DNA of 64,000 nucleotides from Flavobacterium hydrocarbonoxydans (GTDB lineage: Bacteria; Bacteroidota; Bacteroidia; Flavobacteriales; Flavobacteriaceae). Location of the stretch: assembly GCF_009789235.1 (NCBI RefSeq), contig NZ_WSTB01000001.1:620001-684000 (forward strand). The letters run 5' to 3'. Positions 1 through 64,000 of this stretch are shown piece by piece. Positions within the stretch are counted from its first letter, which is position 1, and each line of letters starts with the position of its first letter. The translations under genes and the position numbers were made by a program. Below the pieces are notes generated by a model, which was given only the letters and a program-made list of their open reading frames with translations, was not told the DNA's origin and made no database searches.

Positions 1-2
1 TA

Positions 3-347
3 TCAGAGTTTTTTAAAGCTAAATTACCATGGGATATGACAATGGCGTATTCCCTAACTTATACTAATGCCAATCGCGAAAGAAAAATATCCGGAAACTC
101 ATTGATGATATCTGCTAATATGGATATCACCCCAAAATGGAAAGGTGGAGTTTCAACAGGTTATGACTTTGTTCAAAAAGGAGTTACTTTTACTCAACTG
201 CGTTTTGAAAGAGATTTATTAAGCTGGAGAATGGCTTTTAACTGGACACCGCTAGGTGAATACTCCAACTGGAATTTCTTTATCGGAATCAAATCCGGAA
301 TTCTTAGCGACATCAAGTGGAACAAACGAAGCGCTACTAATAGATAA
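3..347 (+). CDS. lptD: LptD-like LPS assembly barrel, C-terminal fragment (5' end outside window)
   Basis: The frame is open from base 3, upstream of the first Met, so the gene starts before the window and only about 114 C-terminal residues are visible. The residues alternate polar and hydrophobic as outer-membrane beta-strands do. The end (a W-x-P-x-G stretch, then W-N-F-F-I-G-I-K-S and D-I-K-W) is like the last strands of Bacteroidota LptD homologues, which insert lipopolysaccharide into the outer leaflet. A ridA gene directly downstream is, from memory, a common neighbour of lptD in Flavobacterium. Another outer-membrane barrel family is possible because the N-terminal OstA-like domain is missing here. 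Confidence 0.6.
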   Translation, partial: SEFFKAKLPWDMTMAYSLTYTNANRERKISGNSLMISANMDITPKWKGGVSTGYDFVQKGVTFTQLRFERDLLSWRMAFNWTPLGEYSNWNFFIGIKSGILSDIKWNKRSATNR

Positions 348-379
348 GAAGGTTCTTCTTTAAATCAGAAAACATAACA

Positions 380-454
380 AAAATTAACCATTAAGAAAGT
401 AAGCAAATAAAGGTTCCAATTTTTATCAAACTTACTTTCTTAATGGTTAATTTT
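380..454. terminator. Long perfect inverted repeat, probable terminator
   Basis: Positions 380-403 and 431-454 are a perfect 24-bp inverted repeat, beginning AAAATTAACC and ending GGTTAATTTT, around a 27-base loop. It lies 33 bases after the lptD-like stop and ends with a T-run on the plus strand. It probably ends lptD transcription and separates it from ridA. The stem is unusually long for a simple terminator. Confidence 0.6.
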
Positions 455-479
455 AGTATCAAATTTAAATATTTCAAAC

Positions 480-860
480 ATGAAAAAAATCATTTTTACC
501 GAGAAAGCTCCCGCTCCTATAGGCCCTTATAACCAGGCTGTATTATCAGGAAACACACTTTATGCCTCAGGACAAATTGCTATTAATCCTGCAACAGGCG
601 AATTGGTAACAGACAATATCAACGACGAAACACAACAAGTCATGCAAAATATAGCAGCTATTTTAGAGGCTGCTGATATGACTTTTGAAAACGTGGTAAA
701 AGCAACGATATTCATTATGGATATGAATAATTTTGGTGCTATCAATACGGTTTACGGATCTTTTTTTAACGAAAAAACCGCTCCAGCTCGTGAAACGGTT
801 CAAGTGGCTTGTTTGCCAAAAAATGTAAATGTTGAGATTTCTATAATTGCAGTGCAATAG
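480..860 (+). CDS. ridA: RidA family reactive enamine/imine deaminase
   Basis: This 126-residue protein is full length for the RidA (YjgF/YER057c/UK114) family. It hydrolyses reactive 2-aminoacrylate and other enamine/imine products of PLP enzymes, releasing ammonia and the keto acid, and forms a cytosolic trimer. Family features are visible: the start K-A-P-A-P-I-G-P-Y-N-Q-A, then S-G-Q-I-A-I-N-P-A-T-G, and near residue 105 the A-R-E-T-V-Q-V block containing the conserved substrate-binding Arg. A late V-E-I-S-I-I-A motif closes the fold. Its last 20 bases overlap the 3' end of the convergent mgsA gene. Confidence 0.93.
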   Translation: MKKIIFTEKAPAPIGPYNQAVLSGNTLYASGQIAINPATGELVTDNINDETQQVMQNIAAILEAADMTFENVVKATIFIMDMNNFGAINTVYGSFFNEKTAPARETVQVACLPKNVNVEISIIAVQ

Positions 861-1215
861 CTTCTAATAATAATTGTGCCGTTGCTTCATTGGTTGCCAG
901 CGGCACATTATGTACGTCGCAAACACGAATTAACATATTAATATCAGCTTCATGAGGATGACTTGATAATGGATCTTTAAAAAAGAATACCATTTTTGTA
1001 ATCCCTTCCGCTACTCTTCCTGCAATTTGCGCATCACCACCTAAAGGTCCAGAAAGCATTCTTTGTGTTTTAAAACCCGCAGCTTCAGCTTTTCCTCCGG
1101 TTGTACCGGTACCAATAAGTTTTATTTTTTCATGATGTAAAATAGCTTCATTTTTAAGTAAAAAATCAATTAAATCTGCTTTTTTTCCATCATGTGCAAT
1201 AATGGCAATTTCCAT
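841..1215 (-). CDS. mgsA: Methylglyoxal synthase
   Basis: MgsA converts dihydroxyacetone phosphate to methylglyoxal and phosphate, a bypass that relieves sugar-phosphate accumulation. The motifs G-T-G-T-T-G (phosphate binding), S-G-P-L-G-G-D-A-Q-I (with the catalytic Asp) and F-F-K-D-P-L-S-S-H-P-H-E-A-D-I are all present. I chose the ATG at 1215 (product starts M-E-I-A-I-I-A-H-D-G, 124 residues). An alternative start at 1251 would add 12 unconserved residues and overlap the upstream kinase gene. The neighbours gapA and pfkA act directly around its triose-phosphate substrate, so the local theme is glycolytic. Confidence 0.92.
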   Translation of the reverse strand: MEIAIIAHDGKKADLIDFLLKNEAILHHEKIKLIGTGTTGGKAEAAGFKTQRMLSGPLGGDAQIAGRVAEGITKMVFFFKDPLSSHPHEADINMLIRVCDVHNVPLATNEATAQLLLEAIALQL

Positions 1216-1225
1216 AAAACCTGAA

Positions 1226-2077
1226 CTATTGGTTAGCGACATGATATGCAATCAATCCATCAATTGGGCGTCTTAAAACATTCCCTAACTGAAGCTCGTA
1301 TTTATCAAATGTTTCCTGCAATTCATCTTTTAAATAAAAAGCAATAGAACCTACAAAATGCACAGGCACTTCTTTACAATTATCAAATTGCTTGATGTAA
1401 TTTTTTACGAAAGATTTCATTCCTTTAAAGATGATTTTTCTACAAAAATCTGAATCTTTATGCTGAATTAAAAACTTAGCAAAAGTGGCCAAATACGCAT
1501 TAGGATTTGGTTCTTTGTATAATTTATTTTTAATAAAATCCGCATCCAGATTGTATTGCTTTTCAAAATCAGCAGCCAAATCTTTCGGCATTTTATTAAA
1601 ATAATACTTTCTGATTAATTCTTTTCCAAATACATTGCCGCTACAATCATCCATAGCAATGTACCCTAAAGATTGTACTTTTTGATGCAATACTTTTCCA
1701 TCAAAATAGCTGCAATTAGAACCAGTTCCTAAAATACTTACAATAGCTTCTTCTCCTTTTGGAGTTGTCGCATAAACTGCTGCATACGTATCTTCCTGTA
1801 CTTCTACGATTGCATTGGTAAAATACTCCTGAAAAATTTGCGTCAAAGCTATTTTCATTCTGTCAGTTCCGCAACCTGCTCCATAAAAAAACAAGTGTGT
1901 TGCTTCTTTTTTATTTTGCAAAATATCAAAACGATCATTCAATCTTTCGATTATTTCAGGACCTTCCAAAATTTCAGGATTCAACCCTAAGGTTTGTGTT
2001 GTGAATAATACTTTTCCATTATCATCAATTGCAATCCAATCGGCTTTAGTAGATCCACTATCAACTATTAATTTCAT
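1226..2077 (-). CDS. BadF/BadG-type sugar kinase, N-acetylglucosamine kinase-like
   Basis: This 283-residue protein belongs to the ASKHA ATPase superfamily. It has an N-terminal phosphate-1 loop (residues 3-14, V-D-S-G-S-T-K-A-D-W), a G-x-G-C region near residue 68, and a central S-I-L-G-T-G-S-N-C phosphate-2 loop followed by D-C-S-G-N-V-F-G. This arrangement is typical of eukaryote-like N-acetylglucosamine kinases and related Bacteroidota proteins. The likely role is cytosolic phosphorylation of an amino sugar or similar hexose, feeding the glycolytic genes on the same strand. The substrate cannot be fixed from sequence. It lies 10 bases from mgsA and is probably co-transcribed with it. Confidence 0.8.
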   Translation of the reverse strand: MKLIVDSGSTKADWIAIDDNGKVLFTTQTLGLNPEILEGPEIIERLNDRFDILQNKKEATHLFFYGAGCGTDRMKIALTQIFQEYFTNAIVEVQEDTYAAVYATTPKGEEAIVSILGTGSNCSYFDGKVLHQKVQSLGYIAMDDCSGNVFGKELIRKYYFNKMPKDLAADFEKQYNLDADFIKNKLYKEPNPNAYLATFAKFLIQHKDSDFCRKIIFKGMKSFVKNYIKQFDNCKEVPVHFVGSIAFYLKDELQETFDKYELQLGNVLRRPIDGLIAYHVANQ

Positions 2078-2162
2078 TTTATTTTAGTTTTTGGATTAGT
2101 TTTACTTTAATTACTTAAAAAAAGTGTATTTTTTACATTAATTAAAGTCGAAACAAAATAAG

Positions 2163-2194
2163 AAAATCCCGTTACTTTGACATAACGGGATTTT
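2163..2194 (-). terminator. Terminator hairpin after gapA
   Basis: Positions 2163-2174 and 2183-2194 form a perfect 12-bp stem (AAAATCCCGTTA with TAACGGGATTTT) and an 8-base loop, 17 bases past the gapA stop. Read on the minus strand it ends in a T-run. It separates the pfkA-gapA transcript from the kinase-mgsA pair. Confidence 0.8.
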
Positions 2195-2210
2195 GTAAAT
2201 ATATTAAATA

Positions 2211-3239
<1,029 letters not shown>

Positions 3240-3291
3240 TTATTTCGCTAATTTAAAGTCTAATTTCCTCACAATAAACTTCGTTTCTTTT

Positions 3292-4278
3292 TTATGTTGA
3301 CATTATATCAGATACTCTCAATAATTCTCTATCAATCTCAGACTTACCCTTAATTGCTTGTTCAAGAGGCGTAAGCGTTACTTTATCCTGTTGTAAACCA
3401 ACCATATAATTTGATTTTCCTTCGATTAAAGATTCTACTGCTTTTACTCCCAAACGACTTGCTAAAACACGGTCAAAACAAGACGGAGAGCCACCACGCT
3501 GCATGTGTCCTAAAACAGAAACACGCACATCGTATTCAGGCAAATTGGTTTCAACATAATCTTTTAATTCGAAAACATTTTTTCCAATTCTATCCCCTTC
3601 GGCAATAACTACTATACTTGATGATTTCCCTGAAGCTTTACTTTTTTGAAGAGATTCCAAAAGTCTGTCTAAACCTAAATCTTCTTCAGGAATAAGGATT
3701 TCTTCGGCACCTGCACCAATACCTGCATTTAGAGCAATATGACCTGCATCACGCCCCATTACTTCAACAAAAAACAAACGGTTATGTGAACTTGCAGTGT
3801 CTCTGATTTTATCAATACAATCTACAACAGTATTTAAGGCTGTGTCATATCCTAGTGTAAAACTAGTTCCAAAAATATCATTATCAATTGTACCCGGAAT
3901 ACCCATTACTGGAAATCCGTATTCTGTATTAAAAATTAAACCTCCGGTAAAACTTCCGTCCCCTCCAATGACAACAAGAGCATCCACTCCTGCTTTCAAA
4001 AGATTCTCGTGAGCCTTTTTTCTACCTTCCGGGGTTCTAAACTCAGTGGAGCGGGCTGATTTTAAAATCGTCCCTCCTTTGTTTACTATATTATTTACAC
4101 TACGAGGACCCATTTCTTTGAAATCTCCTTCGATCATTCCTTGATACCCTCTATAAATTCCTATGCATTCTATATTATGATAAGCGCATGTTCGAACAAC
4201 TGATCGTATGGCGGCATTCATTCCTGGTGAGTCTCCTCCGGAGGTAAGAACACCAACTTTTTTTATTGTTTTTGGCAT
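3292..4278 (-). CDS. pfkA: ATP-dependent 6-phosphofructokinase
   Basis: PfkA phosphorylates fructose-6-phosphate to fructose-1,6-bisphosphate, the committed step of glycolysis. The 328-residue size fits bacterial group A enzymes. Motifs seen are L-T-S-G-G-D-S-P-G-M-N-A-A (ATP loop), V-I-G-G-D-G-S (nucleotide site with Gly, as in ATP-dependent forms), P-G-T-I-D-N-D (catalytic Asp), F-F-V-E-V-M-G-R (hexose-phosphate site) and H-M-Q-R-G-G-S-P. It is the first gene of a probable pfkA-gapA operon. The 265-base AT-rich stretch upstream should hold the promoter, but I see no convincing -7 box in it. Confidence 0.97.
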   Translation of the reverse strand: MPKTIKKVGVLTSGGDSPGMNAAIRSVVRTCAYHNIECIGIYRGYQGMIEGDFKEMGPRSVNNIVNKGGTILKSARSTEFRTPEGRKKAHENLLKAGVDALVVIGGDGSFTGGLIFNTEYGFPVMGIPGTIDNDIFGTSFTLGYDTALNTVVDCIDKIRDTASSHNRLFFVEVMGRDAGHIALNAGIGAGAEEILIPEEDLGLDRLLESLQKSKASGKSSSIVVIAEGDRIGKNVFELKDYVETNLPEYDVRVSVLGHMQRGGSPSCFDRVLASRLGVKAVESLIEGKSNYMVGLQQDKVTLTPLEQAIKGKSEIDRELLRVSDIMST

Positions 4279-4543
4279 TATTTAAGTATTAAAGTGTAAA
4301 ATTAGCAAACATTCACCACTTTTCAGGTTAAGCTTGTAATAAATTAATAAAATATGTTAAATTCAAACGTTTTCGTTAATAAGTTTTTATTTCTAAAAAA
4401 ATTCATTAAAAATAAAAAAAGGTATTTATTTTAATTAAATCCTTAAAATTAACAATATATAAATGAAGTGTTACAAAAATTTAAGATTTTTGCAATTTAG
4501 TATTCCCTGGACTTAACAACAAATTTGAGAAGATATAAAGTAA

Positions 4544-7500
4544 TTATGGAAACTCGTTATCATCAGGAATTACCCCCTGATTATTGGTACTTTGATCCTG
4601 TTGATTTTCTCTTTTTTCCTGTTCTTTTTCTGATTCTTCTTTTTCTTTCTTTGAATTTGAAAAATTAATATAATCCGGATTCAAAAGTGAATCCTGAAAA
4701 TCGTCAGAGTTTTTTATGGCGCGTTCTAGTTTATGTTTCTTAAAAATCTTATTTACCAATTCGCTAAAAGTATCAAAATCTACTTCATACGTTATACCGA
4801 CTCCCTGCGTATAACCAATTCCCTGTCCAATATAGCTAATATCGTTTTCTTTATTAAACAATCGCAAATTAGCCGTTCCGTCTTCGTTAATACGATATTG
4901 CACTTCAATATCCCCAACAATTGCTGACTCATTTATTCCACCAACCGGCACACCTACTTTTCCGTTGATAGTAATTCTTTCGTTGACCTGCGACGTTATA
5001 TTGGCCACGAACTGACCATCTGCTTCCTGCCCGATACGTCTGTCAGCTGAAATAAAATTTAAATCTACATTAAATTTATCATTGTTCGATTTGATGATAT
5101 CACCTAACAAACTAGCGGCTGTTTCTGCAAAAGTTCCGGATAAATCATTCTGACTAAATCCGTCTGTACTCATAAAAGAACCTGTGGATAATAAATACAA
5201 TGCCTGTGTTTGCCTTACATCTTTATCATCTAATTTATATTGTATTTCCGATTTTAAAACACTACTCACCGATGGAAATTCAATATCAAAATTAGGTTCC
5301 GGACTAGCTAAGTCTCCTTTAAGACCAATTACAACATTTACCGGTACTTTTTTATTAAAAGATGAATTCTCCAGTAAAACGGCAGGATTCGCCAACGTTT
5401 TATAAACCGCTTCCAGGTTTAATTGCGCACGCATCGGGTTTCCTTCCCAAGTGATAGATCCTCCTTTTTTTACAGAGAACTTCTTATCTATTAAACCTCC
5501 ATATTTAAAATTATAGGTCCCTTCGTATGCCTGGAAATCTCCCCACATATTAAACCTTCCTAATGTATTGATTTTAAACAATAAAGATCCGTATCCTTTA
5601 CCTTTCATACCATGACCTGAATTTCGGTCCAGAATTACTTCTACCTCGGCATCTGGTGTAATATCAAAATCAAATTCTAGTTCGAGTCCGTTATAATTTT
5701 TAGTATTTTCAACTATTCCTTTGGATAAATTGTATTTTTCTTTTGGTGTAACAAAATGAATAAAACTACTTTCGCCAACACTTTCGGCATTATTAATCGG
5801 GATTTTTACTTCGGTTCCTTTTTCAGATTTTGCAGCAACTTTTATAAATAAACCATCCGTTGGACCTGTAATACTTGCTGTACCATTAATAAAAGCAGTA
5901 CCAAAATAAGCTGCATCTTCGCTATCCTTTGTATCTAAGGCTAATAATCGTTTCGAAGAAATATTCAGATTAAGTTTCCAGTCACCAAAATTCTTGTGCT
6001 CGATACTTCCGTTCAGCAATCCTTTTGTATCAAATTTTGTATCTGTGATTTGATTATTCCTAAACAGAAATTTTTCATCGGTTAAATCAATTACGGTGCG
6101 ATCACTCAATTCATAATCCGTATTAAGATATGGAATAGTCATTCCCGCCTTTTCTACATATAACCTTCCGTTGATATCCGGTTTATTAACATTACCTACA
6201 ATTGAAGCATTCCCGGAAACGCTGCCTCGCACATTTGATAAAACATCTCCTCCAACTTTACCTAAAGTGGCCAGATTGAATCCTTCCAGTTTTAGTTTTA
6301 AGTCTAAAATAGTTTCTTTATTTTCTATCGCAAAACTACCATCCGCTTTAAACGACTGCGTAAAGCCGTTTTCTATAGTAGAATAAATGGTGAATTTTTT
6401 AAAGCTTTCGTCGCCGGAAATATCAAAATCTAATGTTCCTAATTCAATGTCATTCAAATTCAGATGATCTATGACAACAGAAGCTGTGGGCTGAAAAACA
6501 TCTTTATTTTGCTTGAAATTTACATTACCGTTTAAATTTCCTTTGACCACAAATTTCTTATTAAGTGGTGTAATCTTATAAATATCTACATCCTCAAAAT
6601 TCAGAACGAGATCTTTATAATCATTTCCTTTAATAACACCATTCAAATCAATTTGCTGATTTTCATGAGACAAAACAATATTGTCTATAGTAAAATTCTT
6701 AAAGTCTTTATCAAAAACTACCTGATTGTCTTTTTCTGAATCTTCATTTAGAAACCATAAGTATTCTTTAAACTTCATCTCAGATTTATGAATCCCTACG
6801 ATATTGTTTTTGTTTTTATCAATGGTATGATACAAGTTCATATTAAAATAATCCTCTCCTTTATCTCCTCCTTTAAACTCTGAACGAACAAATAAGGTGT
6901 CTTTTGAGGTTACATTAATCAAACTAAAATCTCTAATCTTATAATATTTGGTTTTAATACTGTCTAATTCGATAAAAGCATTGTAAAGCGGGTTTTTGTT
7001 ATCAATTGAAATTCGGATATTATCAAACTCGTTTTTAGAAGCTGTGACTTTTTGAGAATTAAATCTGAATTTAAACTCTTTTTTATCCGAATCAATACGT
7101 CCGCGAAAAGCAGTACTGGAATCAATTTTAATTTCCGGATACAACATCTCCACTACCTTATTATAAACATGAAAATTAAAGCGTAAAAACTGTCCTTTAT
7201 TTACTTTATGAGGCTTATAGTTTGTATAAAGACTACCTACGGAATTCATAACCAATTTATCTAACTGGTTAAATTTGAATTTACCTACAATTTTACCGTC
7301 AACAATATCATTAGAATTAATGGTAATCGTACGCAATTTATCGGCATCAAAACTAGACTGAATATTTAGTTCATCAAACTCGTAAATCGCCTGGGGATTT
7401 TGATAAACAGCATCTTTAAGAGTAACATTTCCCTGAAGATTTTCGATAGAATTTCCTGTTACGGCAACTACAACATCACCTCTGAAATAAGAAATAGAAT

Positions 7501-9031
7501 CTTTAACAAATTTTAATTTTCGCAAATCTGCATTTTCAACATTCAGATGAAAATCATACTTGCTTTCCCGTTTACTCAAATCAACCAATCCGTCGAAAGT
7601 TAAGCTTAAATTAGGGTCATTTACAGATATTTGTCCTTTGTAATACGGTAATTTAAAATTACCATTTACTACAATATTGTTATAAGTGTAGGTATTATAA
7701 TCTAATTTTTCTATATCTCCTTTAATAACAGTATTCAGATATTTTTCTGTAAAACCAACTCCGTCCACATCTAAATTCAATGTTGTTCTGCCAATATCTT
7801 TTCGATTTAACAGTTTTCCCACATCAAAATTTTCAAGAACAATATTACCAGAATACGAAGCTTTATCTATAAAATCGATATTATTCATGTGCAGATCAGC
7901 CTTTCCGTTGCCTAAATCGGTAATCATGGTAAAATTTGACTCAAGTGCTGTAGTCGAAACTTTTGCTTTTCCGACGATATTAAATTTACCTATTCTTTGC
8001 AGCTCCTTAGGAAGTTTTTTGCCCAGAACATCAGGCAATAACAGCACCAGGTTATTATAACTCGAAATCAGTTTCTCAAACTTTCCGTCCATCGAAAACT
8101 TTTGGTCTTTATTTCCTAAAAGATTTCTAAAATTGATATTTCCGTTGATTTTCGAACCGTTCGTATCGCTTAATCTTAATCGGTTTAAAGTTAGATTATT
8201 TAAGGTTCCGTCGATTTTGGTTCTAATTTTAAAATGCTGGTTTTTTCCTAATCCTTTATAAAAATAACGAATATCATTAGTAGCGACAGAAGCCGAATCG
8301 AAAACCGCCTTAAACTTTACTTTATCAGTAAAATTCAGGAAATCTTCTACTTTATAATTCATTTCAACTCTTCCGTAAATAGAAGATCTTTTGGTTGTTA
8401 TGGCAAGTTCCTCCAGTTTTATTTGTTTCTTACTATAACTGAATTTTGATTTTAAATTAGAAACATACAATCCTCTGCTATCCTTAAACGAAAATCTATG
8501 AATATTGGTCGTTACATCTGGTCCGTAAATTCTAAAATCGCTTATATAAGCATTTAGATTTTCGAAACCAATCAGATATTTATTGACTTTATTTTCATCT
8601 ACAACAGTAAAAATTCCTCTGGTAATATAGGCATTTTTAGCCGTCATCAAAAAATGTTTGTCGGTCTTTTTTGCAGCTTTTCCGGTCTCGAACAAACGCA
8701 CAAACTTATTGATATTGTTCTCGTTTTCTCCTTTATAGGTTTTTAAATTAAAAACCAAACCCGTTAATCTAATGTCGCCAAAAATCAAATCTCCATCGCT
8801 CAGTCTCGTAAAACTTAAAATATCGGTACTGATAATATCGGAGTAAATTAAAGTGTTTTTGTGATGATCTTTGATCATTACATTTTTAAGTTTTACACCA
8901 CCAAAAATATTAATGGCAACTTTATCAACTGTAATATCGGTTTTAAAATCGGTGTTTAATGTTCTGGTCGCATAATGCGCTATATAAGTTTGAACCACCG
9001 GCAAAGACAAAATGATAGCTAGCGCTAACAC
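4544..9031 (-). CDS. tamB: TamB-like translocation/assembly module protein (DUF490)
   Basis: TamB-type proteins are inner-membrane-anchored periplasmic beta-helical bridges that help outer-membrane assembly or carry lipids between membranes. This one is about 1,495 residues: an N-terminal hydrophobic anchor, more than 1,000 residues of repetitive beta-strand sequence, and a C-terminal DUF490-type block (G-x-M-x-x-W-G-D-F-Q-A-Y-E-G-T-Y-N-F) ending in a charged Lys/Glu/Gln tail. The only standard in-frame start is GTG at 9031, which falls inside the hydrophobic anchor. The same frame stays open upstream to a stop at 9107-9109 and encodes a basic stretch (K-K-V-K-K) plus the first half of the membrane segment. 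True translation therefore probably begins at about 9083-9106 from an ATT, ATC or ATA codon, or the upstream sequence contains an error. Confidence 0.88.
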   Translation of the reverse strand: MLALAIILSLPVVQTYIAHYATRTLNTDFKTDITVDKVAINIFGGVKLKNVMIKDHHKNTLIYSDIISTDILSFTRLSDGDLIFGDIRLTGLVFNLKTYKGENENNINKFVRLFETGKAAKKTDKHFLMTAKNAYITRGIFTVVDENKVNKYLIGFENLNAYISDFRIYGPDVTTNIHRFSFKDSRGLYVSNLKSKFSYSKKQIKLEELAITTKRSSIYGRVEMNYKVEDFLNFTDKVKFKAVFDSASVATNDIRYFYKGLGKNQHFKIRTKIDGTLNNLTLNRLRLSDTNGSKINGNINFRNLLGNKDQKFSMDGKFEKLISSYNNLVLLLPDVLGKKLPKELQRIGKFNIVGKAKVSTTALESNFTMITDLGNGKADLHMNNIDFIDKASYSGNIVLENFDVGKLLNRKDIGRTTLNLDVDGVGFTEKYLNTVIKGDIEKLDYNTYTYNNIVVNGNFKLPYYKGQISVNDPNLSLTFDGLVDLSKRESKYDFHLNVENADLRKLKFVKDSISYFRGDVVVAVTGNSIENLQGNVTLKDAVYQNPQAIYEFDELNIQSSFDADKLRTITINSNDIVDGKIVGKFKFNQLDKLVMNSVGSLYTNYKPHKVNKGQFLRFNFHVYNKVVEMLYPEIKIDSSTAFRGRIDSDKKEFKFRFNSQKVTASKNEFDNIRISIDNKNPLYNAFIELDSIKTKYYKIRDFSLINVTSKDTLFVRSEFKGGDKGEDYFNMNLYHTIDKNKNNIVGIHKSEMKFKEYLWFLNEDSEKDNQVVFDKDFKNFTIDNIVLSHENQQIDLNGVIKGNDYKDLVLNFEDVDIYKITPLNKKFVVKGNLNGNVNFKQNKDVFQPTASVVIDHLNLNDIELGTLDFDISGDESFKKFTIYSTIENGFTQSFKADGSFAIENKETILDLKLKLEGFNLATLGKVGGDVLSNVRGSVSGNASIVGNVNKPDINGRLYVEKAGMTIPYLNTDYELSDRTVIDLTDEKFLFRNNQITDTKFDTKGLLNGSIEHKNFGDWKLNLNISSKRLLALDTKDSEDAAYFGTAFINGTASITGPTDGLFIKVAAKSEKGTEVKIPINNAESVGESSFIHFVTPKEKYNLSKGIVENTKNYNGLELEFDFDITPDAEVEVILDRNSGHGMKGKGYGSLLFKINTLGRFNMWGDFQAYEGTYNFKYGGLIDKKFSVKKGGSITWEGNPMRAQLNLEAVYKTLANPAVLLENSSFNKKVPVNVVIGLKGDLASPEPNFDIEFPSVSSVLKSEIQYKLDDKDVRQTQALYLLSTGSFMSTDGFSQNDLSGTFAETAASLLGDIIKSNNDKFNVDLNFISADRRIGQEADGQFVANITSQVNERITINGKVGVPVGGINESAIVGDIEVQYRINEDGTANLRLFNKENDISYIGQGIGYTQGVGITYEVDFDTFSELVNKIFKKHKLERAIKNSDDFQDSLLNPDYINFSNSKKEKEESEKEQEKRENQQDQSTNNQGVIPDDNEFP

Positions 9032-9236
9032 AAGTAAAATTAGCCCAATTAGGGTCCTAGATACTATTTTTTTGACTTTTTTGATACTTATTTTATTTAG
9101 TTTAATTTAAAATCTATTTTGAACAGACAAAGAACGACTGTTTTGATAAAAATTCTTTAATTTTGGCTTCTGCTTTTAACTAAAGAAAATCTAAATATTT
9201 GATTTGTCAAATATAATTCAAAATTCGTGCCTTTAT

Positions 9237-10253
9237 ATGCAAAATTCAGAGGTTTTTATTCTTGCCATCGAAAGTTCGTGCGACGACACTGCCGCCGCGG
9301 TTTTACATAACGACAAAGTCCTTTCAAATGTTGTGGCCAATCAGCTAATTCATAATCAATATGGGGGCGTAGTTCCTGAATTAGCTTCAAGAGCGCATCA
9401 GCAAAATATTGTTCCAGTGATTGATGCTGCTCTTCGCAAGGCAAATGTACAAAAAGAACAACTATCAGCCATTGCTTTTACACAAGGTCCCGGATTAATG
9501 GGATCATTATTAGTCGGAGGTTCTTTTAGCAAATCATTATCACTGGCGCTCGATATTCCGTTGATTGCTGTAAATCACATGCATGCCCATATTCTAGCCC
9601 ATTTTATTGATGAAGAGGGATATGATAAACCTGAATTTCCTTTTTTAGCTTTAACTATCAGTGGAGGTCATACTCAAATTGTAAAAGTGAATAGTTTTTT
9701 TGATATGGAAATCATTGGTGAAACCACTGATGATGCAGTTGGAGAAGCTTTTGATAAAAGTGCAAAAATCCTCGGACTTCCTTATCCAGGTGGACCTTTG
9801 ATCGATAAATATGCTCAGTTAGGAAACCCGAAAGCATTTGCATTTACCAAACCAAAAGTTCCCGGATTAGATTTTAGTTTCTCCGGATTAAAAACAGCTA
9901 TTTTATATTTTATTCAAAAAGAAAAACAGAAAAACCCCAATTTTATCGAAGAAAATCTGAATGATATTTGTGCTTCTATTCAATACACAATTATCGAAAT
10001 TTTGATGGACAAATTAAAACTGGCGGTAAAAGAAACCGGAATTACCCAAATTGCCATTGGCGGAGGCGTTTCTGCCAATTCAGGAATTAGAGCTCGCTTA
10101 AAAGAAAACAAACACGGCTGGAAAACCTTTATTCCAAAATTCGAATATACTACTGATAATGCTGCTATGATAGGCATTGTAGGCTATCAAAAATATTTAT
10201 CTAATCATTTTGAAACTTCGGCAGTCGTATCAAAAGCGAGAATACAATTTTAA
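9237..10253 (+). CDS. tsaD: tRNA N6-adenosine threonylcarbamoyltransferase TsaD
   Basis: TsaD transfers the threonylcarbamoyl group to A37 of ANN-decoding tRNAs, working with TsaB and TsaE. The protein opens I-L-A-I-E-S-S-C-D-D-T-A-A-A-V, has the metal-binding H-M-H-A-H and the S-G-G-H-T-Q-I-V loop, and ends with the D-N-A-A-M-I-G nucleotide block, at the usual length (338 residues). I chose ATG at 9237; a TTG at 9204 would add an unconserved 11-residue leader. The gene is divergent from tamB and starts a plus-strand operon, with rsmE only 3 bases downstream. Confidence 0.96.
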   Translation: MQNSEVFILAIESSCDDTAAAVLHNDKVLSNVVANQLIHNQYGGVVPELASRAHQQNIVPVIDAALRKANVQKEQLSAIAFTQGPGLMGSLLVGGSFSKSLSLALDIPLIAVNHMHAHILAHFIDEEGYDKPEFPFLALTISGGHTQIVKVNSFFDMEIIGETTDDAVGEAFDKSAKILGLPYPGGPLIDKYAQLGNPKAFAFTKPKVPGLDFSFSGLKTAILYFIQKEKQKNPNFIEENLNDICASIQYTIIEILMDKLKLAVKETGITQIAIGGGVSANSGIRARLKENKHGWKTFIPKFEYTTDNAAMIGIVGYQKYLSNHFETSAVVSKARIQF

Positions 10254-10256
10254 ATT

Positions 10257-10970
10257 ATGCAATTATTTTACAATCCGGATATAGACGAAACGACTGAAAC
10301 TTTTTCTTTTGATAAAGAAGAAAGCCGCCACATTATTAAGGTTTTACGAAAAAAAGACTCGGATATCCTACATGTAACCAATGGCTTAGGTCTATTATTT
10401 GAAACTGAAATTACTTTGGCTTCTGATAACAAATGTATGGTTCAGGTCAATAAAATTACACACGCTGACAAACCCAAATTTAGTTTGCATTTGGCTGTTG
10501 CTCCTACCAAAATGAATGATCGTTTTGAATGGTTTCTGGAAAAAGCAACTGAAATTGGAATTCAGGAAATCACACCCATCATTTGCGACCGATCAGAAAG
10601 AAAAGTAATCAATAAAGAGCGTTTCGAGAAAATTATCCTCTCAGCGATGAAACAATCAAACGAAACTTTTTTGCCAAAACTAAATGATGCGATTTCGTTT
10701 AAGGAATTCATTAAACAAAAAAACAAAGGTTTGCAATTGATTGCGCATTGCGAAGAAACCGATAAAAAATCGCTTAAAGAAGTTTTGAAAATCAACGAAG
10801 ATGTAACCATCCTGATTGGTCCCGAAGGTGATTTTTCGGAAAAAGAAATCGCATTGGCAATAGAAAACAACTATCAGCCAGTAATGTTAGGAAACACGCG
10901 CTTAAGAACCGAAACTGCAGCAATTGTGGCTTGCCATAGTATAGTTTTTTTTAATGAAAATTCGAATTAA
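10257..10970 (+). CDS. rsmE: 16S rRNA (uracil-1498-N3)-methyltransferase RsmE
   Basis: RsmE methylates U1498 of 16S rRNA using S-adenosylmethionine. The 237-residue sequence has an N-terminal PUA-like part (E-E-S-R-H-I-I-K-V-L-R-K-K) and a C-terminal SPOUT knot with E-K-A-T-E-I-G-I, E-R, I-G-P-E-G-D-F-S-E-K-E and L-G-x-T-R-L-R-T-E-T-A-A, the family signature. It follows tsaD by 3 bases, so the two are translationally close. A palindromic repeat lies just past its stop. Confidence 0.95.
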   Translation: MQLFYNPDIDETTETFSFDKEESRHIIKVLRKKDSDILHVTNGLGLLFETEITLASDNKCMVQVNKITHADKPKFSLHLAVAPTKMNDRFEWFLEKATEIGIQEITPIICDRSERKVINKERFEKIILSAMKQSNETFLPKLNDAISFKEFIKQKNKGLQLIAHCEETDKKSLKEVLKINEDVTILIGPEGDFSEKEIALAIENNYQPVMLGNTRLRTETAAIVACHSIVFFNENSN

Positions 10971-10990
10971 TCCTATAACGAATATGCGTA

Positions 10991-11033
10991 GTAGAGACGC
11001 ACTGCAGTGCGTCTCTACAAATTGCGTCTCTAC
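10991..11033. repeat. Palindromic interspersed repeat with a partial second copy
   Basis: Positions 10991-11018 are a perfect 28-bp palindrome (left arm GTAGAGACGCACTG). Six bases later the last 10 bases of the arm, GCGTCTCTAC, recur at 11024-11033. From memory, GTAGAGACGC-type palindromes are dispersed in many Flavobacterium genomes in a REP-like fashion. It sits between the rsmE stop and the DUF4159 start and could fold into a strong mRNA hairpin. No other copy was noticed in this window. Confidence 0.8.
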
Positions 11034-11046
11034 AATAGAAATTATT

Positions 11047-11685
11047 ATGAAAAAAATATTTTATTTATTTTTATTGATTTCAGTTTCTTCATTTTCTCAA
11101 GAAATTGCTCTATTAAAATATAGCGGTGGCGGTGACTGGTATGCTAATCCAACATCTTTGCCTAACCTGATTAATTTTTGCAATTCAAACATCAATACCC
11201 GAATAAAGGCAAAACCATCCACGGTCGAGCCCAGTAATCCGGATTTGCTTTCGTACCCTTTTGTGCACATGACAGGGCACGGAAATGTGGTTTTTAATGA
11301 TGCTGATGTGAGTAATCTTAGAAATTACCTCACAGCAGGAGGATTTCTTCATATCGATGATAATTACGGAATGGATCAATACATCCGAAAAGAAATCAAA
11401 AAAATATTTCCTAATAATGATTTGGTTGAGATTCCGGCCAATCATCCTATTTTTCAAAAACCATTTCCTTTTCCGAACGGATTACCCAAAATTCATGAAC
11501 ACGATGCCAAAAGACCTCAGGCTTTTGGTGTATTTGTAGAAAACAAACTGGTTTTACTTTATACGTACGAATGTGATCTTGGCGATGGCTGGGAAGATCC
11601 TGAAGTTAATAATGACCCTATTGAAGTACGCCAAAGGGCACTAAAAATGGGAGCTAACATAATCAATTATATTTTTACGAATTAA
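11047..11685 (+). CDS. Secreted DUF4159 protein
   Basis: This is a 212-residue protein with a Sec signal peptide (K-K-I-F-Y-L-F-L-L-I-S-V-S-S-F-S-Q, residues 2-18). The mature part holds a DUF4159 domain: Y-S-G-G-G-D-W-Y-A-N-P-T-S-L-P-N-L, then F-V-H-M-T-G-H-G-N-V-V-F, L-R-N-Y-L-T-A-G-G-F-L-H-I-D-D-N-Y-G-M-D, and a late D-L-G-D-G-W-E-D. The fold is glutamine-amidotransferase-like, and no biochemical role is known to me. The start at 11047 was chosen because the reading frame upstream (from 10954) runs through the palindromic repeat and would bury the signal peptide. It is probably part of the tsaD-rsmE operon. Confidence 0.85.
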   Translation: MKKIFYLFLLISVSSFSQEIALLKYSGGGDWYANPTSLPNLINFCNSNINTRIKAKPSTVEPSNPDLLSYPFVHMTGHGNVVFNDADVSNLRNYLTAGGFLHIDDNYGMDQYIRKEIKKIFPNNDLVEIPANHPIFQKPFPFPNGLPKIHEHDAKRPQAFGVFVENKLVLLYTYECDLGDGWEDPEVNNDPIEVRQRALKMGANIINYIFTN

Positions 11686-11695
11686 AACCTGAAAA

Positions 11696-12190
11696 GTGCA
11701 ACTGACTCACGGAGAAAATCAATTTAAAAGAAAAACGTTTCCGATAACGCTGGTTTGTGACCATATCTATTTTCAGCAAAACATTGGTTCTTTGTTTAGA
11801 ATCAGTGAAGCTTTTGGCGTCGAAAATATCATCTTTTTAGGAAAAGATATTCCGCTTACTCCCCGCAAAATCAATAAAACTTCCAGAAGTACACACTTGT
11901 ATGTACCCTATTCTGTTATGGAAGAAACTACTGAATTAACTTCGTATTTACTCGAAAATAAATTTGAAATTATTGCTTTAGAAATTGCAAGCAACAGCAA
12001 ACCCCTTAAAGAAATCCATATTCCTGCTGACAAAAAAATAGCCTTAATTGTAGGTAGTGAAATTGATGGAATTTCAGAAGAAATCTTAAAAATTTCGACT
12101 CAAATAGTTCATATTAATATGTTTGGAAAAAACAGCAGTATGAATGTTGTGCAAGCGACCAGTATCGCATTGTACGAAATAACTTCTTAA
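11696..12190 (+). CDS. TrmH/SpoU family RNA 2'-O-methyltransferase
   Basis: A 164-residue SPOUT methyltransferase consisting of the catalytic domain only, without an RNA-binding extension. The three SpoU motifs are visible: N-I-G-S-L-F-R-I-S-E-A-F-G (residues 29-41), I-V-G-S-E-I-D-G-I-S, and N-M-F-G-K-N-S-S-M-N-V-V-Q-A-T-S-I-A-L-Y-E (SAM-binding knot). It probably methylates a ribose in tRNA; the exact site cannot be read from sequence. The start is GTG at 11696, 10 bases after the DUF4159 gene, consistent with a shared operon. Confidence 0.88.
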   Translation: MQLTHGENQFKRKTFPITLVCDHIYFQQNIGSLFRISEAFGVENIIFLGKDIPLTPRKINKTSRSTHLYVPYSVMEETTELTSYLLENKFEIIALEIASNSKPLKEIHIPADKKIALIVGSEIDGISEEILKISTQIVHINMFGKNSSMNVVQATSIALYEITS

Positions 12191-12257
12191 AAAAATTATT
12201 TATTTTTTTGTAAGAACTAGATTATTCGGGGTTTTGTAAAATTCTCACAAAATATTC

Positions 12258-12288
12258 TTTGTAAAAATTTGGTGACTTTGTAGTTTTG
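12258..12288 (+). promoter_or_regulatory. Bacteroidota-type promoter for the M43 protease
   Basis: TTTG at 12258-12261 and TAGTTTTG at 12281-12288 are separated by 19 bases. This matches the Bacteroidota -33/-7 consensus (TTTG, about 19 bases, TAnnTTTG). It gives a leader of about 55 bases before the ATG at 12351. Confidence 0.6.
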
Positions 12289-12350
12289 TTATAAAATTGC
12301 GATATTAAATAACCAGCCAGTATTTTTATAACAAAAAAAACAAATTTATT

Positions 12351-13304
12351 ATGAAGAAAGTTTTATTATCTGCAATTGCAGCCGTTATGTTCTTTTCATG
12401 TCAAAACGAACAAAATGAAGAATCAACAAATTTAGATGCTTCTGCAATCACACACCGTGGTTGTGCAACACAGGAGGTTTTTGAAGCACAATTGAAAGCA
12501 GATCCTGCTTTAGCCCTTAAAATGAATCAAATTGAGGCCTTTACTCAAAATCGTATTTTAACGAATCGTTTAGTAAACGGAAAAATTGAAATTCCGGTAA
12601 TCGTGAATGTATTGTACCGTACAGCAGCACAAAACATTTCTGATGCCCAAATTCAATCTCAAATCGATGTTCTGAACAAAGATTTTAATGCTCAGAATTC
12701 TGATTACAATAGTGTACCAGCACTATTCTCAGGAGTAAAAGCAAATGTTGGAATCACTTTTGTATTAGAAAAAATCAACCGGAAATCGACAACAAAAACT
12801 TCCTGGGGAACAAATAATGCCATGAAAAAAACCGCGCAAGGCGGAATTGCTCCAACATCGCCAACTACAAAATTAAACATGTGGTCTTGTGCTATTGGAG
12901 GAGGAATTTTAGGATATGCGCAATTTCCAGGAGGATCATCTTCTACAGACGGAGTTGTTATTGATTCTAGATACTTTGGATTATCAGGCAGCGCCAATGC
13001 ACCATTTAACTTAGGAAGAACAGGAACACACGAAGTAGGACACTGGATGAACCTGCGTCATATCTGGGGAGACGCAAATTGCGGTAGCGATTTAGTATCT
13101 GATACACCAACACATAACACAGCAAATTATGGTGTACCAGCGTATCCTCATTACAGCACTTGTTCAGGAACACCTGTAGAAATGACAATGAATTACATGG
13201 ATTACACAGACGACAACGGAATGTACATGTTCTCAACTGGTCAAAAAAATAGAATGGCAGCTATTTTTGCTTCAGGAGGACCTAGAGCAGCATTTGGCAT
13301 CTAA
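12351..13304 (+). CDS. Secreted M43 (pappalysin-like) zinc metalloprotease, lipoprotein
   Basis: A 317-residue secreted protease. The N-terminus is a lipoprotein signal (M-K-K-V-L-L-S..., lipid Cys about residue 17). The zinc site H-E-V-G-H-W-M-N-L-R-H (His227, Glu228, His231, His237) is the extended metzincin motif, and M-N-Y-M-D-Y supplies the Met-turn, as in M43 pappalysin/cytophagalysin enzymes. It should hydrolyse extracellular peptides. It has no C-terminal Por-secretion (type IX) domain, consistent with being a lipoprotein at the outer membrane. It has its own promoter and terminator and so is monocistronic. Confidence 0.9.
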   Translation: MKKVLLSAIAAVMFFSCQNEQNEESTNLDASAITHRGCATQEVFEAQLKADPALALKMNQIEAFTQNRILTNRLVNGKIEIPVIVNVLYRTAAQNISDAQIQSQIDVLNKDFNAQNSDYNSVPALFSGVKANVGITFVLEKINRKSTTKTSWGTNNAMKKTAQGGIAPTSPTTKLNMWSCAIGGGILGYAQFPGGSSSTDGVVIDSRYFGLSGSANAPFNLGRTGTHEVGHWMNLRHIWGDANCGSDLVSDTPTHNTANYGVPAYPHYSTCSGTPVEMTMNYMDYTDDNGMYMFSTGQKNRMAAIFASGGPRAAFGI

Positions 13305-13328
13305 GAAAACATAAATCCTAAATTTATT

Positions 13329-13359
13329 AAAAGCGAGATATAAAAGTCTCGCTTTTTTT
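13329..13359 (+). terminator. Rho-independent terminator after the M43 protease
   Basis: AAAAGCGAGA (13329-13338) pairs with TCTCGCTTTT (13347-13356) across an 8-base loop and runs into a T-tract. It is 25 bases after the protease stop. Confidence 0.88.
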
Positions 13360-13361
13360 AT

Positions 13362-13379
13362 GTGTTTAATTTTAAACAC
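13362..13379. promoter_or_regulatory. Short perfect inverted repeat upstream of the AI-2E permease
   Basis: GTGTTTAA (13362-13369) and TTAAACAC (13372-13379) are perfect 8-bp arms with a 2-base spacer, 32 bases before the permease ATG. The size and position suit a dimeric repressor operator, but AT-rich palindromes arise by chance. Confidence 0.25.
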
Positions 13380-13410
13380 TTTTCTTATATTTATAATCTA
13401 AAAAAGAAAC

Positions 13411-14502
13411 ATGATAACATCTAAAATTATTTCGAACGGGATTTTAAGAGCGCTGACCACTATTTTAGTTGTTTGTGCCATTTTATATTTTTTATATGAA
13501 ATACAAACCGTAATTGTTTATTTATGTGTTTCCCTTATTTTATGCCTGATAGCAAACCCTTTAGTACAGTTTTTGAAAACCAAATTAAAGTTCAGCAACT
13601 CCATGGCTGCAACCACCACGCTCTTCTTATTTATATTATTATTAATTGGTTTTATCTTATTGTTTGTACCCCTAATTATTTCGCAGGCTAACAACTTGTC
13701 TTTGCTTGATACAGATAATCTGCAAAAGCAGTTTATAGAAACAGAGCGTTCGATAGAAACCTATTTTAATATTCAGCATGTGGATTTAAATGATATGCTA
13801 AAAAAATCTAAAATAACCTCAACCTTGGATTTCAGTTACTTTACAGGCTTTATCAACTCGATTATGGGTTTTATGGCTGATATGGGAATGGGATTGGTCT
13901 CTGTTTTTTTTATCACGTTCTTTTTTATAAAAGATCAGGAATCTTTTAAAGCAACTGCAAGAAGAATTTTACCTGACAACAACGAAGACAAAATTTTAAA
14001 TTCTATTACTAAAATCAACCATTTACTGACCCGTTACTTCGTTGGGCTCTTATTACAACTTACGGTAGTCTTTATTTTATATTTAATTGTTCTGATGATT
14101 TTTGGAAACCAAAACGCATTTGTAATTGCTTTTTTGTGTGCCATTTTAAATATCATTCCTTATATCGGACCGATTATTGGAACGATCCTAGCCGGTATTT
14201 TAACGATGATTAGCCTAATAGGAAGTGATTTTAGATCCGAAATTTTGCCCACTACCATCTATGTCGTAATCGGATTTATGCTTGTACAGGCCATTGATAA
14301 CAATATCAGTCAGCCTATAATTTCATCAAAAAGTGTAAATTCGCACCCGCTGGAAATATTTTTGATTACTTTGATAAGCGGTATCACCTTTGGAATTGTT
14401 GGGATGATCATTGCTATTCCCGTTTTTACGATGGTAAAGGTAATTTTAAAAGAATTTTTTCCAAATAATAAAATTGTATCCGTACTAACCGAAAGAATTT
14501 AA
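13411..14502 (+). CDS. AI-2E family transporter (UPF0118 permease)
   Basis: A 363-residue integral membrane protein with about eight hydrophobic segments: two or three in residues 12-95, then a soluble region around 100-150, then a C-terminal set. The family signature is visible as I-I-P-Y-I-G-P-I-I-G and, near the end, the G-I-V-G-M-I-I-A-I-P-V-F stretch. Members have been proposed to export autoinducer-2 or to act as Na+/H+ antiporters. Which applies here cannot be told. The methyltransferase gene starts 2 bases after its stop, so the two are co-transcribed. Confidence 0.88.
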   Translation: MITSKIISNGILRALTTILVVCAILYFLYEIQTVIVYLCVSLILCLIANPLVQFLKTKLKFSNSMAATTTLFLFILLLIGFILLFVPLIISQANNLSLLDTDNLQKQFIETERSIETYFNIQHVDLNDMLKKSKITSTLDFSYFTGFINSIMGFMADMGMGLVSVFFITFFFIKDQESFKATARRILPDNNEDKILNSITKINHLLTRYFVGLLLQLTVVFILYLIVLMIFGNQNAFVIAFLCAILNIIPYIGPIIGTILAGILTMISLIGSDFRSEILPTTIYVVIGFMLVQAIDNNISQPIISSKSVNSHPLEIFLITLISGITFGIVGMIIAIPVFTMVKVILKEFFPNNKIVSVLTERI

Positions 14503-14504
14503 CC

Positions 14505-15686
14505 TTGAACACTCCTATTTTAAGCAACGATATTCAGGAATTTATCACTAAAAATATTGGCGCTTCGATGACCAGATTAGCGCTTCAGAAAAATCCTTTT
14601 CCAGCTGTTGACTGGATTATGATTTTAAATCAAATTGAAGCCAAAACAAAAGCAAAAGACAAATTACCTACCTGGTTTTCAACAGAAAAAATTGTATATC
14701 CATCTAAAATTTCGGTAGAACAAACTTCTTCTGAAAAAACGGCTCAGTATAAAGCATCCCTTATTTCAGGTGAAAGTATAATTGACCTGACAGGCGGTTT
14801 TGGTGTTGATGATTATTACTTTTCAAAACAATTTCAAAACATTGCGCATTGCGAAATCAATGCGGAATTATCGGCTATTGTAAAACATAATTTTGAGCAA
14901 TTACAAATTACCAATTGCGCTTTTTATGCAGATGACAGTACAAATGTATTAAGCGATTCAAACCAAAAATGGGATTGGATTTATATTGATCCATCAAGAC
15001 GAAATGATGCTAAAGGTAAAGTTTTTATGCTGAAGGATTGCTTGCCAAACGTACCTGATTTATTGGACTTTTATTTTGAAAACTCCCATTCAATTCTGAT
15101 AAAAACAGCTCCTTTACTCGATCTTTCTGCAGGTTTAGCCGAATTGAAATTTGTAAAAAACATTCACATAATTGCTCTTGAAAATGAAGTAAAAGAATTG
15201 CTTTTTGAAATTCATCATCACTATTCAGGCGATATAACCATCAAAACGGCGAATATTACAAAAGACAAAACAGAAACATTTGAATTTGTCTTAGATAACG
15301 AAAATAGCTATGCCTCTTATCATCTGCCCCTGAAATATTTGTATGAACCGAATTCGGCAATTATGAAATCCGGAGGTTTTGATGAAGTAAGTGCTCTTTT
15401 CAAAATAGATAAATTGCACAAACACTCTCATTTATACACTTCAGAAGAATTAATTGCATTTCCGGGAAGAACTTTTGAGATTAAAAAAGTCATTTCATAC
15501 AATAAAAATGACATGAAAAATGAGCTGCAAAACCAACAGGCAAACATTACTACCCGTAACTTTCCTGATACGGTAGAAGCCATTCGGAAAAAATGGAAAA
15601 TAAAAAGCGGAGGAAATATGTATTGTTTTTTTACAACAGATAAAAATGATAACAAAATAGTTTTAATTTGCACAAAAATAATTTAA
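14505..15686 (+). CDS. Class I SAM-dependent methyltransferase, THUMP-like
   Basis: This 393-residue protein starts with TTG at 14505, two bases after the permease stop. The SAM-binding motif I is I-I-D-L-T-G-G-F-G-V-D-D-Y-Y-F. The post-motif W-I-Y-I-D-P-S-R-R-N-D-A-K-G resembles the D-P-P/D-P-S-R active site of RNA methyltransferases. The C-terminal part (F-P-G-R-T-F-E-I-K through K-W-K-I-K-S-G-G) looks like the THUMP-like domain of the Bacteroidota family. It probably modifies an RNA; the target is unknown. Confidence 0.8.
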   Translation: MNTPILSNDIQEFITKNIGASMTRLALQKNPFPAVDWIMILNQIEAKTKAKDKLPTWFSTEKIVYPSKISVEQTSSEKTAQYKASLISGESIIDLTGGFGVDDYYFSKQFQNIAHCEINAELSAIVKHNFEQLQITNCAFYADDSTNVLSDSNQKWDWIYIDPSRRNDAKGKVFMLKDCLPNVPDLLDFYFENSHSILIKTAPLLDLSAGLAELKFVKNIHIIALENEVKELLFEIHHHYSGDITIKTANITKDKTETFEFVLDNENSYASYHLPLKYLYEPNSAIMKSGGFDEVSALFKIDKLHKHSHLYTSEELIAFPGRTFEIKKVISYNKNDMKNELQNQQANITTRNFPDTVEAIRKKWKIKSGGNMYCFFTTDKNDNKIVLICTKII

Positions 15687-15688
15687 AA

Positions 15689-16249
15689 ATGAAACCACTA
15701 ATTACACTAACTTTTTTTCTGTTAACCCTTACTGCATTTGCACAAAAGCCATGCGAATACAGTGCAAACGTAAATGACTCTATAGGATCCTATAAAGTTA
15801 CTAATGAATATTTAATGAGCGAAAAAAACTTTGCCGGCTCCAGTTATATATTCTTTTCGTTAGCACAAACTGATGGTTTACCTACTTTGAACGTACAGCT
15901 TATTCAAAAAAGTAAAGATTTTATAAAAGCACAATGTTTTGATAAAAATTCGAAAATATTTTTGCAGTTACAAAACGGAAAAATAGTAACCTTACTGCAC
16001 ATTAATCAGGAAAGCTGTGGCACACTTATTCGTGATAATGGTGTTGACAACCGTATCAATACCGGTATTTTTATGTTTATGAAAGATACTTTTGAAGAAC
16101 TAAAAAAATCGCCTATAAGCCTAATGCGTATTAAGTATCTAACTGATATTGAAGATTATGTAGTAAAAAGCGAACTTACATCAGAACTTGATGGCAAAGT
16201 ATTTCATCCGGATACCTATTTTATCGAAAATTTAAGATGCATCGAGTAA
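15689..16249 (+). CDS. Secreted hypothetical protein
   Basis: A 186-residue protein with a clear Sec signal peptide (M-K-P-L-I-T-L-T-F-F-L-L-T-L-T-A-F-A-Q). The mature part has three Cys residues and mixed alpha/beta composition. I recognise no domain. The ATG at 15689 was chosen because it directly opens the signal peptide; a TTG at 15668 would overlap the methyltransferase stop. It is probably the last gene of the permease-methyltransferase transcript, with a terminator 38 bases downstream. Confidence 0.65.
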   Translation: MKPLITLTFFLLTLTAFAQKPCEYSANVNDSIGSYKVTNEYLMSEKNFAGSSYIFFSLAQTDGLPTLNVQLIQKSKDFIKAQCFDKNSKIFLQLQNGKIVTLLHINQESCGTLIRDNGVDNRINTGIFMFMKDTFEELKKSPISLMRIKYLTDIEDYVVKSELTSELDGKVFHPDTYFIENLRCIE

Positions 16250-16287
16250 TTTAGACTTACCCTTAAATTTCCTTTTCTTTATAATTC

Positions 16288-16324
16288 AACCCGACAAGTT
16301 TTTGAAACCAGTCGGGTTTGTTTA
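16288..16324. terminator. Terminator between convergent genes
   Basis: AACCCGAC (16288-16295) pairs with GTCGGGTT (16311-16318), loop 15 bases, followed by GTTT on the plus strand. It lies between the convergent secreted-protein and VanX-like genes and could serve the plus strand or both. Confidence 0.7.
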
Positions 16325-16325
16325 A

Positions 16326-16979
16326 TTAATTACAGTCCCATTTTTGATTGGAAACCTTATCCTTTAATCCCGATTTTAAATTATAATGCCACCACTCCGA
16401 ATCAAATGAATTGAAGCCGTTTTTAATCATTATTTTTTTCAGGAACTTACGGTTAGATTTTATTTCCTTAGACAATTTGGTATAATTATGACCTGCTTCG
16501 ATACCAAAAAAATCAAAAGAAGTTCCCATATCCAGTTCTTTACCATTAGCATCTACTAATGAAATATCAACTGCTCCTCCTCTATTGTGAATAGAACCTT
16601 TTTTAGGATCGGCTACATACTGCGGATTCGAAACAATCTCCCACATTTTTTTCTGAATATCTAAAGGCCTGTAACAATCGTATAGTTTTATTCTGAAGCC
16701 TTTTTTCATAAACTCTTTATTTGCCGCTACAAGTGCCTCAACAGTTTTTAAACGTAAAAAACATTCGGCACAATCATATACTTTGGCTTTCAAAAAATTA
16801 CCATCAGTCGCATATTTCATATCATAAATAAAATCCTGACTGTAATTTTTTAAATTAACAAAAGTAGTATCTGCAATGATTTCGGTTTTAGATTCTGTGT
16901 AAACTTCATTTTGGGCATTTAGGGAGGCAATCCAAAAAAAAGGAAGAACCGCAACTAAAGATTTGGTAAATTTTGACAT
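16326..16979 (-). CDS. D-alanyl-D-alanine dipeptidase, VanX/DdpX family
   Basis: A zinc dipeptidase that cleaves D-Ala-D-Ala, used in peptidoglycan recycling (DdpX) or vancomycin resistance (VanX). The 217-residue protein has a signal peptide (residues 1-22), so it is periplasmic. The catalytic set is complete: Arg104 in Y-R-P, His131 and Asp138 in S-I-H-N-R-G-G-A-V-D, and Glu195 with His198 in E-W-W-H. The spacing (H to D 7, E to H 3) matches VanX. There are no vanH/vanA ligase genes nearby, so a cell-wall turnover role is more likely than resistance. Confidence 0.92.
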   Translation of the reverse strand: MSKFTKSLVAVLPFFWIASLNAQNEVYTESKTEIIADTTFVNLKNYSQDFIYDMKYATDGNFLKAKVYDCAECFLRLKTVEALVAANKEFMKKGFRIKLYDCYRPLDIQKKMWEIVSNPQYVADPKKGSIHNRGGAVDISLVDANGKELDMGTSFDFFGIEAGHNYTKLSKEIKSNRKFLKKIMIKNGFNSFDSEWWHYNLKSGLKDKVSNQKWDCN

Positions 16980-17065
16980 GAAAATGGATGTTTAAAAATT
17001 GTAACGCTTTTCTCAAAAGTAAATATAGACATAAATAAACCCGTTGGGAGTAATTAATAAAAATT

Positions 17066-17148
17066 TAATTAAACACATAAGAGAAAACATAGATTTTAGG
17101 ATTTTGGAAAAAAGGAAATTAAGAAGAAACTCGTTTCTTCACATATAG
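17066..17148. repeat. Dispersed repeat, copy 1
   Basis: About 83 bases from 17066 match a segment at 40313-40401 at most positions. Shared blocks include TTAAACACATA, ACATAGATTTTA and AGAAACTCGTTTCTTCACA. GAAAC-TC-GTTTC is itself a small inverted repeat. Both copies lie between genes. No coding potential is seen. Confidence 0.7.
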
Positions 17149-17257
17149 TCCCGATTACTATCGCCAAGAACTATTTCTTTTTAAAACTATAGTATTTGCA
17201 ATAAAATGAAAAAATAATAACTGAATCTTTTGGTTGACTATTTTATATTTTACTGAA

Positions 17258-17644
17258 TTAAATCTCACCAAATTTTTCTTTATATCGTTCCAGTTCTCTC
17301 TCGGTTCTCTCTAATAATTTTTCAAGCAGTTTTATTTTATCTTCATACAGTTTTTTGAGAGTTGCTGTGTTATCAGAATTAATTAAAACACTCCCGTTAT
17401 TGTTTCCTTTTACATTATTAAAACTGTTAAAATAACGTTGTCTGTCAAAACTAATAATATCTTCGACACTCACTTCTAAAATTTCTGCAATTGCGGTTAA
17501 TTTTTCATAAGATAAAATGGTAATTCCTTTTTCAATTTTACTATATCCTGCCTGCGTAACGCCTAATTGTTTTGCCATATATTCCTGCGTATAATTTTTC
17601 AGTTCTCTAATGCTTTTTATTTTATTTTTTATTGAGGTAGGCAT
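17258..17644 (-). CDS. XRE-family helix-turn-helix regulator with coiled-coil tail
   Basis: A 128-residue DNA-binding protein. Residues 8-62 are a lambda-repressor-like HTH (I-R-E-L-K-N-Y-T-Q-E-Y-M-A-K-Q-L-G-V-T-Q-A-G-Y-S-K-I-E-K-G). The C-terminal part (93-126) is a charged heptad region (L-K-K-L-Y-E-D-K-I-K-L-L-E-K-L-L-E-R), a likely dimerising coiled coil. The linker is Asn-rich (F-N-N-V-K-G-N-N-N-G). An imperfect palindrome 39-62 bases before its start is a candidate autoregulatory operator. The small membrane peptide and the membrane protein upstream are on the same strand; targets are unknown. Confidence 0.88.
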   Translation of the reverse strand: MPTSIKNKIKSIRELKNYTQEYMAKQLGVTQAGYSKIEKGITILSYEKLTAIAEILEVSVEDIISFDRQRYFNSFNNVKGNNNGSVLINSDNTATLKKLYEDKIKLLEKLLERTERELERYKEKFGEI

Positions 17645-17682
17645 AATTTTTTATTTGGGGATGTAGTACGGCTAAAACTGTC

Positions 17683-17706
17683 ACACCACTAAAACATTAG
17701 CAGTGT
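17683..17706. promoter_or_regulatory. Imperfect palindrome, candidate operator
   Basis: ACACCACTAA (17683-17692) and TTAGCAGTGT (17697-17706) are inverted arms matching at 8 of 10 positions with a 4-base spacer. It lies just upstream of the XRE gene and downstream of the 29-residue peptide, a placement that suits autoregulation. Confidence 0.35.
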
Positions 17707-17771
17707 AACCCTTGTTTATTTGCATATACTCTCAAACTACTTCAATGGTAGGTGAAGGAAGTAATTTGTCG

Positions 17772-17861
17772 TTATTTTTTTCTGGTAGTAATGATAAAAC
17801 CATATACGACAGCTACAGCTATAATAGCCAGATCGTATTGGGATATTGTAGATAATAACAT
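17772..17861 (-). CDS. Small single-span membrane peptide (29 residues)
   Basis: An ATG at 17861 opens a 29-codon frame ending in TAA at 17772. The product has a polar N-terminus (about 10 residues), a hydrophobic span L-A-I-I-A-V-A-V-V-Y-G-F-I-I, and a basic end T-T-R-K-K, the usual N-out/C-in topology of small bacterial membrane peptides. It starts 12 bases after the stop of the membrane-protein gene upstream, so co-translation is plausible. The well-formed hydrophobic-plus-basic pattern argues for a real gene, but it is short enough to occur by chance. The function is unknown; a regulatory or toxin-like membrane peptide is possible. Confidence 0.4.
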   Translation of the reverse strand: MLLSTISQYDLAIIAVAVVYGFIITTRKK

Positions 17862-17873
17862 TGATGGAAGAGT

Positions 17874-18278
17874 CTAAGCGTTTTTCTTTAAAATTCGATG
17901 GTATTCTAAATCCAGATAGTCATTAATTTGTTTCTCTATCAGATTTTTATCCTCTGTTTTAATTTTTACTTTGATCTCTTTTTGACATCTGTCCCGGACT
18001 ATTACAAAATATACAGATTCTGAAGTATCATGAAACCGTAAGATGGTAATGATACTATAGCCTAAAAGAGTTGGAACGATGTAATACATTTCTGTTAGGT
18101 CAGAAAAAAGCATTGCATAATATCCTAAAGCGGTAACAGCAATAAAAGCAGCATTTTCAAAAAAGTAGGTTTTCTTTTTTTTTAATATTGCCAATTCTAG
18201 TATATCTCCAAATGGATATTGCCATCTTTTGGTTCCATAATTAAACTGGACTTGATCCGGGGTAAGGGTAATAAACAT
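17874..18278 (-). CDS. Small membrane protein with PH-like layout, unknown function
   Basis: A 134-residue protein. Residues 1-33 are beta-rich (M-F-I-T-L-T-P-D-Q-V-Q-F-N-Y-G). Two hydrophobic spans follow (A-A-F-I-A-V-T-A-L-G-Y-Y-A-M-L and Y-I-V-P-T-L-L-G-Y-S-I-I-T-I-L), then a soluble tail with V-Y-F-V-I-V-R-D and K-E-I-K-V-K-I-K-T-E-D. The order (short beta start, hairpin of two membrane helices, beta/alpha tail) resembles membrane PH-like proteins, but I cannot name a family. It is followed closely by the 29-residue peptide. Confidence 0.6.
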   Translation of the reverse strand: MFITLTPDQVQFNYGTKRWQYPFGDILELAILKKKKTYFFENAAFIAVTALGYYAMLFSDLTEMYYIVPTLLGYSIITILRFHDTSESVYFVIVRDRCQKEIKVKIKTEDKNLIEKQINDYLDLEYHRILKKNA

Positions 18279-19210
18279 AATGATATAATTTATTTAGAAA
18301 AAGGATGAATTAATTTTACCAATATTTTTAAATAAATGAGTATTTAAAAAGTCAAAATACGCCATTTAATTGCGAATTCTTAAAACTAAAACTACGGTTC
18401 GCAATATTACGCATAATCTTCTTTTTTTTCTTACAACAAAAATTATAGAATATAACTAAATGTTATAATTAAATCTAAAATCTCTTTTTTTGCTTGCAAA
18501 TCCTTACAGATAAGCACTTTTGGTCAATATAACTCTAAGAAAAAAAACTTTTAGTTTTTAGGTGTTTTTTATATGATAATTCTCAGATTTTTTATTTAAC
18601 AAATACAGAAATATTTGATGATCATTTCCTTATATCTTTCTTTTATAGAGGAACATTAATATAGCTGAAAGACTATTTCTTCCAGTTATAAAAAAAACTT
18701 GTACAACAAATTATCTCTCTTATAGCTAATAATAGCCACCTTATGTCAATTTTTTATAATTGATTATTTAACTCTGGTAATTTAGACATAAAACTAAATT
18801 CGATATAAAAGCAAATACTGACATACTGAAGTAATCCACTATATAACAGATACTTATATACCAAATTTACGCACCCCAAAACCGCCATCATCCGGAATAC
18901 TTCGGGAGTTTACATTTTTTTGAAACTGAAAAAGTAGTATTCAGATACAGATTATTCTTCTGATAAAAAAAAATACAAGACACAGCTTATGCAGGATTTT
19001 AGACTAGCTGTATTAAAATTAAAATGGCATTAAAAACCGATAAAAACGTTACTACCCTCTAAATCAAAAAACCGAATTGCCGAAAACGGAATCAAAGAGT
19101 AGGCTAAACTAAAAACGATTTATTTATGAAAAAGAGCATCATCCCAAAAACAATTATCTCAAAAAAAGATCTCTAAAAGATCATACTTCTTAACCAAAAA
19201 AACAAAAACC
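18279..19210. other. Long AT-rich intergenic region upstream of cluster A
   Basis: This stretch of 932 bases has no convincing gene beyond a 16-codon ORF at 19126. It is very AT-rich, with many A- and T-runs. I found no clear TTTG/TAnnTTTG promoter pair and no strong hairpin. It must contain the cluster A promoter, and its length leaves room for regulatory sites or an unrecognised RNA. Confidence 0.5.
19126..19176 (+). CDS. 16-residue leader-type ORF before cluster A
   Basis: ATG at 19126 to TAA at 19174-19176 encodes a basic, Ile/Ser-rich 16-residue peptide (starts M-K-K-S-I-I-P-K). It ends 34 bases before the first cluster A gene. It may be a leader peptide, a tiny natural-product precursor or chance. 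Only the M-K-K start and position support it. Confidence 0.2.
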   Translation: MKKSIIPKTIISKKDL

Positions 19211-19642
19211 ATGGAACCTAACACCCATTCAAAACTTTTTTTAGAAGTCTCCGCACTTCTTACCGGTTTTAGCAAAACCGAACTCAAAGCTACCGGAATG
19301 CAGGAGAGCTACTACAACACCATCCTTAAAAATGTGGACAAAGAAGATGTCGATTATTTCTTTCTGGATGTACACGTACTGCTCCATGACAAAACGCACA
19401 ATGAAAAAGTCATTGAAGATATTTTAGCTTCAAAATTTATGGCTGATTCCGCTTATAACGGACTGGCAAAAAACATCATTATCCTTTGGTACACCGGAAA
19501 CTGGGGAAGCGAAGTCATCTCTTCAGCATCATACATTCAGGGGCTTATGTGGAACGCCGGACATACACATCCGCCAGGAGCAAAACAACCTGGTTATGGC
19601 TCATGGGCTGAGCGCCCTCTTTCAGTTAAAACTAACATTTAA
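19211..19642 (+). CDS. Small subunit of a GMC-type sugar/alcohol dehydrogenase (FAD-SLDH-like)
   Basis: A 143-residue protein resembling the small (gamma) subunit of membrane FAD-dependent sorbitol/gluconate-type dehydrogenases. The recognisable part is N-I-I-I-L-W-Y-T-G-N-W, then S-Y-I-Q-G-L-M-W-N-A-G-H-T-H-P-P-G and a late G-S-W-A-E-R-P. In known complexes this subunit carries a Tat signal and escorts the catalytic subunit to the periplasm. Here there is no signal peptide, suggesting a cytosolic complex. The catalytic GMC gene begins 11 bases downstream, so the two surely act together. Confidence 0.7.
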   Translation: MEPNTHSKLFLEVSALLTGFSKTELKATGMQESYYNTILKNVDKEDVDYFFLDVHVLLHDKTHNEKVIEDILASKFMADSAYNGLAKNIIILWYTGNWGSEVISSASYIQGLMWNAGHTHPPGAKQPGYGSWAERPLSVKTNI

Positions 19643-19653
19643 AAATTATTCAG

Positions 19654-21534
19654 ATGGAAAATAATTATGATGTAGTCATTGTAGGTTCTGGTATTGCAGG
19701 ATCCATAATAGCTAAGGTTCTTACCAATGCCGGTAAAAAAGTTTTAATGCTCGAAGCTGGTCTTTCAGCCGGTATAGCAATGGATCAGGATGCCAATTAT
19801 AAAAACTATCAGGACTACCTGAATACGTTTTATAATGCTCCTGCAAAAGTTCCGAACTCGCCCTATCCTAATATTAAAGATGCTCCCTCGATTGATGTTC
19901 TTGATATTGAGGTAATCAAAAAAAATACACCTTCGACTAAAGGTTATTTAGTACAAATGGGACCGATACCTTTTGCAAGCGACAACACAAGAGCGCCTGG
20001 CGGTACTACTTTGCACTGGCTTGGAACAACACTCAGAATGCTGCCTAATGATTTTAAAATGAAATCGAAATACGGTGTTGGCGTTGACTGGCCCATCAAA
20101 TATGAAGATATGTCGCGTTATTATCAAATGGCTGAAAACGAAATAGGCGTTTCCGGAGATGTTCAGGACCAAAATTATCCTATTGAGCAAAAAAGCATTT
20201 TTGGTAAAGATTATGTGTATCCAATGAAAGCCATACCTACGAGTTATCTTGATAAGGTAATGTCGAAAGTAATTGATAAGAACAGTAAAATTGTACTCAA
20301 CGATGAAACCTACAAATTGTATTGCATCAGTACACCACAAGGACGAAATTCAATTCCAAATCTTAATTACAATATCAGCGGAGTACAATGGAATCCTGCA
20401 ACGAAAACACTGGATCTCATAAAAAATGATGCTGAAGACTATAATCCCGTTGGCTCTAATTGGGATCCTTATACGGGACAGCGTTGCGAAGGAAATGCCA
20501 GTTGTGTGCCTATTTGTCCTGTACAGGCAAAATACAACGCACTAAAAACTTTCCGAAAATGCGATATGGCCAATCTGGTTGTAAAAACACAGGCAGTAGC
20601 ATCAAAATTATTGATTAATGAAACGTCTAACTGGATAAATGGTGTTGAATATAAGACGTACATCAATGGAAGTTCTTCTGAGTATGAAACACATACAGCC
20701 AAAGGAACTTTATATGTAATGGCTGCCAGTGCCATAGAAAATGCTAAATTATTACTTGCCTCGGGAGCAGCAAACAGCAGCGATCAGGTAGGACGTAATT
20801 TAATGGATCATATGACCGTTTTACGATGGGGTTTATCCAAAGAACCTATTTATCCTTACAGAGGGCCAGGATCTACTTCTAATATCCCAACATTTAGAGA
20901 TGGCGAATTTCGTAAAAATCATGCCGCATGGATACTTCCGTTAGACAACTGGGGCTGGGCATGGCCAACTGGATCACCTGCTACCGATGTAATTAATGCC
21001 GTTAACGAAGGTATAATTGGCACAAAACTCCGCTCTAAAATTGAAAATCTGGTAACCCGACAATTCTTCACACATTTTGAATGTGAGCAGGCTCCTGATC
21101 CGAATAACAGGGTAACGATTGATCCTGCTTATAAAGATAACATTGGTAATTACAGACCCGTCATTCATTATCAGGCTACAGAGTATATGCTGAAAGCTTT
21201 TGAAGCCACCGGAATAGTTTCGGAACAAATGTTCAGCCAGTGTGATATCGAAGATTTTACATCCTACAATCCCGGCAGTGACGCTGACTATGTTACTTAC
21301 AAAGGCAAGGGTTACACTTTTGCGGGCGCAGGTCACATTGTAGGAACACACCGTATGGGATTTACCAAAGAAGATTCTGTTGTAAATGCTGATATGCGTA
21401 CCTGGGACCATGATAACCTATACTTAGTAGGTTGCGGCAACATGCCAACACTAGGAACTTCAAACCCAACACTAACGATGTCGGCACTGACTTTTAAAGC
21501 TGCCGAAGCTATTTTAAAACAACTTGAACAATAA
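19654..21534 (+). CDS. GMC-family FAD dehydrogenase with CX5CX3C iron-sulfur motif
   Basis: A 626-residue flavoenzyme. Residues 4-34 are the FAD Rossmann loop (V-V-I-V-G-S-G-I-A-G-S followed by L-E-A-G), A-P-G-G-T-T-L-H-W is the second GMC signature, and the C-terminus has G-T-H-R-M-G and T-S-N-P-T-L-T, carrying the catalytic His and Asn. Cys278, Cys284 and Cys288 are spaced CX5CX3C, the spacing I recall for the 3Fe-4S ligands in the catalytic subunit of Burkholderia FAD-glucose dehydrogenase. It probably oxidises an alcohol or sugar-like hydroxyl and passes electrons via FAD and the cluster. No cytochrome subunit is encoded nearby, so the acceptor is unknown. Confidence 0.85.
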   Translation: MENNYDVVIVGSGIAGSIIAKVLTNAGKKVLMLEAGLSAGIAMDQDANYKNYQDYLNTFYNAPAKVPNSPYPNIKDAPSIDVLDIEVIKKNTPSTKGYLVQMGPIPFASDNTRAPGGTTLHWLGTTLRMLPNDFKMKSKYGVGVDWPIKYEDMSRYYQMAENEIGVSGDVQDQNYPIEQKSIFGKDYVYPMKAIPTSYLDKVMSKVIDKNSKIVLNDETYKLYCISTPQGRNSIPNLNYNISGVQWNPATKTLDLIKNDAEDYNPVGSNWDPYTGQRCEGNASCVPICPVQAKYNALKTFRKCDMANLVVKTQAVASKLLINETSNWINGVEYKTYINGSSSEYETHTAKGTLYVMAASAIENAKLLLASGAANSSDQVGRNLMDHMTVLRWGLSKEPIYPYRGPGSTSNIPTFRDGEFRKNHAAWILPLDNWGWAWPTGSPATDVINAVNEGIIGTKLRSKIENLVTRQFFTHFECEQAPDPNNRVTIDPAYKDNIGNYRPVIHYQATEYMLKAFEATGIVSEQMFSQCDIEDFTSYNPGSDADYVTYKGKGYTFAGAGHIVGTHRMGFTKEDSVVNADMRTWDHDNLYLVGCGNMPTLGTSNPTLTMSALTFKAAEAILKQLEQ

Positions 21535-21539
21535 CTATT

Positions 21540-22805
21540 ATGGAAAATAAATTATTTCAAAAGAGCAATCCAAACCGTCAAAAGTTAATTAAACCCATTT
21601 CTGATTTGGATATAAATGAAGAAGTCGTATCCATTGCAACCGATACCGCTTCTTTCACTGATAATGAACTGAATTTAAAAACAGCAGCAGTATCTAATAA
21701 AAGTGCCAAAGGCATGACGCTGAAAATGTCTAAAAAAGATGTAAAAAATTACATTAAAGATCTAAAACATCTTCAGGATTGCCTTAGAACTGCCTTACAA
21801 TTAGAACTTTCAACAATACCTCCTTATTTATGTGGGCTTTACACGATTAAAGAAGGCAGTAATGTAGAAGCAGCCGCGCTCATCCGAAGCGTTGTGGTTG
21901 AAGAAATGCTGCACATGGTTTTAGTTTCGAACATTCTTAACGCTATCACAGATCCTAAAACAATCAAAAAAGGGGATAAACTTTTTAATGTTAAAGAAAT
22001 TATTCCAAACTACCCTACTCCACTTCCCGGCGGTATTGTTCCGGAAGTTCCTAAAGGAATGCCTCCTTTTAAAGTTCATTTGCTTAAATTTTCAAGAGAA
22101 GCACTGGATGAATTTTCGACTATCGAAAGACCTTCTAATCCTCAGGCTCCAATTACCGGTCATTTTGATAGTATTGGACAGTTTTATGAAGCCATTAGAT
22201 ATGGATTACTTCGCCTGAATGAGACCACTCCGGGTGGTATTTTTATTGGTGATCCAAAACGTCAGATTACTGCTGAACATTATTATGGAAGTGGTGGTAA
22301 AATTACAAAAGTAGTCACCTACGAAGATGCTGAAGAGGCTATTGGCGAGATTGTTGGACAAGGTGAAGGTATTGACGGAACTATTGCAACGGAGCAGGTT
22401 TTATTTGGAGAAGACATTGAATATGCACATTATTTTAAATTCCAGGAAATCTGTTTCGGACGTATGTACAGCGCCAATGATACCAATTTTCAAATGCCGG
22501 TAAAAAGTATTCCAACGGGTAAGCCTTTTACCGTGAGCTGGTCTTCTGTTTACAATATGAAAGCCAATCCTAAAATGAAAGATTACGAACACAATCCCGA
22601 ATTGCTGGAAAAAGCGATCGAATTCAATAAAGTTTATGTACAGCTTTTAAACGGAATAAATGATGCCGTAAGCGGAAATCCAGAACTTCTAATAAAAGGA
22701 ATTACCGTTATGTACGACCTGAAATACAAGGCTTTAGAATTATTAAATATTCCGTTGGAAAATGGCGAATGTGCCGGTCCCACCTTCGAATATGTAGCCT
22801 TATAA
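21540..22805 (+). CDS. VioB-like ferritin-fold protein (iminophenyl-pyruvate dimer synthase-like domain)
   Basis: A 421-residue protein with a ferritin-like four-helix domain of the PF12902/VioB type from about residue 80. L-Q-L-E-L-S-T-I-P-P-Y-L supplies a metal-ligand Glu, and V-V-V-E-E-M-L-H-M-V-L-V-S-N supplies Glu plus the ExxH pair. In violacein synthesis VioB couples two imino acids made by the oxidase VioA. Stand-alone versions like this are uncharacterised. Residues 1-75 are a polar extension. The gene follows the GMC gene by 5 bases. A second member of the family lies in cluster B, suggesting parallel chemistry. Confidence 0.75.
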   Translation: MENKLFQKSNPNRQKLIKPISDLDINEEVVSIATDTASFTDNELNLKTAAVSNKSAKGMTLKMSKKDVKNYIKDLKHLQDCLRTALQLELSTIPPYLCGLYTIKEGSNVEAAALIRSVVVEEMLHMVLVSNILNAITDPKTIKKGDKLFNVKEIIPNYPTPLPGGIVPEVPKGMPPFKVHLLKFSREALDEFSTIERPSNPQAPITGHFDSIGQFYEAIRYGLLRLNETTPGGIFIGDPKRQITAEHYYGSGGKITKVVTYEDAEEAIGEIVGQGEGIDGTIATEQVLFGEDIEYAHYFKFQEICFGRMYSANDTNFQMPVKSIPTGKPFTVSWSSVYNMKANPKMKDYEHNPELLEKAIEFNKVYVQLLNGINDAVSGNPELLIKGITVMYDLKYKALELLNIPLENGECAGPTFEYVAL

Positions 22806-22843
22806 TGTAAAACCACGCTATTCATCAACTAAAAAAACAAATT

Positions 22844-23206
22844 ATGTATTATCCACTAGAAGCAAAATGGACTATCCTGCCCGGAAATGAGGCAAAAGCT
22901 ACAGAAGCTTTAAAACAACTTGCACTGGATGTGCAGGAAAATGAGCCAGAAACCATCATGTATATGGTACATGTACCCAACTTTAAAGAAAAAAGTCTGC
23001 CTACGCCTGCTCAGGGCGAAGTGATTTTCTGGGAAGTTTATGAAGATCAGGAAGGTTTTTTAAAACATGTAAATGGTCCCATATTTCAAAACTTTGTAAA
23101 AACCTATGGTGAGCTATTTTTAAGTGATTTTAGTACGCCGCCACAAGTTTTCATGACCACAGAGGTCTTAACTCTGATTGAAGGATTCAGCCGAAAAGTG
23201 TTGTAG
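22844..23206 (+). CDS. ABM-fold (antibiotic biosynthesis monooxygenase-like) protein
   Basis: A 120-residue ferredoxin-like alpha/beta barrel protein. It has a beta strand (Y-P-L-E-A-K-W-T-I), a helix with L-K-Q-L-A-L-D-V-Q-E-N-E-P-E-T, then I-M-Y-M-V-H-V, V-I-F-W-E-V-Y-E-D-Q-E-G-F-L-K-H-V and F-V-K-T-Y. This is the standard ABM/YgiN pattern of quinol- or aromatic-oxidising cofactor-less monooxygenases. In its operon it could oxygenate or bind the product of the flavoenzymes. It lacks a secretion signal. Confidence 0.72.
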   Translation: MYYPLEAKWTILPGNEAKATEALKQLALDVQENEPETIMYMVHVPNFKEKSLPTPAQGEVIFWEVYEDQEGFLKHVNGPIFQNFVKTYGELFLSDFSTPPQVFMTTEVLTLIEGFSRKVL

Positions 23207-23268
23207 AGCCTTCAAATAAAAAAAAATCCCTTCCAAAAACAAAACAAAATCAATCCAAAAAAAATAAA

Positions 23269-24294
23269 ATGGCAACAGAACAAAACAATCCGTTAGCAAA
23301 TCTAAACCTCTCCGGTTTAAACAAGCTCGAAGCAAAAGCAGACAATAAAACACTGAAATCAAAATTTAAAGCTGCTGCTTCAGCAGAAACTCCAGCACCT
23401 GTCAATTTAGGAGTATTAGAAACATTAATTGGTACGTGGGTTGGTCCGGGATTTAACCTGATCGAAGTTCCTAACATGAATCAGGCAAAACCAGGTCCGC
23501 CACCTGCTGATAAATTCAAAATTATATTAAATTCTACGGCTGAAACCTTCACTTTTTCCTCTATTGGAGGTGATATCATCAACCGCGGAAATGCACAGAC
23601 TGATATTGCCTTTATGGGTTTGCATTATCTGCAGCAAGTTGACGATGTTAATCTCCCAAGCGGACAAAACGGTATTCACCTCGAAACCGGTTTGTTTCTT
23701 AATCTTCCGAGTGGTACTGATCCTTTGGTACAACCCAGTATTGCCAGATTAGGTTCGATTCCGCATGGGGATTCCCTTTTGGCACAGGGAACATTTTTTA
23801 CCGTAAATGGAGGACCAAAATTCGAAGTCGCTGACCCTACTCCTTTTTTTATTCAAAATGGTGTAAGAGTAAATGATACAAGCGAAACCTATCTCTCGCA
23901 ATTAAAAAATGCCGTTGCTCCTCCCGGAATTCCTCAGGAAGTAATCATGAATCCGAATATTTTGCTTGAAAATGCTATTGCAGGGCAAAATATTACGCAA
24001 ACCATCGTAATTCTTTTAGACGCCAACCCGATAGATGGAGTGGCGAATGCCGGAGTTACAGCTCCTGTTGGCGGGATTACCAATATTCCTTTTGTGAATG
24101 TGAATGCCAATGCAAATAGTCTTTCTGCTATTTTTTGGATCGAAACGGTACAAAATCCTGACGGAACTACTTTTCTTCAATTACAATATACCCAAACTGT
24201 AATTCTTGACTTCCCCGTTTTTGCACCTGACGGAAGTGTAGTCGAAATTAAATGGCCGCATATTTCTGTTGCCACACTTCGTCTTCAGGAATAA
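23269..24294 (+). CDS. Beta-barrel protein of a nitrobindin/heme-binding-like family
   Basis: A 341-residue cytosolic protein. After a 45-residue low-complexity start comes L-G-V-L-E-T-L-I-G-T-W-V-G-P-G-F-N-L-I, the 'G-T-W' opening of lipocalin/nitrobindin-type barrels. Later features are I-P-H-G-D-S-L-L-A-Q-G (His candidate ligand) and L-Q-L-Q-Y-T-Q-T-V-I-L-D-F. The cluster B protein at 52101 shares these blocks (S-V-P-H-G-V-S-V-L, V-Q-L-Q-Y-I-Q-N-I-V-L-Q-F), so the two are paralogues. Binding of heme or a hydrophobic product is inferred from the fold only. Confidence 0.6.
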   Translation: MATEQNNPLANLNLSGLNKLEAKADNKTLKSKFKAAASAETPAPVNLGVLETLIGTWVGPGFNLIEVPNMNQAKPGPPPADKFKIILNSTAETFTFSSIGGDIINRGNAQTDIAFMGLHYLQQVDDVNLPSGQNGIHLETGLFLNLPSGTDPLVQPSIARLGSIPHGDSLLAQGTFFTVNGGPKFEVADPTPFFIQNGVRVNDTSETYLSQLKNAVAPPGIPQEVIMNPNILLENAIAGQNITQTIVILLDANPIDGVANAGVTAPVGGITNIPFVNVNANANSLSAIFWIETVQNPDGTTFLQLQYTQTVILDFPVFAPDGSVVEIKWPHISVATLRLQE

Positions 24295-24325
24295 AAATCA
24301 TTAAAAAACAATTAAAAAATTTCAA

Positions 24326-25063
24326 ATGGAAAATAATAACACCCCACCCATGTTGCTTCACAGTACGTATTTTAATCTGGGGACAAGCAACACTTCCGGC
24401 ATTGTAGAAGCCTACATGGCTGAGGCCAGACAATATCTTTCCGAATCAATAGGAATGATTTCGTTCTGGATCGGTACAAGAGATGAGGATATGGTCAGAC
24501 CAGAGAATGATCTTCAATATGATATTGCCATGCATCAGCTTTTTAAAGATGAAGCTTCTTTTAATTTATACAATGCAAATGATTCTGCACACAATCAATT
24601 TGTAATTGATGTAAACAGATGGGTTCCGGGCACTACAAGACGTGTTTTAGATGCGTATGTTACGAATCTTATTTTTGGAGGAAACTCTTCAGAAGCACAA
24701 ACTATTGGCGCTGACGGAAACTTTCCGCAAAGTGTGATTCATAATTTATATTTCTCCCTTACGGATAAATCACCAGAAAACATTAAAAAATTCACAGACA
24801 TCTGCGTAGAATATCTATCAGGACATTCTGGAATTCAGGAATTTACAACTGGAGGATTAACCGATATCAAAAGAGATGTTTCGGTACGCAATTTTGAAGT
24901 TGTCGTTTCCATCATCTACGAAAGTAAAAAAGCGTATGATGATTATCTGACAAGTAAAAAACACGAGGATTTTTTTCCTGCCACTAAAGGGATGATTGCC
25001 AACACTTACATTTTTGATTCGTATTTAAAATATCAGTCAAAAGTATATTCTCTTACGAGATAG
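24326..25063 (+). CDS. Tandem Dabb-like (A/B barrel) protein
   Basis: A 245-residue protein that looks like two dimeric alpha/beta-barrel (Dabb) repeats. The first covers about 1-110 (M-I-S-F-W-I-G-T-R-D, ending Y-D-I-A-M-H-Q-L-F-K-D-E-A-S-F-N-L-Y-N-A-N-D-S-A-H). The second is about 130-235 (N-L-Y-F-S-L-T-D-K-S-P, then V-V-V-S-I-I-Y-E-S-K-K-A-Y-D-D-Y-L-T-S-K-K-H). Both end in the 'Y...H' pattern of the stress-responsive A/B barrel family, which includes polyketide cyclases such as olivetolic acid cyclase. A cyclase or product-shaping role is plausible but unproven. Confidence 0.6.
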   Translation: MENNNTPPMLLHSTYFNLGTSNTSGIVEAYMAEARQYLSESIGMISFWIGTRDEDMVRPENDLQYDIAMHQLFKDEASFNLYNANDSAHNQFVIDVNRWVPGTTRRVLDAYVTNLIFGGNSSEAQTIGADGNFPQSVIHNLYFSLTDKSPENIKKFTDICVEYLSGHSGIQEFTTGGLTDIKRDVSVRNFEVVVSIIYESKKAYDDYLTSKKHEDFFPATKGMIANTYIFDSYLKYQSKVYSLTR

Positions 25064-25109
25064 TTATTCCTTTTTAAAACAAAAAAATAATCCAAAAAAA
25101 CCAAAGATC

Positions 25110-26570
25110 ATGATAGAAACAGCTATACAGGAATTAGTTCGTGAACTAAGCGGCTATGTGCTGCAGCCTGGAGATTCAGACTATGAAGAAGTAATACGAA
25201 TTGATAACGGACGAATTCAGTTCAGGCCCCGCTTAATTATTTTCCCGGCAGTAATCGACGATGTAAAACTGGGATTAAAATTTGCCATCACCACTAATCT
25301 TCCTTTTTCGATAAAAGGCGGTGGCCATAGCGCTGCAGGTTATTGTCTTAATGAAGGAGGCGTGGTAATCGCCATGAAAAATTTAAACCGAATTACTTTC
25401 GATCAAAAAAAAGAAACCGTTACCGCAGAAATGGGTGTAATCTGGTATGATGTATATAAATTTATGCAGGCTACGAATACCGGTCTTATTCCTGTTGGCG
25501 GTGGCTGCCCTACTGTTGCGCCTCCAGGTTTTATGCTGGGTGGCGGATACAGTTTTGTTTCGCGTTCGTACGGAATGAGCATCGATAATCTGGAAAGTCT
25601 AAAAATCGTAACTCCGGATGGAGAACTACGACATATTGGTGTAAACAGTACAGCTGCAGAAGATATAGATCTTTTCTGGGCTTGCTGCGGTGGCGGTGGC
25701 GGAAACTTTGGTATTGTAGTCGAAATGGAAATGAGAGTTCGTACGCCATTAAGTAAAAAAATGCTGGTGGGGCAAATTCGCTATCCATTAGAAATGGCAG
25801 AAGATGTCCTGGGCTATTATAATGACTGGGTAGAAACGGTACCGGACGCCATGGCTGTTTATGGTTTTATGGGCAATCAAAAAGACCTTATCGATAAAAC
25901 CACTAATGTAAAAGTGTTAGGTTTAACTCCCGTTTTTAATGGCGATGGTGCAGAAGGTATCGATTTGCTTCAGGGACTTCTAAAGCTAAAACCTATCAAT
26001 GCCGATTTGTTTAATATGACGCTTCCAGACTGGGAATTTTATAACGGTTACACCACAAGAGTCGCCGGTAGAAGTTCGTACATACGCTCAACGGTTCTTC
26101 CGAAAAACGGAATGAATAATGACGTTGCTAAGGTTATTATCGAGTCTATGAGCAAAGCTCCTTCGGCTGAAAGTTTTGCCGTTTGGACACATGCCGGTGG
26201 TGCTATCGAAAATGTTGCTGCAGACGCTACTGCTTATGTACATAGAAACAGTCGTTTTGTTCCGGAAATAAAGGCAATCTGGGATTTAGACAAACCTGGA
26301 GACACTCTTAAAAATGTAGAATGGGCCTATGAATTTTTCGAAAGATTATCAAATGCAGGAAATGCTACCGGAGCTTACGTTAACTACATAGATCCCTTAC
26401 AGCATAACTGGACGGAACAGTATTACGGAAGTAATTACAAACGTCTTTTGGAAATCAAAAAAAGAGTCGATCCTAATAACTTTTTTAACTTTCAGCAAAG
26501 TGTAGGTTCTACTTTCAATCCTACAAAAGAGCTGACAGATATCAGTCCTATAAACCGCACCCGAGTATAA
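25110..26570 (+). CDS. BBE-type FAD-linked oxidoreductase with bicovalent FAD residues
   Basis: A 486-residue PCMH/berberine-bridge-type flavoenzyme. His73 in K-G-G-G-H-S-A-A-G and Cys133 in G-G-G-C-P-T-V-A-P-P-G-F-M-L-G-G-G are at the positions that bind FAD through 8-alpha-His and 6-S-Cys in bicovalent enzymes. The G-N-F-G-I-V block and the C-terminal BBE motif (Y-Y-G-S-N-Y-K-R-L-L-E-I-K-K-R-V-D-P-N-N-F-F) are intact. Such enzymes oxidise alcohols, sugars or close rings in natural-product pathways. It is the last gene of cluster A; a strong hairpin follows. Confidence 0.85.
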   Translation: MIETAIQELVRELSGYVLQPGDSDYEEVIRIDNGRIQFRPRLIIFPAVIDDVKLGLKFAITTNLPFSIKGGGHSAAGYCLNEGGVVIAMKNLNRITFDQKKETVTAEMGVIWYDVYKFMQATNTGLIPVGGGCPTVAPPGFMLGGGYSFVSRSYGMSIDNLESLKIVTPDGELRHIGVNSTAAEDIDLFWACCGGGGGNFGIVVEMEMRVRTPLSKKMLVGQIRYPLEMAEDVLGYYNDWVETVPDAMAVYGFMGNQKDLIDKTTNVKVLGLTPVFNGDGAEGIDLLQGLLKLKPINADLFNMTLPDWEFYNGYTTRVAGRSSYIRSTVLPKNGMNNDVAKVIIESMSKAPSAESFAVWTHAGGAIENVAADATAYVHRNSRFVPEIKAIWDLDKPGDTLKNVEWAYEFFERLSNAGNATGAYVNYIDPLQHNWTEQYYGSNYKRLLEIKKRVDPNNFFNFQQSVGSTFNPTKELTDISPINRTRV

Positions 26571-26588
26571 TTTTTACCGTATTTTATC

Positions 26589-26621
26589 TCCCTGACACTG
26601 CGTTCTGCAGTTTGTCAGGGA
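26589..26621. terminator. Bidirectional terminator at the end of cluster A
   Basis: TCCCTGACA (26589-26597) pairs with TGTCAGGGA (26613-26621), and the loop holds a further CTGC/GCAG pairing. It sits between the convergent FAD-oxidoreductase and phospholipase genes and is followed by an A-run at 26625-26630. Confidence 0.75.
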
Positions 26622-26622
26622 C

Positions 26623-27444
26623 TTAAAAAATACCCATATTTTCAGGTTTTATGGTAAATCCTAAACGCACCATACTTTTATGTTCCTGATAATCAATCAA
26701 ACTTTCGGTGTAGCCCACAAACCATTGGAGCGTGAGATAATAATTCTCATTTTTGTACGGTCTCCAGTTAACTTGTGTCTGTAAAGATCCATAATTGATC
26801 AAACCGCTTCCTTTCCTGAAAAGAATATCAGCACTCCATCGTCCCGGCTGTATCTGATAGCTTGCACTGGCTTCGCCATAACCAACATATTTGGTAAGTT
26901 CCGGATTATCATCTTTATCCACTAACGGAAACCATCCTCTCAGTCCCACAACCCAGCGTGGCGAAATTTGTGATTTTAATGAAAAAGCAAGCATATTCCA
27001 GGTTCTTGAATAAATAGAATCCCTTCCGTTTGATTCGTGTTCTAATGAAATTGTACCGTAAGTCAGCCTGTTTCCTTTTAAGTAAAACGGACGAACAATC
27101 GCTACGCCTGGGTTAAAATTAATTTCTGAAAAGGGTTTTGAACTTGCATAAATATCCCAAAAGGCTTTTTGAGTGTACATTAAATAAGGATAAAACCCAC
27201 CCCACAAAGGTTTTGATTTTAATCGGAGTTTAAAACTTACCTGATATTTTACATCTGAATTATCTCGTGTGATATCGGTATTGATGGGCACACCTGTTAA
27301 AAAATAATTGTCTTTGTGAACAGAAAAACTAGGTTCTTTAAGCAGCGAATCGGCCGCTCGGAAATTTTTCTTTTCTTCTACAATTTGAGAATTTGCTGTG
27401 ATTGAGAATAAAATAAGACAAATGAATAGGTGTTTAAAGTGCAT
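26623..27444 (-). CDS. pldA: Outer membrane phospholipase A (OMPLA)
   Basis: OMPLA is an outer-membrane barrel enzyme that hydrolyses mislocalised phospholipids. The 273-residue protein has a signal peptide (cut near residue 19) and the family active site H-E-S-N-G-R-D-S-I-Y-S-R-T-W-N. His136, Ser138 and Asn150 have the same spacing as E. coli His142/Ser144/Asn156. Alternating aromatic strands and a C-terminal Phe fit barrel insertion. It has a likely promoter of its own at 27485. It lies next to phosphate-ester genes, though a functional link is only suggestive. Confidence 0.9.
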   Translation of the reverse strand: MHFKHLFICLILFSITANSQIVEEKKNFRAADSLLKEPSFSVHKDNYFLTGVPINTDITRDNSDVKYQVSFKLRLKSKPLWGGFYPYLMYTQKAFWDIYASSKPFSEINFNPGVAIVRPFYLKGNRLTYGTISLEHESNGRDSIYSRTWNMLAFSLKSQISPRWVVGLRGWFPLVDKDDNPELTKYVGYGEASASYQIQPGRWSADILFRKGSGLINYGSLQTQVNWRPYKNENYYLTLQWFVGYTESLIDYQEHKSMVRLGFTIKPENMGIF

Positions 27445-27484
27445 TCTTACGGGTATAAATTAGGATATCTTTTAAGCTTTTATG

Positions 27485-27492
27485 CAAAAGTA
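27485..27492 (-). promoter_or_regulatory. -7 box (TACTTTTG) for pldA
   Basis: The plus-strand CAAAAGTA at 27485-27492 reads TACTTTTG on the minus strand, a match to TAnnTTTG, 41 bases before the pldA ATG. No well-spaced -33 TTTG was found. Confidence 0.4.
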
Positions 27493-27594
27493 AGCATCAC
27501 AACGAATCCTTTTAACTCAATAAAAACAAGAGTTAACCCAATAAATTCAAGTGTTTTTGATCAATCAGTAAGAATAGAAAAATTACAAATAATA

Positions 27595-27623
27595 AAGCCT
27601 TCAAAATCAACATTTGAAGGCTT
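27595..27623 (-). terminator. Terminator after the NAD(P)-binding gene
   Basis: AAGCCTTCAAA (27595-27605) and TTTGAAGGCTT (27613-27623) form a perfect 11-bp stem with a 7-base loop, 27 bases past the stop of the minus-strand gene, followed by TTATTATTTG on that strand. Confidence 0.8.
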
Positions 27624-27650
27624 ATAATTTAATTGCTAAATCTATTTTAA

Positions 27651-28301
27651 TCAGACTGATTGAGCAAAGCTGAATATTTTTTCAAGTTCAATAACAGAAG
27701 TTCCTTTGGGCGATATTTTGGGTGCCTGAGCTAATTTCTGAGCCAGTACAGCTGTTGGCATTGGTTTGAATTTACGGAACAAACCTATTGCATTGACAAA
27801 ATTTAATACACCCGCTGATACCTTTTCGCCCAAACGATCTGATCCCTCACGTAAAAGAAGTCCGGGTTTAAAAATAATATACTGTTCAAAATTAAATTCT
27901 GAAATTTTATCTTCAAGTTTTCCTTTTAATTGAGAATAAAAAACACTGCTCTTTGAAGAAGCTCCGTAAGCAGATAATAATACAAAAGCAGTTATTCCGT
28001 TTTCTTTACCTAATTGGGCAAATTTCACCGGAATATCAAAGTCTATTTTGATTTGGTTTTCCTTTGAACCTGCTGCCTTTAGCGTTATTCCTAAACAAGA
28101 AAAGAGTACATCGCCAACAATCAAGTCCTTATAACTATCGATTTTGGAAAAGTCAACAACATGCTCTACAAGTTTAGGATTCTGTTTTCCAGTTGGTCTT
28201 CTCACAAAAATCGTAACCTTTGTATAAGCTGTATCTCTCAAAAGCTCGTCAACCAACAATTCTCCCGTTGCACCTGTTGCGCCAATAATTATTGCTTTCA
28301 T
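27651..28301 (-). CDS. NAD(P)-binding atypical SDR (HTATIP2-like)
   Basis: A 216-residue Rossmann protein. It opens M-K-A-I-I-I-G-A-T-G-A-T-G-E-L-L-V-D-E-L-L, the nucleotide-binding G-x-x-G-x-x-G of atypical short-chain dehydrogenases. V-L-L-S-A-Y-G-A-S-S-K-S-S-V-F-Y-S-Q-L-K-G-K-L-E has the Y-x-x-x-K-like region, and F-K-P-G-L-L-L-R-E-G follows. Such proteins act as redox sensors or reductases; the substrate is unknown. The start at 28301 was chosen over 28334 because it places the nucleotide loop right at the N-terminus. Confidence 0.82.
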   Translation of the reverse strand: MKAIIIGATGATGELLVDELLRDTAYTKVTIFVRRPTGKQNPKLVEHVVDFSKIDSYKDLIVGDVLFSCLGITLKAAGSKENQIKIDFDIPVKFAQLGKENGITAFVLLSAYGASSKSSVFYSQLKGKLEDKISEFNFEQYIIFKPGLLLREGSDRLGEKVSAGVLNFVNAIGLFRKFKPMPTAVLAQKLAQAPKISPKGTSVIELEKIFSFAQSV

Positions 28302-28422
28302 ACTATATAATAGAACCAGTATTGAAAATTTCACATATAATTCTCTGGTTGTGCTTATAAAATTAATTAAATTTTGAATGTAATTAGGCTATTATGAGAA
28401 TTGTTTGTTCATCTGGACAATT

Positions 28423-30240
28423 TTAAAAAAGAGCCTCAATAATTTTCTTATAAATTTCAGTATTCTGATACACACCCGAAAAATTTTGAGCTCCGGGTCC
28501 GTACGCAAAAACAGGAACCGGAATGGCTGTGTGGTCATTGGTACTGAAACTTCCGTGTACATAGCCCTTTTCTATACTGCCATCGATTAAGGATAATCCG
28601 CCTGTTTCGTGATCTGCGGTAACAATTAGCAATGTTTCCTGATTTTGGTCTATAAATTCCATGGCTTGTCCTATCAATTGATCAAAATCCAGCATTTCGC
28701 GAACCACATATTCTACATTATTAGAATGTCCTCCATAATCGATCTGTGCACCTTCGGCCATGATAAAAAATGGATTTTTGGTTTTAGAAAAAGTATTGAC
28801 AGCTTTAGAAAAAGATTTAGATAAAAAATCACCTCTTCCGGCTTTCATCGAAACTACTGCTGCATCATCTAAAAGAACAATTTTATTATTTTTGATGGTA
28901 TCCAGACTACTGAATTTTTCTGAAAAAGAATAGCCTTTTTCAATCAGTATTTTAGACAAATCTTTTCGGTCTTTTCTGGCTTTAAATTCTTTTAATCCGC
29001 CACCAATCAGGATATCAGACGGATTGCTTAAAAAGTCATACGCAATTGGCTCACTATAACTTCTTTCAGGCTGATGCGCATAAAAAGCCGCAGGCGTAGC
29101 ATCGGTAATATTTCCTGCAGAAATAATCGCTGTTTTAAAATTTTTCTTTGCTAACTGCTGCGTAATTAATGCTAATGATTTTCCGTTTGCATCAACGCTG
29201 ATAAAGCGGTTATTGGTTTTATTTCCCGTTGCCATTGCGGTTGCACCAGCAGCAGAATCGGTAATATAACTGTCTGATGCTTTGGTAATAGAAAATCCCT
29301 GGGTTGGAATATTAAAAAGACTCAACTGTCCTTTGTTGGCTGTATAGCCCGCATAAATCTGAGCCAATCCCATTCCGTCACCAATAAGAAGAATCACATT
29401 TTTGGGTTTCTTCTTAGTAAAAGCAGCCGTATTTTTAGGAACATAGGCAGTGTGAAAATCCGTATTTTGATAAAAGGTAGTTTTGATCGTACGGATAAAT
29501 TGTGTCAATCCTGCTACATTATCGGTACCAATAAAATCCACTTTTAGATTCATCAGCGTCATCCAGGTATTCACATTGTCTGGCGTAGCCCAGAATCTGA
29601 TTTTTTTATGCTGATCGTGAACTTTTTTAATCGCGGCCAGCATCTTTTGTAAATCTGCCTGTGTCAAAACACCTTTGCCATTCCAAATGGTTATTTTTTT
29701 TAAATCCTCGCTGATCATTTCGACGCGTGACAATTCTTCTGGCGAATAATTTTCATTAAGCCTTCCATCAAAATAAATAAATTCAGGATAGGATAACCAC
29801 TTTGAAGGCACAGGTCTGTTACCTGAAATAACTACTTTAATGTTTTTATTAGCGCTGATTTCCGGAAATGCCTGCAACTGCTGAATGATTATTTTTAAAG
29901 TTGATTCCGCATCCGACTTAACATCGATCATTAAAATCAAGGGTTTATTATCTGGATACGCTTTGCCATTCAAATTTTTTAATTTTGAAGAAAGCGGCTC
30001 TAAATACAAACTTTTAAGGGTATTATGCTGCGCCATTTCTGTTGCAGTATGCGCTACAAATAATTCATTATTTACTAAAAAAACATCCGCTTCGATAACA
30101 CCTGTCTGATTAGAATAAGCGCCATAAAAAGGAAGCGAACCCGCATAATCGTTATGCGAATGGATGTTTGATGAACTGTATTCCTGTGCTTGTACGAACA
30201 GGAAAAACTGGAGGCAAAAAAGGGTTATTATTTTTTTCAT
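28423..30240 (-). CDS. GDPD/PLC-like phosphodiesterase fused to alkaline phosphatase
   Basis: A 605-residue secreted protein (signal peptide 1-18). Residues 20-250 are a TIM-barrel phosphodiesterase domain of the glycerophosphodiesterase/PI-PLC type (H-S-H-N-D-Y at 27-32, E-A-D-V at 50-53, V-A-H-T at 62-65). Residues 278-600 are a PhoA-type alkaline phosphatase: I-L-L-I-G-D-G-M-G (metal Asp288), T-D-S-A-A-G-A-T-A-M-A-T-G (nucleophile Ser329) and V-T-A-D-H-E-T-G-G. The two domains could release phosphate from phosphodiesters in two steps. The N-terminal domain may be degenerate, since H-R-G is replaced by H-S-H. It closes a phosphatase-SusCD locus. Confidence 0.85.
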   Translation of the reverse strand: MKKIITLFCLQFFLFVQAQEYSSSNIHSHNDYAGSLPFYGAYSNQTGVIEADVFLVNNELFVAHTATEMAQHNTLKSLYLEPLSSKLKNLNGKAYPDNKPLILMIDVKSDAESTLKIIIQQLQAFPEISANKNIKVVISGNRPVPSKWLSYPEFIYFDGRLNENYSPEELSRVEMISEDLKKITIWNGKGVLTQADLQKMLAAIKKVHDQHKKIRFWATPDNVNTWMTLMNLKVDFIGTDNVAGLTQFIRTIKTTFYQNTDFHTAYVPKNTAAFTKKKPKNVILLIGDGMGLAQIYAGYTANKGQLSLFNIPTQGFSITKASDSYITDSAAGATAMATGNKTNNRFISVDANGKSLALITQQLAKKNFKTAIISAGNITDATPAAFYAHQPERSYSEPIAYDFLSNPSDILIGGGLKEFKARKDRKDLSKILIEKGYSFSEKFSSLDTIKNNKIVLLDDAAVVSMKAGRGDFLSKSFSKAVNTFSKTKNPFFIMAEGAQIDYGGHSNNVEYVVREMLDFDQLIGQAMEFIDQNQETLLIVTADHETGGLSLIDGSIEKGYVHGSFSTNDHTAIPVPVFAYGPGAQNFSGVYQNTEIYKKIIEALF

Positions 30241-30487
30241 TGAAAAATAGAAATTGATTCGGTTGCAAAGCCGTAGGTAACTTTACAAGGAATTTTATTT
30301 ATCACTTTTATAGGGGATGATTTGGCAATGCAATTTTTACAACTGCAAACTTATTGAAGGCCTGCAGCGTAAAAATCTAACAAACACATGAAACTAACTT
30401 TTACTTCATCTGAATTCGATTTTTTTTTAAAACTAAACATAAAAGAGTTTAAGCCTAAAAATGAAACAGATTTTGACTGGATGTTAT

Positions 30488-31459
30488 TTATTTTTTTATT
30501 TCGGTACTATAAATGACTTCGCCTTTTTCGTTGACTGCCTGAACATACAAAGTGTCGGCAAGGACAGAAAACACCATAAAACCATATTCAGAAGCTGCCA
30601 GTTTACTAAAAGGCAATTTATCGATTGGAGTAGCTTCTGAAGCTGATCCTGAAACGAAATAATGTGTTTTGCCTTCTGGAAGTAAGTGTTGCAAATCATG
30701 ATCGTGACCGGCAATATAAGCATCTACTTCGCATTTATCCAAAAGTGATTTTAATGATTTTCGGACAGCCTGTGTATCATAACTTTCTCTTCTTTTTAGG
30801 GTTGCCGTAAACAGAGGATGATGCCCCACTACCAATTTCCACTTCACCGTTTTAGGCGCATCATTCAGGGTTTTGATAAGCCATTTTTTTTGAGCTGTGG
30901 AATCTTGTGAAATTACATTTTTACCATACTGTTCACTTTTATAAAATGCCGGAATTAAAGGATTGGTATCTATAAAAGCAATCAATACCTGCTCGTTTGG
31001 ATTTCCGTTTATGGCAAAAGTTTTACTGTAATAACGGGCGGGCATATTCCAGCGGCGGCTTATTTTTGAATAAGCAACCTGCGCATCAGGATTACCGGCA
31101 TAATCATGGTTTCCTAATACCGAATACCAGTTCCAGTGCAGAGAAAAATCAGTATAAATATCTTCATAAGAAGATTTCCATTGTGGGTCATATTCGCTTG
31201 CAACCCCTACCGGATAAAAATTATCACCGGTCGAAATGATAAAATCGCGATTAATGGCTGTAGCTGTAATCCCCATTTGTTTGGCAACAGGAATTTGATG
31301 GTCTTCGCCAAATCTGCCCCAATCTCCCATTACAATAAAATTAAGAGCATTTGGATGTTTTTTGACCGCAGTATCTGTAGTCTGAGCAAAAGCAAAATGT
31401 GTAGTGAGTGTAAGAATAAATACTTTAACGATGCTTTTTTGAAACAGTGCTATTTTCAT
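30488..31459 (-). CDS. Secreted purple-acid-phosphatase-like metallophosphoesterase
   Basis: A 323-residue secreted enzyme (signal peptide to about residue 26). The five metallophosphoesterase blocks are all present: V-M-G-D-W-G-R, S-T-G-D-N-F-Y, L-G-N-H-D-Y-A-G, V-V-G-H-H-P-L-F and A-G-H-D-H-D-L-Q-H. The G-D-W-G plus D-N-F-Y combination is that of tartrate-resistant (type 5) acid phosphatases, which have a dimetal Fe/Fe or Fe/Zn centre. It should dephosphorylate organic phosphates in the periplasm or outside the cell. It lies between the alkaline-phosphatase fusion and susD on the same strand, with a hairpin separating it from susD. Confidence 0.88.
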   Translation of the reverse strand: MKIALFQKSIVKVFILTLTTHFAFAQTTDTAVKKHPNALNFIVMGDWGRFGEDHQIPVAKQMGITATAINRDFIISTGDNFYPVGVASEYDPQWKSSYEDIYTDFSLHWNWYSVLGNHDYAGNPDAQVAYSKISRRWNMPARYYSKTFAINGNPNEQVLIAFIDTNPLIPAFYKSEQYGKNVISQDSTAQKKWLIKTLNDAPKTVKWKLVVGHHPLFTATLKRRESYDTQAVRKSLKSLLDKCEVDAYIAGHDHDLQHLLPEGKTHYFVSGSASEATPIDKLPFSKLAASEYGFMVFSVLADTLYVQAVNEKGEVIYSTEIKK

Positions 31460-31478
31460 TTTTTTTTCTAATTAAAAA

Positions 31479-31526
31479 TTTGAAGGCTATGGCAATCTCA
31501 TTGAAAGAAAACCAGTAGCCTTCAAA
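31479..31526 (-). terminator. Intra-locus terminator/attenuator between susD and the phosphatase
   Basis: TTTGAAGGCTA (31479-31489) and TAGCCTTCAAA (31516-31526) are perfect 11-bp arms with a 26-base loop, 22 bases after the susD stop. On the minus strand the hairpin is followed by TTTTT. It could end the susCD transcript or reduce read-through to the phosphatases. Confidence 0.65.
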
Positions 31527-31547
31527 AAAATCTATATTCTAACGGAA

Positions 31548-33290
31548 TTAATATCCTTTATTTTGTTCTAAATAACCCGGAGTATTCGATGCACCATCAA
31601 TCGCAACTTGCGGAATTGGGAACAATCTGTGGTTTACATCCGTATCTGTTTTTTCGGTCCATTTATCTTCAAAATGTCCAAAACGAATTTGGTTTGTTCT
31701 TCTTAAACCTTCCCAGTAAAATTCGAAACCATATTCTCTGTACAAAATATCTAAATTGATAGTAGGAAGTGCTGCAGGAATTGGAGCACGTGCAGTTCTT
31801 GATGTTCTTACTTTGTTCATATCAGCCAATGCTCCTGCATTATCTCCTTTTCTTAATTTAGCTTCAGCACGCATCATAAAAATTTCAGCATATCTCAGTA
31901 ATACCATATCTACACTACTAAAATTATTTCCATCAGGTGAAGTATGACTAAATTGGTATTTAGAAACTCTGTATCCAGAATAGTGCATGCTTCCATCTTT
32001 AGTAAAATCAACTTTTTCTGTAAGATTTACATAACCTACGTTTTTATCAGGTCCATTTCCTTTGATCTGTTTTACAGGATAAATTCTGTAACCTTCATCA
32101 CATTTAAAGAAAGCTCCGTTAGCATCTTTTCTGGCAGCCCATGGAATGCCTCTCATGATTCCTCTGTCTATTTCAAATGTCTCCGCTTTTACACAATAAT
32201 AATGATCCTGATCGTTTAGTGGCGTAAATCCGGTAAGGTCTTTTAAATGCGCTGGTACTTTTGCATTATTTTTATAAAATCTCGAATCAGCATCTGCAGG
32301 ATCTACAGCTCCATAAGCATCAACCCATGTCTGGTAAAAATCTGATGTAATAGCCGGACCATCTGTACCATCAGCATTGATAGATTCCGGTCTTGGAAAC
32401 ATGGATCCCGGAATAGACCAATACGCCCAACGGTTGTTTTCATCTTTTAAAACACCACGCTGATCCAATGCAAAAATTAATTCTTTGTTTGAATTATTAG
32501 CATCATCAAATAAATCAAAATATTCAGGAGATAAAGTAAATTTACCTGAGTTTATAATGTTATCAGCATATTTAATAACCTTATCCATATCTGCAGCAGC
32601 AAATTGAGGTGTACCATAAGGATCACGATAAACAGCAGCATTAAGATACAATCTGGATAGAAGTCCCCAAACTGCAGCCTGTGTCATTCTTCCTGGACCT
32701 TTTGTAGTATTGATAACATCGGCAACAGACAATAATTCGCTTTCGATATAAGAAACAGCATCCTGTCCACGAAGTATTTCTGAGGTACTTGCTGATGATT
32801 CTTTTTTAAACACAATTCCCCAGCTGTCTAACGTCATCATATTCAAGTAAGCTCTAAGCGCTTTCATTTCGTAAAGTGCTCCCTGCGCTTCTGTATTTCC
32901 AACTTCTGCAAGAGGAGTCAATACTTCAATAGCAGATAATGTTCTCGAAATATTTTTTGTAAGCTCATTCCAGGTACTGGTAACCAAGTCATTAGTAGGG
33001 GTTGTAGTATGAGCGTGTACTGCTAAATATTTACCTCCATCATACCAGTCTGTTCCACCTCTGTAAGGTAAAATTCCTTCGTCGCTGGCAATTAACTGCA
33101 AACCAAAATTGTTGGTGTGTATCCAGGTCGCTTTCAACTGACCGTAAGCCGGAGCAATTGCACCGCTAATTGCTTCTCCTTGTCCGCTTCCGTCTAAGGA
33201 TTCGTCCAGTACATTTTCTTCTAAGTTGGTACAGCTCCAAGTAAATAATAAACTGAATGCAAGAGCTGCTACTATTATTTTATTTTTCAT
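31548..33290 (-). CDS. susD: SusD/RagB-type outer-membrane nutrient-binding lipoprotein
   Basis: A 580-residue SusD-like lipoprotein with a lipobox near residue 20 (F-T-W-S-C-T-N-L-E). The helical TPR-like core has L-R-A-Y-L-N-M-M, and the C-terminal SusD domain includes L-R-Y-A-E-I-F-M-M-R-A-E-A-K-L-R and Y-R-E-Y-G-F-E-F-Y-W-E-G-L-R-R. SusD forms the lid of the SusC channel and binds the ligand at the cell surface. It is encoded 16 bases after susC. Here the neighbours are phosphatases, not glycosidases, so the cargo is probably a phosphate ester or phosphorylated glycan. That substrate is inference. Confidence 0.93.
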   Translation of the reverse strand: MKNKIIVAALAFSLLFTWSCTNLEENVLDESLDGSGQGEAISGAIAPAYGQLKATWIHTNNFGLQLIASDEGILPYRGGTDWYDGGKYLAVHAHTTTPTNDLVTSTWNELTKNISRTLSAIEVLTPLAEVGNTEAQGALYEMKALRAYLNMMTLDSWGIVFKKESSASTSEILRGQDAVSYIESELLSVADVINTTKGPGRMTQAAVWGLLSRLYLNAAVYRDPYGTPQFAAADMDKVIKYADNIINSGKFTLSPEYFDLFDDANNSNKELIFALDQRGVLKDENNRWAYWSIPGSMFPRPESINADGTDGPAITSDFYQTWVDAYGAVDPADADSRFYKNNAKVPAHLKDLTGFTPLNDQDHYYCVKAETFEIDRGIMRGIPWAARKDANGAFFKCDEGYRIYPVKQIKGNGPDKNVGYVNLTEKVDFTKDGSMHYSGYRVSKYQFSHTSPDGNNFSSVDMVLLRYAEIFMMRAEAKLRKGDNAGALADMNKVRTSRTARAPIPAALPTINLDILYREYGFEFYWEGLRRTNQIRFGHFEDKWTEKTDTDVNHRLFPIPQVAIDGASNTPGYLEQNKGY

Positions 33291-33306
33291 GTTATGTTAT
33301 TTTTGA

Positions 33307-36276
33307 TTAAAATGCCACGTTTAAGCCAAGTAAAACCGTTCTGCTTCTTGGATAACTGAAGTAGTCAATTCCGAAAGACTGAATGTCCCCAACGGATGTT
33401 CCGGTGTTAATTTCAGGATCATAACCGCTGTACTTTGTGATTACAAATAAATTTTGTGCAGTCAACGTAAGACGTAAATTATCCATTACATTATCAAGTC
33501 CAATTGTTTTTGGGCTTATATTGTAACCTAATGTTGCATTATTTAATCTTAAGAAACTGCCGTCTTCCAGATAACGTGTTGAAACGGTATTCGAATTAGT
33601 TGAGGCTTCGTTTAAAAATTCTGAAGCTCTGTCAGTCGTATTGAAAGAGTTGGCAAGCTGACCTCTGTTGAATGAAGTCATCGCAACGTGGTTGTAAATT
33701 TTATTTCCTCCGGCACCGTTAAAATTAACGCCTAAGTCAAAATTCTTGTATTTAAAATTCAGATAAAAAGCATAAATATAATCCGGTAATGCACTTCCGG
33801 CTACAATACGGTCATTGTCCTGAATCACACCATCGTTATTGGTATCTGCAAATTGGTTCAGACCATCAGGGCCAATTCCTGTAAAGTCAAGCATATAAAA
33901 AGAACCTATAGGCTGTCCGTTCAAAACTCCGTTTATGGTTGCTCCGGATTGTCCGCCTCCCTGTGCTCCTCCAGTAGTTAATATTTTATAAGGAGAATTT
34001 TCTACTTTATTATCTGTAAAAGAGATGTTTCCGCCAATACTATAAGAGAAGTCTTTGGTTTTATCACTGCTGTAATCCAATGCGATTTCGATACCGTTGT
34101 TCTGGATTTCCATATTTGGAATGTTTGTCCAGTATTTTGATGTAGGCTGAATAGGATCTACAGGCGCAACTTCCAATAAAATATTTTCCGAAACTTTATT
34201 GAAATAATCAACTGTTCCTGATAATCTGTTATTAAATAAACTAAAATCTAAACCGATATTCGTTTGTGTTGAAACCTCCCATTGAATATTTGGGTTCGCT
34301 AAACGTGTGTAAATAGAACCATAAGGATATCCTCCTAAATCGATAGCAGAAGGGTCTAACGGATAGGTATCGTTTCCTGTATTACTTTCTGTATAACTTG
34401 CTTTGGTTATTTTAGAAGGAATCTCCTGAGAACCAGTCTGTCCCCAACTTGCTCTTAGTTTCAGATTGTTAACCGTTTCAGAATCATTTAAAAAATCTTC
34501 TTTTGTAATGTTCCATCCTAAGGCAACAGATGGGAAGTAACCATATTTGTTATTTTTACCAAATTTTGAAGATCCATCGGCACGCATAGTAGCAGTAAGT
34601 AAGTATTTATTATCATACCCGTAATTTAATCTTCCGAAGAATGACTGAAGTTCGTTTTCTACAGCATACGAAGCCTGAGTTGTACGCTCACTTGCGGTTT
34701 CGATTTGGTTTTTTGGTTCTACACCATTATCAGGAAATCCAGATAAATTGTAACCCTTTTGACTTACTTGTATTTTTTGGTAAGACTGTCCTGCCAAAAC
34801 CGTAAAATTATGAACCTGTGTACTAAAATTATACGTTAAAGTGTTTTCGTATAAAATATTATTATTGTTCGTCACAATATTATTCAAAGAACCTAAAGTC
34901 GTATTCGTTGCCGAAGTGTATGGCAAAACCTGAATATCTCTTTCGGACATAGAGTAATCCACTCCAAGATTAAATTTATACGTTAATCCTTTTATAAATT
35001 CGTATGATGGTGCAATATTCGCTAAAATACGATTGTTGTTTGTTTCATCAGAATAAATTCTTTCGCTGATTAAAGGGTTCAGAATATCATTACTTAAATT
35101 CACATTTGGTTCTCCATTTACATAAACCGCATCAGTAGGATTCATGGTAAGCATATTACCAACGATACCTCTGGCGTCTGGTCTTGAATTATCAAGTTTG
35201 GTAGCGGTCAAATTAAAAGCCACATTAAACTTATCGTTAAGTGCTTTTTGGTTTAAGTTTAAACGTCCAGAATAGCGTTTTAAATCACTATTACGTAAAA
35301 CACCTTCCTGATTATCTACACCTAAAGAAGCTGCATAAGTTGATTTTTCTGTTCCTCCGCTCATAGAGAAATTAACATTCTGAGAAACGCCGGTTCTGGT
35401 TAATTCATCCTGCCAGTCCGTATTGGCTCCGCCATCAAGTAAGGTTCCGTTTACGGCTGCCACTTGTTTTCTAAATTCATCCGCACTAAAAACATCTACT
35501 TTATTAGCTAATGTTGAAAATCCGCTAGTCATAGAAAGATTGATTTGTGTTCTTCCTTTTGATCCTTTTTTAGTGGTGATTACAATTACACCATTGGCAG
35601 CTCTAGATCCGTAAATAGCAGAAGCAGAAGCGTCTTTAAGCACCTCAATACTTTCGATATCCTGTGGATTGATAAAGTTTAAAGGATTAGAAGCAACACC
35701 ATTATTACTATTATCCAAAGCAAATCCATCAACTACATAAAGCGGTGTTGTTCCGGAACGTAAACTTCCCACACCACGAATAATGATGTCTTGCGAAGCA
35801 CCAGGCTCTCCACTTGCAGCGGTTACATTGACCCCGGCAACTTTACCCTGAATCAGCTGTCCTGCATTGGCAACAACCCCTTTGTTGAAGTTTTCGCTTT
35901 TTACGGAAGCAATGGCTCCGGTTACATCAGAACGTTTTTGAATACCATAACCTACCACAACTACTTCATTTAAAGTACTTACTTCTTCGGTTAGCAAAAC
36001 ATCTAATTTTTGATTGCCTGAGAAAGAAACTTCTTTTGTTTTAAATCCTACATAAGAGAAAACTAAAACCCCTTCGTTTTGGTTGGCTTTAATTTTAAAA
36101 TTTCCGTCAAAATCGGTTGTAACGGCTCCTTTTGGTTCTCCCTTAATATAAACAGAGACTCCCGGTACGGGTATTTTTTCAAGATCAGAAAGCACAGCTC
36201 CTGATACGGTTACCTGCGCATAAGAATATGACATACATCCCAGGGCAAGAATTAATAATGCATAAAATTTTTTCAT
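33307..36276 (-). CDS. susC: SusC/RagA-type TonB-linked outer-membrane transporter
   Basis: A 989-residue TonB-dependent transporter. It has a signal peptide (1-20), then a carboxypeptidase-D-like beta domain (V-T-V-S-G-A-V...F-S-Y-V-G-F-K-T-K-E), the SusC junction L-N-E-V-V-V-V-G-Y-G-I-Q-K-R-S-D-V-T-G-A, a plug with D-I-I-I-R-G-V-G-S-L and D-A-S-A-S-A-I-Y-G-S-R-A-A-N-G-V, and a 22-strand barrel ending in an aromatic residue. It imports the ligand captured by SusD across the outer membrane using TonB. It is the first gene of the locus, with a -7 box 24 bases upstream. Confidence 0.95.
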   Translation of the reverse strand: MKKFYALLILALGCMSYSYAQVTVSGAVLSDLEKIPVPGVSVYIKGEPKGAVTTDFDGNFKIKANQNEGVLVFSYVGFKTKEVSFSGNQKLDVLLTEEVSTLNEVVVVGYGIQKRSDVTGAIASVKSENFNKGVVANAGQLIQGKVAGVNVTAASGEPGASQDIIIRGVGSLRSGTTPLYVVDGFALDNSNNGVASNPLNFINPQDIESIEVLKDASASAIYGSRAANGVIVITTKKGSKGRTQINLSMTSGFSTLANKVDVFSADEFRKQVAAVNGTLLDGGANTDWQDELTRTGVSQNVNFSMSGGTEKSTYAASLGVDNQEGVLRNSDLKRYSGRLNLNQKALNDKFNVAFNLTATKLDNSRPDARGIVGNMLTMNPTDAVYVNGEPNVNLSNDILNPLISERIYSDETNNNRILANIAPSYEFIKGLTYKFNLGVDYSMSERDIQVLPYTSATNTTLGSLNNIVTNNNNILYENTLTYNFSTQVHNFTVLAGQSYQKIQVSQKGYNLSGFPDNGVEPKNQIETASERTTQASYAVENELQSFFGRLNYGYDNKYLLTATMRADGSSKFGKNNKYGYFPSVALGWNITKEDFLNDSETVNNLKLRASWGQTGSQEIPSKITKASYTESNTGNDTYPLDPSAIDLGGYPYGSIYTRLANPNIQWEVSTQTNIGLDFSLFNNRLSGTVDYFNKVSENILLEVAPVDPIQPTSKYWTNIPNMEIQNNGIEIALDYSSDKTKDFSYSIGGNISFTDNKVENSPYKILTTGGAQGGGQSGATINGVLNGQPIGSFYMLDFTGIGPDGLNQFADTNNDGVIQDNDRIVAGSALPDYIYAFYLNFKYKNFDLGVNFNGAGGNKIYNHVAMTSFNRGQLANSFNTTDRASEFLNEASTNSNTVSTRYLEDGSFLRLNNATLGYNISPKTIGLDNVMDNLRLTLTAQNLFVITKYSGYDPEINTGTSVGDIQSFGIDYFSYPRSRTVLLGLNVAF

Positions 36277-36299
36277 TTAAATACTGTTTTTTGTTTTGC

Positions 36300-36307
36300 C
36301 AAAAGTA
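36300..36307 (-). promoter_or_regulatory. -7 box (TACTTTTG) for susC
   Basis: The plus-strand CAAAAGTA at 36300-36307 reads TACTTTTG on the minus strand, 23 bases before the susC ATG. TTTG (plus-strand CAAA at 36323-36326) lies 15 bases upstream, a spacing shorter than the consensus of about 19. Confidence 0.45.
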
Positions 36308-36452
36308 TTTTATGAATGTTGCCAAATGGGGTAATTTTGCTTCAGAAAAGAGGATTTTAGATTCAAATTAGGATAAAATTAACGACAAAAAAGGGGTGTT
36401 TTGTTCACTAACATTCAACTAACTTTGTGTAAACACAGAGCTAACAGAACTT

Positions 36453-39400
36453 TTAAGCCGATGCTTTGTATTCTTTAGGACTTTTTCCAAAATATTTTTT
36501 GAAAGAACGCCCAAAATACTTCGGATCATTATACCCACACTCAAAACTAATCTCCGAAATGTTTAATTTTTTGGTCTTTAATAATATTTCTGCTTTTTGC
36601 AGCCTAAAAGAAGTGATCACATCAGATGGAGACTGGTTTAAAGTTTCCTTGAAAATCCGGTAGCATTTTACTCTCGAAATTCCCAGATTCTCCACCAGCG
36701 TTTCTACGTTAAATGACGGATCCTGTAATTCTCTTTTTATCATTTCTAAAGCCTGTTTAACCAATTTATCATTATTGGTTACTACCGGGTCATCTTCGGT
36801 TAAGATTTCAAATATTTTTTGCTGTATTTTATTTTCCTGCAGTACCTCTTTGTTTTTATCAATCAGAGAAGTTATCTTTTTTATAATAAAAGAGCCACTG
36901 GCTGGTAACTGAATCAAAGTATCAATACCAAGCTCTAATAATTGTTCGTGCAATTCGTAATTAATATCTTCAGAAATATAAATCATCGGCATTTTTAGAG
37001 TTGCAGCCTTTTTATTGGCCTCTAAAAAATGAACCAGTTCTTTAGTGAAGGTTGCCTGATAAAATACCAAAGCAGAAAAGTGGAGCTGTTTGGTGGCGGA
37101 ATTTAGGTGTTCTACCGAATTTTCAAAAAGCAAATGATACTTACTGTTTTCTAAAACCTGATTTGCTGCGGTATAATCAGACTGGTCGCTAAAAACCAAA
37201 AACAATTCTTTATCCAAAGAAAGCTGTTCCTGTTCGTTGAAATGCTTCCATGAAATTGTTTCTTTGGTATTTAAATTTTCAGCCGCTAATTCTAATGGAA
37301 TTTGTAATGTACTTGAAAAATTTTCTTCAGAATAATCAAAAAATTCGCCTTTTAAATCTTCCAGTAACACCTGAAAAGCTTTAAAGTAAGGACTGTAATG
37401 CAAAATATTGTACCAGTTGTTTTTTAAGATGATACTATCTGAAACTACTCTGACTTTTAAAAAGTTATTTTCATATCCAATTTCAATATTCAAAGCGCTT
37501 TCAGTTTCAGAATATTTACTGATATCATTAAAAAAATATTGCAGTACTAATTTTATCCGTAAGACATCTACGGCAACGAAAATAGGCGAATTGTCTATTT
37601 CGCAATTCAAATTTACCTGATTATGCTGCAGTTCTTTTTTTAGTTTTTCGATACTATTCTTTAAAATGGGAAACAAATTAACTGCTGATTTTTTTATGGG
37701 GCCAATATCTTTTACATAACTCAAATAATTCCAACCCGAAATAAGATTGGCCAGTTTACCTGATTGCAAAAGTAAATCCCGTTGCGCATCGCTGTCTTTT
37801 TTGGATGTACCCGAAATTTTGATTATCCTGGCTATCGGATCCTGAAATTCTGCCAGCATAAAACTTTTAAATTTTTCGATTTCAAAATTTTCGTTTTTAA
37901 GATTGCCGTGCAGTTTTAAAAGTTTTTCTTTCTGCTCTGATATTTTTTTGTTCTTTTCGTCCAGTTTTTCATTAATAGCCTGTAAATCTTTTTTCTGATT
38001 TTCGATAATGGCCGTACGGGCCTGAATTTTTGCTACGAGATACTTTTGTTGTGCCAGATTGGTTTTATTTTTAAAATAAATCAACAGCATACAGCCAATT
38101 AATATAAGACCTGACAGTAAAATATAAAACAAAATAGTCTCATAAAATGCTTTACTGATATTGAGGGTGAAAAATGCCGGTTTGGCAATTCCGTTTTCAC
38201 CTTCTTTAATCAAAAATTCGTAATTTCCTGAGGATAAATTGGCATATTCTATCTTTCGGTTGTCCTGCAATAAAATCCAGTTTTTATCTCTTCCTTCTAA
38301 TTTATAATAAATTTTAGCTTTGTCATTTTTAGGAAAAACAATCGGAATTATTTCGATTTCCAATTCATTTTGGCTAAAACTCTTTTCTATTGTAGCCAAA
38401 TAATTTTCGGCACCATCAACCCTCAATTTTATTTTTGGATGGGAAGTCGAGGAACGAATACTCTTCGGATTAAAATAATTAAGTCCGTTTACCCCTCCAA
38501 AAAACAATAAACCTCTGTTATCCTGATAATAAGCTCCTTCTGAAAATTCCGTTGCCTGCCAACCGTGATTGGGATTATAAGAAGTTATTTTAAAATTATC
38601 TTTAGCAATTGAGGCAATTCCTTTAGTAGTACTGATCCAGACTTTATCTCCGCTATCCATAAGTCCATAAACCATGTGACTCGGAAGACCATCTGCTTCT
38701 GAAAAATTTTTAACCAAACCCTTTTTTTTATTATAAATACTGACACCGCCTAAGGAAGCAATCCAATAATTGGTTGTAGTTTTATCAATTAGGACAGAAT
38801 AAACGCTATTACCTAAAATGCCCTGCTGTCTGGAAATTGGGTCTATGCGGTTGGTTTCTAAATTAAAGACAATAACCCCATCATTTTCAGTAGCTAAAAT
38901 TAACTCCTGCTTGTTTTTCTTAACACATCTGATATGGTATTGGTTCAGTTTATTTTGCCCTTTAAAAGATTCAAATTTTTGAGTTGCCAAATTAAATTTG
39001 GCCACACCTCCCCAACAGCCAATCCAGAGGTTTTTACTTTCATCTTCATCAATAGAATATGATCTGTTATTAGGTAGCTCTTTAATCTTACCAGCCTCAT
39101 AAAAGGTATATTTAGCACCTGAAATACGAATGATTCCTTTATAGGTTCCTACCCAGATGGTTCCGTCACTGGCAGTAAACAAACTCCTTACACGCTCCCA
39201 ATCCGAGTTGGAAGCTGCTTCTTTTATTTTATATTTTTGATAGGAATTACTTTTTTCATTGTAAAAATATAGTCCGTTTGTATAATAACCCAGCCAGGTT
39301 TTTCCGTTTGCATCTTTAGTAATGGCTCTGATGGTTTCTGTTGGTAAATTAGGCTGTTTTACAGGATGCGGTACTATTGAGTTGATTTTTTCTGAGCCCG

Positions 39401-40145
39401 GAAAAGCCATACTCAAACCGCCATCTTTTAGGCCTAGCCAAATGTTCCCAAAAGCATCTTCATGGAGCGTCTCTATTTCATCACTCTTAAAAGAATACGG
39501 CAAATACAAATCGGCAGTAAAATGCTGAATGCTTTTGCTGCCATCATTCGCCATGATATAAAGTCCGTTTTTTCTTGTAGCAAACCAAATGTTTCCTGCT
39601 TTATCCTTTAAAACATCATTGATAATAAGTTCAGGATATTTTTTTAATAAGATACTTTTTAAAGTGTTAGTGTCTGTTTTTTTTAAGGAATTTTGTGGGA
39701 TGGCAGCAAAAGTTCCTTCTTTAAATTCATAGTAGGCGTTATGGGTTTCTACTACTATATTTCCTTTCTGAGAGCGTTGGAAGTTTTTTGGAATATCCTT
39801 GAAAGGGAATTTTGTAAACGTACCATTTCCAATATATTTATTTACATCGCCTTCTTTCGTAATCAGCCAGATAAAGCCTTCTTTATCCCTGGCTAATTTG
39901 GTGATATCATTACTGGAAATCGCTTTAGGATTATTAAAATTATGTTTGAAAATTTTAAATTTATAGCCGTCATAATAATTCAATCCATCCCAGGTGGCAA
40001 TCCAGAGCCCTCCATCTTTATCGTTTTCAATATCAATAACCGAATTATTCGACAATCCCTGATTCGTGGTAAAATTCTCAAATTTTATTTGTTGTCCAAA
40101 CGACTGTAGTGTAATAAACCATACTATCAATAACCTTGTAACCAT
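36453..40145 (-). CDS. Hybrid two-component-type AraC regulator with degenerate kinase and receiver
   Basis: A 1,230-residue HTCS-type sensor: signal peptide (M-V-T-R-L-L-I-V-W-F), about 13 periplasmic regulator-propeller repeats (W-I-A-T..G-L..Y), a Y_Y_Y domain, a membrane helix and a coiled coil, then kinase-like and receiver-like domains and a C-terminal AraC HTH (V-E-N-L-G-I-S-R-V-K-C-Y-R-I-F-K through F-G-K-S-P-K-E-Y). The usual S-H-E-F-R-T-P motif reads L-A-E-F-Q-D-P, with the phospho-acceptor His replaced by Ala765. The glycine-rich ATP lid is lost, and the receiver Asp position is Tyr1029 (L-V-F-Y-Q-A). ATG at 40145 was preferred to GTG at 40178 because it opens the signal peptide. 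It presumably controls the adjacent susCD-phosphatase genes. Confidence 0.88.
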   Translation of the reverse strand: MVTRLLIVWFITLQSFGQQIKFENFTTNQGLSNNSVIDIENDKDGGLWIATWDGLNYYDGYKFKIFKHNFNNPKAISSNDITKLARDKEGFIWLITKEGDVNKYIGNGTFTKFPFKDIPKNFQRSQKGNIVVETHNAYYEFKEGTFAAIPQNSLKKTDTNTLKSILLKKYPELIINDVLKDKAGNIWFATRKNGLYIMANDGSKSIQHFTADLYLPYSFKSDEIETLHEDAFGNIWLGLKDGGLSMAFPGSEKINSIVPHPVKQPNLPTETIRAITKDANGKTWLGYYTNGLYFYNEKSNSYQKYKIKEAASNSDWERVRSLFTASDGTIWVGTYKGIIRISGAKYTFYEAGKIKELPNNRSYSIDEDESKNLWIGCWGGVAKFNLATQKFESFKGQNKLNQYHIRCVKKNKQELILATENDGVIVFNLETNRIDPISRQQGILGNSVYSVLIDKTTTNYWIASLGGVSIYNKKKGLVKNFSEADGLPSHMVYGLMDSGDKVWISTTKGIASIAKDNFKITSYNPNHGWQATEFSEGAYYQDNRGLLFFGGVNGLNYFNPKSIRSSTSHPKIKLRVDGAENYLATIEKSFSQNELEIEIIPIVFPKNDKAKIYYKLEGRDKNWILLQDNRKIEYANLSSGNYEFLIKEGENGIAKPAFFTLNISKAFYETILFYILLSGLILIGCMLLIYFKNKTNLAQQKYLVAKIQARTAIIENQKKDLQAINEKLDEKNKKISEQKEKLLKLHGNLKNENFEIEKFKSFMLAEFQDPIARIIKISGTSKKDSDAQRDLLLQSGKLANLISGWNYLSYVKDIGPIKKSAVNLFPILKNSIEKLKKELQHNQVNLNCEIDNSPIFVAVDVLRIKLVLQYFFNDISKYSETESALNIEIGYENNFLKVRVVSDSIILKNNWYNILHYSPYFKAFQVLLEDLKGEFFDYSEENFSSTLQIPLELAAENLNTKETISWKHFNEQEQLSLDKELFLVFSDQSDYTAANQVLENSKYHLLFENSVEHLNSATKQLHFSALVFYQATFTKELVHFLEANKKAATLKMPMIYISEDINYELHEQLLELGIDTLIQLPASGSFIIKKITSLIDKNKEVLQENKIQQKIFEILTEDDPVVTNNDKLVKQALEMIKRELQDPSFNVETLVENLGISRVKCYRIFKETLNQSPSDVITSFRLQKAEILLKTKKLNISEISFECGYNDPKYFGRSFKKYFGKSPKEYKASA

Positions 40146-40312
40146 TTGTTTGCTTTTAACCAACAAGGATACAATCACAAGTTTACCTGAACATAAATTG
40201 TGTGTTAAGTTTTAAAGTAGGCGCTGAATATCTATTTTATATTCTGAAAAAAAATTAATAAACTAGATCTTTAGCATTTTATTCAACTACGTTTTGGGTG
40301 TAAAGAATAAAC

Positions 40313-40401
40313 AAATTAATTAAACACATAGAGAACATAGATTTTATGATTCTGAAAAAAAGTAAATTCAAAAGAAACTCGTTTCTTCACACATAGCTAT
40401 G
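40313..40401. repeat. Dispersed repeat, copy 2
   Basis: This matches the repeat at 17066-17148 (TTAAACACATA, ACATAGATTTTA, AGAAACTCGTTTCTTCACA). It ends near ACACATAGCTATGTGT, a perfect 16-bp palindrome at 40389-40404. It occupies most of the gap of about 350 bases between the regulator and the copper genes. The remainder of that gap shows only a TATATTTG (-7-like) box at 40481-40488, which is too close to the next ATG to call with confidence. Confidence 0.7.
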
Positions 40402-40492
40402 TGTTATATGATACCTTTCAGCCACACGAACCGCTGAAAAAACCTGCTAAAAATTAACATAAATTTTCAGAATTACGTCTTATATTTGCTAA

Positions 40493-40876
40493 ATGAAAAT
40501 ACGTTTACACATAATTATCATAATTCTAACGCTTGGCTTCTTTATGTTGCCAACTTCGAGTTATGCGTGTGGGACTAAAACCGAAAAATCTTGTTGCAAA
40601 AAAGAAACAACAAAGAAATCTGAAAAGAAATCTGAAAAGAAAGACTGTTGTAAAAATAAAGACTCAAAAGACAAACACAATAGTTGCGGCGGAAAATGCG
40701 GACACTCAAATTGCACACCTTCAACATCTGTAAATTTCAGCATAATTTCATTTTACGAAATTAATTTTAAAAATAATTCTTTTGATTTTTCAGAAGAAAA
40801 ATCAAAATTTTATCATTCAAAAACCTTTATTTCTTCGGGTTTTCATTCCATTTGGCTCATTCCTAAAATAGCCTAA
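40493..40876 (+). CDS. Secreted Cys/Lys-rich protein, probable metal binder
   Basis: A 127-residue protein. A hydrophobic signal peptide (residues 4-20) ends near S-S-Y-A. The next 50 residues are Lys- and Cys-rich, with two CC pairs (S-C-C-K-K, D-C-C-K-N) and a C-G-G-K-C-G-H-S-N-C cluster, while the C-terminal 50 residues are ordinary. I recognise no family. The Cys/His content and the downstream copper genes on the same strand suggest that it binds copper in the periplasm. Confidence 0.6.
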   Translation: MKIRLHIIIIILTLGFFMLPTSSYACGTKTEKSCCKKETTKKSEKKSEKKDCCKNKDSKDKHNSCGGKCGHSNCTPSTSVNFSIISFYEINFKNNSFDFSEEKSKFYHSKTFISSGFHSIWLIPKIA

Positions 40877-40968
40877 ACATTTTTTTTGACAGCCATAAGT
40901 CTGTCTTCTCGAAAGCAAATTCTTTGCTCACAAAATTATTATTTAGCAAAAATTAAAATTTTATTACA

Positions 40969-41826
40969 ATGAAACTAATATCAAAAATATGGGTAGCAAT
41001 CACGGTATTGTTATCATTCACATCTTGCGAGGCACAAATTAAAAATGAAAAAACTGAAACAGTAAAAATTTATGGAAACTGTGGGATGTGTGAAAAAAGA
41101 ATTGAAAAAGCAGGAAATATAAATAACATAGCCAAAGTAGATTGGGATGTAGATACAAAAATGGCGACTATAACTTATGATAGTAAAAAAACCAATCAAG
41201 ATGCAATTTTAAAAAGCATTGCTTTATCAGGGCACGATAGCGATACATTTCTTGCTCCAAACGAAGCTTATTCTAAACTACCGAGTTGTTGCCAATACAA
41301 CAGAATTGCAAAAGTTCCTGTGAAAGTAAATACAGTTGCTAGCGATACTATATCAGCAAATTCTAAAGTGGATATGACCAATCATACTACTGCCGAAAAC
41401 CAACTAAAAGCAGTTTTTGATAATTATTTTGCTGTAAAAGATGCGTTAGTAAAAACAGACGGAAACACAGCATCTGCAAAAGCTACAGCATTACTTTCGG
41501 CAATCAACGCTGTCAAAATGGAAACTTTAAAAACAGAAGAACACAATGTTTGGATGAAAGTTTTAAAAGACACAAAAGAAGATGCTGAACATATTTCAGG
41601 CACCAAAGATGCAAAACACCAAAGAGATCATTTTGATACACTTTCAAAAAACATCTATGAATTAATCAAGGTTTCTAAACAAGAAACGCCAACGTATTAT
41701 CAATTTTGCCCAATGGCAAACAACGGAAAAGGTGCAAATTGGTTAAGTAAAGAGGATGTGGTTAAAAATCCATACTATGGTTCTATGATGTTAAGTTGCG
41801 GTAAAGTAACAGAAACAATCAAATAA
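40969..41826 (+). CDS. HMA-DUF3347 copper-binding protein
   Basis: A 285-residue envelope protein with a signal or lipoprotein sequence (S-F-T-S-C-E-A-Q). Residues 30-95 are a heavy-metal-associated domain with G-N-C-G-M-C-E-K-R-I-E, the CxxC copper site. Residues 130-280 are a DUF3347 domain: L-K-A-V-F-D-N-Y-F-A-V-K-D-A-L, and the C-terminal Y-Q-F-C-P-M-A-N..N-P-Y-Y-G-S-M-M-L-S-C-G motif related to CusB-type tails. The likely role is periplasmic copper capture and delivery to the oxidase downstream. A terminator hairpin lies between it and the oxidase. Confidence 0.85.
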   Translation: MKLISKIWVAITVLLSFTSCEAQIKNEKTETVKIYGNCGMCEKRIEKAGNINNIAKVDWDVDTKMATITYDSKKTNQDAILKSIALSGHDSDTFLAPNEAYSKLPSCCQYNRIAKVPVKVNTVASDTISANSKVDMTNHTTAENQLKAVFDNYFAVKDALVKTDGNTASAKATALLSAINAVKMETLKTEEHNVWMKVLKDTKEDAEHISGTKDAKHQRDHFDTLSKNIYELIKVSKQETPTYYQFCPMANNGKGANWLSKEDVVKNPYYGSMMLSCGKVTETIK

Positions 41827-41835
41827 ATTTAATTT

Positions 41836-41865
41836 GGCGAAGTCCAAAAAGGCTTCGCCTTTTTA
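41836..41865 (+). terminator. Terminator hairpin within the copper operon
   Basis: GGCGAAG (41836-41842) pairs with CTTCGCC (41853-41859), followed by TTTTT. It lies 10 bases after the DUF3347 gene stop and may reduce read-through to the oxidase. Confidence 0.8.
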
Positions 41866-41889
41866 ATCCAATTAATTGAAACTATCAAT

Positions 41890-44142
41890 ATGAAAAATAA
41901 AAAAATGAAAAACATATCAATTTTGCCTGCTGCAATATTGATATTGTTTATTTCTCAATCCATTTTCGCACAAAAAATTGTTCGTTACGATTTATATGTG
42001 CGAGATACAATCGTAACTTTTGGAGATAAACCTAAACACGCCATAGCAGTAAATGGACAAATCCCAATGCCAACACTAACATTTACCGAAGGCGATATTG
42101 CCGAAATTTATGTACATAATGAGTTAAAAGAAAGTACCTCTTTGCATTGGCACGGTTTATTTTTGCCAAATAAAGAAGATGGCGTGCCTAATTTGACACA
42201 AATGCCAATTGAACCCAACACTACTCACAAATATACATTTCCTATTATTCAACACGGAACACATTGGTATCACAGCCATTCAGGAATGCAAGAACAAATA
42301 GGTATGTATGGGAATTTTATAATGCTCAAAAAACCAACTGATCCAACCTTTAGAAAAGGAATTGACGATTTGCCGAGCGTTCCAATAGTTTTGAGCGAAT
42401 GGACAGATGCAAACCCTGATAATGTACACCGAATGCTACACAACGCAACAGATTGGTTTGCAATTCAAAAAGGTACAACACAAAGTTATTCCGAAGCAAT
42501 TCAGCAAGGTCATTTCAAAACTAAAGTTAACAACGAATGGAAACGAATGAACGCAATGGATGTAAGCGATGTATATTACAATAAATTTTTAATTAATGGC
42601 AAAAATGAAAGTCAGCTTTCGCAGTTCAAAGGTGGTGACAAAGTGCGTTTACGAATTTCAAACGGTGGTGCATCAACTTATTTTTGGCTTAATTATGCAG
42701 CCGGAAAAATTACTGTCGTTGCCAACGATGGTAACGATGTAGAACCTGTCGAAGTTGATAGATTAATTGTAGCCGTTTCCGAAACCTACGATATTGTTGT
42801 AACCATTCCAGCCGATAAAACCGCTTACGAATTTTTAGTAACTTCCGAAGACCGCACAAAATCTGCATCATTATATTTGGGCGATGGCATCAAACAGCTT
42901 AATTCTACCCTACCAAAATTAAAATATTTTGAAGGTATGAAAATGATGAACGATATGATGAAGATGAACGGAGACCTTGACGATATGGGAATGAGTATGT
43001 CCTACAATCAAATGGATATGAATGTAGTAATGTATCCAGAAATTACAGGCGAAGCAAAACCCAAAAGCGACAAAATGGGCGTTATAAAAATGACGGAAAA
43101 CGATTACAACAGCAATAAACTTTCAGACATTGTAACCCTAAATTACGCAATGCTAAAATCACCTTTCAAAACAAATCTTCCAAAAGATGCACCAATCAGA
43201 GAATTAAAATTTGAACTTACAGGAAATATGAACCGCTATGTTTGGAGTTTAGACAATAAAGTAGTTTCAGAAACTGATAAAATCCTAATCAAAAAAGGCG
43301 AAAATGTACGCATCACAATCTACAATGGTTCTATGATGCGCCACCCAATGCACTTACATGGACACGATTTTAGAATAATTAATGGACAAGGCGACTACGC
43401 ACCACTTAAAAATATCATTGACATTATGCCAATGGAAACCGATGTTTTAGAATTCAACGCGAATGTTGAAGGCGATTGGTTTTTTCATTGTCATATTTTG
43501 TACCACATGATGGCAGGAATGGGCAGAGTTTTTACCTATGAAAACCAAGCACCTAATCCATTGATACCAAACCCCAAATTAGCACAACGCAAATTGTTTG
43601 CCGATGATAGAAAATTTCATTTAATGGCAGAAAATGATTTTGCTACTAATGGTAATGATGGTAGCGCAATGTATCAAAATACACGTTGGAGTATTGGTAC
43701 TGAATGGAGATTAGGATACAATGATATGCACGGTTATGAAATCGAAACACACATTGGTAGATATATTGGTAAGATGCAATGGCTAATGCCTTTTATTGGA
43801 TTTGATTGGAGATACAGAAAAATGGAAGATAACGAAATGGAAAAGAACCTTTTTAACCAAACAAATACCAAAGACAAACGCTCTGTTTTTAGTCTTGGAT
43901 TAGAATACACCTTCCCAATGCTCATAAAGGCACAAGCCGAAGTGTTTACTGATGGAAATGTGCGTTTACAATTTGAACGAATGGACATTCCAGTTTCAAA
44001 ACGTCTTCGAATGAACTTAATGTGGAATACCGACAAAGAATATATGGCAGGATTGCGATATATTGTCAAAAGAAACTTTGGAATAACCACACATTATGAC
44101 AGTGATATGGGAATAGGTTTTGGAGTAAGTTTGAATTATTAA
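41890..44142 (+). CDS. Multicopper oxidase (CopA-like) fused to a CopB-like barrel domain
   Basis: A 750-residue protein with an N-terminal signal. Residues 30-570 are a three-cupredoxin multicopper oxidase with all four copper-binding blocks: H-W-H-G, H-W-Y-H-S-H-S-G, H-P-M-H-L-H-G-H and H-C-H-I-L-Y-H-M-M-A-G-M. A Met-rich loop (M-K-M-M-N-D-M-M-K-M-N-G-D...M-S-M-S) resembles cuprous-oxidase loops. Residues 600-750 have alternating barrel strands ending G-V-S-L-N-Y, like the outer-membrane protein CopB. It should oxidise Cu(I) in the periplasm, with the barrel part perhaps anchoring it to the outer membrane. Confidence 0.88.
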   Translation: MKNKKMKNISILPAAILILFISQSIFAQKIVRYDLYVRDTIVTFGDKPKHAIAVNGQIPMPTLTFTEGDIAEIYVHNELKESTSLHWHGLFLPNKEDGVPNLTQMPIEPNTTHKYTFPIIQHGTHWYHSHSGMQEQIGMYGNFIMLKKPTDPTFRKGIDDLPSVPIVLSEWTDANPDNVHRMLHNATDWFAIQKGTTQSYSEAIQQGHFKTKVNNEWKRMNAMDVSDVYYNKFLINGKNESQLSQFKGGDKVRLRISNGGASTYFWLNYAAGKITVVANDGNDVEPVEVDRLIVAVSETYDIVVTIPADKTAYEFLVTSEDRTKSASLYLGDGIKQLNSTLPKLKYFEGMKMMNDMMKMNGDLDDMGMSMSYNQMDMNVVMYPEITGEAKPKSDKMGVIKMTENDYNSNKLSDIVTLNYAMLKSPFKTNLPKDAPIRELKFELTGNMNRYVWSLDNKVVSETDKILIKKGENVRITIYNGSMMRHPMHLHGHDFRIINGQGDYAPLKNIIDIMPMETDVLEFNANVEGDWFFHCHILYHMMAGMGRVFTYENQAPNPLIPNPKLAQRKLFADDRKFHLMAENDFATNGNDGSAMYQNTRWSIGTEWRLGYNDMHGYEIETHIGRYIGKMQWLMPFIGFDWRYRKMEDNEMEKNLFNQTNTKDKRSVFSLGLEYTFPMLIKAQAEVFTDGNVRLQFERMDIPVSKRLRMNLMWNTDKEYMAGLRYIVKRNFGITTHYDSDMGIGFGVSLNY

Positions 44143-44171
44143 ATATAAATAAAAAGGGCATCATATAATAG

Positions 44172-44283
44172 CCACTACAACGGATTTGGGCATTTGACTT
44201 AATGGAAAGATAGTTTTGCATTTGGAATGATTTGGCAAATCCTGAAATAGAGCTTAATTTATTCCCAAACCCGCTGTAATGCC
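44172..44283. repeat. MITE- or attC-like imperfect inverted repeat
   Basis: The arm at 44172-44190 (CCACTACAACGGATTTGGG) is the imperfect inverse of 44264-44283, sharing TACA-CGG-TTTGGG positions, with about 73 bases between. It lies between the convergent copper oxidase and DUF2063 genes. From memory, similar 'ACAACGGATTTGGGC' elements are scattered in Flavobacteriia. It could be a non-autonomous mobile element or an integron-type recombination site. Confidence 0.45.
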
Positions 44284-44364
44284 AAGACGTTTTAATGGAA
44301 TTTAAAGGCCTTTTTTAAGTTTAATAAGCTATTTTTCTATTTGTTAAAAAATTCATCCAACGAA

Positions 44365-45204
44365 TTAAACCCTAAAAAAATTAGCCGCTATCCAGCGTTC
44401 TTTCCAATTGCTCCAAATTGGTTCAAACTGCATATCATTTTTTGTGTAATGGGTTTGAAATAAATCTTTTGCAGTAGCAATGTCGTTATGTTCTTTCAAT
44501 AAAGATAAAAAATCATATTGCTCTTTGTGAAGATCATAAATTGACAATTTGAACTGGTGTCTCAAGACCACACTATAACTTTCTTTTTCAAGAGGCAAAG
44601 CGGGATTTTTTCCATTTTTAAATTCGGAATAGTACTTCCGGACCGGAAATTTAAATGTAAATAAAGAAAATATTGGAACTATTTTTAATTGCTCCTCAGG
44701 AGTCTCAAAGGTCGCTAATTGGTAATCCTCTTCTGCTTTGGTATCAAAAAGGACTCCAATGGCATATTCAAATCGGGCCAGCTCAATGATAAAATCAATC
44801 CAGTCTTCTTTTACTGTTTCTTCTGCATCGGGTCTGTTGTTTTCGAGATAGTCAGCAAAATGAGCTCCTAAAAAAGACAAATTATAATGATGCGATGGTC
44901 TTGAAGCGAGATAATCATCGGCGAAAGCACAAAAAATAGCTTCGCCTAAAGCATATTCTAAAGCACTAAATTGCTGCGACATGCAATTTCGCAATCGTGC
45001 AATATAACTCCGTTGGTAAATTCCCAAATGTTCCTGAGCGCTAAGTTTTTCCGAATGGCAAATGACGTCTTCAATAGAAGCCGCATTGGTTGCATTCGAA
45101 AGCAAATCATTAGGATTCACACCCGTTTGCTGGTAAGGATCGAGCAAAAGCTGCTGCATCCATTGCTGAAAATCTTTCAATGGTATTTTGACCGTTTTGT
45201 GCAT
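44365..45204 (-). CDS. DUF2063 (BufC/HvfC-like) partner of the MNIO enzyme
   Basis: A 279-residue protein of the 'putative DNA-binding' DUF2063 family. In bufferin and related RiPP systems this family acts as the substrate-recruiting partner of DUF692 oxidases. Seen: F-Q-Q-W-M-Q-Q-L-L-L at the N-terminus, the helical block L-S-A-Q-E-H-L-G-I-Y-Q-R-S-Y-I-A-R-L-R, then F-S-A-L-E-Y-A-L-G, A-D-D-Y-L-A-S-R-P-S-H and E-L-A-R-F-E-Y-A-I. The C-terminal part is the winged-helix-like peptide-binding region. It follows the MNIO gene by 8 bases and is last in the operon. Confidence 0.87.
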   Translation of the reverse strand: MHKTVKIPLKDFQQWMQQLLLDPYQQTGVNPNDLLSNATNAASIEDVICHSEKLSAQEHLGIYQRSYIARLRNCMSQQFSALEYALGEAIFCAFADDYLASRPSHHYNLSFLGAHFADYLENNRPDAEETVKEDWIDFIIELARFEYAIGVLFDTKAEEDYQLATFETPEEQLKIVPIFSLFTFKFPVRKYYSEFKNGKNPALPLEKESYSVVLRHQFKLSIYDLHKEQYDFLSLLKEHNDIATAKDLFQTHYTKNDMQFEPIWSNWKERWIAANFFRV

Positions 45205-45212
45205 CTTTAGCT

Positions 45213-46130
45213 TTATAAAAATTGATTGACAGCAAACAGATTTAATGGGTTTGAAACCTGTTCTTTATCCATAGAGTGAACTTCTTTTTCAGCCCCAGTA
45301 AAGGTAGCATCCATATATTTTTTTGATTTAAGTAATTCCGAATGATACACATCAAAGGCTGGAATATTACCATCCCATTCTAATAAAACAGAAGCTTCAT
45401 TTGCCAGTTGATACGCCATTTGAAACAATTTCCAAACCTGATTATTCACTTCCCTATCGTGTGTATCGATAATGTAATTGCCACAATTCTGATGGCCGGC
45501 CAAGTGCATTTGTACCACTCTATCATGTGGAATTCCATTGATGTAGGTTACAGGATCAAAATCATTATTAAAAGAAGAAACGTACACATTGTTTACATCA
45601 AGCAACAATCCACAACCGGTTTCTTCGGTCATGATTCGTAAAAAGTCCCATTCCGGAAGAGTTGAATTATTAAACGCTGCGTATGTACTTGGATTTTCTA
45701 CAATCAGCGGTCGTTCTAAATAGTCCTGAACCTGTCGGATTCGGTTGCAAACATGTTTTAAAGACTCATCATTTAGCGGAAGCGGAAGCAAATCGTGCGA
45801 ATTGGTTGTCAAAACGCCCGTCCAGCACAAATGATCGCTAATCCAGGCTGGTTTTACTTCGCCTGCCAGCTGTTTTAAACTTTTGAGGTAATCAAAATTT
45901 AAGGGATCAGTGCTTCCTATAGAAAGCGATACCCCGTGCATGACCACGGGATATTGCTCTGCTATTTGCTGTAAAATATATCTGGGTCTTCCATGCGAAT
46001 CCATAAAATTCTCAGAAATCACCTCAAACCAATCTACGGCTGGTTTATTTTGAAGAATGTGTTCAAAATGCTGACTTCTAAGTCCTAAACCCAATCCTAA
46101 ATTGGGCAAACCCAATCTAGTTTCCATCAT
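45213..46130 (-). CDS. DUF692 multinuclear non-heme iron oxidase (MNIO)
   Basis: A 305-residue TIM-barrel enzyme of the DUF692 family. These use two or three iron ions to oxidise Cys (or other) residues of ribosomal peptides, as MbnB, TglH and BufB do. Metal-ligand blocks are visible: H-G-V-S-L-S-I-G-S, I-S-D-H-L-C-W-T-G, V-E-N-P-S-T-Y, L-L-L-D-V-N-N-V-Y-V, M-H-L-A-G-H, D-T-H-D-R-E-V and L-L-E-W-D-G-N-I-P. I chose the ATG at 46130, which overlaps the Cys-rich gene by 14 bases. An ATG further upstream at 46175 would overlap it more. Its likely substrate is the Cys-rich protein just upstream. Confidence 0.9.
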   Translation of the reverse strand: MMETRLGLPNLGLGLGLRSQHFEHILQNKPAVDWFEVISENFMDSHGRPRYILQQIAEQYPVVMHGVSLSIGSTDPLNFDYLKSLKQLAGEVKPAWISDHLCWTGVLTTNSHDLLPLPLNDESLKHVCNRIRQVQDYLERPLIVENPSTYAAFNNSTLPEWDFLRIMTEETGCGLLLDVNNVYVSSFNNDFDPVTYINGIPHDRVVQMHLAGHQNCGNYIIDTHDREVNNQVWKLFQMAYQLANEASVLLEWDGNIPAFDVYHSELLKSKKYMDATFTGAEKEVHSMDKEQVSNPLNLFAVNQFL

Positions 46131-46704
46131 TTTTGCAATCACAATTCGAAAGCGTTTCAGGCAATTTTTGGGCACTTTCCTGCTCCATTTTCAAAACTCT
46201 CTGATTGGCAGCTGCCTTTCTATCAGTCGGATTGTTTATGTACGAACACGATCTTGAACCGCTTTGTCCGCAAGAAGAATAATCTACACCTGTAGTGCCG
46301 CGAACAGTATTTACGTAATCCTCGCTTGGTCCGTATTGTTGCGGAGCCTCGCCAAAAGGTTCTCCATTTTGATTTCTTTTTTCTTCAAAACGTATTCTTG
46401 CCAATTGCCAAACGCTCAATCCTTTATTAGGTCCTTGCGCCATAAAACGCGAAGACAGTATAGGCACACCGCAACTTCCCTGATAACGGCATTCATTTTC
46501 GCCTGGATGGCAAAGTTCTTCGGTAGTTCCAAAAATTCCACAGCCTCCTTGTCCTTTACAGGCATTTAAAGTGTGACAGGGATGACCAACAGCCGTTGAG
46601 CAATCGCCTTTGCCTGCACAATCATTATTTCCTGAGTATCCCGCATTTTTACATGAATTAAGCCCCATACATACATGAAGCTCTTTGGTTGTTAATTCTG
46701 ACAT
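46117..46704 (-). CDS. Leaderless Cys-rich protein with repeated CX5C motifs, candidate MNIO substrate
   Basis: A 195-residue protein with 14 Cys. Ten lie in residues 12-78, in CX5C spacing at 12/18, 29/35, 43/49, 49/55 and 72/78 (for example C-K-G-Q-G-G-C, C-A-G-K-G-D-C). Two more are in S-S-C-G-Q-S-G-S-R-S-C and two in N-C-D-C-K. The L-N-A-C-K-G-Q-G-G-C style is like BufA2-type bufferins, whose Cys are converted by DUF692 enzymes to thiooxazole-type groups that chelate copper. Unlike bufferins it has no signal peptide and carries a 115-residue C-terminal region (V-W-Q-L-A-R-I-R-F-E-E-K-R). The MNIO gene overlaps its end by 14 bases. The assignment as precursor is by context. Confidence 0.72.
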   Translation of the reverse strand: MSELTTKELHVCMGLNSCKNAGYSGNNDCAGKGDCSTAVGHPCHTLNACKGQGGCGIFGTTEELCHPGENECRYQGSCGVPILSSRFMAQGPNKGLSVWQLARIRFEEKRNQNGEPFGEAPQQYGPSEDYVNTVRGTTGVDYSSCGQSGSRSCSYINNPTDRKAAANQRVLKMEQESAQKLPETLSNCDCKNDGN

Positions 46705-46721
46705 GTTATGTGTTTTTTAAA

Positions 46722-48236
46722 TTAATGATGGTGTGTATAAGGAGTTCCTGGTACTTTTGGCATATCGGCTTCAATAGTATAATCCAATCCTACGTCAGGT
46801 AAAGACGGGAAATAATTTTCGCTTTTAATGGCCCATCCCCAATTTGTCGGATCGGCTTTAGCCAATTGATCAACAAGGTTCATAATTTGTGCTTTAGGTC
46901 TTAGGAAACTTTTTTCAAATGAAAAAGGTTCAAATGTCAAAGCCCCTTTATAAGCCTTATTATCTTTGGAATACGTATATTGATTAATTTGATTTCCTAC
47001 TCCGCTCAAAAGCCAGATCATCGATTTATGAATTCCAAAAATGAATAAATCGTATTGGGTACTTTCGTCTTTATAGTAACAGGCTTCTATCATTAAAAGA
47101 ATATAAGCAAAAACCGCATTCCCCAATTCTGAAGCAAGTGCCAGTGCCTGATTCCCCGATGCTACGTAATCTGCAGTTCTTGGATTAGCATCTGTATCAT
47201 ACACAAAATAGCTGAAAAAATCGTCTAAGCCCTGAATATTACGAAACTTTTCCTGATAGTAACCACCAAGACTATAAGCTTCCAAAAATTTGGCAAAATG
47301 GGCGATTTCTTTTCCTGCATCATCATAATCACCTTCCCAAAACGTTACTTTGCCATCCACAACTTCCATGGGTACTGGCATTTTATCTTCACCCCAGATT
47401 AAAGTGTGTTGTTTGAATTTGCTTCTTCCCTCTCCCTGATCGATAATACGTTCCAGAGCATCAATCGCTGAGTGGGCATCATATACTCCAACAAGTCCGC
47501 CGCTATCCTCTCCGTTAGCAAACTGAGGATTGTGCTCCCTGTCATAATGCACGGTATTCATCGAATTTTGAGAATAATACGGTCTTGGACGTTCCGGACT
47601 ATCCGGTGGAAGCAATTGTGGTCTATAGTCATAAGGCCCTGGGAAATCCTCGGCTACACACTTAATAATCATTTCATACAAACGCCCAATGGTTTGGTAA
47701 TCGATGGTGTCCTGTAATAGTTTATCTGCATAAGGATCTACAAAAGGTTCAGGACTTTCTATTTGCAGAAAAGTAGTCAGCTGTTTGAGTGACAATTTTG
47801 CTGCATTAATTTGAAATTCAGGAATATGACCGTCTAATTGTGTTGGAAATGAAAGTCCTTTTCCAATCCCCATCAGATCTGGTGCAGTTTGACAAACAGC
47901 TTGTTTTACATTGCATGCGAGTGCCAGATGCAGCATTTCTTCAATCACAACACTCATAATTAATGCCGCTGATTTATTCGAATAAACCAGCACATCCAGT
48001 TTGAGTTCCTGCGTTAATTCATCAATTTCAGTTGCAGTTCGTTCGCCGGATTGTGAAAGCTGCGCATGAATTTTGGCATACAATTTATCCTGATCCTGAG
48101 CTCTGTTTATCGAATAATAGGTAGATAAATACGTTGGAATTGTTGCAAGCTCCAGCGCAATTGCCTGCTGCATTACTTCTTTGATATTCTCTTTTGTTAC
48201 CGCGTTCGAAAGCGTAAAAAGTTTTTTGGTTTTCAT
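46722..48236 (-). CDS. VioB-like ferritin-fold protein, cluster B
   Basis: A 504-residue protein whose N-terminal 150 residues are a PF12902/VioB-type ferritin-like domain: A-I-A-L-E-L-A-T-I-P-T-Y-L (ligand Glu) and S-V-V-I-E-E-M-L-H-L-A-L-A-C-N (Glu plus ExxH). The rest (Y-S-Q-N-S-M-N-T-V-H-Y-D-R-E-H, then helices to a Y-T-H-H-H end) is unassigned. It resembles the 421-residue cluster A protein in its helices and the Q-G-E-G block. By analogy with VioB it could couple imines made by the amine-oxidase-like enzyme encoded just upstream. It is 17 bases before the Cys-rich gene. Confidence 0.75.
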   Translation of the reverse strand: MKTKKLFTLSNAVTKENIKEVMQQAIALELATIPTYLSTYYSINRAQDQDKLYAKIHAQLSQSGERTATEIDELTQELKLDVLVYSNKSAALIMSVVIEEMLHLALACNVKQAVCQTAPDLMGIGKGLSFPTQLDGHIPEFQINAAKLSLKQLTTFLQIESPEPFVDPYADKLLQDTIDYQTIGRLYEMIIKCVAEDFPGPYDYRPQLLPPDSPERPRPYYSQNSMNTVHYDREHNPQFANGEDSGGLVGVYDAHSAIDALERIIDQGEGRSKFKQHTLIWGEDKMPVPMEVVDGKVTFWEGDYDDAGKEIAHFAKFLEAYSLGGYYQEKFRNIQGLDDFFSYFVYDTDANPRTADYVASGNQALALASELGNAVFAYILLMIEACYYKDESTQYDLFIFGIHKSMIWLLSGVGNQINQYTYSKDNKAYKGALTFEPFSFEKSFLRPKAQIMNLVDQLAKADPTNWGWAIKSENYFPSLPDVGLDYTIEADMPKVPGTPYTHHH

Positions 48237-48260
48237 ATGGTTAAGTTTGTTTTTAGACTA

Positions 48261-50255
48261 TTATTCCGGACTGATAAATGGATAATATTTTTCATCTATG
48301 ATAGGTTCGATTCCAAAAAAATCATTCAGAACAGATTCGGCAGTACAAAAAGCACCTTCTACCCAGGCCTGATCATTAGAATAGGTTTCTCCAACAATAA
48401 AAATCTCGCAATCTGTTTTCGGAACGAGCTGTGATGGTTTTCTGATTTTTCTTTGTACATCGCCCAGATTATAGTGTGATTTATAGGCATGATAGCCTGC
48501 ATTAAAAGGAGGCAGTGACCAGTCCATATATTTTGTTTCAAGAGGTTCCGGTACATAAGAATAATCAGCCTGCGGACCAAAATGTAAGGCTGCCAATTGC
48601 GAACGAAGCATTTTTACCATAACAGGTGTAGCTTCTCTTGGCCCTTCGAGTGGCTGGCAATCTCTGGATTCCGGAATTTCACGTGTTGCATTTGGACCAA
48701 GTTCTAAAGCTTTCCAGAAGGTTGCATACTGAATATCATCATAACTGGCTAGAATACCATAGACTTTTTTCCCTTTTCCATCTCTGGCATTATCGCCAAA
48801 ATAGACTACCTGACGGATAGGCATGTCTGTAATACTTGGGCCAATGGTATCCAATTCCGCAACAGTTGAGATTTGTTTTTCCTCTTTAAAAGTCAGACGC
48901 TCCTGAATGGCATTTTCTACAGCAGCTATAAAACTTGCTTTGTCATTAAACGGATTGCCTATAATAACGGGACTTTTAGCCGATTCTATTTTTTTAAGAT
49001 AATCAGAAGGGAAACCTTCTTTTTTCAGTTTTGCTATACCTTCCAATGTTAAAAAGTAACTTGTTAGTTTGGCAGGATACGTAGGGCTTCCATCTAAAGT
49101 TTCTCTCCACCAGGGAGTGGTGAAAAACATACCCACTTTATAAGAAGGTTCCATCAGTACTGACTCTAAATAAAGCTGTACTTTTTCATGATTTAATACA
49201 TCTACGCCTTCCTTGTCGCTGTATCTGGATGCCTGAGCGACTAATTCTATGGCTGCTCTGGGCATGGCAAGAAATGCAGCATCGCATATTTTATTTTCTG
49301 CCAGTTTATCCGGATCCTGACGCGTTGCGGTGGTAAAATAAACGCCTTGCTTGGTATGCAAAATAGAACGCAATCTAGTATTTGGAAAATAATTCAGCGT
49401 GATTCCTTTTTGTTTGGCTAATTTTTCTACTTCTTCAAATAAGCTGTCAAATAAGCTGGAATAGCCTTTTATCAAAGTTTTGTATTCGGTACCGGGAGTA
49501 AATTCATCATTAACATTAAACGACTGGGCACTATTGCTGTTTACTACATTTGAACTGTAGCCATTTCCATCTGCTAAATAACTAAACCCCTCTTGTCCAA
49601 GCACATCAAAACCCAGATTCCAGTAGCCAATCTCTTTTAATAAGTCTCCTTTTTTATAAACTGAACTATCCGGCATGTCTATTTTGATTTTGCCTTCTTC
49701 ATAAAATTTACACCATTCTCTTCTTGTAAATGGTTTTGAATTATCTGTAATCGCTACCGATTGTATTGTTGTAAATCCATCGTCTGGCGGAGCATCCTGA
49801 GCGTAATTGTTTGCAAAATAAGGTGCTGGCTGGTTAGATGTAACATCAGAGATATACATGTTTTTAGAACGCAAAGACATTAAAGGATCTGCCGATTCAT
49901 TAAACGGAACTGAATCTTTCTTTAAATCCAGTTTTTCTATAGCTTTTGTCACTAAACGATGTCCTGGTCCTTTAGGAGTGCCATCCCAATACAAATAGCG
50001 CATACCACCCAATTCCAGATACGAATTGTCTTTGTCATCCTTATAATGCCAGGTACAAACGCGCGCGCCTGGCTCTCTGGTACCTGATTTTTTTTTGGAA
50101 AAATCATATTTTCCCCAGTCATAAAGCTCTAATACATCGCCTTTAACGAGCATTTTTTCGTTTTTTTCCAGTTTGGATTTTCCTTCAAGCAATCTCCAGG
50201 CTGTATAAAGTCCCGCTGCTCCTGCTCCAAAAATGGAATATGTTTTTTTAGTCAT
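48261..50255 (-). CDS. L-amino-acid-oxidase-like flavoenzyme
   Basis: A 664-residue FAD amine oxidase. Residues 5-18 are the dinucleotide loop (S-I-F-G-A-G-A-A-G-L-Y-T-A-W). L-E-L-G-G-M-R-Y follows at about 78, the signature that marks L-amino-acid oxidases. The C-terminus has the second FAD region (I-F-I-V-G-E-T-Y-S-N-D-Q-A-W-V-E-G-A). Such enzymes make an imino/keto acid and H2O2 from an amino acid; VioA of violacein synthesis is a relative. It lacks a signal peptide and is thus cytosolic. The neighbours suggest that its imino product goes to the VioB-like protein or, as keto acid, to the decarboxylase upstream. The amino-acid substrate is unknown. Confidence 0.8.
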   Translation of the reverse strand: MTKKTYSIFGAGAAGLYTAWRLLEGKSKLEKNEKMLVKGDVLELYDWGKYDFSKKKSGTREPGARVCTWHYKDDKDNSYLELGGMRYLYWDGTPKGPGHRLVTKAIEKLDLKKDSVPFNESADPLMSLRSKNMYISDVTSNQPAPYFANNYAQDAPPDDGFTTIQSVAITDNSKPFTRREWCKFYEEGKIKIDMPDSSVYKKGDLLKEIGYWNLGFDVLGQEGFSYLADGNGYSSNVVNSNSAQSFNVNDEFTPGTEYKTLIKGYSSLFDSLFEEVEKLAKQKGITLNYFPNTRLRSILHTKQGVYFTTATRQDPDKLAENKICDAAFLAMPRAAIELVAQASRYSDKEGVDVLNHEKVQLYLESVLMEPSYKVGMFFTTPWWRETLDGSPTYPAKLTSYFLTLEGIAKLKKEGFPSDYLKKIESAKSPVIIGNPFNDKASFIAAVENAIQERLTFKEEKQISTVAELDTIGPSITDMPIRQVVYFGDNARDGKGKKVYGILASYDDIQYATFWKALELGPNATREIPESRDCQPLEGPREATPVMVKMLRSQLAALHFGPQADYSYVPEPLETKYMDWSLPPFNAGYHAYKSHYNLGDVQRKIRKPSQLVPKTDCEIFIVGETYSNDQAWVEGAFCTAESVLNDFFGIEPIIDEKYYPFISPE

Positions 50256-50300
50256 GATCGTATGTTTTTAAAATTTTCATTCGGTTTTTTCGTAGCCTTT

Positions 50301-52019
50301 TTATTCATTACCTAACCTAGACATTTGCTGTGCCAGATCTTTTTGTGGAATTACAATTTCTACCAGAGTCGGAAGATTTGTTTTTTTCTTAAGTTTAAGA
50401 AGCACTTCGTTTAACTCTGTAACAGTTTCAGCACGATAGCTGTTTGCTCCAAATGCTTTGGCCAATGCCTGATAATCCCATTTTGGAAGAATATCAAAAG
50501 CATCGAATTTATGTGAAGGTCCAGCCTTAAATGAGTCTATATCGACATACACCTGTTCTATGGCATATACTCCGTTACTCATCACAAAAATTACAGAGTT
50601 GATGTTGTATTTTACAAGAGTTGAGAGTGACTGCGCTATCATCATAAACCCACCATCTCCGGCTACGGTCCAGGCTTGTTTGCCACTCCCTAACTGAGCA
50701 CCTGATGCCGCACCGGTTTCAAAACCGATACACTGCCAGGCAGCCGAAGAAATATAGGCGTTCTTCGATAATCCGTACATATTGGTAGCCACGTACATAG
50801 ACGAACTTACACCAAAAGTCATCACAATATCATCCAGCATTTTCTGCTTTTTCAGAAAAAACATGGTATGTTCAAAAAAACGGTTAAATGTTATTACTTC
50901 GGGAGTTAAATCATATTTAGGATCGGAGTTGGATCTCCAGGGTTCCGGAAATTTCGGTTGAGCCGGCGCGATGGTTTTTAAAGGATATCCATCTGCTTTT
51001 TTAAAACGTTCTGTTAAGGCTTCAATAAAGTCTCTTAAAGTTACCTTATTGTAGGTAAAATAACCCACCCGCATTTCCTGCGTAGTCGCCTGAATCATAT
51101 CCTGAAATTTATTTTCTACCAGCCATAAATAATCATCGGTAATGATCGTTCCTAAAGATAAAATACAATCAGAATCCTCAACCACGCTGATCACTTCTGG
51201 TATAGAAGCCTGATCAGAATAGGTTCCTATAAATTTATCGCCTTTCTCGTCCAGAACCGTTTTTCCCAGTGAAGTTGTGGTGTACAACATCCCGCTTGCT
51301 TTAATAAGCTCTTCTAATTGTTTGGTTAAGTTATGTCGCAAAAGTTCTACTCCTGCCAAAATCAAAGGCGATTTTGCCTGACTAATCTGACTCCAGGCCT
51401 GAGAAACTGCATTTTCGAGTGCCGCTGTTTCACTTTTTAGTATTTCAGGTTCCAGTTTTTTATTCGAAGGTTTCGGACAAGGTTCACCCCAAACCTCTTT
51501 ATAACACGCTATATACACCGGTCGTTGATGTGTAAGCGCAGCTATAATTAAGTTATCTATTTTTTCCGGAGCTCCCGCTGAAGTGCTCAGGGTCTCCGCA
51601 GCAACAGTTACTCTTTCGTAAACTTCCTGATCTGCGTTGAGATTACCTGTTGAGTGATGGTAAAGTACATTATACATACTCCCAATTTGTCGTGCATCGG
51701 CACCGGGAGTAGCACTAATGACCACAACAGGACTGCGTTCTACATACGCTCCTGCAATAGCATTTAATGCGCTAAAAGTACTCACGCCATACTGCAAAGA
51801 CACCGCCGCCAAACCTCGTGTTCGGGCATAAGCATCTGCAGCATAAGAAGCGTCCAGTTCGTTTGAAGTTCCAATGGTTTCTATTCCATCAAAGTCTTCC
51901 AAAGCTTGTGTAAAATGTTTTACATAGTCGCCCGGAATTTGAAAAACCTCGGTAACATTTAATTGTTTCAGCCGGGTAAGCAGATAATCTGCCACTGTAA
52001 ATTGTTTTGTAGCTTTCAT
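50301..52019 (-). CDS. TPP-dependent 2-keto-acid decarboxylase
   Basis: A 572-residue enzyme of the pyruvate/indolepyruvate decarboxylase class. The N-terminal E-V-F-Q-I-P-G-D-Y and S-N-E-L-D-A-S-Y-A-A-D-A-Y-A-R supply the TPP-activating Glu. L-Y-H-H-S-T-G carries the decarboxylase HH pair. V-A-G-D-G-G-F-M-M...S-N-G-V-Y-A-I-E is the TPP-Mg motif. It should convert an amino-acid-derived keto acid (pyruvate, phenyl- or indolepyruvate type) to the aldehyde and CO2. The gene lies upstream of the amine oxidase that could supply that keto acid, gap 45 bases. Confidence 0.85.
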   Translation of the reverse strand: MKATKQFTVADYLLTRLKQLNVTEVFQIPGDYVKHFTQALEDFDGIETIGTSNELDASYAADAYARTRGLAAVSLQYGVSTFSALNAIAGAYVERSPVVVISATPGADARQIGSMYNVLYHHSTGNLNADQEVYERVTVAAETLSTSAGAPEKIDNLIIAALTHQRPVYIACYKEVWGEPCPKPSNKKLEPEILKSETAALENAVSQAWSQISQAKSPLILAGVELLRHNLTKQLEELIKASGMLYTTTSLGKTVLDEKGDKFIGTYSDQASIPEVISVVEDSDCILSLGTIITDDYLWLVENKFQDMIQATTQEMRVGYFTYNKVTLRDFIEALTERFKKADGYPLKTIAPAQPKFPEPWRSNSDPKYDLTPEVITFNRFFEHTMFFLKKQKMLDDIVMTFGVSSSMYVATNMYGLSKNAYISSAAWQCIGFETGAASGAQLGSGKQAWTVAGDGGFMMIAQSLSTLVKYNINSVIFVMSNGVYAIEQVYVDIDSFKAGPSHKFDAFDILPKWDYQALAKAFGANSYRAETVTELNEVLLKLKKKTNLPTLVEIVIPQKDLAQQMSRLGNE

Positions 52020-52100
52020 TTTTTTGAAATTCTAAATTAGGAGCCGTATTTATTTTCGGCTATAAATACCTTCAATTATTTTTTTTTGAAGCTATTTCTG

Positions 52101-53456
52101 TTAAGCAACTCTTATACGCACCTGCAGACTACCAATATTATCCGCTAATCCAGCTCCGTACTGCGCATTTAGATCATCATTGATACATAATTGTAAGGCA
52201 CCACTCTGACCTGCAGGAGTTACCACTGGTCCATTTCCAATAAAAAATGGAGGATTCGTCCCCACTTGCCCGATAAGCGCACCCATATTTACATTTTGAA
52301 CAGGATAGCCTGATTGTGTTACGATAATACCGGGACATCCATTTGCATCATACAGATTACCATTATTAGTTTGCGGATCTGCTGTCCATAGACCTGATTC
52401 GTAACTTATAATACTCGAATTTCCGGGTTGTACCGTAACTCCTGTGTCCTGCCATGGCTGAGTTGCATTGACCGGAACAAACGTTTCTACTAGTTGCAGT
52501 GTATTGGCATCGATATGCGAAAACTGAGTTGGTAAACCATTGATGAGGAACTGCAAAACAATATTTTGAATGTATTGCAACTGAACTTTTCCATTACTCA
52601 GCGTTTCAACATACCAGGTAGTGTTCATTGAAAGTACTTTCCCAAAAGAATTTTCAAAATTAATATTGCTTACTGCACCACCTTCATTTGTAGTACTAAC
52701 CGTAATACTTGAATAACTGGTAACTGTTACACCATTGGCTTTCAATGTATCCAATTGTTGCGTCAAATAGGTGGATGGATCAATAATTGTAGGATCCGTA
52801 AAAGGTAATTTAGTTCTGTCCGCTGTTGGAAAAACCGGATTTCCTGTACCCGTAACAACCGGTCCTCCCGTCATCAAAACGGAAACACCATGTGGCACCG
52901 AAATTTGTTTGTTATATTGTGTTGCAGCATTTTGCACAGGAATCGGATTGGTAACGGGTACAGTACCCGGTCCGTAAGGTCCTTCAACCTGATTTTGAAT
53001 AACATGATAGAGCCAGGTACCATTTTCGGCATGAATCAGGGTGTTTTGAATAGGCTGTGCTCCGTTTGGATCGGCGTTATCAGCTATATACACTCTTTGT
53101 TCGTAAAATAAAACCGAGCTTGCCTGTGTATATTGCCCTTCACGATTGGGTGCACCGCCCGCTATGGCTGCAAATGAAATTTCTTCAAAATAAGGAAAAT
53201 TTTTAGTGATGTAACCGTTTGGAGTATCTGCCTGAGGCAAAGGCATAACGTTATAACCTGTAGCATCAGCTCCCGTGGGACTGTTCCAGGTACCAATAAA
53301 ATTATTTAAAAGCCCGAGGTTAGCATTTCCAATAACTGGTGGCTGATTAGTGGTGGCTACAAGTGGTGTTGATATGTCTGGAATTACAGCTACTGTAGCT
53401 GCTTGTTTAGCCAGATAAGGGCATTTTTGCTGTTGTAAATCGGTTGAATTTTCCAT
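52101..53456 (-). CDS. Beta-barrel protein of a heme-binding-like family, first gene of cluster B
   Basis: A 451-residue protein. After a 45-residue polar start (with C-P-Y-L-A) it has L-G-L-L-N-N-F-I-G-T-W-N-S-P, a G-T-W barrel opening, then S-V-P-H-G-V-S-V-L and W-Y-V-E-T-L-S-N-G-K-V-Q-L-Q-Y-I-Q-N-I-V-L. These blocks are shared in order with the cluster A protein at 23269. The C-terminal 120 residues are extra and Gly/Asn-rich, and include C-P-G-I and L-C-I-N-D-D. Heme or small-molecule binding is a fold-based guess. It is first in the minus-strand operon, with 81 bases to the decarboxylase gene. Confidence 0.6.
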   Translation of the reverse strand: MENSTDLQQQKCPYLAKQAATVAVIPDISTPLVATTNQPPVIGNANLGLLNNFIGTWNSPTGADATGYNVMPLPQADTPNGYITKNFPYFEEISFAAIAGGAPNREGQYTQASSVLFYEQRVYIADNADPNGAQPIQNTLIHAENGTWLYHVIQNQVEGPYGPGTVPVTNPIPVQNAATQYNKQISVPHGVSVLMTGGPVVTGTGNPVFPTADRTKLPFTDPTIIDPSTYLTQQLDTLKANGVTVTSYSSITVSTTNEGGAVSNINFENSFGKVLSMNTTWYVETLSNGKVQLQYIQNIVLQFLINGLPTQFSHIDANTLQLVETFVPVNATQPWQDTGVTVQPGNSSIISYESGLWTADPQTNNGNLYDANGCPGIIVTQSGYPVQNVNMGALIGQVGTNPPFFIGNGPVVTPAGQSGALQLCINDDLNAQYGAGLADNIGSLQVRIRVA

Positions 53457-53932
53457 TTTTGTTCTGTTTTTGGTCCTTTTCAGGTTGGTTGGTATCGTTT
53501 ATTAAAGTGATTTCTGAGACACACTTTACTTATGTTTCTTATTTTTTCTTTATAAAATTACATTGACATCATAGTTCAGATTAAAAAAAAGGTATGAATG
53601 CGGAATTTTTATCCATGAGAGGTCGAAATAAAAGCATAAGATCATTTTACAACACCTGGAGTATCTGTTGTTTTTAACAATACACTTCTTTTAAACAAAA
53701 CAATGAAATACAAGTATTTACATCTAAAAAAGAAAGCAAAATCCTATTCTTTTTTTTAAATAAAATATACAATTATAACCTCTGGCAGCTATCACACATT
53801 ATGGCAAAGCAAAAGTGTATTTATTGAGCGGTTACCTTTATATGCCGGGATTGGAAATCGGTTTTTAATAAAATAAGAAATACAAGTTGATACAATTCAA
53901 AACCAACTTTAACTTGTGTTTTATCAAAAAAA
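53457..53932. other. Intergenic region upstream of cluster B
   Basis: This is a stretch of 476 AT-rich bases with no gene. It should hold the cluster B promoter. I could not find a clear TTTG/TAnnTTTG pair on the minus strand, nor any strong hairpin or repeat apart from the terminator that follows. Confidence 0.5.
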
Positions 53933-53968
53933 AAAGAGCCTGCAGAATAATTATTCCACAGGCTCTTT
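53933..53968 (-). terminator. Terminator after the thioesterase gene
   Basis: AAAGAGCCTG (53933-53942) pairs with CAGGCTCTTT (53959-53968), with an inner GAATAATTATTC palindrome. On the minus strand it is followed by a long T-run (plus-strand A10 before 53936). It lies 17 bases past the thioesterase stop. Confidence 0.88.
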
Positions 53969-53985
53969 CCTATTATTTAGCTGTA

Positions 53986-54393
53986 TTATTTTCTCCTATT
54001 CTGATGCTCGGTAAAGTGCAGCAAAATTTGCTTAGGAACTGCTATCGCTTCCTTTTTGATATTATCAAACCATTCCACCTCTTTGGTAACTTCGGCACAA
54101 CATTCTTTTTTAGAATTGAAAAATAAACTCTTAAAACTGATTTTGTCATCTACCGAAAAATGCTTCATCTCAACAAAAAAAGGTTCGGTAAACATCAGGT
54201 TTTGATAACAAACCAATACGTGATTCCTTTCTTGTAAACCTAAGTTAAACGTATTGAGTTTCTCTCTTGAAAATCCGTTTTCAAACAAAAAATGATACAG
54301 TAATCTTTTTGTATAAGAAAGGTAAGCAGCGTTTTCCATTACCATAAAATCATTTACATCTTCTCCGGCAACAACATAATTTTTGCAGATCAT
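53986..54393 (-). CDS. Hotdog-fold acyl-CoA thioesterase-like protein
   Basis: A 135-residue protein with a hotdog-type layout. V-V-A-G-E-D-V-N-D-F-M-V-M-E-N-A-A-Y-L-S-Y is like the catalytic helix start (D-x-N-x-x-x-H-x-x-N) of 4HBT enzymes, but with Met-Glu instead of the usual His region, followed by R-L-L-Y-H-F-L. Later beta strands carry F-V-E-M-K-H-F-S-V-D-D-K. The start at 54393 (M-I-C-K-N-Y-V-V-A-G) was chosen because a longer frame from 54459 would run through a clear terminator hairpin at 54415-54445. It has a terminator of its own. The substrate is unknown. Confidence 0.62.
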   Translation of the reverse strand: MICKNYVVAGEDVNDFMVMENAAYLSYTKRLLYHFLFENGFSREKLNTFNLGLQERNHVLVCYQNLMFTEPFFVEMKHFSVDDKISFKSLFFNSKKECCAEVTKEVEWFDNIKKEAIAVPKQILLHFTEHQNRRK

Positions 54394-54414
54394 ACTAAAT
54401 TTAGTTAGGGTTAA

Positions 54415-54445
54415 TAAAAAAGAGGCCAGTAACGAAACTGACCTC
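54415..54445 (-). terminator. Terminator after the yceI operon
   Basis: GAGGCCAGT (54422-54430) pairs with ACTGACCTC (54437-54445), with one G-T pair and a 6-base loop. On the minus strand it is followed by TTTTTT (plus A-run 54416-54421). Confidence 0.85.
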
Positions 54446-54546
54446 CTAACAATAGTCATGTTTAATAATCACCAAATCCAAAAAGAAATTTATTTAATAG
54501 TGGTGGGTACTATCTATTCCATAAATATTTAATGTTCTGAAAGCAA

Positions 54547-55101
54547 TTATTTGACCAACAAAAAATTGTAATTAATCTTTATTTTGTCCGCAATTTTCTT
54601 TCGGACCAAATTTGGTATTTCAATATCAAAATCTTCTGGTTTTACTTCAAAAGAGCCAATAGTAGTAACTCCATTAGCAGCCTTCGAAATTTTTATAATT
54701 ACACTTACCGCTTTCGTTTTTCCGTGAATGGTAAGATCCCCTTTTAAAGTAAAATTTTTAGGCGTATTGGTAATTTTAGCACTATCAAAATCTTCTATTT
54801 TACCTTTGAAAGTCGCTTTTGAAAACTTTTCAGATTCCATATAATTTTCATTAAAATGCTCCTCCATTAAGGCCACTTTAAACCGAAACCCTTTTATAAG
54901 AACCAAAGCCGCAAAATCTCCAGTTGATTGTTCTAAGACAGCAGACACACTTTTGTTTTCGGCTGCCACTTCTTCATAAGAAGGAATGGATGCCTGGAAT
55001 TTTATACTTCCTGTTTTGGTAATCAGCTTTTGCGAAAAACCAGTTGTACCGGCAGTAATGATCAGCAGAAAAGCAACGAAATTAAGGACAGTTTTTTTCA
55101 T
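54547..55101 (-). CDS. YceI family periplasmic lipocalin-like protein
   Basis: A 184-residue protein with a signal peptide (M-K-K-T-V-L-N-F-V-A-F-L-L). The YceI pattern is visible: G-S-I-K-F-Q-A-S (strand), N-E-N-Y-M-E-S-E-K-F-S-K-A-T-F-K-G (the conserved M-x-S/x-F-P region) and L-K-G-D-L-T-I-H-G-K-T-K. YceI proteins form an eight-strand barrel that binds isoprenoid quinones or similar lipids in the periplasm. I chose the ATG at 55101, since an upstream start at 55137 overlaps the cytochrome gene. It is last in a four-gene operon with a cytochrome c. Confidence 0.85.
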   Translation of the reverse strand: MKKTVLNFVAFLLIITAGTTGFSQKLITKTGSIKFQASIPSYEEVAAENKSVSAVLEQSTGDFAALVLIKGFRFKVALMEEHFNENYMESEKFSKATFKGKIEDFDSAKITNTPKNFTLKGDLTIHGKTKAVSVIIKISKAANGVTTIGSFEVKPEDFDIEIPNLVRKKIADKIKINYNFLLVK

Positions 55102-55106
55102 AAAAA

Positions 55107-55487
55107 TTAATTTTCTTTTAGTCCGTCTGTATTCCATTTTACAATTAGATCAATATTTGCCTGAGACATTCTTCCCCCTTGTGGCATAATCCCCTGTTCT
55201 CCGTTTTGTAATTGAATACGGCCAAGTAATCCAGCATTTTCAACAGCTGCTTTAACCTCAGCATAAGTCGTTAAAGGTCTGAAACTGGCAGATCTTCCGG
55301 CCTGATGGCAGCCAATACAATTACCATCAATAATCGATTTTACATTTTTAGCATAGCTAATGGTCGCTACTGGGTCTGGACCTGGTGTTCCTGTACCGGG
55401 TGGTGTTTCGACATCTTCATAGGTATCAGAATCACTACAGCTTGTAAATGCAGCCAATAAAATGGCAAGTGCTATTAATTTTTTCAT
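55107..55487 (-). CDS. Single-heme cytochrome c lipoprotein
   Basis: A 126-residue lipoprotein (lipobox F-T-S-C at about residue 17). A Pro/Gly linker (P-P-G-T-G-T-P-G-P) precedes a short cytochrome c domain with the heme site N-C-I-G-C-H and a candidate axial Met in I-M-P-Q-G-G-R-M-S. It probably carries electrons in the periplasm or at the outer membrane. It lies between the barrel gene and yceI, with a gap of only 5 bases to yceI. Cytochrome, YceI and DUF5777 together suggest a small redox module. Confidence 0.87.
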   Translation of the reverse strand: MKKLIALAILLAAFTSCSDSDTYEDVETPPGTGTPGPDPVATISYAKNVKSIIDGNCIGCHQAGRSASFRPLTTYAEVKAAVENAGLLGRIQLQNGEQGIMPQGGRMSQANIDLIVKWNTDGLKEN

Positions 55488-55517
55488 CCTTTGTTTTTTT
55501 AGTTTTATTAGTTTTTT

Positions 55518-56360
55518 TTAAAATACTCTGTATAAATTAAATCCGAAAAAGAAGTCTCCTTTTCCCCATTCACCTGTAGCATTGGTAAGATATCCGCTCT
55601 CACTCATGGATTGTGAATTGGTAAATATCAGCTGAAAAACGTGTCCTCCCGTCTCTATATCAAGACCTACCGATAGAGGGTTTTCATAAAAATCAGGCGT
55701 ATCAAAATTGTGCATGTACTCTAAATTAACCGATAATCTTTTGGTGATTTTGTAGCGACCGCCACCTCCAAAAGAAAATTGATTATCATTTTCGATTGCC
55801 GGATTATAAAGGTTTTTATGCAGATAAGAAGGAACAAGCTCCAGAGAAAGCTTTTCGCTGATTTTTCTGGATACCAATACTTGCTGCACATACGTCATGC
55901 GGTGTTTAAATTCTAAGCTCGGATATTGCTCTTTTTCTAAAAAAGTATTAATATCGGCAACGCTGTATCCCACAATGTCAACCGGAAAATTAGCATTCTG
56001 TCTCGCCAGTCTGTATTTTAATCCGGTCTCGTACATTTTGTTTAAGGTATGTCTGGAAAGACTTACGGATAACCAATCTGTAACGCCATAAATACCGCCC
56101 AATTTTGTAGTTGCATTATCAAGTCCAAAAAAACTGTCAAAACCGTCTTTTACAGTACCAAAACGATGCGAGACTACAAAATAGAACTCGTTTTTGGCAG
56201 CCATTTTTGTGGTTTGCAAAGTCACCAGCTGTAAAGCTTTGAAAGTAGCGCCTGCATAACTTTCTTCTACCTGAGTCGAATCCAGATCCTTAAGCAGATC
56301 GTCTTGCGAATATGTCATCGTAGCCCAAAAAAGGCAGATTGTGACTAAAAATTTCTTCAT
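55518..56360 (-). CDS. DUF5777-type outer-membrane beta-barrel protein
   Basis: A 280-residue protein with a signal peptide (residues 1-18). Strand-rich sequence includes F-Y-F-V-V-S-H-R-F-G-T-V-K-D-G-F-D-S-F-F-G-L-D-N-A-T, characteristic of the DUF5777 barrels often found beside YceI and c-type cytochromes in Bacteroidota, and ends with aromatic F-F-F-G-F-N-L-Y-R-V-F. The function is unknown. It is 7 bases after the OB-fold gene and 30 before the cytochrome gene, so it is part of one operon. Confidence 0.8.
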   Translation of the reverse strand: MKKFLVTICLFWATMTYSQDDLLKDLDSTQVEESYAGATFKALQLVTLQTTKMAAKNEFYFVVSHRFGTVKDGFDSFFGLDNATTKLGGIYGVTDWLSVSLSRHTLNKMYETGLKYRLARQNANFPVDIVGYSVADINTFLEKEQYPSLEFKHRMTYVQQVLVSRKISEKLSLELVPSYLHKNLYNPAIENDNQFSFGGGGRYKITKRLSVNLEYMHNFDTPDFYENPLSVGLDIETGGHVFQLIFTNSQSMSESGYLTNATGEWGKGDFFFGFNLYRVF

Positions 56361-56367
56361 AAATCGA

Positions 56368-56772
56368 TTAATTATTTTGTTTATTAATGGTGCATTGGTC
56401 TAATTTAATCTCCTGAAAAAGTTCATCATAACCAATACATTTACCTTTGACCGTTACGCTCTTATTTATCAGTTTCTCATTAGTTTTTTGAGTAAACAGA
56501 CAAAAAACAGTATTTTCGAGTATCAGTACAGAATCTGTTTGTCTGGTTATTTCACCCGTTATTTCAATAGTTTTATTGAGATACAATGAATCTGCTTTTT
56601 GTGGATTTGAGTTATAGTCACTGCTTAATTTTGTAGCTGTGATACTAAAATCTGGCACTTCCCATGCTATATTACGGGCTTCTTTAAAAAGAAATCCGTA
56701 ATAAAAATAAAGCCCCGCAGTAACCAGCAATAGCACGACCACAATTATTAATGTTATTCTTTTTCTTTTCAT
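56368..56772 (-). CDS. Membrane-anchored OB-fold (tRNA_anti-like) protein
   Basis: A 134-residue protein. K-R-K-R-I precedes a single membrane anchor (I-T-L-I-I-V-V-V-L-L-L-V-T-A-G-L-Y-F-Y-Y-G). The soluble part has L-N-K-T-I-E-I-T-G-E-I-T-R and S-V-T-V-K-G-K-C-I-G-Y-D-E-L-F-Q-E-I-K-L-D-Q-C, the pattern of the tRNA_anti-like OB-fold domain common in Bacteroidota lipid- or redox-linked operons. It is first in the operon with the DUF5777, cytochrome and YceI genes. Confidence 0.75.
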   Translation of the reverse strand: MKRKRITLIIVVVLLLVTAGLYFYYGFLFKEARNIAWEVPDFSITATKLSSDYNSNPQKADSLYLNKTIEITGEITRQTDSVLILENTVFCLFTQKTNEKLINKSVTVKGKCIGYDELFQEIKLDQCTINKQNN

Positions 56773-56840
56773 AAATAGAGTTTAAATGCTGTTTATTCAG
56801 CTATTTTTGAAGTAGTTTACCCGAATTTTATTTTTCAATT

Positions 56841-56880
56841 ATTTCAAATTAGCCCAATAAAATTTGGACTAATTTGAAAT
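56841..56880 (-). terminator. Terminator hairpin after the PF03640-type lipoprotein
   Basis: ATTTCAAATTAG (56841-56852) and CTAATTTGAAAT (56869-56880) are perfect 12-bp arms, with an inner CCAA/TTGG pairing. It lies 18 bases past the stop. Confidence 0.7.
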
Positions 56881-56898
56881 TTTTAGAAAATCTAATTT

Positions 56899-57777
56899 TT
56901 ATATCGCTAACGGAGTATCTTTTTCTACTACCGGCCAAACTCCAGGAGCAGGATAACTAACCCCTTTATTAGCACCTCTAACACTGGCATCTTGTCCAAA
57001 ATAATACAAAGGCCAGCCATTGTAAACCAATTGCGATTTTCCAAATACCGTAATAACGCTAAATTTAGATTTGTCCAGAACGGAAGGAACTACGATTTTA
57101 TCTGTTTCATAGATAGGCCAGATAGCATTGTTTGAAAAATCTGCATTTGTAAAATTGTTTTTCTTAAAATTATCATTCTTAAAAGCATACAAAGTCAATC
57201 CTTTAGCATCGGTAAAATACGTAGTCGAACCCTCTCCTACCGTGTAATCCGATTTGTAGTTTTTACCATCATGACCTACAAGCTGGCTTCTTACCAGCAT
57301 AATCGAATAATCTGGTTTGGCAATAAACCAAACACCACCAACGCCATCTCCTGTAGTTTTACCGGCTGCTTCTGCAGTATTGGTTCCACTTACACTTGGT
57401 GCATAATAGTATAAAGGCCACCCTTTATAGGTTACTTGTTTTTTACCCGATGCTGTAGTTATAGTCGCGAAATCTGTAAATGTTAAGCCTGTACCTACTT
57501 TATCTGCCGTTAAATTATCGGCAACAAAAGCTGGCCATAACGCTTCGCATCCTCCAGTACAAGAAGCCTGACCATTTGCATCTGCTGCAAAAAAGTATAA
57601 CGATCTTCCGTCTTTATCAGAAAGATAAGAGCCTAATGTTGCGCTAGTAGAAAGGCTGATTTCTTTTTTTACTTCAGGAGCGGGAGTCGTATCATTGTCG
57701 CTGTCACTACTACAGCTTACAAAAAATGTTGCTGCAACAGCAACCAGAGCGAATTTGATTTGTTTTGATTTCATCAT
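56899..57777 (-). CDS. Lipoprotein with PF03640-type repeats
   Basis: A 292-residue lipoprotein (lipobox near residue 22, V-S-C-S-S-D-S-D). It contains alternating repeats of the 'secreted repeat of unknown function' family. L-S-D-K-D-G-R-S-L-Y-F-F-A-A-D and F-T-D-A-K-G-L-T-L-Y-A-F-K-N-D are one type; K-K-Q-V-T-Y-K-G-W-P-L-Y-Y-Y and K-S-Q-L-V-Y-N-G-W-P-L-Y-Y-F are the other. C-T-G-G-C-E-A-L-W-P is a further family hallmark. The biochemical function is unknown. It lies downstream of the sigma/FecR/TonB set, 154 bases after the receptor gene. Confidence 0.82.
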   Translation of the reverse strand: MMKSKQIKFALVAVAATFFVSCSSDSDNDTTPAPEVKKEISLSTSATLGSYLSDKDGRSLYFFAADANGQASCTGGCEALWPAFVADNLTADKVGTGLTFTDFATITTASGKKQVTYKGWPLYYYAPSVSGTNTAEAAGKTTGDGVGGVWFIAKPDYSIMLVRSQLVGHDGKNYKSDYTVGEGSTTYFTDAKGLTLYAFKNDNFKKNNFTNADFSNNAIWPIYETDKIVVPSVLDKSKFSVITVFGKSQLVYNGWPLYYFGQDASVRGANKGVSYPAPGVWPVVEKDTPLAI

Positions 57778-57931
57778 TTTTTTTGATTAGTTAAAGGGAG
57801 TTGTTTTTCTATTTTGATAAGATTCAATAGTAAAACAGCCTTGATGTAGATTACCCTACCAAAGAATTGTTATTTTTTTTAAAAAAGTAAAAAAAGAAGT
57901 ACAGGATTTTACTAATCCAGGATAATTTGAG

Positions 57932-60466
57932 TTATAAAGAAACCCTAAAACTCACATTTGGAGTTCGTTGCAGCGAGAATGTTTCGACTTCCTCTATAGA
58001 ATTGGAGAGCGTACTTACTCTGTAATATTCGCCAATTTCATTTTTCCTGTTTAAAATATTCAGGATAGAAATTCCTAATTTGTATTGAATTCCATTTGCT
58101 GTTTCCCACTTATAAGTAGAGGAAATATTAACCTGCGAAAAAATATGCAGATTGGTATTGTTCGGTTTGTTGTAAACCAATACAGGATCCGAAAGATCTA
58201 TTTGAGAAAGATCCGGAGATGTTTTAGGCCTGCCGGAAGACCATTTTGTTCCTAAAGCTATTTTAAAATTATTTTTTTCGTAAATCCCAGCCCAGGAAAC
58301 CGTGTGCATCAACTGAAAATTGTTAGGAAAACGCGGGTATTCATAATCCGAAAAATGATAACTATTATGATTATACGTATAACTTAACCAGGTCAGAAAT
58401 TGATTCATTTTTTTCTGAATCAGCATTTCTGTTCCCCAAACTTCATAATTTCCGGTTGTTCGGACAAACTCTAACTGGTTCTGAAATCCCTGACTGGAAG
58501 TGGTAATTCCGTTTACTTTTTTATAAAAATTTTCAATGTCCAACAGCCAGTCATTCTTTTTATAGAATAAATTTAAAGAGATTTGTTTGCTTCTCTGAAT
58601 AGGAATTGTGCTATTGTTTGAAATAATCCAGCGTCTTTTTTCGATGCCAAAATAATCTTTTTGCAAATCAATTATTTGCTGTGAGTTTTGACTTTTCAGC
58701 TCGCCGAGTACTTCTAAATTTAGACTTTTATTTATCCCATAACTAAATTGAATGCGGGGTTCCAGAATATATTTTTTAAATTTTTCAATATAATTTATTC
58801 GGGCTCCAGTCCTGAAGTATATTCGGGAAAGTGTGTCATTGTATTTTCCTTCTACAATAAAAGCATGTGTTCTTAATACATCTTTTATTTTGCGATAGAA
58901 ATCAGGATTACTTACCTGTTCCAAATTCGTAATACCAATTTCGTTAAATTGATAGCCATTATTAAAGCTTAATTTATCGGTAATACTATGATTATTTTCT
59001 AAATTTATTCCGTTATTGTTAACCGTATTTTCCTGAATTACAATTTGATTGGCATTGGTCGTTATTTGATTGGCCAAAAGTTCATAAGAAGAATTGTAAA
59101 CATTAATTTTAGTGGTATTGAAGCGGTTCCAATTTCTTTTCCATAACAAATTTCCGCCATAATTTTGCTGACGTAAAACATTGTTTTCGGATTTATTCAT
59201 ACCATATATGGTCGCACTTTGAAAAACCTCCAGATTGTCTTTGATGGTTATCAAATCTAAAACTAACTGATCTTTGAGTCCTATCTGTTGAGCATATTTT
59301 AAAGTAGCATCATAAAAACTAAACTTCCTATCACTTTGATAATCAATATTTTGATTTTTAGCAAAATCCGTAATCGTAGTGTTTTGAAATATTTTATCGA
59401 AATATTCCTTGTAAGTAGGTGTTTCTACATAATCTGTAATCGATTTGCGTGCTGAAATTTCGATATAACTCTTTTTCGAAACATTGTACTTGGCATAAAT
59501 ATCCGCATTAATCATATTGATTCCGGCACTAAGAGCGTTCTTTTCAGCTGTTTCCGGAGTCGAAGAAATAGCAACGACACTCGATACACTTTCGCCAAAA
59601 AAGGCAGGACTTCCGTTTTTGTAAATAGAAATCGTATGTGCCAGATTAGGATTGAATACCGATATTAACCCAAAAAAATGACCTGTTTGAAACATTCGTA
59701 TTCCGTTCCATAAAAACAAATTCTGATCGTGTGTACCACCGCGTACGTTGATACTCGATACACTTTCGTCAAGACTGTTCACACCGGGAATTTGCTGCAT
59801 GGTCTGTAGGGCATCGGGTTCGATAAGTCCGGGAAGAATACCAAATTTCTTAGGTTTAATCTCAAAGGATCCGTCGGCACTTTTAGAAATTCCCGAAGCC
59901 AGAATCGCATTAGCTTTAACCTCTTGAAGCTCTGTGATTTCCGGATCTAAAAATACCTGCAGACAATTTTTAGAATCGGACTTACCCACTGTGATTCTTT
60001 TGGTTATAAATCCTACGTGACTAATTAACAATATATTTTTATCCTCTTTTTCAAACTTAAAAAAGCCGTTTGAATCAGTTGTAAATTGTGTTTTATTGTT
60101 TAAAAAAATATTGGCATTTTCAATAGGTTTTTTATCAATACCAGAAAAAACATATCCACAGATTGTTTGGGCATCAGTATCTTTCTTATAGATATTAATG
60201 AATTGGTTTCCTATATTTTCAAAAGACAAATTGGTTTTATTAGCCAGGTACTGCAGCTTATGGTCTAAAGAAAGTTCTTTTTTAGGAGGATATAATTGTA
60301 ATTCTGTAATTAAATCTTCTGTGTAATTAAAAGTGACCTGATGCTGTTGTTCTATGTCGTGTATTATTTTTTTAAAAGGCATAAGTTTCCCTTTATCCTG
60401 CGAAAAAAGGTTCAGGACAAGGAAAAATGTAAAAAACAAAAAATGAAATTGTTTGGGGAGCAACAT
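57932..60466 (-). CDS. FecA-like TonB-dependent receptor with STN domain
   Basis: An 844-residue receptor with a signal peptide (residues 1-22). Residues 28-95 are an STN-type secretin/TonB signalling domain (I-I-H-D-I-E-Q-Q-H-Q-V-T-F-N-Y). Residues 100-185 are a carboxypeptidase-D-like beta domain, then a plug (Q-I-P-G-V-N-S...I-N-V-R-G-G-T-H-D-Q-N) and a barrel. An N-terminal STN plus an adjacent FecR/sigma pair indicates cell-surface signalling: ligand binding would activate the sigma factor. The FecR stop codon directly abuts its start. The ligand is unknown. Confidence 0.92.
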   Translation of the reverse strand: MLLPKQFHFLFFTFFLVLNLFSQDKGKLMPFKKIIHDIEQQHQVTFNYTEDLITELQLYPPKKELSLDHKLQYLANKTNLSFENIGNQFINIYKKDTDAQTICGYVFSGIDKKPIENANIFLNNKTQFTTDSNGFFKFEKEDKNILLISHVGFITKRITVGKSDSKNCLQVFLDPEITELQEVKANAILASGISKSADGSFEIKPKKFGILPGLIEPDALQTMQQIPGVNSLDESVSSINVRGGTHDQNLFLWNGIRMFQTGHFFGLISVFNPNLAHTISIYKNGSPAFFGESVSSVVAISSTPETAEKNALSAGINMINADIYAKYNVSKKSYIEISARKSITDYVETPTYKEYFDKIFQNTTITDFAKNQNIDYQSDRKFSFYDATLKYAQQIGLKDQLVLDLITIKDNLEVFQSATIYGMNKSENNVLRQQNYGGNLLWKRNWNRFNTTKINVYNSSYELLANQITTNANQIVIQENTVNNNGINLENNHSITDKLSFNNGYQFNEIGITNLEQVSNPDFYRKIKDVLRTHAFIVEGKYNDTLSRIYFRTGARINYIEKFKKYILEPRIQFSYGINKSLNLEVLGELKSQNSQQIIDLQKDYFGIEKRRWIISNNSTIPIQRSKQISLNLFYKKNDWLLDIENFYKKVNGITTSSQGFQNQLEFVRTTGNYEVWGTEMLIQKKMNQFLTWLSYTYNHNSYHFSDYEYPRFPNNFQLMHTVSWAGIYEKNNFKIALGTKWSSGRPKTSPDLSQIDLSDPVLVYNKPNNTNLHIFSQVNISSTYKWETANGIQYKLGISILNILNRKNEIGEYYRVSTLSNSIEEVETFSLQRTPNVSFRVSL

Positions 60467-61366
60467 TTATTTTTCGTCCAAAATTATTTTATTTTTTGAG
60501 ACTTTTTTAGCCTCTAAATGATACGTTGTACTGATAATCTGTAAAGCGACATCCAGATTGTTCGCAGGCAATTTACCCGTAAATAAAGAGATAGTATCTT
60601 TGCTATTCAATTCGATTGTAATGTTATATTGCCTTTCCACTTCGTCTAATAGCGTTCTGATATTTTCTTTATAAAAAGCTATTTGGTTGTCCGTCCATTC
60701 CGGTTTCAAAGACGTAATTTCCATTTTAATTTGTTTTCCGTTTTCAAAACTAACGCCTTGTCCGTGGGTTAATAAAATCTGAGAATCAGCATAATTTACT
60801 TTTACACGTCCTTCATAACACACTATATCAAACCTGTTTTTTCGGGCTTTTACATTAAACTGAGTTCCTAAAACCGTTACTTTTCCCAGATTAGTATGCA
60901 CTTCAAATTTTCGCCCTTTGGCTACCCTAAAATACGCTTCTCCGTTTAGCTCCAGATTCCTGTTGTTGTCCCAGTTCCATCTTCTATAATTTAGTTCAGA
61001 ACCAGAATTCAGCACTACTTCTGAATTATCGGGTAACAAAAAAGTTGTTTTTTTTCCAAAATCTGCTGTCTGCGTTTCCGGTACAAAAACTTTCATTGCA
61101 AAGGTTATTCCCAAAGCCAGCACCAATATTGCCGCTGCACGGAACATCCATTTTTTATACATTGGAATCACTTTTGGCGTTTCTTTTTTCTGATTAAGAA
61201 TATTGGCTAACATGGCGTTTTCATTGAAATCACCTACCTCTAAATGTTCTGTATAATTTTTTATTTTTTGATATTTTTCGAAATCAGGACTTGCTTTAAA
61301 TTCAGCTAATTCATCAGCAGACAAATCATTGTTGAGCCATTTTGCTAATAAGCGATTTTTTTTCAT
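60467..61366 (-). CDS. FecR family anti-sigma factor
   Basis: A 299-residue protein. Residues 1-75 are the cytosolic anti-sigma region (L-L-A-K-W-L-N-N-D-L-S-A-D-E-L-A-E-F), followed by a single membrane helix (M-F-R-A-A-A-I-L-V-L-A-L-G-I-T-F-A-M). The periplasmic FecR domain has T-T-F-L-L-P-D-N-S-E-V-V-L-N-S-G-S-E-L and G-E-A-Y-F-R-V, and a C-terminal STN-like tail (L-D-V-A-L-Q-I-I-S). It transmits the receptor signal to the sigma factor. The ATG at 61366 was chosen; a start at 61426 would overlap the sigma gene. Confidence 0.92.
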   Translation of the reverse strand: MKKNRLLAKWLNNDLSADELAEFKASPDFEKYQKIKNYTEHLEVGDFNENAMLANILNQKKETPKVIPMYKKWMFRAAAILVLALGITFAMKVFVPETQTADFGKKTTFLLPDNSEVVLNSGSELNYRRWNWDNNRNLELNGEAYFRVAKGRKFEVHTNLGKVTVLGTQFNVKARKNRFDIVCYEGRVKVNYADSQILLTHGQGVSFENGKQIKMEITSLKPEWTDNQIAFYKENIRTLLDEVERQYNITIELNSKDTISLFTGKLPANNLDVALQIISTTYHLEAKKVSKNKIILDEK

Positions 61367-61415
61367 TGTACTGGTGTTATATAATAAAACAATTGGATCT
61401 AAATTTACCCTACTT

Positions 61416-61931
61416 TTATAAATCAATTTCTTTACGCAAGCTTACTAAAGCCAAATGAATGCGTTTTTCAACCGCCTTTACACTGATGTTTAAATCCGTA
61501 GCAATTTCGCTATATTTTTTTCCATCAATTCGGTGCATCAAAAAGGCAATGCGCTGTTTTTCGTTTAAGTTTTCAATAGCTTTCAAAAGCTTCACCTGAA
61601 ATTGTTTTTCCTCCAAAAGAAATTCAGGATTTTCATTTGTTTTATCAAGACCTGTGAAGTTTTTTTCATATCTCAAAACCACTTTCTGATGTGCAATTTC
61701 GTTGAGGCTGCTATTATTTGCAATCGTGTAAACATACGATTTTGCTTTTTCGAGCGGTACCGAAGCGCAATTTTGCCAAAGTTTCACAAAAGCTTCCTGT
61801 GCCACATCTTCTGCCTGGTCGATATTACCAAATTTGTAAAAAAGAAAGTTTCGAAGTGCCTTTATCTGACTTTTAAAAAAAGTAGAAAAAATCATTTCAT
61901 CACAAGTATCTGATTGGTTTTTATTTGCCAT
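61416..61931 (-). CDS. ECF RNA polymerase sigma factor, FecI-like
   Basis: A 171-residue ECF sigma factor. Region 2 (F-G-N-I-D-Q-A-E-D-V-A-Q-E-A-F-V-K-L-W-Q) and region 4 (L-N-E-K-Q-R-I-A-F-L-M-H-R-I-D-G-K-K-Y-S-E-I-A-T-D-L-N-I-S-V-K-A-V-E-K-R-I-H) are both complete. It probably drives the receptor gene and, perhaps, the PF03640-type lipoprotein downstream. It is first in the transcript, with a -7 box 22 bases before its start. Confidence 0.93.
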   Translation of the reverse strand: MANKNQSDTCDEMIFSTFFKSQIKALRNFLFYKFGNIDQAEDVAQEAFVKLWQNCASVPLEKAKSYVYTIANNSSLNEIAHQKVVLRYEKNFTGLDKTNENPEFLLEEKQFQVKLLKAIENLNEKQRIAFLMHRIDGKKYSEIATDLNISVKAVEKRIHLALVSLRKEIDL

Positions 61932-61952
61932 TTATTTTTCGGTTGTAATGTG

Positions 61953-61960
61953 CAAAAGTA
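61953..61960 (-). promoter_or_regulatory. -7 box (TACTTTTG) for the sigma factor gene
   Basis: The plus-strand CAAAAGTA at 61953-61960 reads TACTTTTG on the minus strand, 21 bases before the sigma ATG. No well-spaced TTTG was found upstream. Confidence 0.4.
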
Positions 61961-62140
61961 TTTGTTTTTAATTCAAGTAGGGTAAAAGCAAAGTAAATTG
62001 TTTTTATTCAGCTATAGACAGTTTAGATTAGCTGTTATTCTAAAATCTGGTTTTATTTTAAGTAAAATAAAGAATTAAAAGAAATGTAAACAGTCTATTA
62101 GCTGTTGTTGAATTTGTTAAAAACGTTTTCTTAATTTCAT

Positions 62141-62148
62141 TATCTTTG
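62141..62148 (+). promoter_or_regulatory. -7 box (TATCTTTG) for the lipoprotein gene
   Basis: TATCTTTG at 62141-62148 matches TAnnTTTG 13 bases before the ATG at 62162, implying a very short leader. The nearest TTTG upstream is 24 bases away, slightly long. Confidence 0.4.
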
Positions 62149-62161
62149 TAAAAATATTAAT

Positions 62162-63181
62162 ATGTTCCAATTCAAAAAATATTTAACACTAGCCATTTTC
62201 TTGTTCTTATTCTCCTGTCAAAGTGAGATAGACGAGCAGGATACTAATGCGCAGGGAACAATTACCAATATTTCTCCTCTTACTACTTATCTGCAAAGGG
62301 TTGCAATGGTTCCCACCGTTCAGGATAATGTAATCGACGGATCGAGTTATTGTACTATAAAACTACCTTATACGGTAACGGTTAATGACGAACAAATTGC
62401 CGTAAATACCGCTACAGATTATCAAAAAGTACTGGATAATATGAATGCAGATCCTTATGATGATGATCTTGTAAAAATAGATTTTCCTGTAACGATGGTG
62501 TACTATAATTACATCGAAAAATTGATTCCGAATGAAACTGATTTTAATGACTTAATAGATTATTGGAATCTCTATCCTGATCTTTTAGCCAAGATTAACG
62601 GATTGAATATCGATTATCCTATTACCATTAATACGTATAACAGTGCCAATCAGATAGCAGGTTCCCAGTCAATTATAAGCGATCAGGCATTTTTTAATTT
62701 TATTAAAAATTTAAACGAAAGCCAGTATATATCCTTGAACTACCCGATTTCGATAGCCGATTATAATGATCAGAATCGCTTAATTACCAATAATTTAGAA
62801 TTCGAAAACGCCATCAAATATGCTATAGATAACTGCCCGGAGAATAACATTATTACACTCGATTTTACTGCAACGATAACAAATGGTTCCTGGGAAATTC
62901 CTTATTTTTTTGATGAATCTCTAAAGACTTCTAACTACAGCGGCTATTCCTTTGTTTTTAAAAATGATAAAACTGTAGTCGCTACCAAAGGAGCTGTTTC
63001 AGAAACAGGCCAATGGGATAGCAGAGTGCTATATGGTGTGAGAGAATTTCAGCTCAATTTCAGTTCATCATTACTGAGCAAATTAAATCAGGATTGGAAA
63101 CTTTTTGAATTTAATAATTCGCAAATAAGAGTCCGTGATGTAAGTAATAGTAATCGCTATCTTTATTTTGAAAAAAATTGA
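62162..63181 (+). CDS. Lipoprotein with four internal beta repeats, unknown function
   Basis: A 339-residue lipoprotein (lipobox F-L-F-S-C, Cys19). Residues 64-225 hold four related units of about 35-45 residues, each opening with a strand of the form I/L-x-Y/F-P-I/V-T/S-I (K-L-P-Y-T-V-T-V, I-D-F-P-V-T-M-V, I-D-Y-P-I-T-I-N, L-N-Y-P-I-S-I-A) and ending in a helix with F-x-x-x-I. Residues 230-339 look like a separate small beta domain (I-T-N-G-S-W-E-I...Q-W-D-S-R). I recognise no named family. It is a plus-strand gene on its own, between divergent and convergent neighbours. Confidence 0.7.
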   Translation: MFQFKKYLTLAIFLFLFSCQSEIDEQDTNAQGTITNISPLTTYLQRVAMVPTVQDNVIDGSSYCTIKLPYTVTVNDEQIAVNTATDYQKVLDNMNADPYDDDLVKIDFPVTMVYYNYIEKLIPNETDFNDLIDYWNLYPDLLAKINGLNIDYPITINTYNSANQIAGSQSIISDQAFFNFIKNLNESQYISLNYPISIADYNDQNRLITNNLEFENAIKYAIDNCPENNIITLDFTATITNGSWEIPYFFDESLKTSNYSGYSFVFKNDKTVVATKGAVSETGQWDSRVLYGVREFQLNFSSSLLSKLNQDWKLFEFNNSQIRVRDVSNSNRYLYFEKN

Positions 63182-63281
63182 TGATAGAGATAAAGCTATT
63201 TTTATTTAACCCTTTGAGTGTAATTATTTTTTTGAGTTACTCATTTATTTTTATTTAAAAAAAAAATATACCAAAACACCT

Positions 63282-63998
63282 CTATGCTTCCAGATTAAAA
63301 GCGACATGTTTAATATATTTACGATTGTAAGTATAAAGCACATGAATCATTTTGTCTGAAGTCTGAATAATTGCCGGATAGCTAAATTCGCCTTCGGGCT
63401 GATTTTCGAGATCAAAAAGTTTTTCCCAATGAATTCCGTCTTTCGAATGTTCTACATCTAATATATTGCGCCCGTTAAACCAGTCTTTACCTTGCTCTAG
63501 CGGATTATTAACCAATAAAAAAAAGTTTTTATTTACCGTTAAAGCATCAATTCCTGAATTTGAGTTTTTTACATTCAGGCTATCGGTCTGATGCCAATTT
63601 TGCCCATTATCATGAGACCAGCTCGTAATAAGTTTATTATGTTTACTTCGAAATAACAGCTGAATTTCTGAATCTGAATGCACCAAAAAAGCAGGCTGAA
63701 TGATCTCAAAATTTTGTTTGTTTTCGATGCTTATTTTTTTCCATGTACCGGTTGATTCGGTATAGGTTTCTACATGACTTCTCCATTGGTTTTTTTCGAC
63801 ACTTTCTGTACTGCTACCACATAAAATAACTCCCTGAGTTACCTCTATCGGTTTGTTTTTTATGGGACCTAAAATGCCTTCAGGCAGATATTCAGGTTTA
63901 CTCCAGGTCATGCCATCATCCTTAGAAGAAATCATAGCTCCAAACCACTCTCTGGGATTTTTCCCTACTTTATAAAACAAATAGAGTATTTTACTTTT
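63282..63998 (-). CDS. Sialidase-like BNR-repeat protein (5' end outside window)
   Basis: The C-terminal 239 residues of a neuraminidase-type propeller; the frame is still open at the window edge. Asp-box-like units are visible (S-K-D-D-G-M-T-W-S-K-P, S-H-D-N-G-Q-N-W-H-Q, S-K-D-G-I-H-W-E-K), as is the F-S-Y-P-A-I-I-Q blade near the end. G-A-M-I-S-S-K-D-D-G resembles the BNR_2 exo-alpha-sialidase family. The catalytic Arg triad and Tyr/Glu pair cannot be checked because the N-terminus is missing, so activity on sialic acid is uncertain. Confidence 0.75.
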   Translation of the reverse strand, partial: KSKILYLFYKVGKNPREWFGAMISSKDDGMTWSKPEYLPEGILGPIKNKPIEVTQGVILCGSSTESVEKNQWRSHVETYTESTGTWKKISIENKQNFEIIQPAFLVHSDSEIQLLFRSKHNKLITSWSHDNGQNWHQTDSLNVKNSNSGIDALTVNKNFFLLVNNPLEQGKDWFNGRNILDVEHSKDGIHWEKLFDLENQPEGEFSYPAIIQTSDKMIHVLYTYNRKYIKHVAFNLEA

Positions 63999-64000
63999 GG

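Follow-up and report, generated by a model that had tools for sequence, protein, structure and literature searches.

The 64,000-nt stretch of Flavobacterium hydrocarbonoxydans DNA analyzed here (the window; NZ_WSTB01000001.1, 620,001-684,000) carries seven co-directional, tightly spaced minus-strand ORFs at positions 44365-53456. In order of transcription these are:

52101..53456, minus strand, FMP-type heme-binding protein, first gene of the operon (NCBIfam heme_bind_FMP)
50301..52019, minus strand, TPP-dependent 2-oxo-acid decarboxylase of the indolepyruvate/branched-chain type (three TPP domains above the Pfam cut-off)
48261..50255, minus strand, FAD-dependent L-amino-acid-oxidase-like enzyme, 664 aa (match to PDB 7x7i)
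46722..48236, minus strand, ferritin-like protein of 504 aa that has putative ligands for a diiron site (PF12902, 111 bits)
46117..46704, minus strand, Cys-rich protein, 195 aa, 14 Cys, with a bufferin-2-like core, probable MNIO substrate (weak BufA2 match)
45213..46127, minus strand, MNIO enzyme (DUF692, BufB-like), putative modifier of the Cys-rich protein (PF05114, MNIO_BufB)
44365..45204, minus strand, DUF2063 protein (HvfC/BufC-like, "PME-type 1"), MNIO partner, last gene (PF09836)

The intergenic spacing in this order is 81, 45, 24 and 17 bases, an overlap of 11 or 14 bases, and 8 bases, which confirms the original prediction of seven minus-strand genes with gaps from 81 bases down to a 14-base overlap. 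The size of the overlap, between the Cys-rich and MNIO genes, is set by the choice of MNIO start; the MNIO ORF spans 45213-46175 with in-frame ATGs at 46130 and 46127, and the start may be 46130. The 644 bases that precede the heme gene contain no match to a Bacteroidota-type promoter motif. None of the seven proteins matched a PADLOC model at E 0.001, and a role in anti-phage defence was dropped for this reason. Copper-handling genes adjoin the operon in the window.

Known targets of MNIO enzymes are peptide natural products and the copper-binding bufferins, which are exported. The MNIO of this operon scores 360 bits against PF05114 and 357.8 against NCBIfam MNIO_BufB (NF050167, cut-off 310), while its DUF2063 partner scores 58.5 bits against PF09836 (cut-off 27.2); such partners were above the Pfam cut-off in all seven cases scanned. 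The Cys-rich protein, whose first Cys is residue 12, matched no Pfam family and reaches 22 bits with the BufA2 model over 29 matched residues only, against a cut-off of 60. Two unfused homologues score 22.1 and 19.7 with this model, and fused homologues are absent from the matches listed. Its core nevertheless contains N-x-C-x3-G-x-C and CxxxxxC repeats, and six Cys are invariant in 9/9 aligned homologues, both fused and unfused. Peak 12-residue hydropathy within the first 40 residues is 0.63, not a hydrophobic N-terminus by this crude measure, as compared to 2.2-3.0 in five proteins encoded nearby in the window whose N-termini resemble signal peptides. The protein is thus predicted to lack a signal peptide, and enters our proposal as a cytosolic domain. 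A search of plasmids found no relative of it. The analysis upholds the view that one operon unites an MNIO/DUF2063 pair and its probable Cys-rich substrate with genes for an amino-acid oxidase and a decarboxylase.

The ferritin-like protein exceeds the PF12902 cut-off of 22.3 bits severalfold, and this family alone, with no rubrerythrin family, was found in Pfam at E 0.1. Its model matches the fold of 3hl1 (Z 22.8, rmsd 3.0, 262 aligned). Residues E29, E100xxH103, E269 and H313 are kept in 19/19 aligned sequences and E310 in 18/19, and this E/ExxH plus E/ExxH set probably forms a dimetal site, with iron the presumed metal. When PF12902 was the only anchor, a search of 149 genomes from the class found 6 genes in five of them, four of the genes in quartets (defined below) and two beside GMC oxidoreductases; leaving aside the genome of the window itself, three quartets and one gene beside a GMC oxidoreductase remain. 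PF12902-type matches also occur in 90 plasmid records, all less than 60% identical, and for one of the 20 plasmid matches listed a GMC oxidoreductase is also annotated at the matched position.

The first protein of the operon passes the NCBIfam heme-binding model NF040572 (179.9 bits, cut-off 150). We do not call it a peroxidase because it scores 57.7 bits against the FMP-type peroxidase model NF040571, under the cut-off of 300. Its structural model has low confidence, and Foldseek by itself found nothing usable. VIA-align aligned it with nitrobindin 3ia8 (Z 16.8) and, at a borderline value, with LecA 1l7l (Z 7.9, 23% identity), which delimits a nitrobindin-fold barrel at residues ~41-324 followed by a C-terminal LecA-like domain at ~324-451. 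What had been predicted as a "barrel binder" is indeed a barrel, and can now be described as a heme-binding nitrobindin-fold protein with an added LecA-like domain. We also considered the heme and ferritin-like proteins as a split VioB, an idea that was dropped as neither matches TIGR04492 (VioB, iminophenyl-pyruvate dimer synthase) at E 0.1.

The oxidase matches the PDB entries 7x7i (511 bits), 7eih (187 bits) and 7eii (184 bits, called an L-Lys oxidase), and its 17 bits against the Pfam flavin amine oxidase family are below the 19.8 cut-off. The nearest PDB entries to the decarboxylase are 6vgs, 9msa and 2vbf. Amino-acid oxidases release H2O2, and keto-acid decarboxylases convert a keto acid to an aldehyde. 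No relative of the oxidase was found in viral contigs, and the literature searched, judged by title, held no fitting paper on an oxidase and decarboxylase operon in Flavobacterium.

Conservation of the operon was analyzed in the best 80 of 175 oxidase relatives, 21 of them in Flavobacterium and 59 elsewhere. All seven genes occur in the same order, with 79-94% identity per gene, in 9/21 Flavobacterium loci, so the order is kept beyond chance; three further Flavobacterium loci contain six of the seven. In another seven, the decarboxylase and oxidase genes are the only ones of the operon seen in the stretch covered (L025 lies at a contig end). The decarboxylase gene is upstream of the oxidase gene in 67/80 loci, and the pair is a unit apart from the other genes, far more widespread and found across phyla. 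Six flanking genes of the window, encoding multicopper oxidase, HMA, small Cys-rich, 4HBT-like, YceI and cytochrome-like proteins, had no match at E 1e-6 in 115 other mapped loci.

The second stable unit is a quartet consisting of the genes for the PF12902 ferritin-like, Cys-rich, MNIO and DUF2063 proteins, and its conservation is well supported. It is present in 34/34 strong loci fetched by the Cys-rich gene or PF12902, a set that excludes L105 (a 31.9-bit Cys-rich match with an MNIO and no nearby ferritin-like gene), and in each the ferritin-like and Cys-rich parts are adjacent or fused; in L128 the MNIO and DUF2063 genes are on the opposite strand. Six or more families of Bacteroidota have the quartet in the absence of the other operon genes. 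Fusions of the ferritin-like and Cys-rich domains were found in four genomes (L071, L127, L128 and L129), the hosts being a Mucilaginibacter (L071), a Tahibacter (L127), a Lysobacteraceae and an Undibacterium genome. The L128 fusion additionally includes the LecA-like domain of the heme protein (53% identity). These fusions and the 34/34 adjacency place the ferritin-like gene with the MNIO, and the earlier division into three MNIO-linked and four enzyme genes has to be redrawn.

Are the two units functionally joined, as originally proposed? Gene neighbourhoods give a mixed answer, as either unit can be found without the other, even within Flavobacterium, yet the two also rejoin and co-occur. 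One explanation is that two unrelated units were transferred and inserted together by chance, giving a seven-gene operon without joint function. Each unit is widespread alone, and independent losses in Flavobacterium have left visible deletion remnants, with L022 retaining the oxidase unit plus remnants of the quartet and L113 the reverse. Such an origin is, however, hard to reconcile with units joined in at least three arrangements, including a different module order in L071 and, in L103 and L182 of a single genus, a quartet joined to a non-orthologous oxidase and decarboxylase. It is also opposed by FMP-type heme proteins that adjoin either unit (L043-type loci; L101, L106, L126 and L128). 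We consider a chance association of the two units improbable. The peroxide chemistry proposed below draws support from L043, where the gene directly after that of the oxidase encodes a heme protein above the cut-off of the NCBIfam "peroxidase, FMP-type" model (498.7, cut-off 300); members of its cluster occupy this position in 8 loci. A DyP peroxidase is part of the L071 cluster. Next to the quartet in L180 and L182 are genes with a weak DyP-like call (Pfam none; 18.2, under 27.5).

Co-occurrence without linkage also bears on the question of joint function. The Cys-rich protein was found in 8 of 50 oxidase-bearing non-Flavobacterium genomes, or 9 if L071 is counted, the test covering 50 of the 59 loci (omitted were L036, L048, L050, L059, L069, L073, L075, L079 and L080, with L059 the same genome as the already searched G099). 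Among 100 Mucilaginibacter genomes, 11 have the Cys-rich protein, 14 the oxidase and 8 both (Fisher p = 2e-6, by a test that ignores genome size and ancestry), which leaves 3/11 Cys-rich carriers without the oxidase and 6/14 oxidase carriers without a match to the Cys-rich profile. One of these six, G659, is by matching coordinates the genome of L071, where the profile missed the fused domain; when counted as a double carrier, p = 2e-7. Shared ancestry makes the Fisher result look stronger than it is, since 7/9 double carriers fall in one 11-row gyrB clade, and this weakens co-occurrence as an argument against unrelated units. The gyrB tree holds 28/30 chosen genomes with hand-picked negatives (G593 and G599 were dropped as fragments only), and with 13 non-carriers left out the double carriers required 5 label changes versus a shuffled mean of 4.9.

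A second possibility is the biosynthesis of a small molecule or adduct, in which an imine, keto acid or aldehyde made by the oxidase and decarboxylase would be used by a VioB-like ferritin-like protein together with the MNIO product. The model here is violacein, where the gene for a flavin amino-acid oxidase (VioA) is near a gene with a PF12902-type domain (VioB). PF12902 is related to part of VioB, as seen in the Tahibacter fusion L127, the one of four fused homologues that matches TIGR04492 (25.3 bits over 101 residues, cut-off 1250), and there are several lineages in which the quartet has again been joined by an oxidase and a decarboxylase. Additionally, PF12902 is reported as the ferritin-like family close to lodA-like amino-acid-oxidase genes in fungi (PMC4417212). 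On the other hand, the window protein has no VioB match at E 0.1, so that "VioB-like" holds at the level of the PF12902 domain only, many genomes have the quartet without oxidase and decarboxylase genes, and the fusions found join Cys-rich and LecA-like domains and never an oxidase or decarboxylase. Nothing was found in favour of the predicted amino-acid-derived adduct or of a VioB-type imine dimerisation, and we view this biosynthetic role as quite unlikely.

The explanation that we favour, tentatively and at somewhat short of even confidence, is that a bufferin-2-like domain in the cytosol is modified by the MNIO with its DUF2063 partner and forms one working metalloprotein with a diiron ferritin-like domain, probably handling or using the peroxide of flavin oxidases. 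The linkage of the genes is well supported, whereas the modification and the chemistry are what we infer. By analogy with the biosynthesis of bufferins, which contain thiooxazole-modified Cys and bind copper, the DUF2063 protein would present the Cys-rich domain to the MNIO, which would oxidise at least one conserved Cys. The modified domain would then remain associated with its ferritin-like partner, the two acting as a single metalloprotein, as supported by the fusions in four genomes of different genera. Rubrerythrins combine a four-helix diiron domain with E/ExxH pairs and a C-terminal Cys-rich metal domain, and reduce peroxide. Because the quartet has a similar layout, it is proposed to reduce or use H2O2, with the modified, probably copper-binding domain possibly serving as electron relay or second metal site. 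The oxidase of the second unit would release H2O2 and the decarboxylase would turn the keto acid into an aldehyde, while the nitrobindin-type, peroxidase-related heme protein, beside either unit, would join the same peroxide chemistry. Points against this reading are the free separation of the units, the low BufA2 score of the Cys-rich protein and the lack of an electron-donor gene among the conserved genes.

A more specific version, which we hold to be doubtful, is that the MNIO builds a probably copper-binding cofactor into the cytosolic domain of the diiron ferritin-like enzyme. In this version the product would be a peroxidase or oxygenase of rubrerythrin-like design with both iron and copper; working alongside flavin oxidases and heme peroxidases, it would act on H2O2 or on aldehydes derived from amino acids. 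A conserved quartet whose likely MNIO substrate is a partner or an integral domain of a diiron ferritin-like protein would extend MNIO chemistry to cofactor making inside an enzyme, and would be an exception to the published correlation of signal peptides with DUF2063 (PME-type 1) partners. The Tahibacter and Undibacterium fusions lend themselves to a direct test, since a single substrate, its enzyme and the partner protein would suffice.

Alternatively, the quartet may be non-catalytic and act as a metal-sequestering guard, with the ferritin-like protein storing iron, the modified Cys-rich protein binding cytosolic copper and the heme protein removing peroxide, so that oxidase H2O2 is kept from Fenton chemistry. 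Bufferins bind excess copper (PMC12452194), which fits such a role, as do the co-occurrence of quartet and oxidase and the position of the operon next to copper-handling genes in the window. Dps and ferritin chains are further structural matches to the model of the ferritin-like protein (Z ~8-10), yet a Z of ~10 to Dps is within the chance range given for helical bundles. Moreover, two ExxH motifs fit rubrerythrin- or bacterioferritin-type centres better than Dps, the copper genes of the window are unmatched in other mapped loci, and the quartet often occurs without the oxidase. We rate this guard function as unlikely, and retain peroxide handling or use by one metalloprotein as the preferred reading.

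In agreement with the original prediction, the literature searched contained no description of this gene combination, no paper joining MNIO and ferritin-like proteins and none joining any two of VioB, L-amino acid oxidase and DUF692. DUF692 and ferritin occur together in one paper, on a copper transcriptome. The main text of PMC12452194 does not contain the word "ferritin", and the only Buf2 fusion named in its available text is MerC/Buf2. Bufferins 2 (BufA2-BufB-BufC) share with the quartet the gene order precursor, MNIO, DUF2063 protein (PMC12452194), an MNIO over the BufB cut-off and the repeats and six invariant Cys of the core; they differ in that the precursor here is below the BufA2 cut-off, apparently without a signal peptide, and paired or fused with a ferritin-like protein. 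Adjamnio-I proteins, as listed in Table 2 of PMC12452194, have no signal peptide, 122-293 aa, 8-21 Cys and a gene directly before the MNIO. With 195 aa, 14 Cys and a gene that immediately precedes that of the MNIO, our Cys-rich protein fits those limits and, judged by the listed traits, may be a member, although these clusters are listed with PME-type 2 partners and the partner here is DUF2063. Relative to FMP-type peroxidases and nitrobindins, the heme protein has the nitrobindin fold and passes NF040572, with its LecA-like domain as an extra. Finally, the likeness to rubrerythrin lies in the two E/ExxH pairs of the PF12902 protein and the accompanying Cys-rich domain, as compared by sequence; the families are distinct, with CxxxxxC repeats and an MNIO in place of a rubredoxin site.

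The seven open reading frames of the original prediction were all found in the window, where they occupy 44365-53456 of the minus strand. In the direction of transcription they encode:

Minus strand, first gene: FMP-type heme-binding protein
Minus strand, second gene: TPP 2-oxo-acid decarboxylase (KDC)
Minus strand, third gene: L-amino-acid-oxidase-like flavoprotein (LAAO)
Minus strand, fourth gene: PF12902 ferritin-like protein (FerL)
Minus strand, fifth gene: Cys-rich protein (CysR)
Minus strand, sixth gene: MNIO
Minus strand, seventh gene: DUF2063 protein

The intergenic gaps in this order are 81, 45, 24 and 17 bases, followed by a CysR/MNIO overlap of 11 or 14 bases, depending on the choice of MNIO start codon, and then 8. 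Copper-handling genes convergent to the end of the operon (40493-44142) code for an HMA/DUF3347 protein, a multicopper oxidase and a protein rich in Cys and Lys whose N-terminus is signal-like; these had no matches in the other mapped loci.

Searches with the CysR protein or profile identified this gene in 8 of 345 Bacteroidota genomes (one weakly), 9 of 199 Flavobacterium genomes, 8 of 50 oxidase-carrying genomes outside Flavobacterium, 11 of 100 Mucilaginibacter genomes, 5 of 101 genomes from G166's genus and 2 of 118 from G320's family. FerL, CysR, MNIO and DUF2063 genes occur together, as a quartet, in all 34 strong loci (32 fetched via CysR and two via PF12902), with the MNIO and DUF2063 genes of locus L128 on the strand opposite to the other two. 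The least biased of the searches, anchored on PF12902 only, recovered six genes from five of 149 genomes in the class, four in quartets and two beside GMC oxidoreductases, or three quartets and one GMC neighbor when the window's own genome is set aside. Together these results indicate that FerL belongs with the MNIO genes, and the proposed division into three MNIO-linked genes and four enzyme genes that included FerL is not borne out.

FerL and CysR are moreover a single polypeptide of 668-760 residues in Mucilaginibacter sp. E4BP6 (L071), Tahibacter aquaticus (L127), Lysobacteraceae bacterium 2PB (L128) and Undibacterium umbellatum (L129), with PF12902 above cut-off in all four. The L128 fusion continues with a domain that shares 53% identity with the C-terminal portion of the window heme protein, and in the heme protein encoded next to it the order of the two domains is reversed. 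This arrangement links FerL and CysR to the heme protein. Six cysteines of the CysR core are kept in all nine aligned sequences, fused and unfused, and no signal-peptide-like feature was found at the CysR N-terminus. In FerL, residues E29, E100, H103, E160, E269 and H313 are invariant among 19 sequences and E310 is kept in 18, which we take to be the E/ExxH + E/ExxH pattern of diiron proteins. Its AlphaFold model (mean pLDDT 81.8) aligns with the ferritin-like structure 3hl1 (Z 22.8, 262 residues), and matches to ferritin and Dps chains (Z ~8-10) are inside the noise for helical bundles.

The window heme protein was modeled with modest confidence (mean pLDDT 64.4). Residues 41-324 resemble human nitrobindin (Z 16.8, 161 residues) and residues 324-451 give a borderline match to LecA (Z 7.9, 101 residues, 23% identity) that is backed by several lectins of like kind among the listed matches. 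Against the FMP-type peroxidase model this protein scores 57.7, below the cut-off of 300. A related heme gene is located directly downstream of the oxidase in eight loci (Aquimarina, Tenacibaculum and others), and the one such protein scanned reaches 498.7 bits with the same model.

A further PF12902 locus is present in the window at 19211-26570, with genes for:

FAD-SLDH-like small protein
GMC oxidoreductase
PF12902 protein
FMP heme-binding protein (273.8 bits, cut-off 150)
Dabb-domain protein
berberine-bridge-type FAD oxidase

This locus echoes the theme of flavin oxidase, ferritin-like and heme protein, and gave no match to the MNIO or the Cys-rich protein.

The oxidase has a sporadic distribution, with hits in six of the 296 Bacteroidota genomes, of which one gave a partial 43% match; the window enzyme is 91% identical to that of G174, also a Flavobacterium. 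We scanned genome contigs by oxidase alignment and mapped the seven window proteins onto the best 80 of 175 relatives. Among the 21 Flavobacterium loci in this set, nine contain all seven genes in unchanged order, three contain six genes with the heme gene not adjacent, two contain heme-KDC-LAAO alone and seven contain KDC-LAAO alone within the examined stretch (for one of the seven, L025, the contig stops just past the oxidase). In 67 of these best 80 loci, in records from Bacteroidota, Pseudomonadota, Acidobacteriota and others, a KDC match on the same strand lies upstream of the oxidase, which makes KDC-LAAO a widespread unit that stands by itself. In five Flavobacterium loci (L024, L025, L026, L028 and L060) this pair adjoins genes, named by eye, that resemble phage-tail sheath and tube genes as in contractile injection systems.

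The two units join in at least three arrangements:

(a) Flavobacterium: heme-KDC-LAAO-quartet
(b) L071: FerL/CysR fusion-MNIO-DUF2063-KDC-LAAO, one ORF, DyP peroxidase
(c) L103: distinct LAAO and KDC directly upstream of the quartet

The ORF in (b) (L071:12075-13541, 488 residues) has no Pfam family. The L103 enzymes show 23-34% (LAAO) and 47% (KDC) identity to those of the window; their relatives in L182, from the same genus, are 91% and 86% identical to them and are separated from the quartet by LuxR-like, unassigned and weakly DyP-like ORFs. Flavobacterium remnants record loss of either half: L022 has heme-KDC-LAAO intact followed by stretches of 28 and 85 residues that match FerL and DUF2063 (L022:12055-12475), and in L113 the quartet persists alongside fragments of the heme and LAAO genes. 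Among 100 Mucilaginibacter genomes CysR occurs in 11, LAAO in 14 and both in eight (Fisher p = 2e-6), a value that overstates co-occurrence since, in a gyrB tree built from 28 of the genomes, seven of nine double carriers fall within one 11-row clade. Three genomes have CysR without LAAO and six the reverse, one of the six being that of L071. CysR and LAAO are >1 million bases apart in G672 and G677, the two single-contig genomes with both.

Gene order, fusion and conservation constitute the demonstrated part of the case. Regarding mechanism, the DUF2063 protein and MNIO would oxidize CysR cysteines, and the modified domain might then bind metal, probably copper, by analogy with bufferins. FerL would hold two irons and the FerL-CysR pair may act on peroxide, for which rubrerythrin provides an analogy, as suggested by neighbors that are H2O2-releasing flavin oxidases (LAAO here, GMC beside PF12902 elsewhere) and heme peroxidase-type proteins. 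The main rival is a storage role guarding against Fenton chemistry. VioB-like biosynthesis is less likely because FerL does not match the VioB model and quartets frequently occur without the oxidase.

Literature searches pairing MNIO with ferritin-like proteins or DUF692 with ferritin, along with similar queries, did not return a description of this system, and ferritin, amino acid oxidase, amine oxid-, decarboxylase and peroxidase have zero occurrences in the main text of the MNIO landscape paper (PMC12452194). That paper names signal-less Cys-rich candidates adjamnio-I, and CysR may be such a protein. MerC is named there as a fusion partner of Buf2. It also reports that signal peptides correlate with DUF2063 partners. 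The quartet is an exception to this correlation as given there, as CysR shows no signal-like N-terminus yet PF09836 is above cut-off in all seven quartet partner proteins scanned. We rate the system as a novel form of MNIO-dependent maturation.
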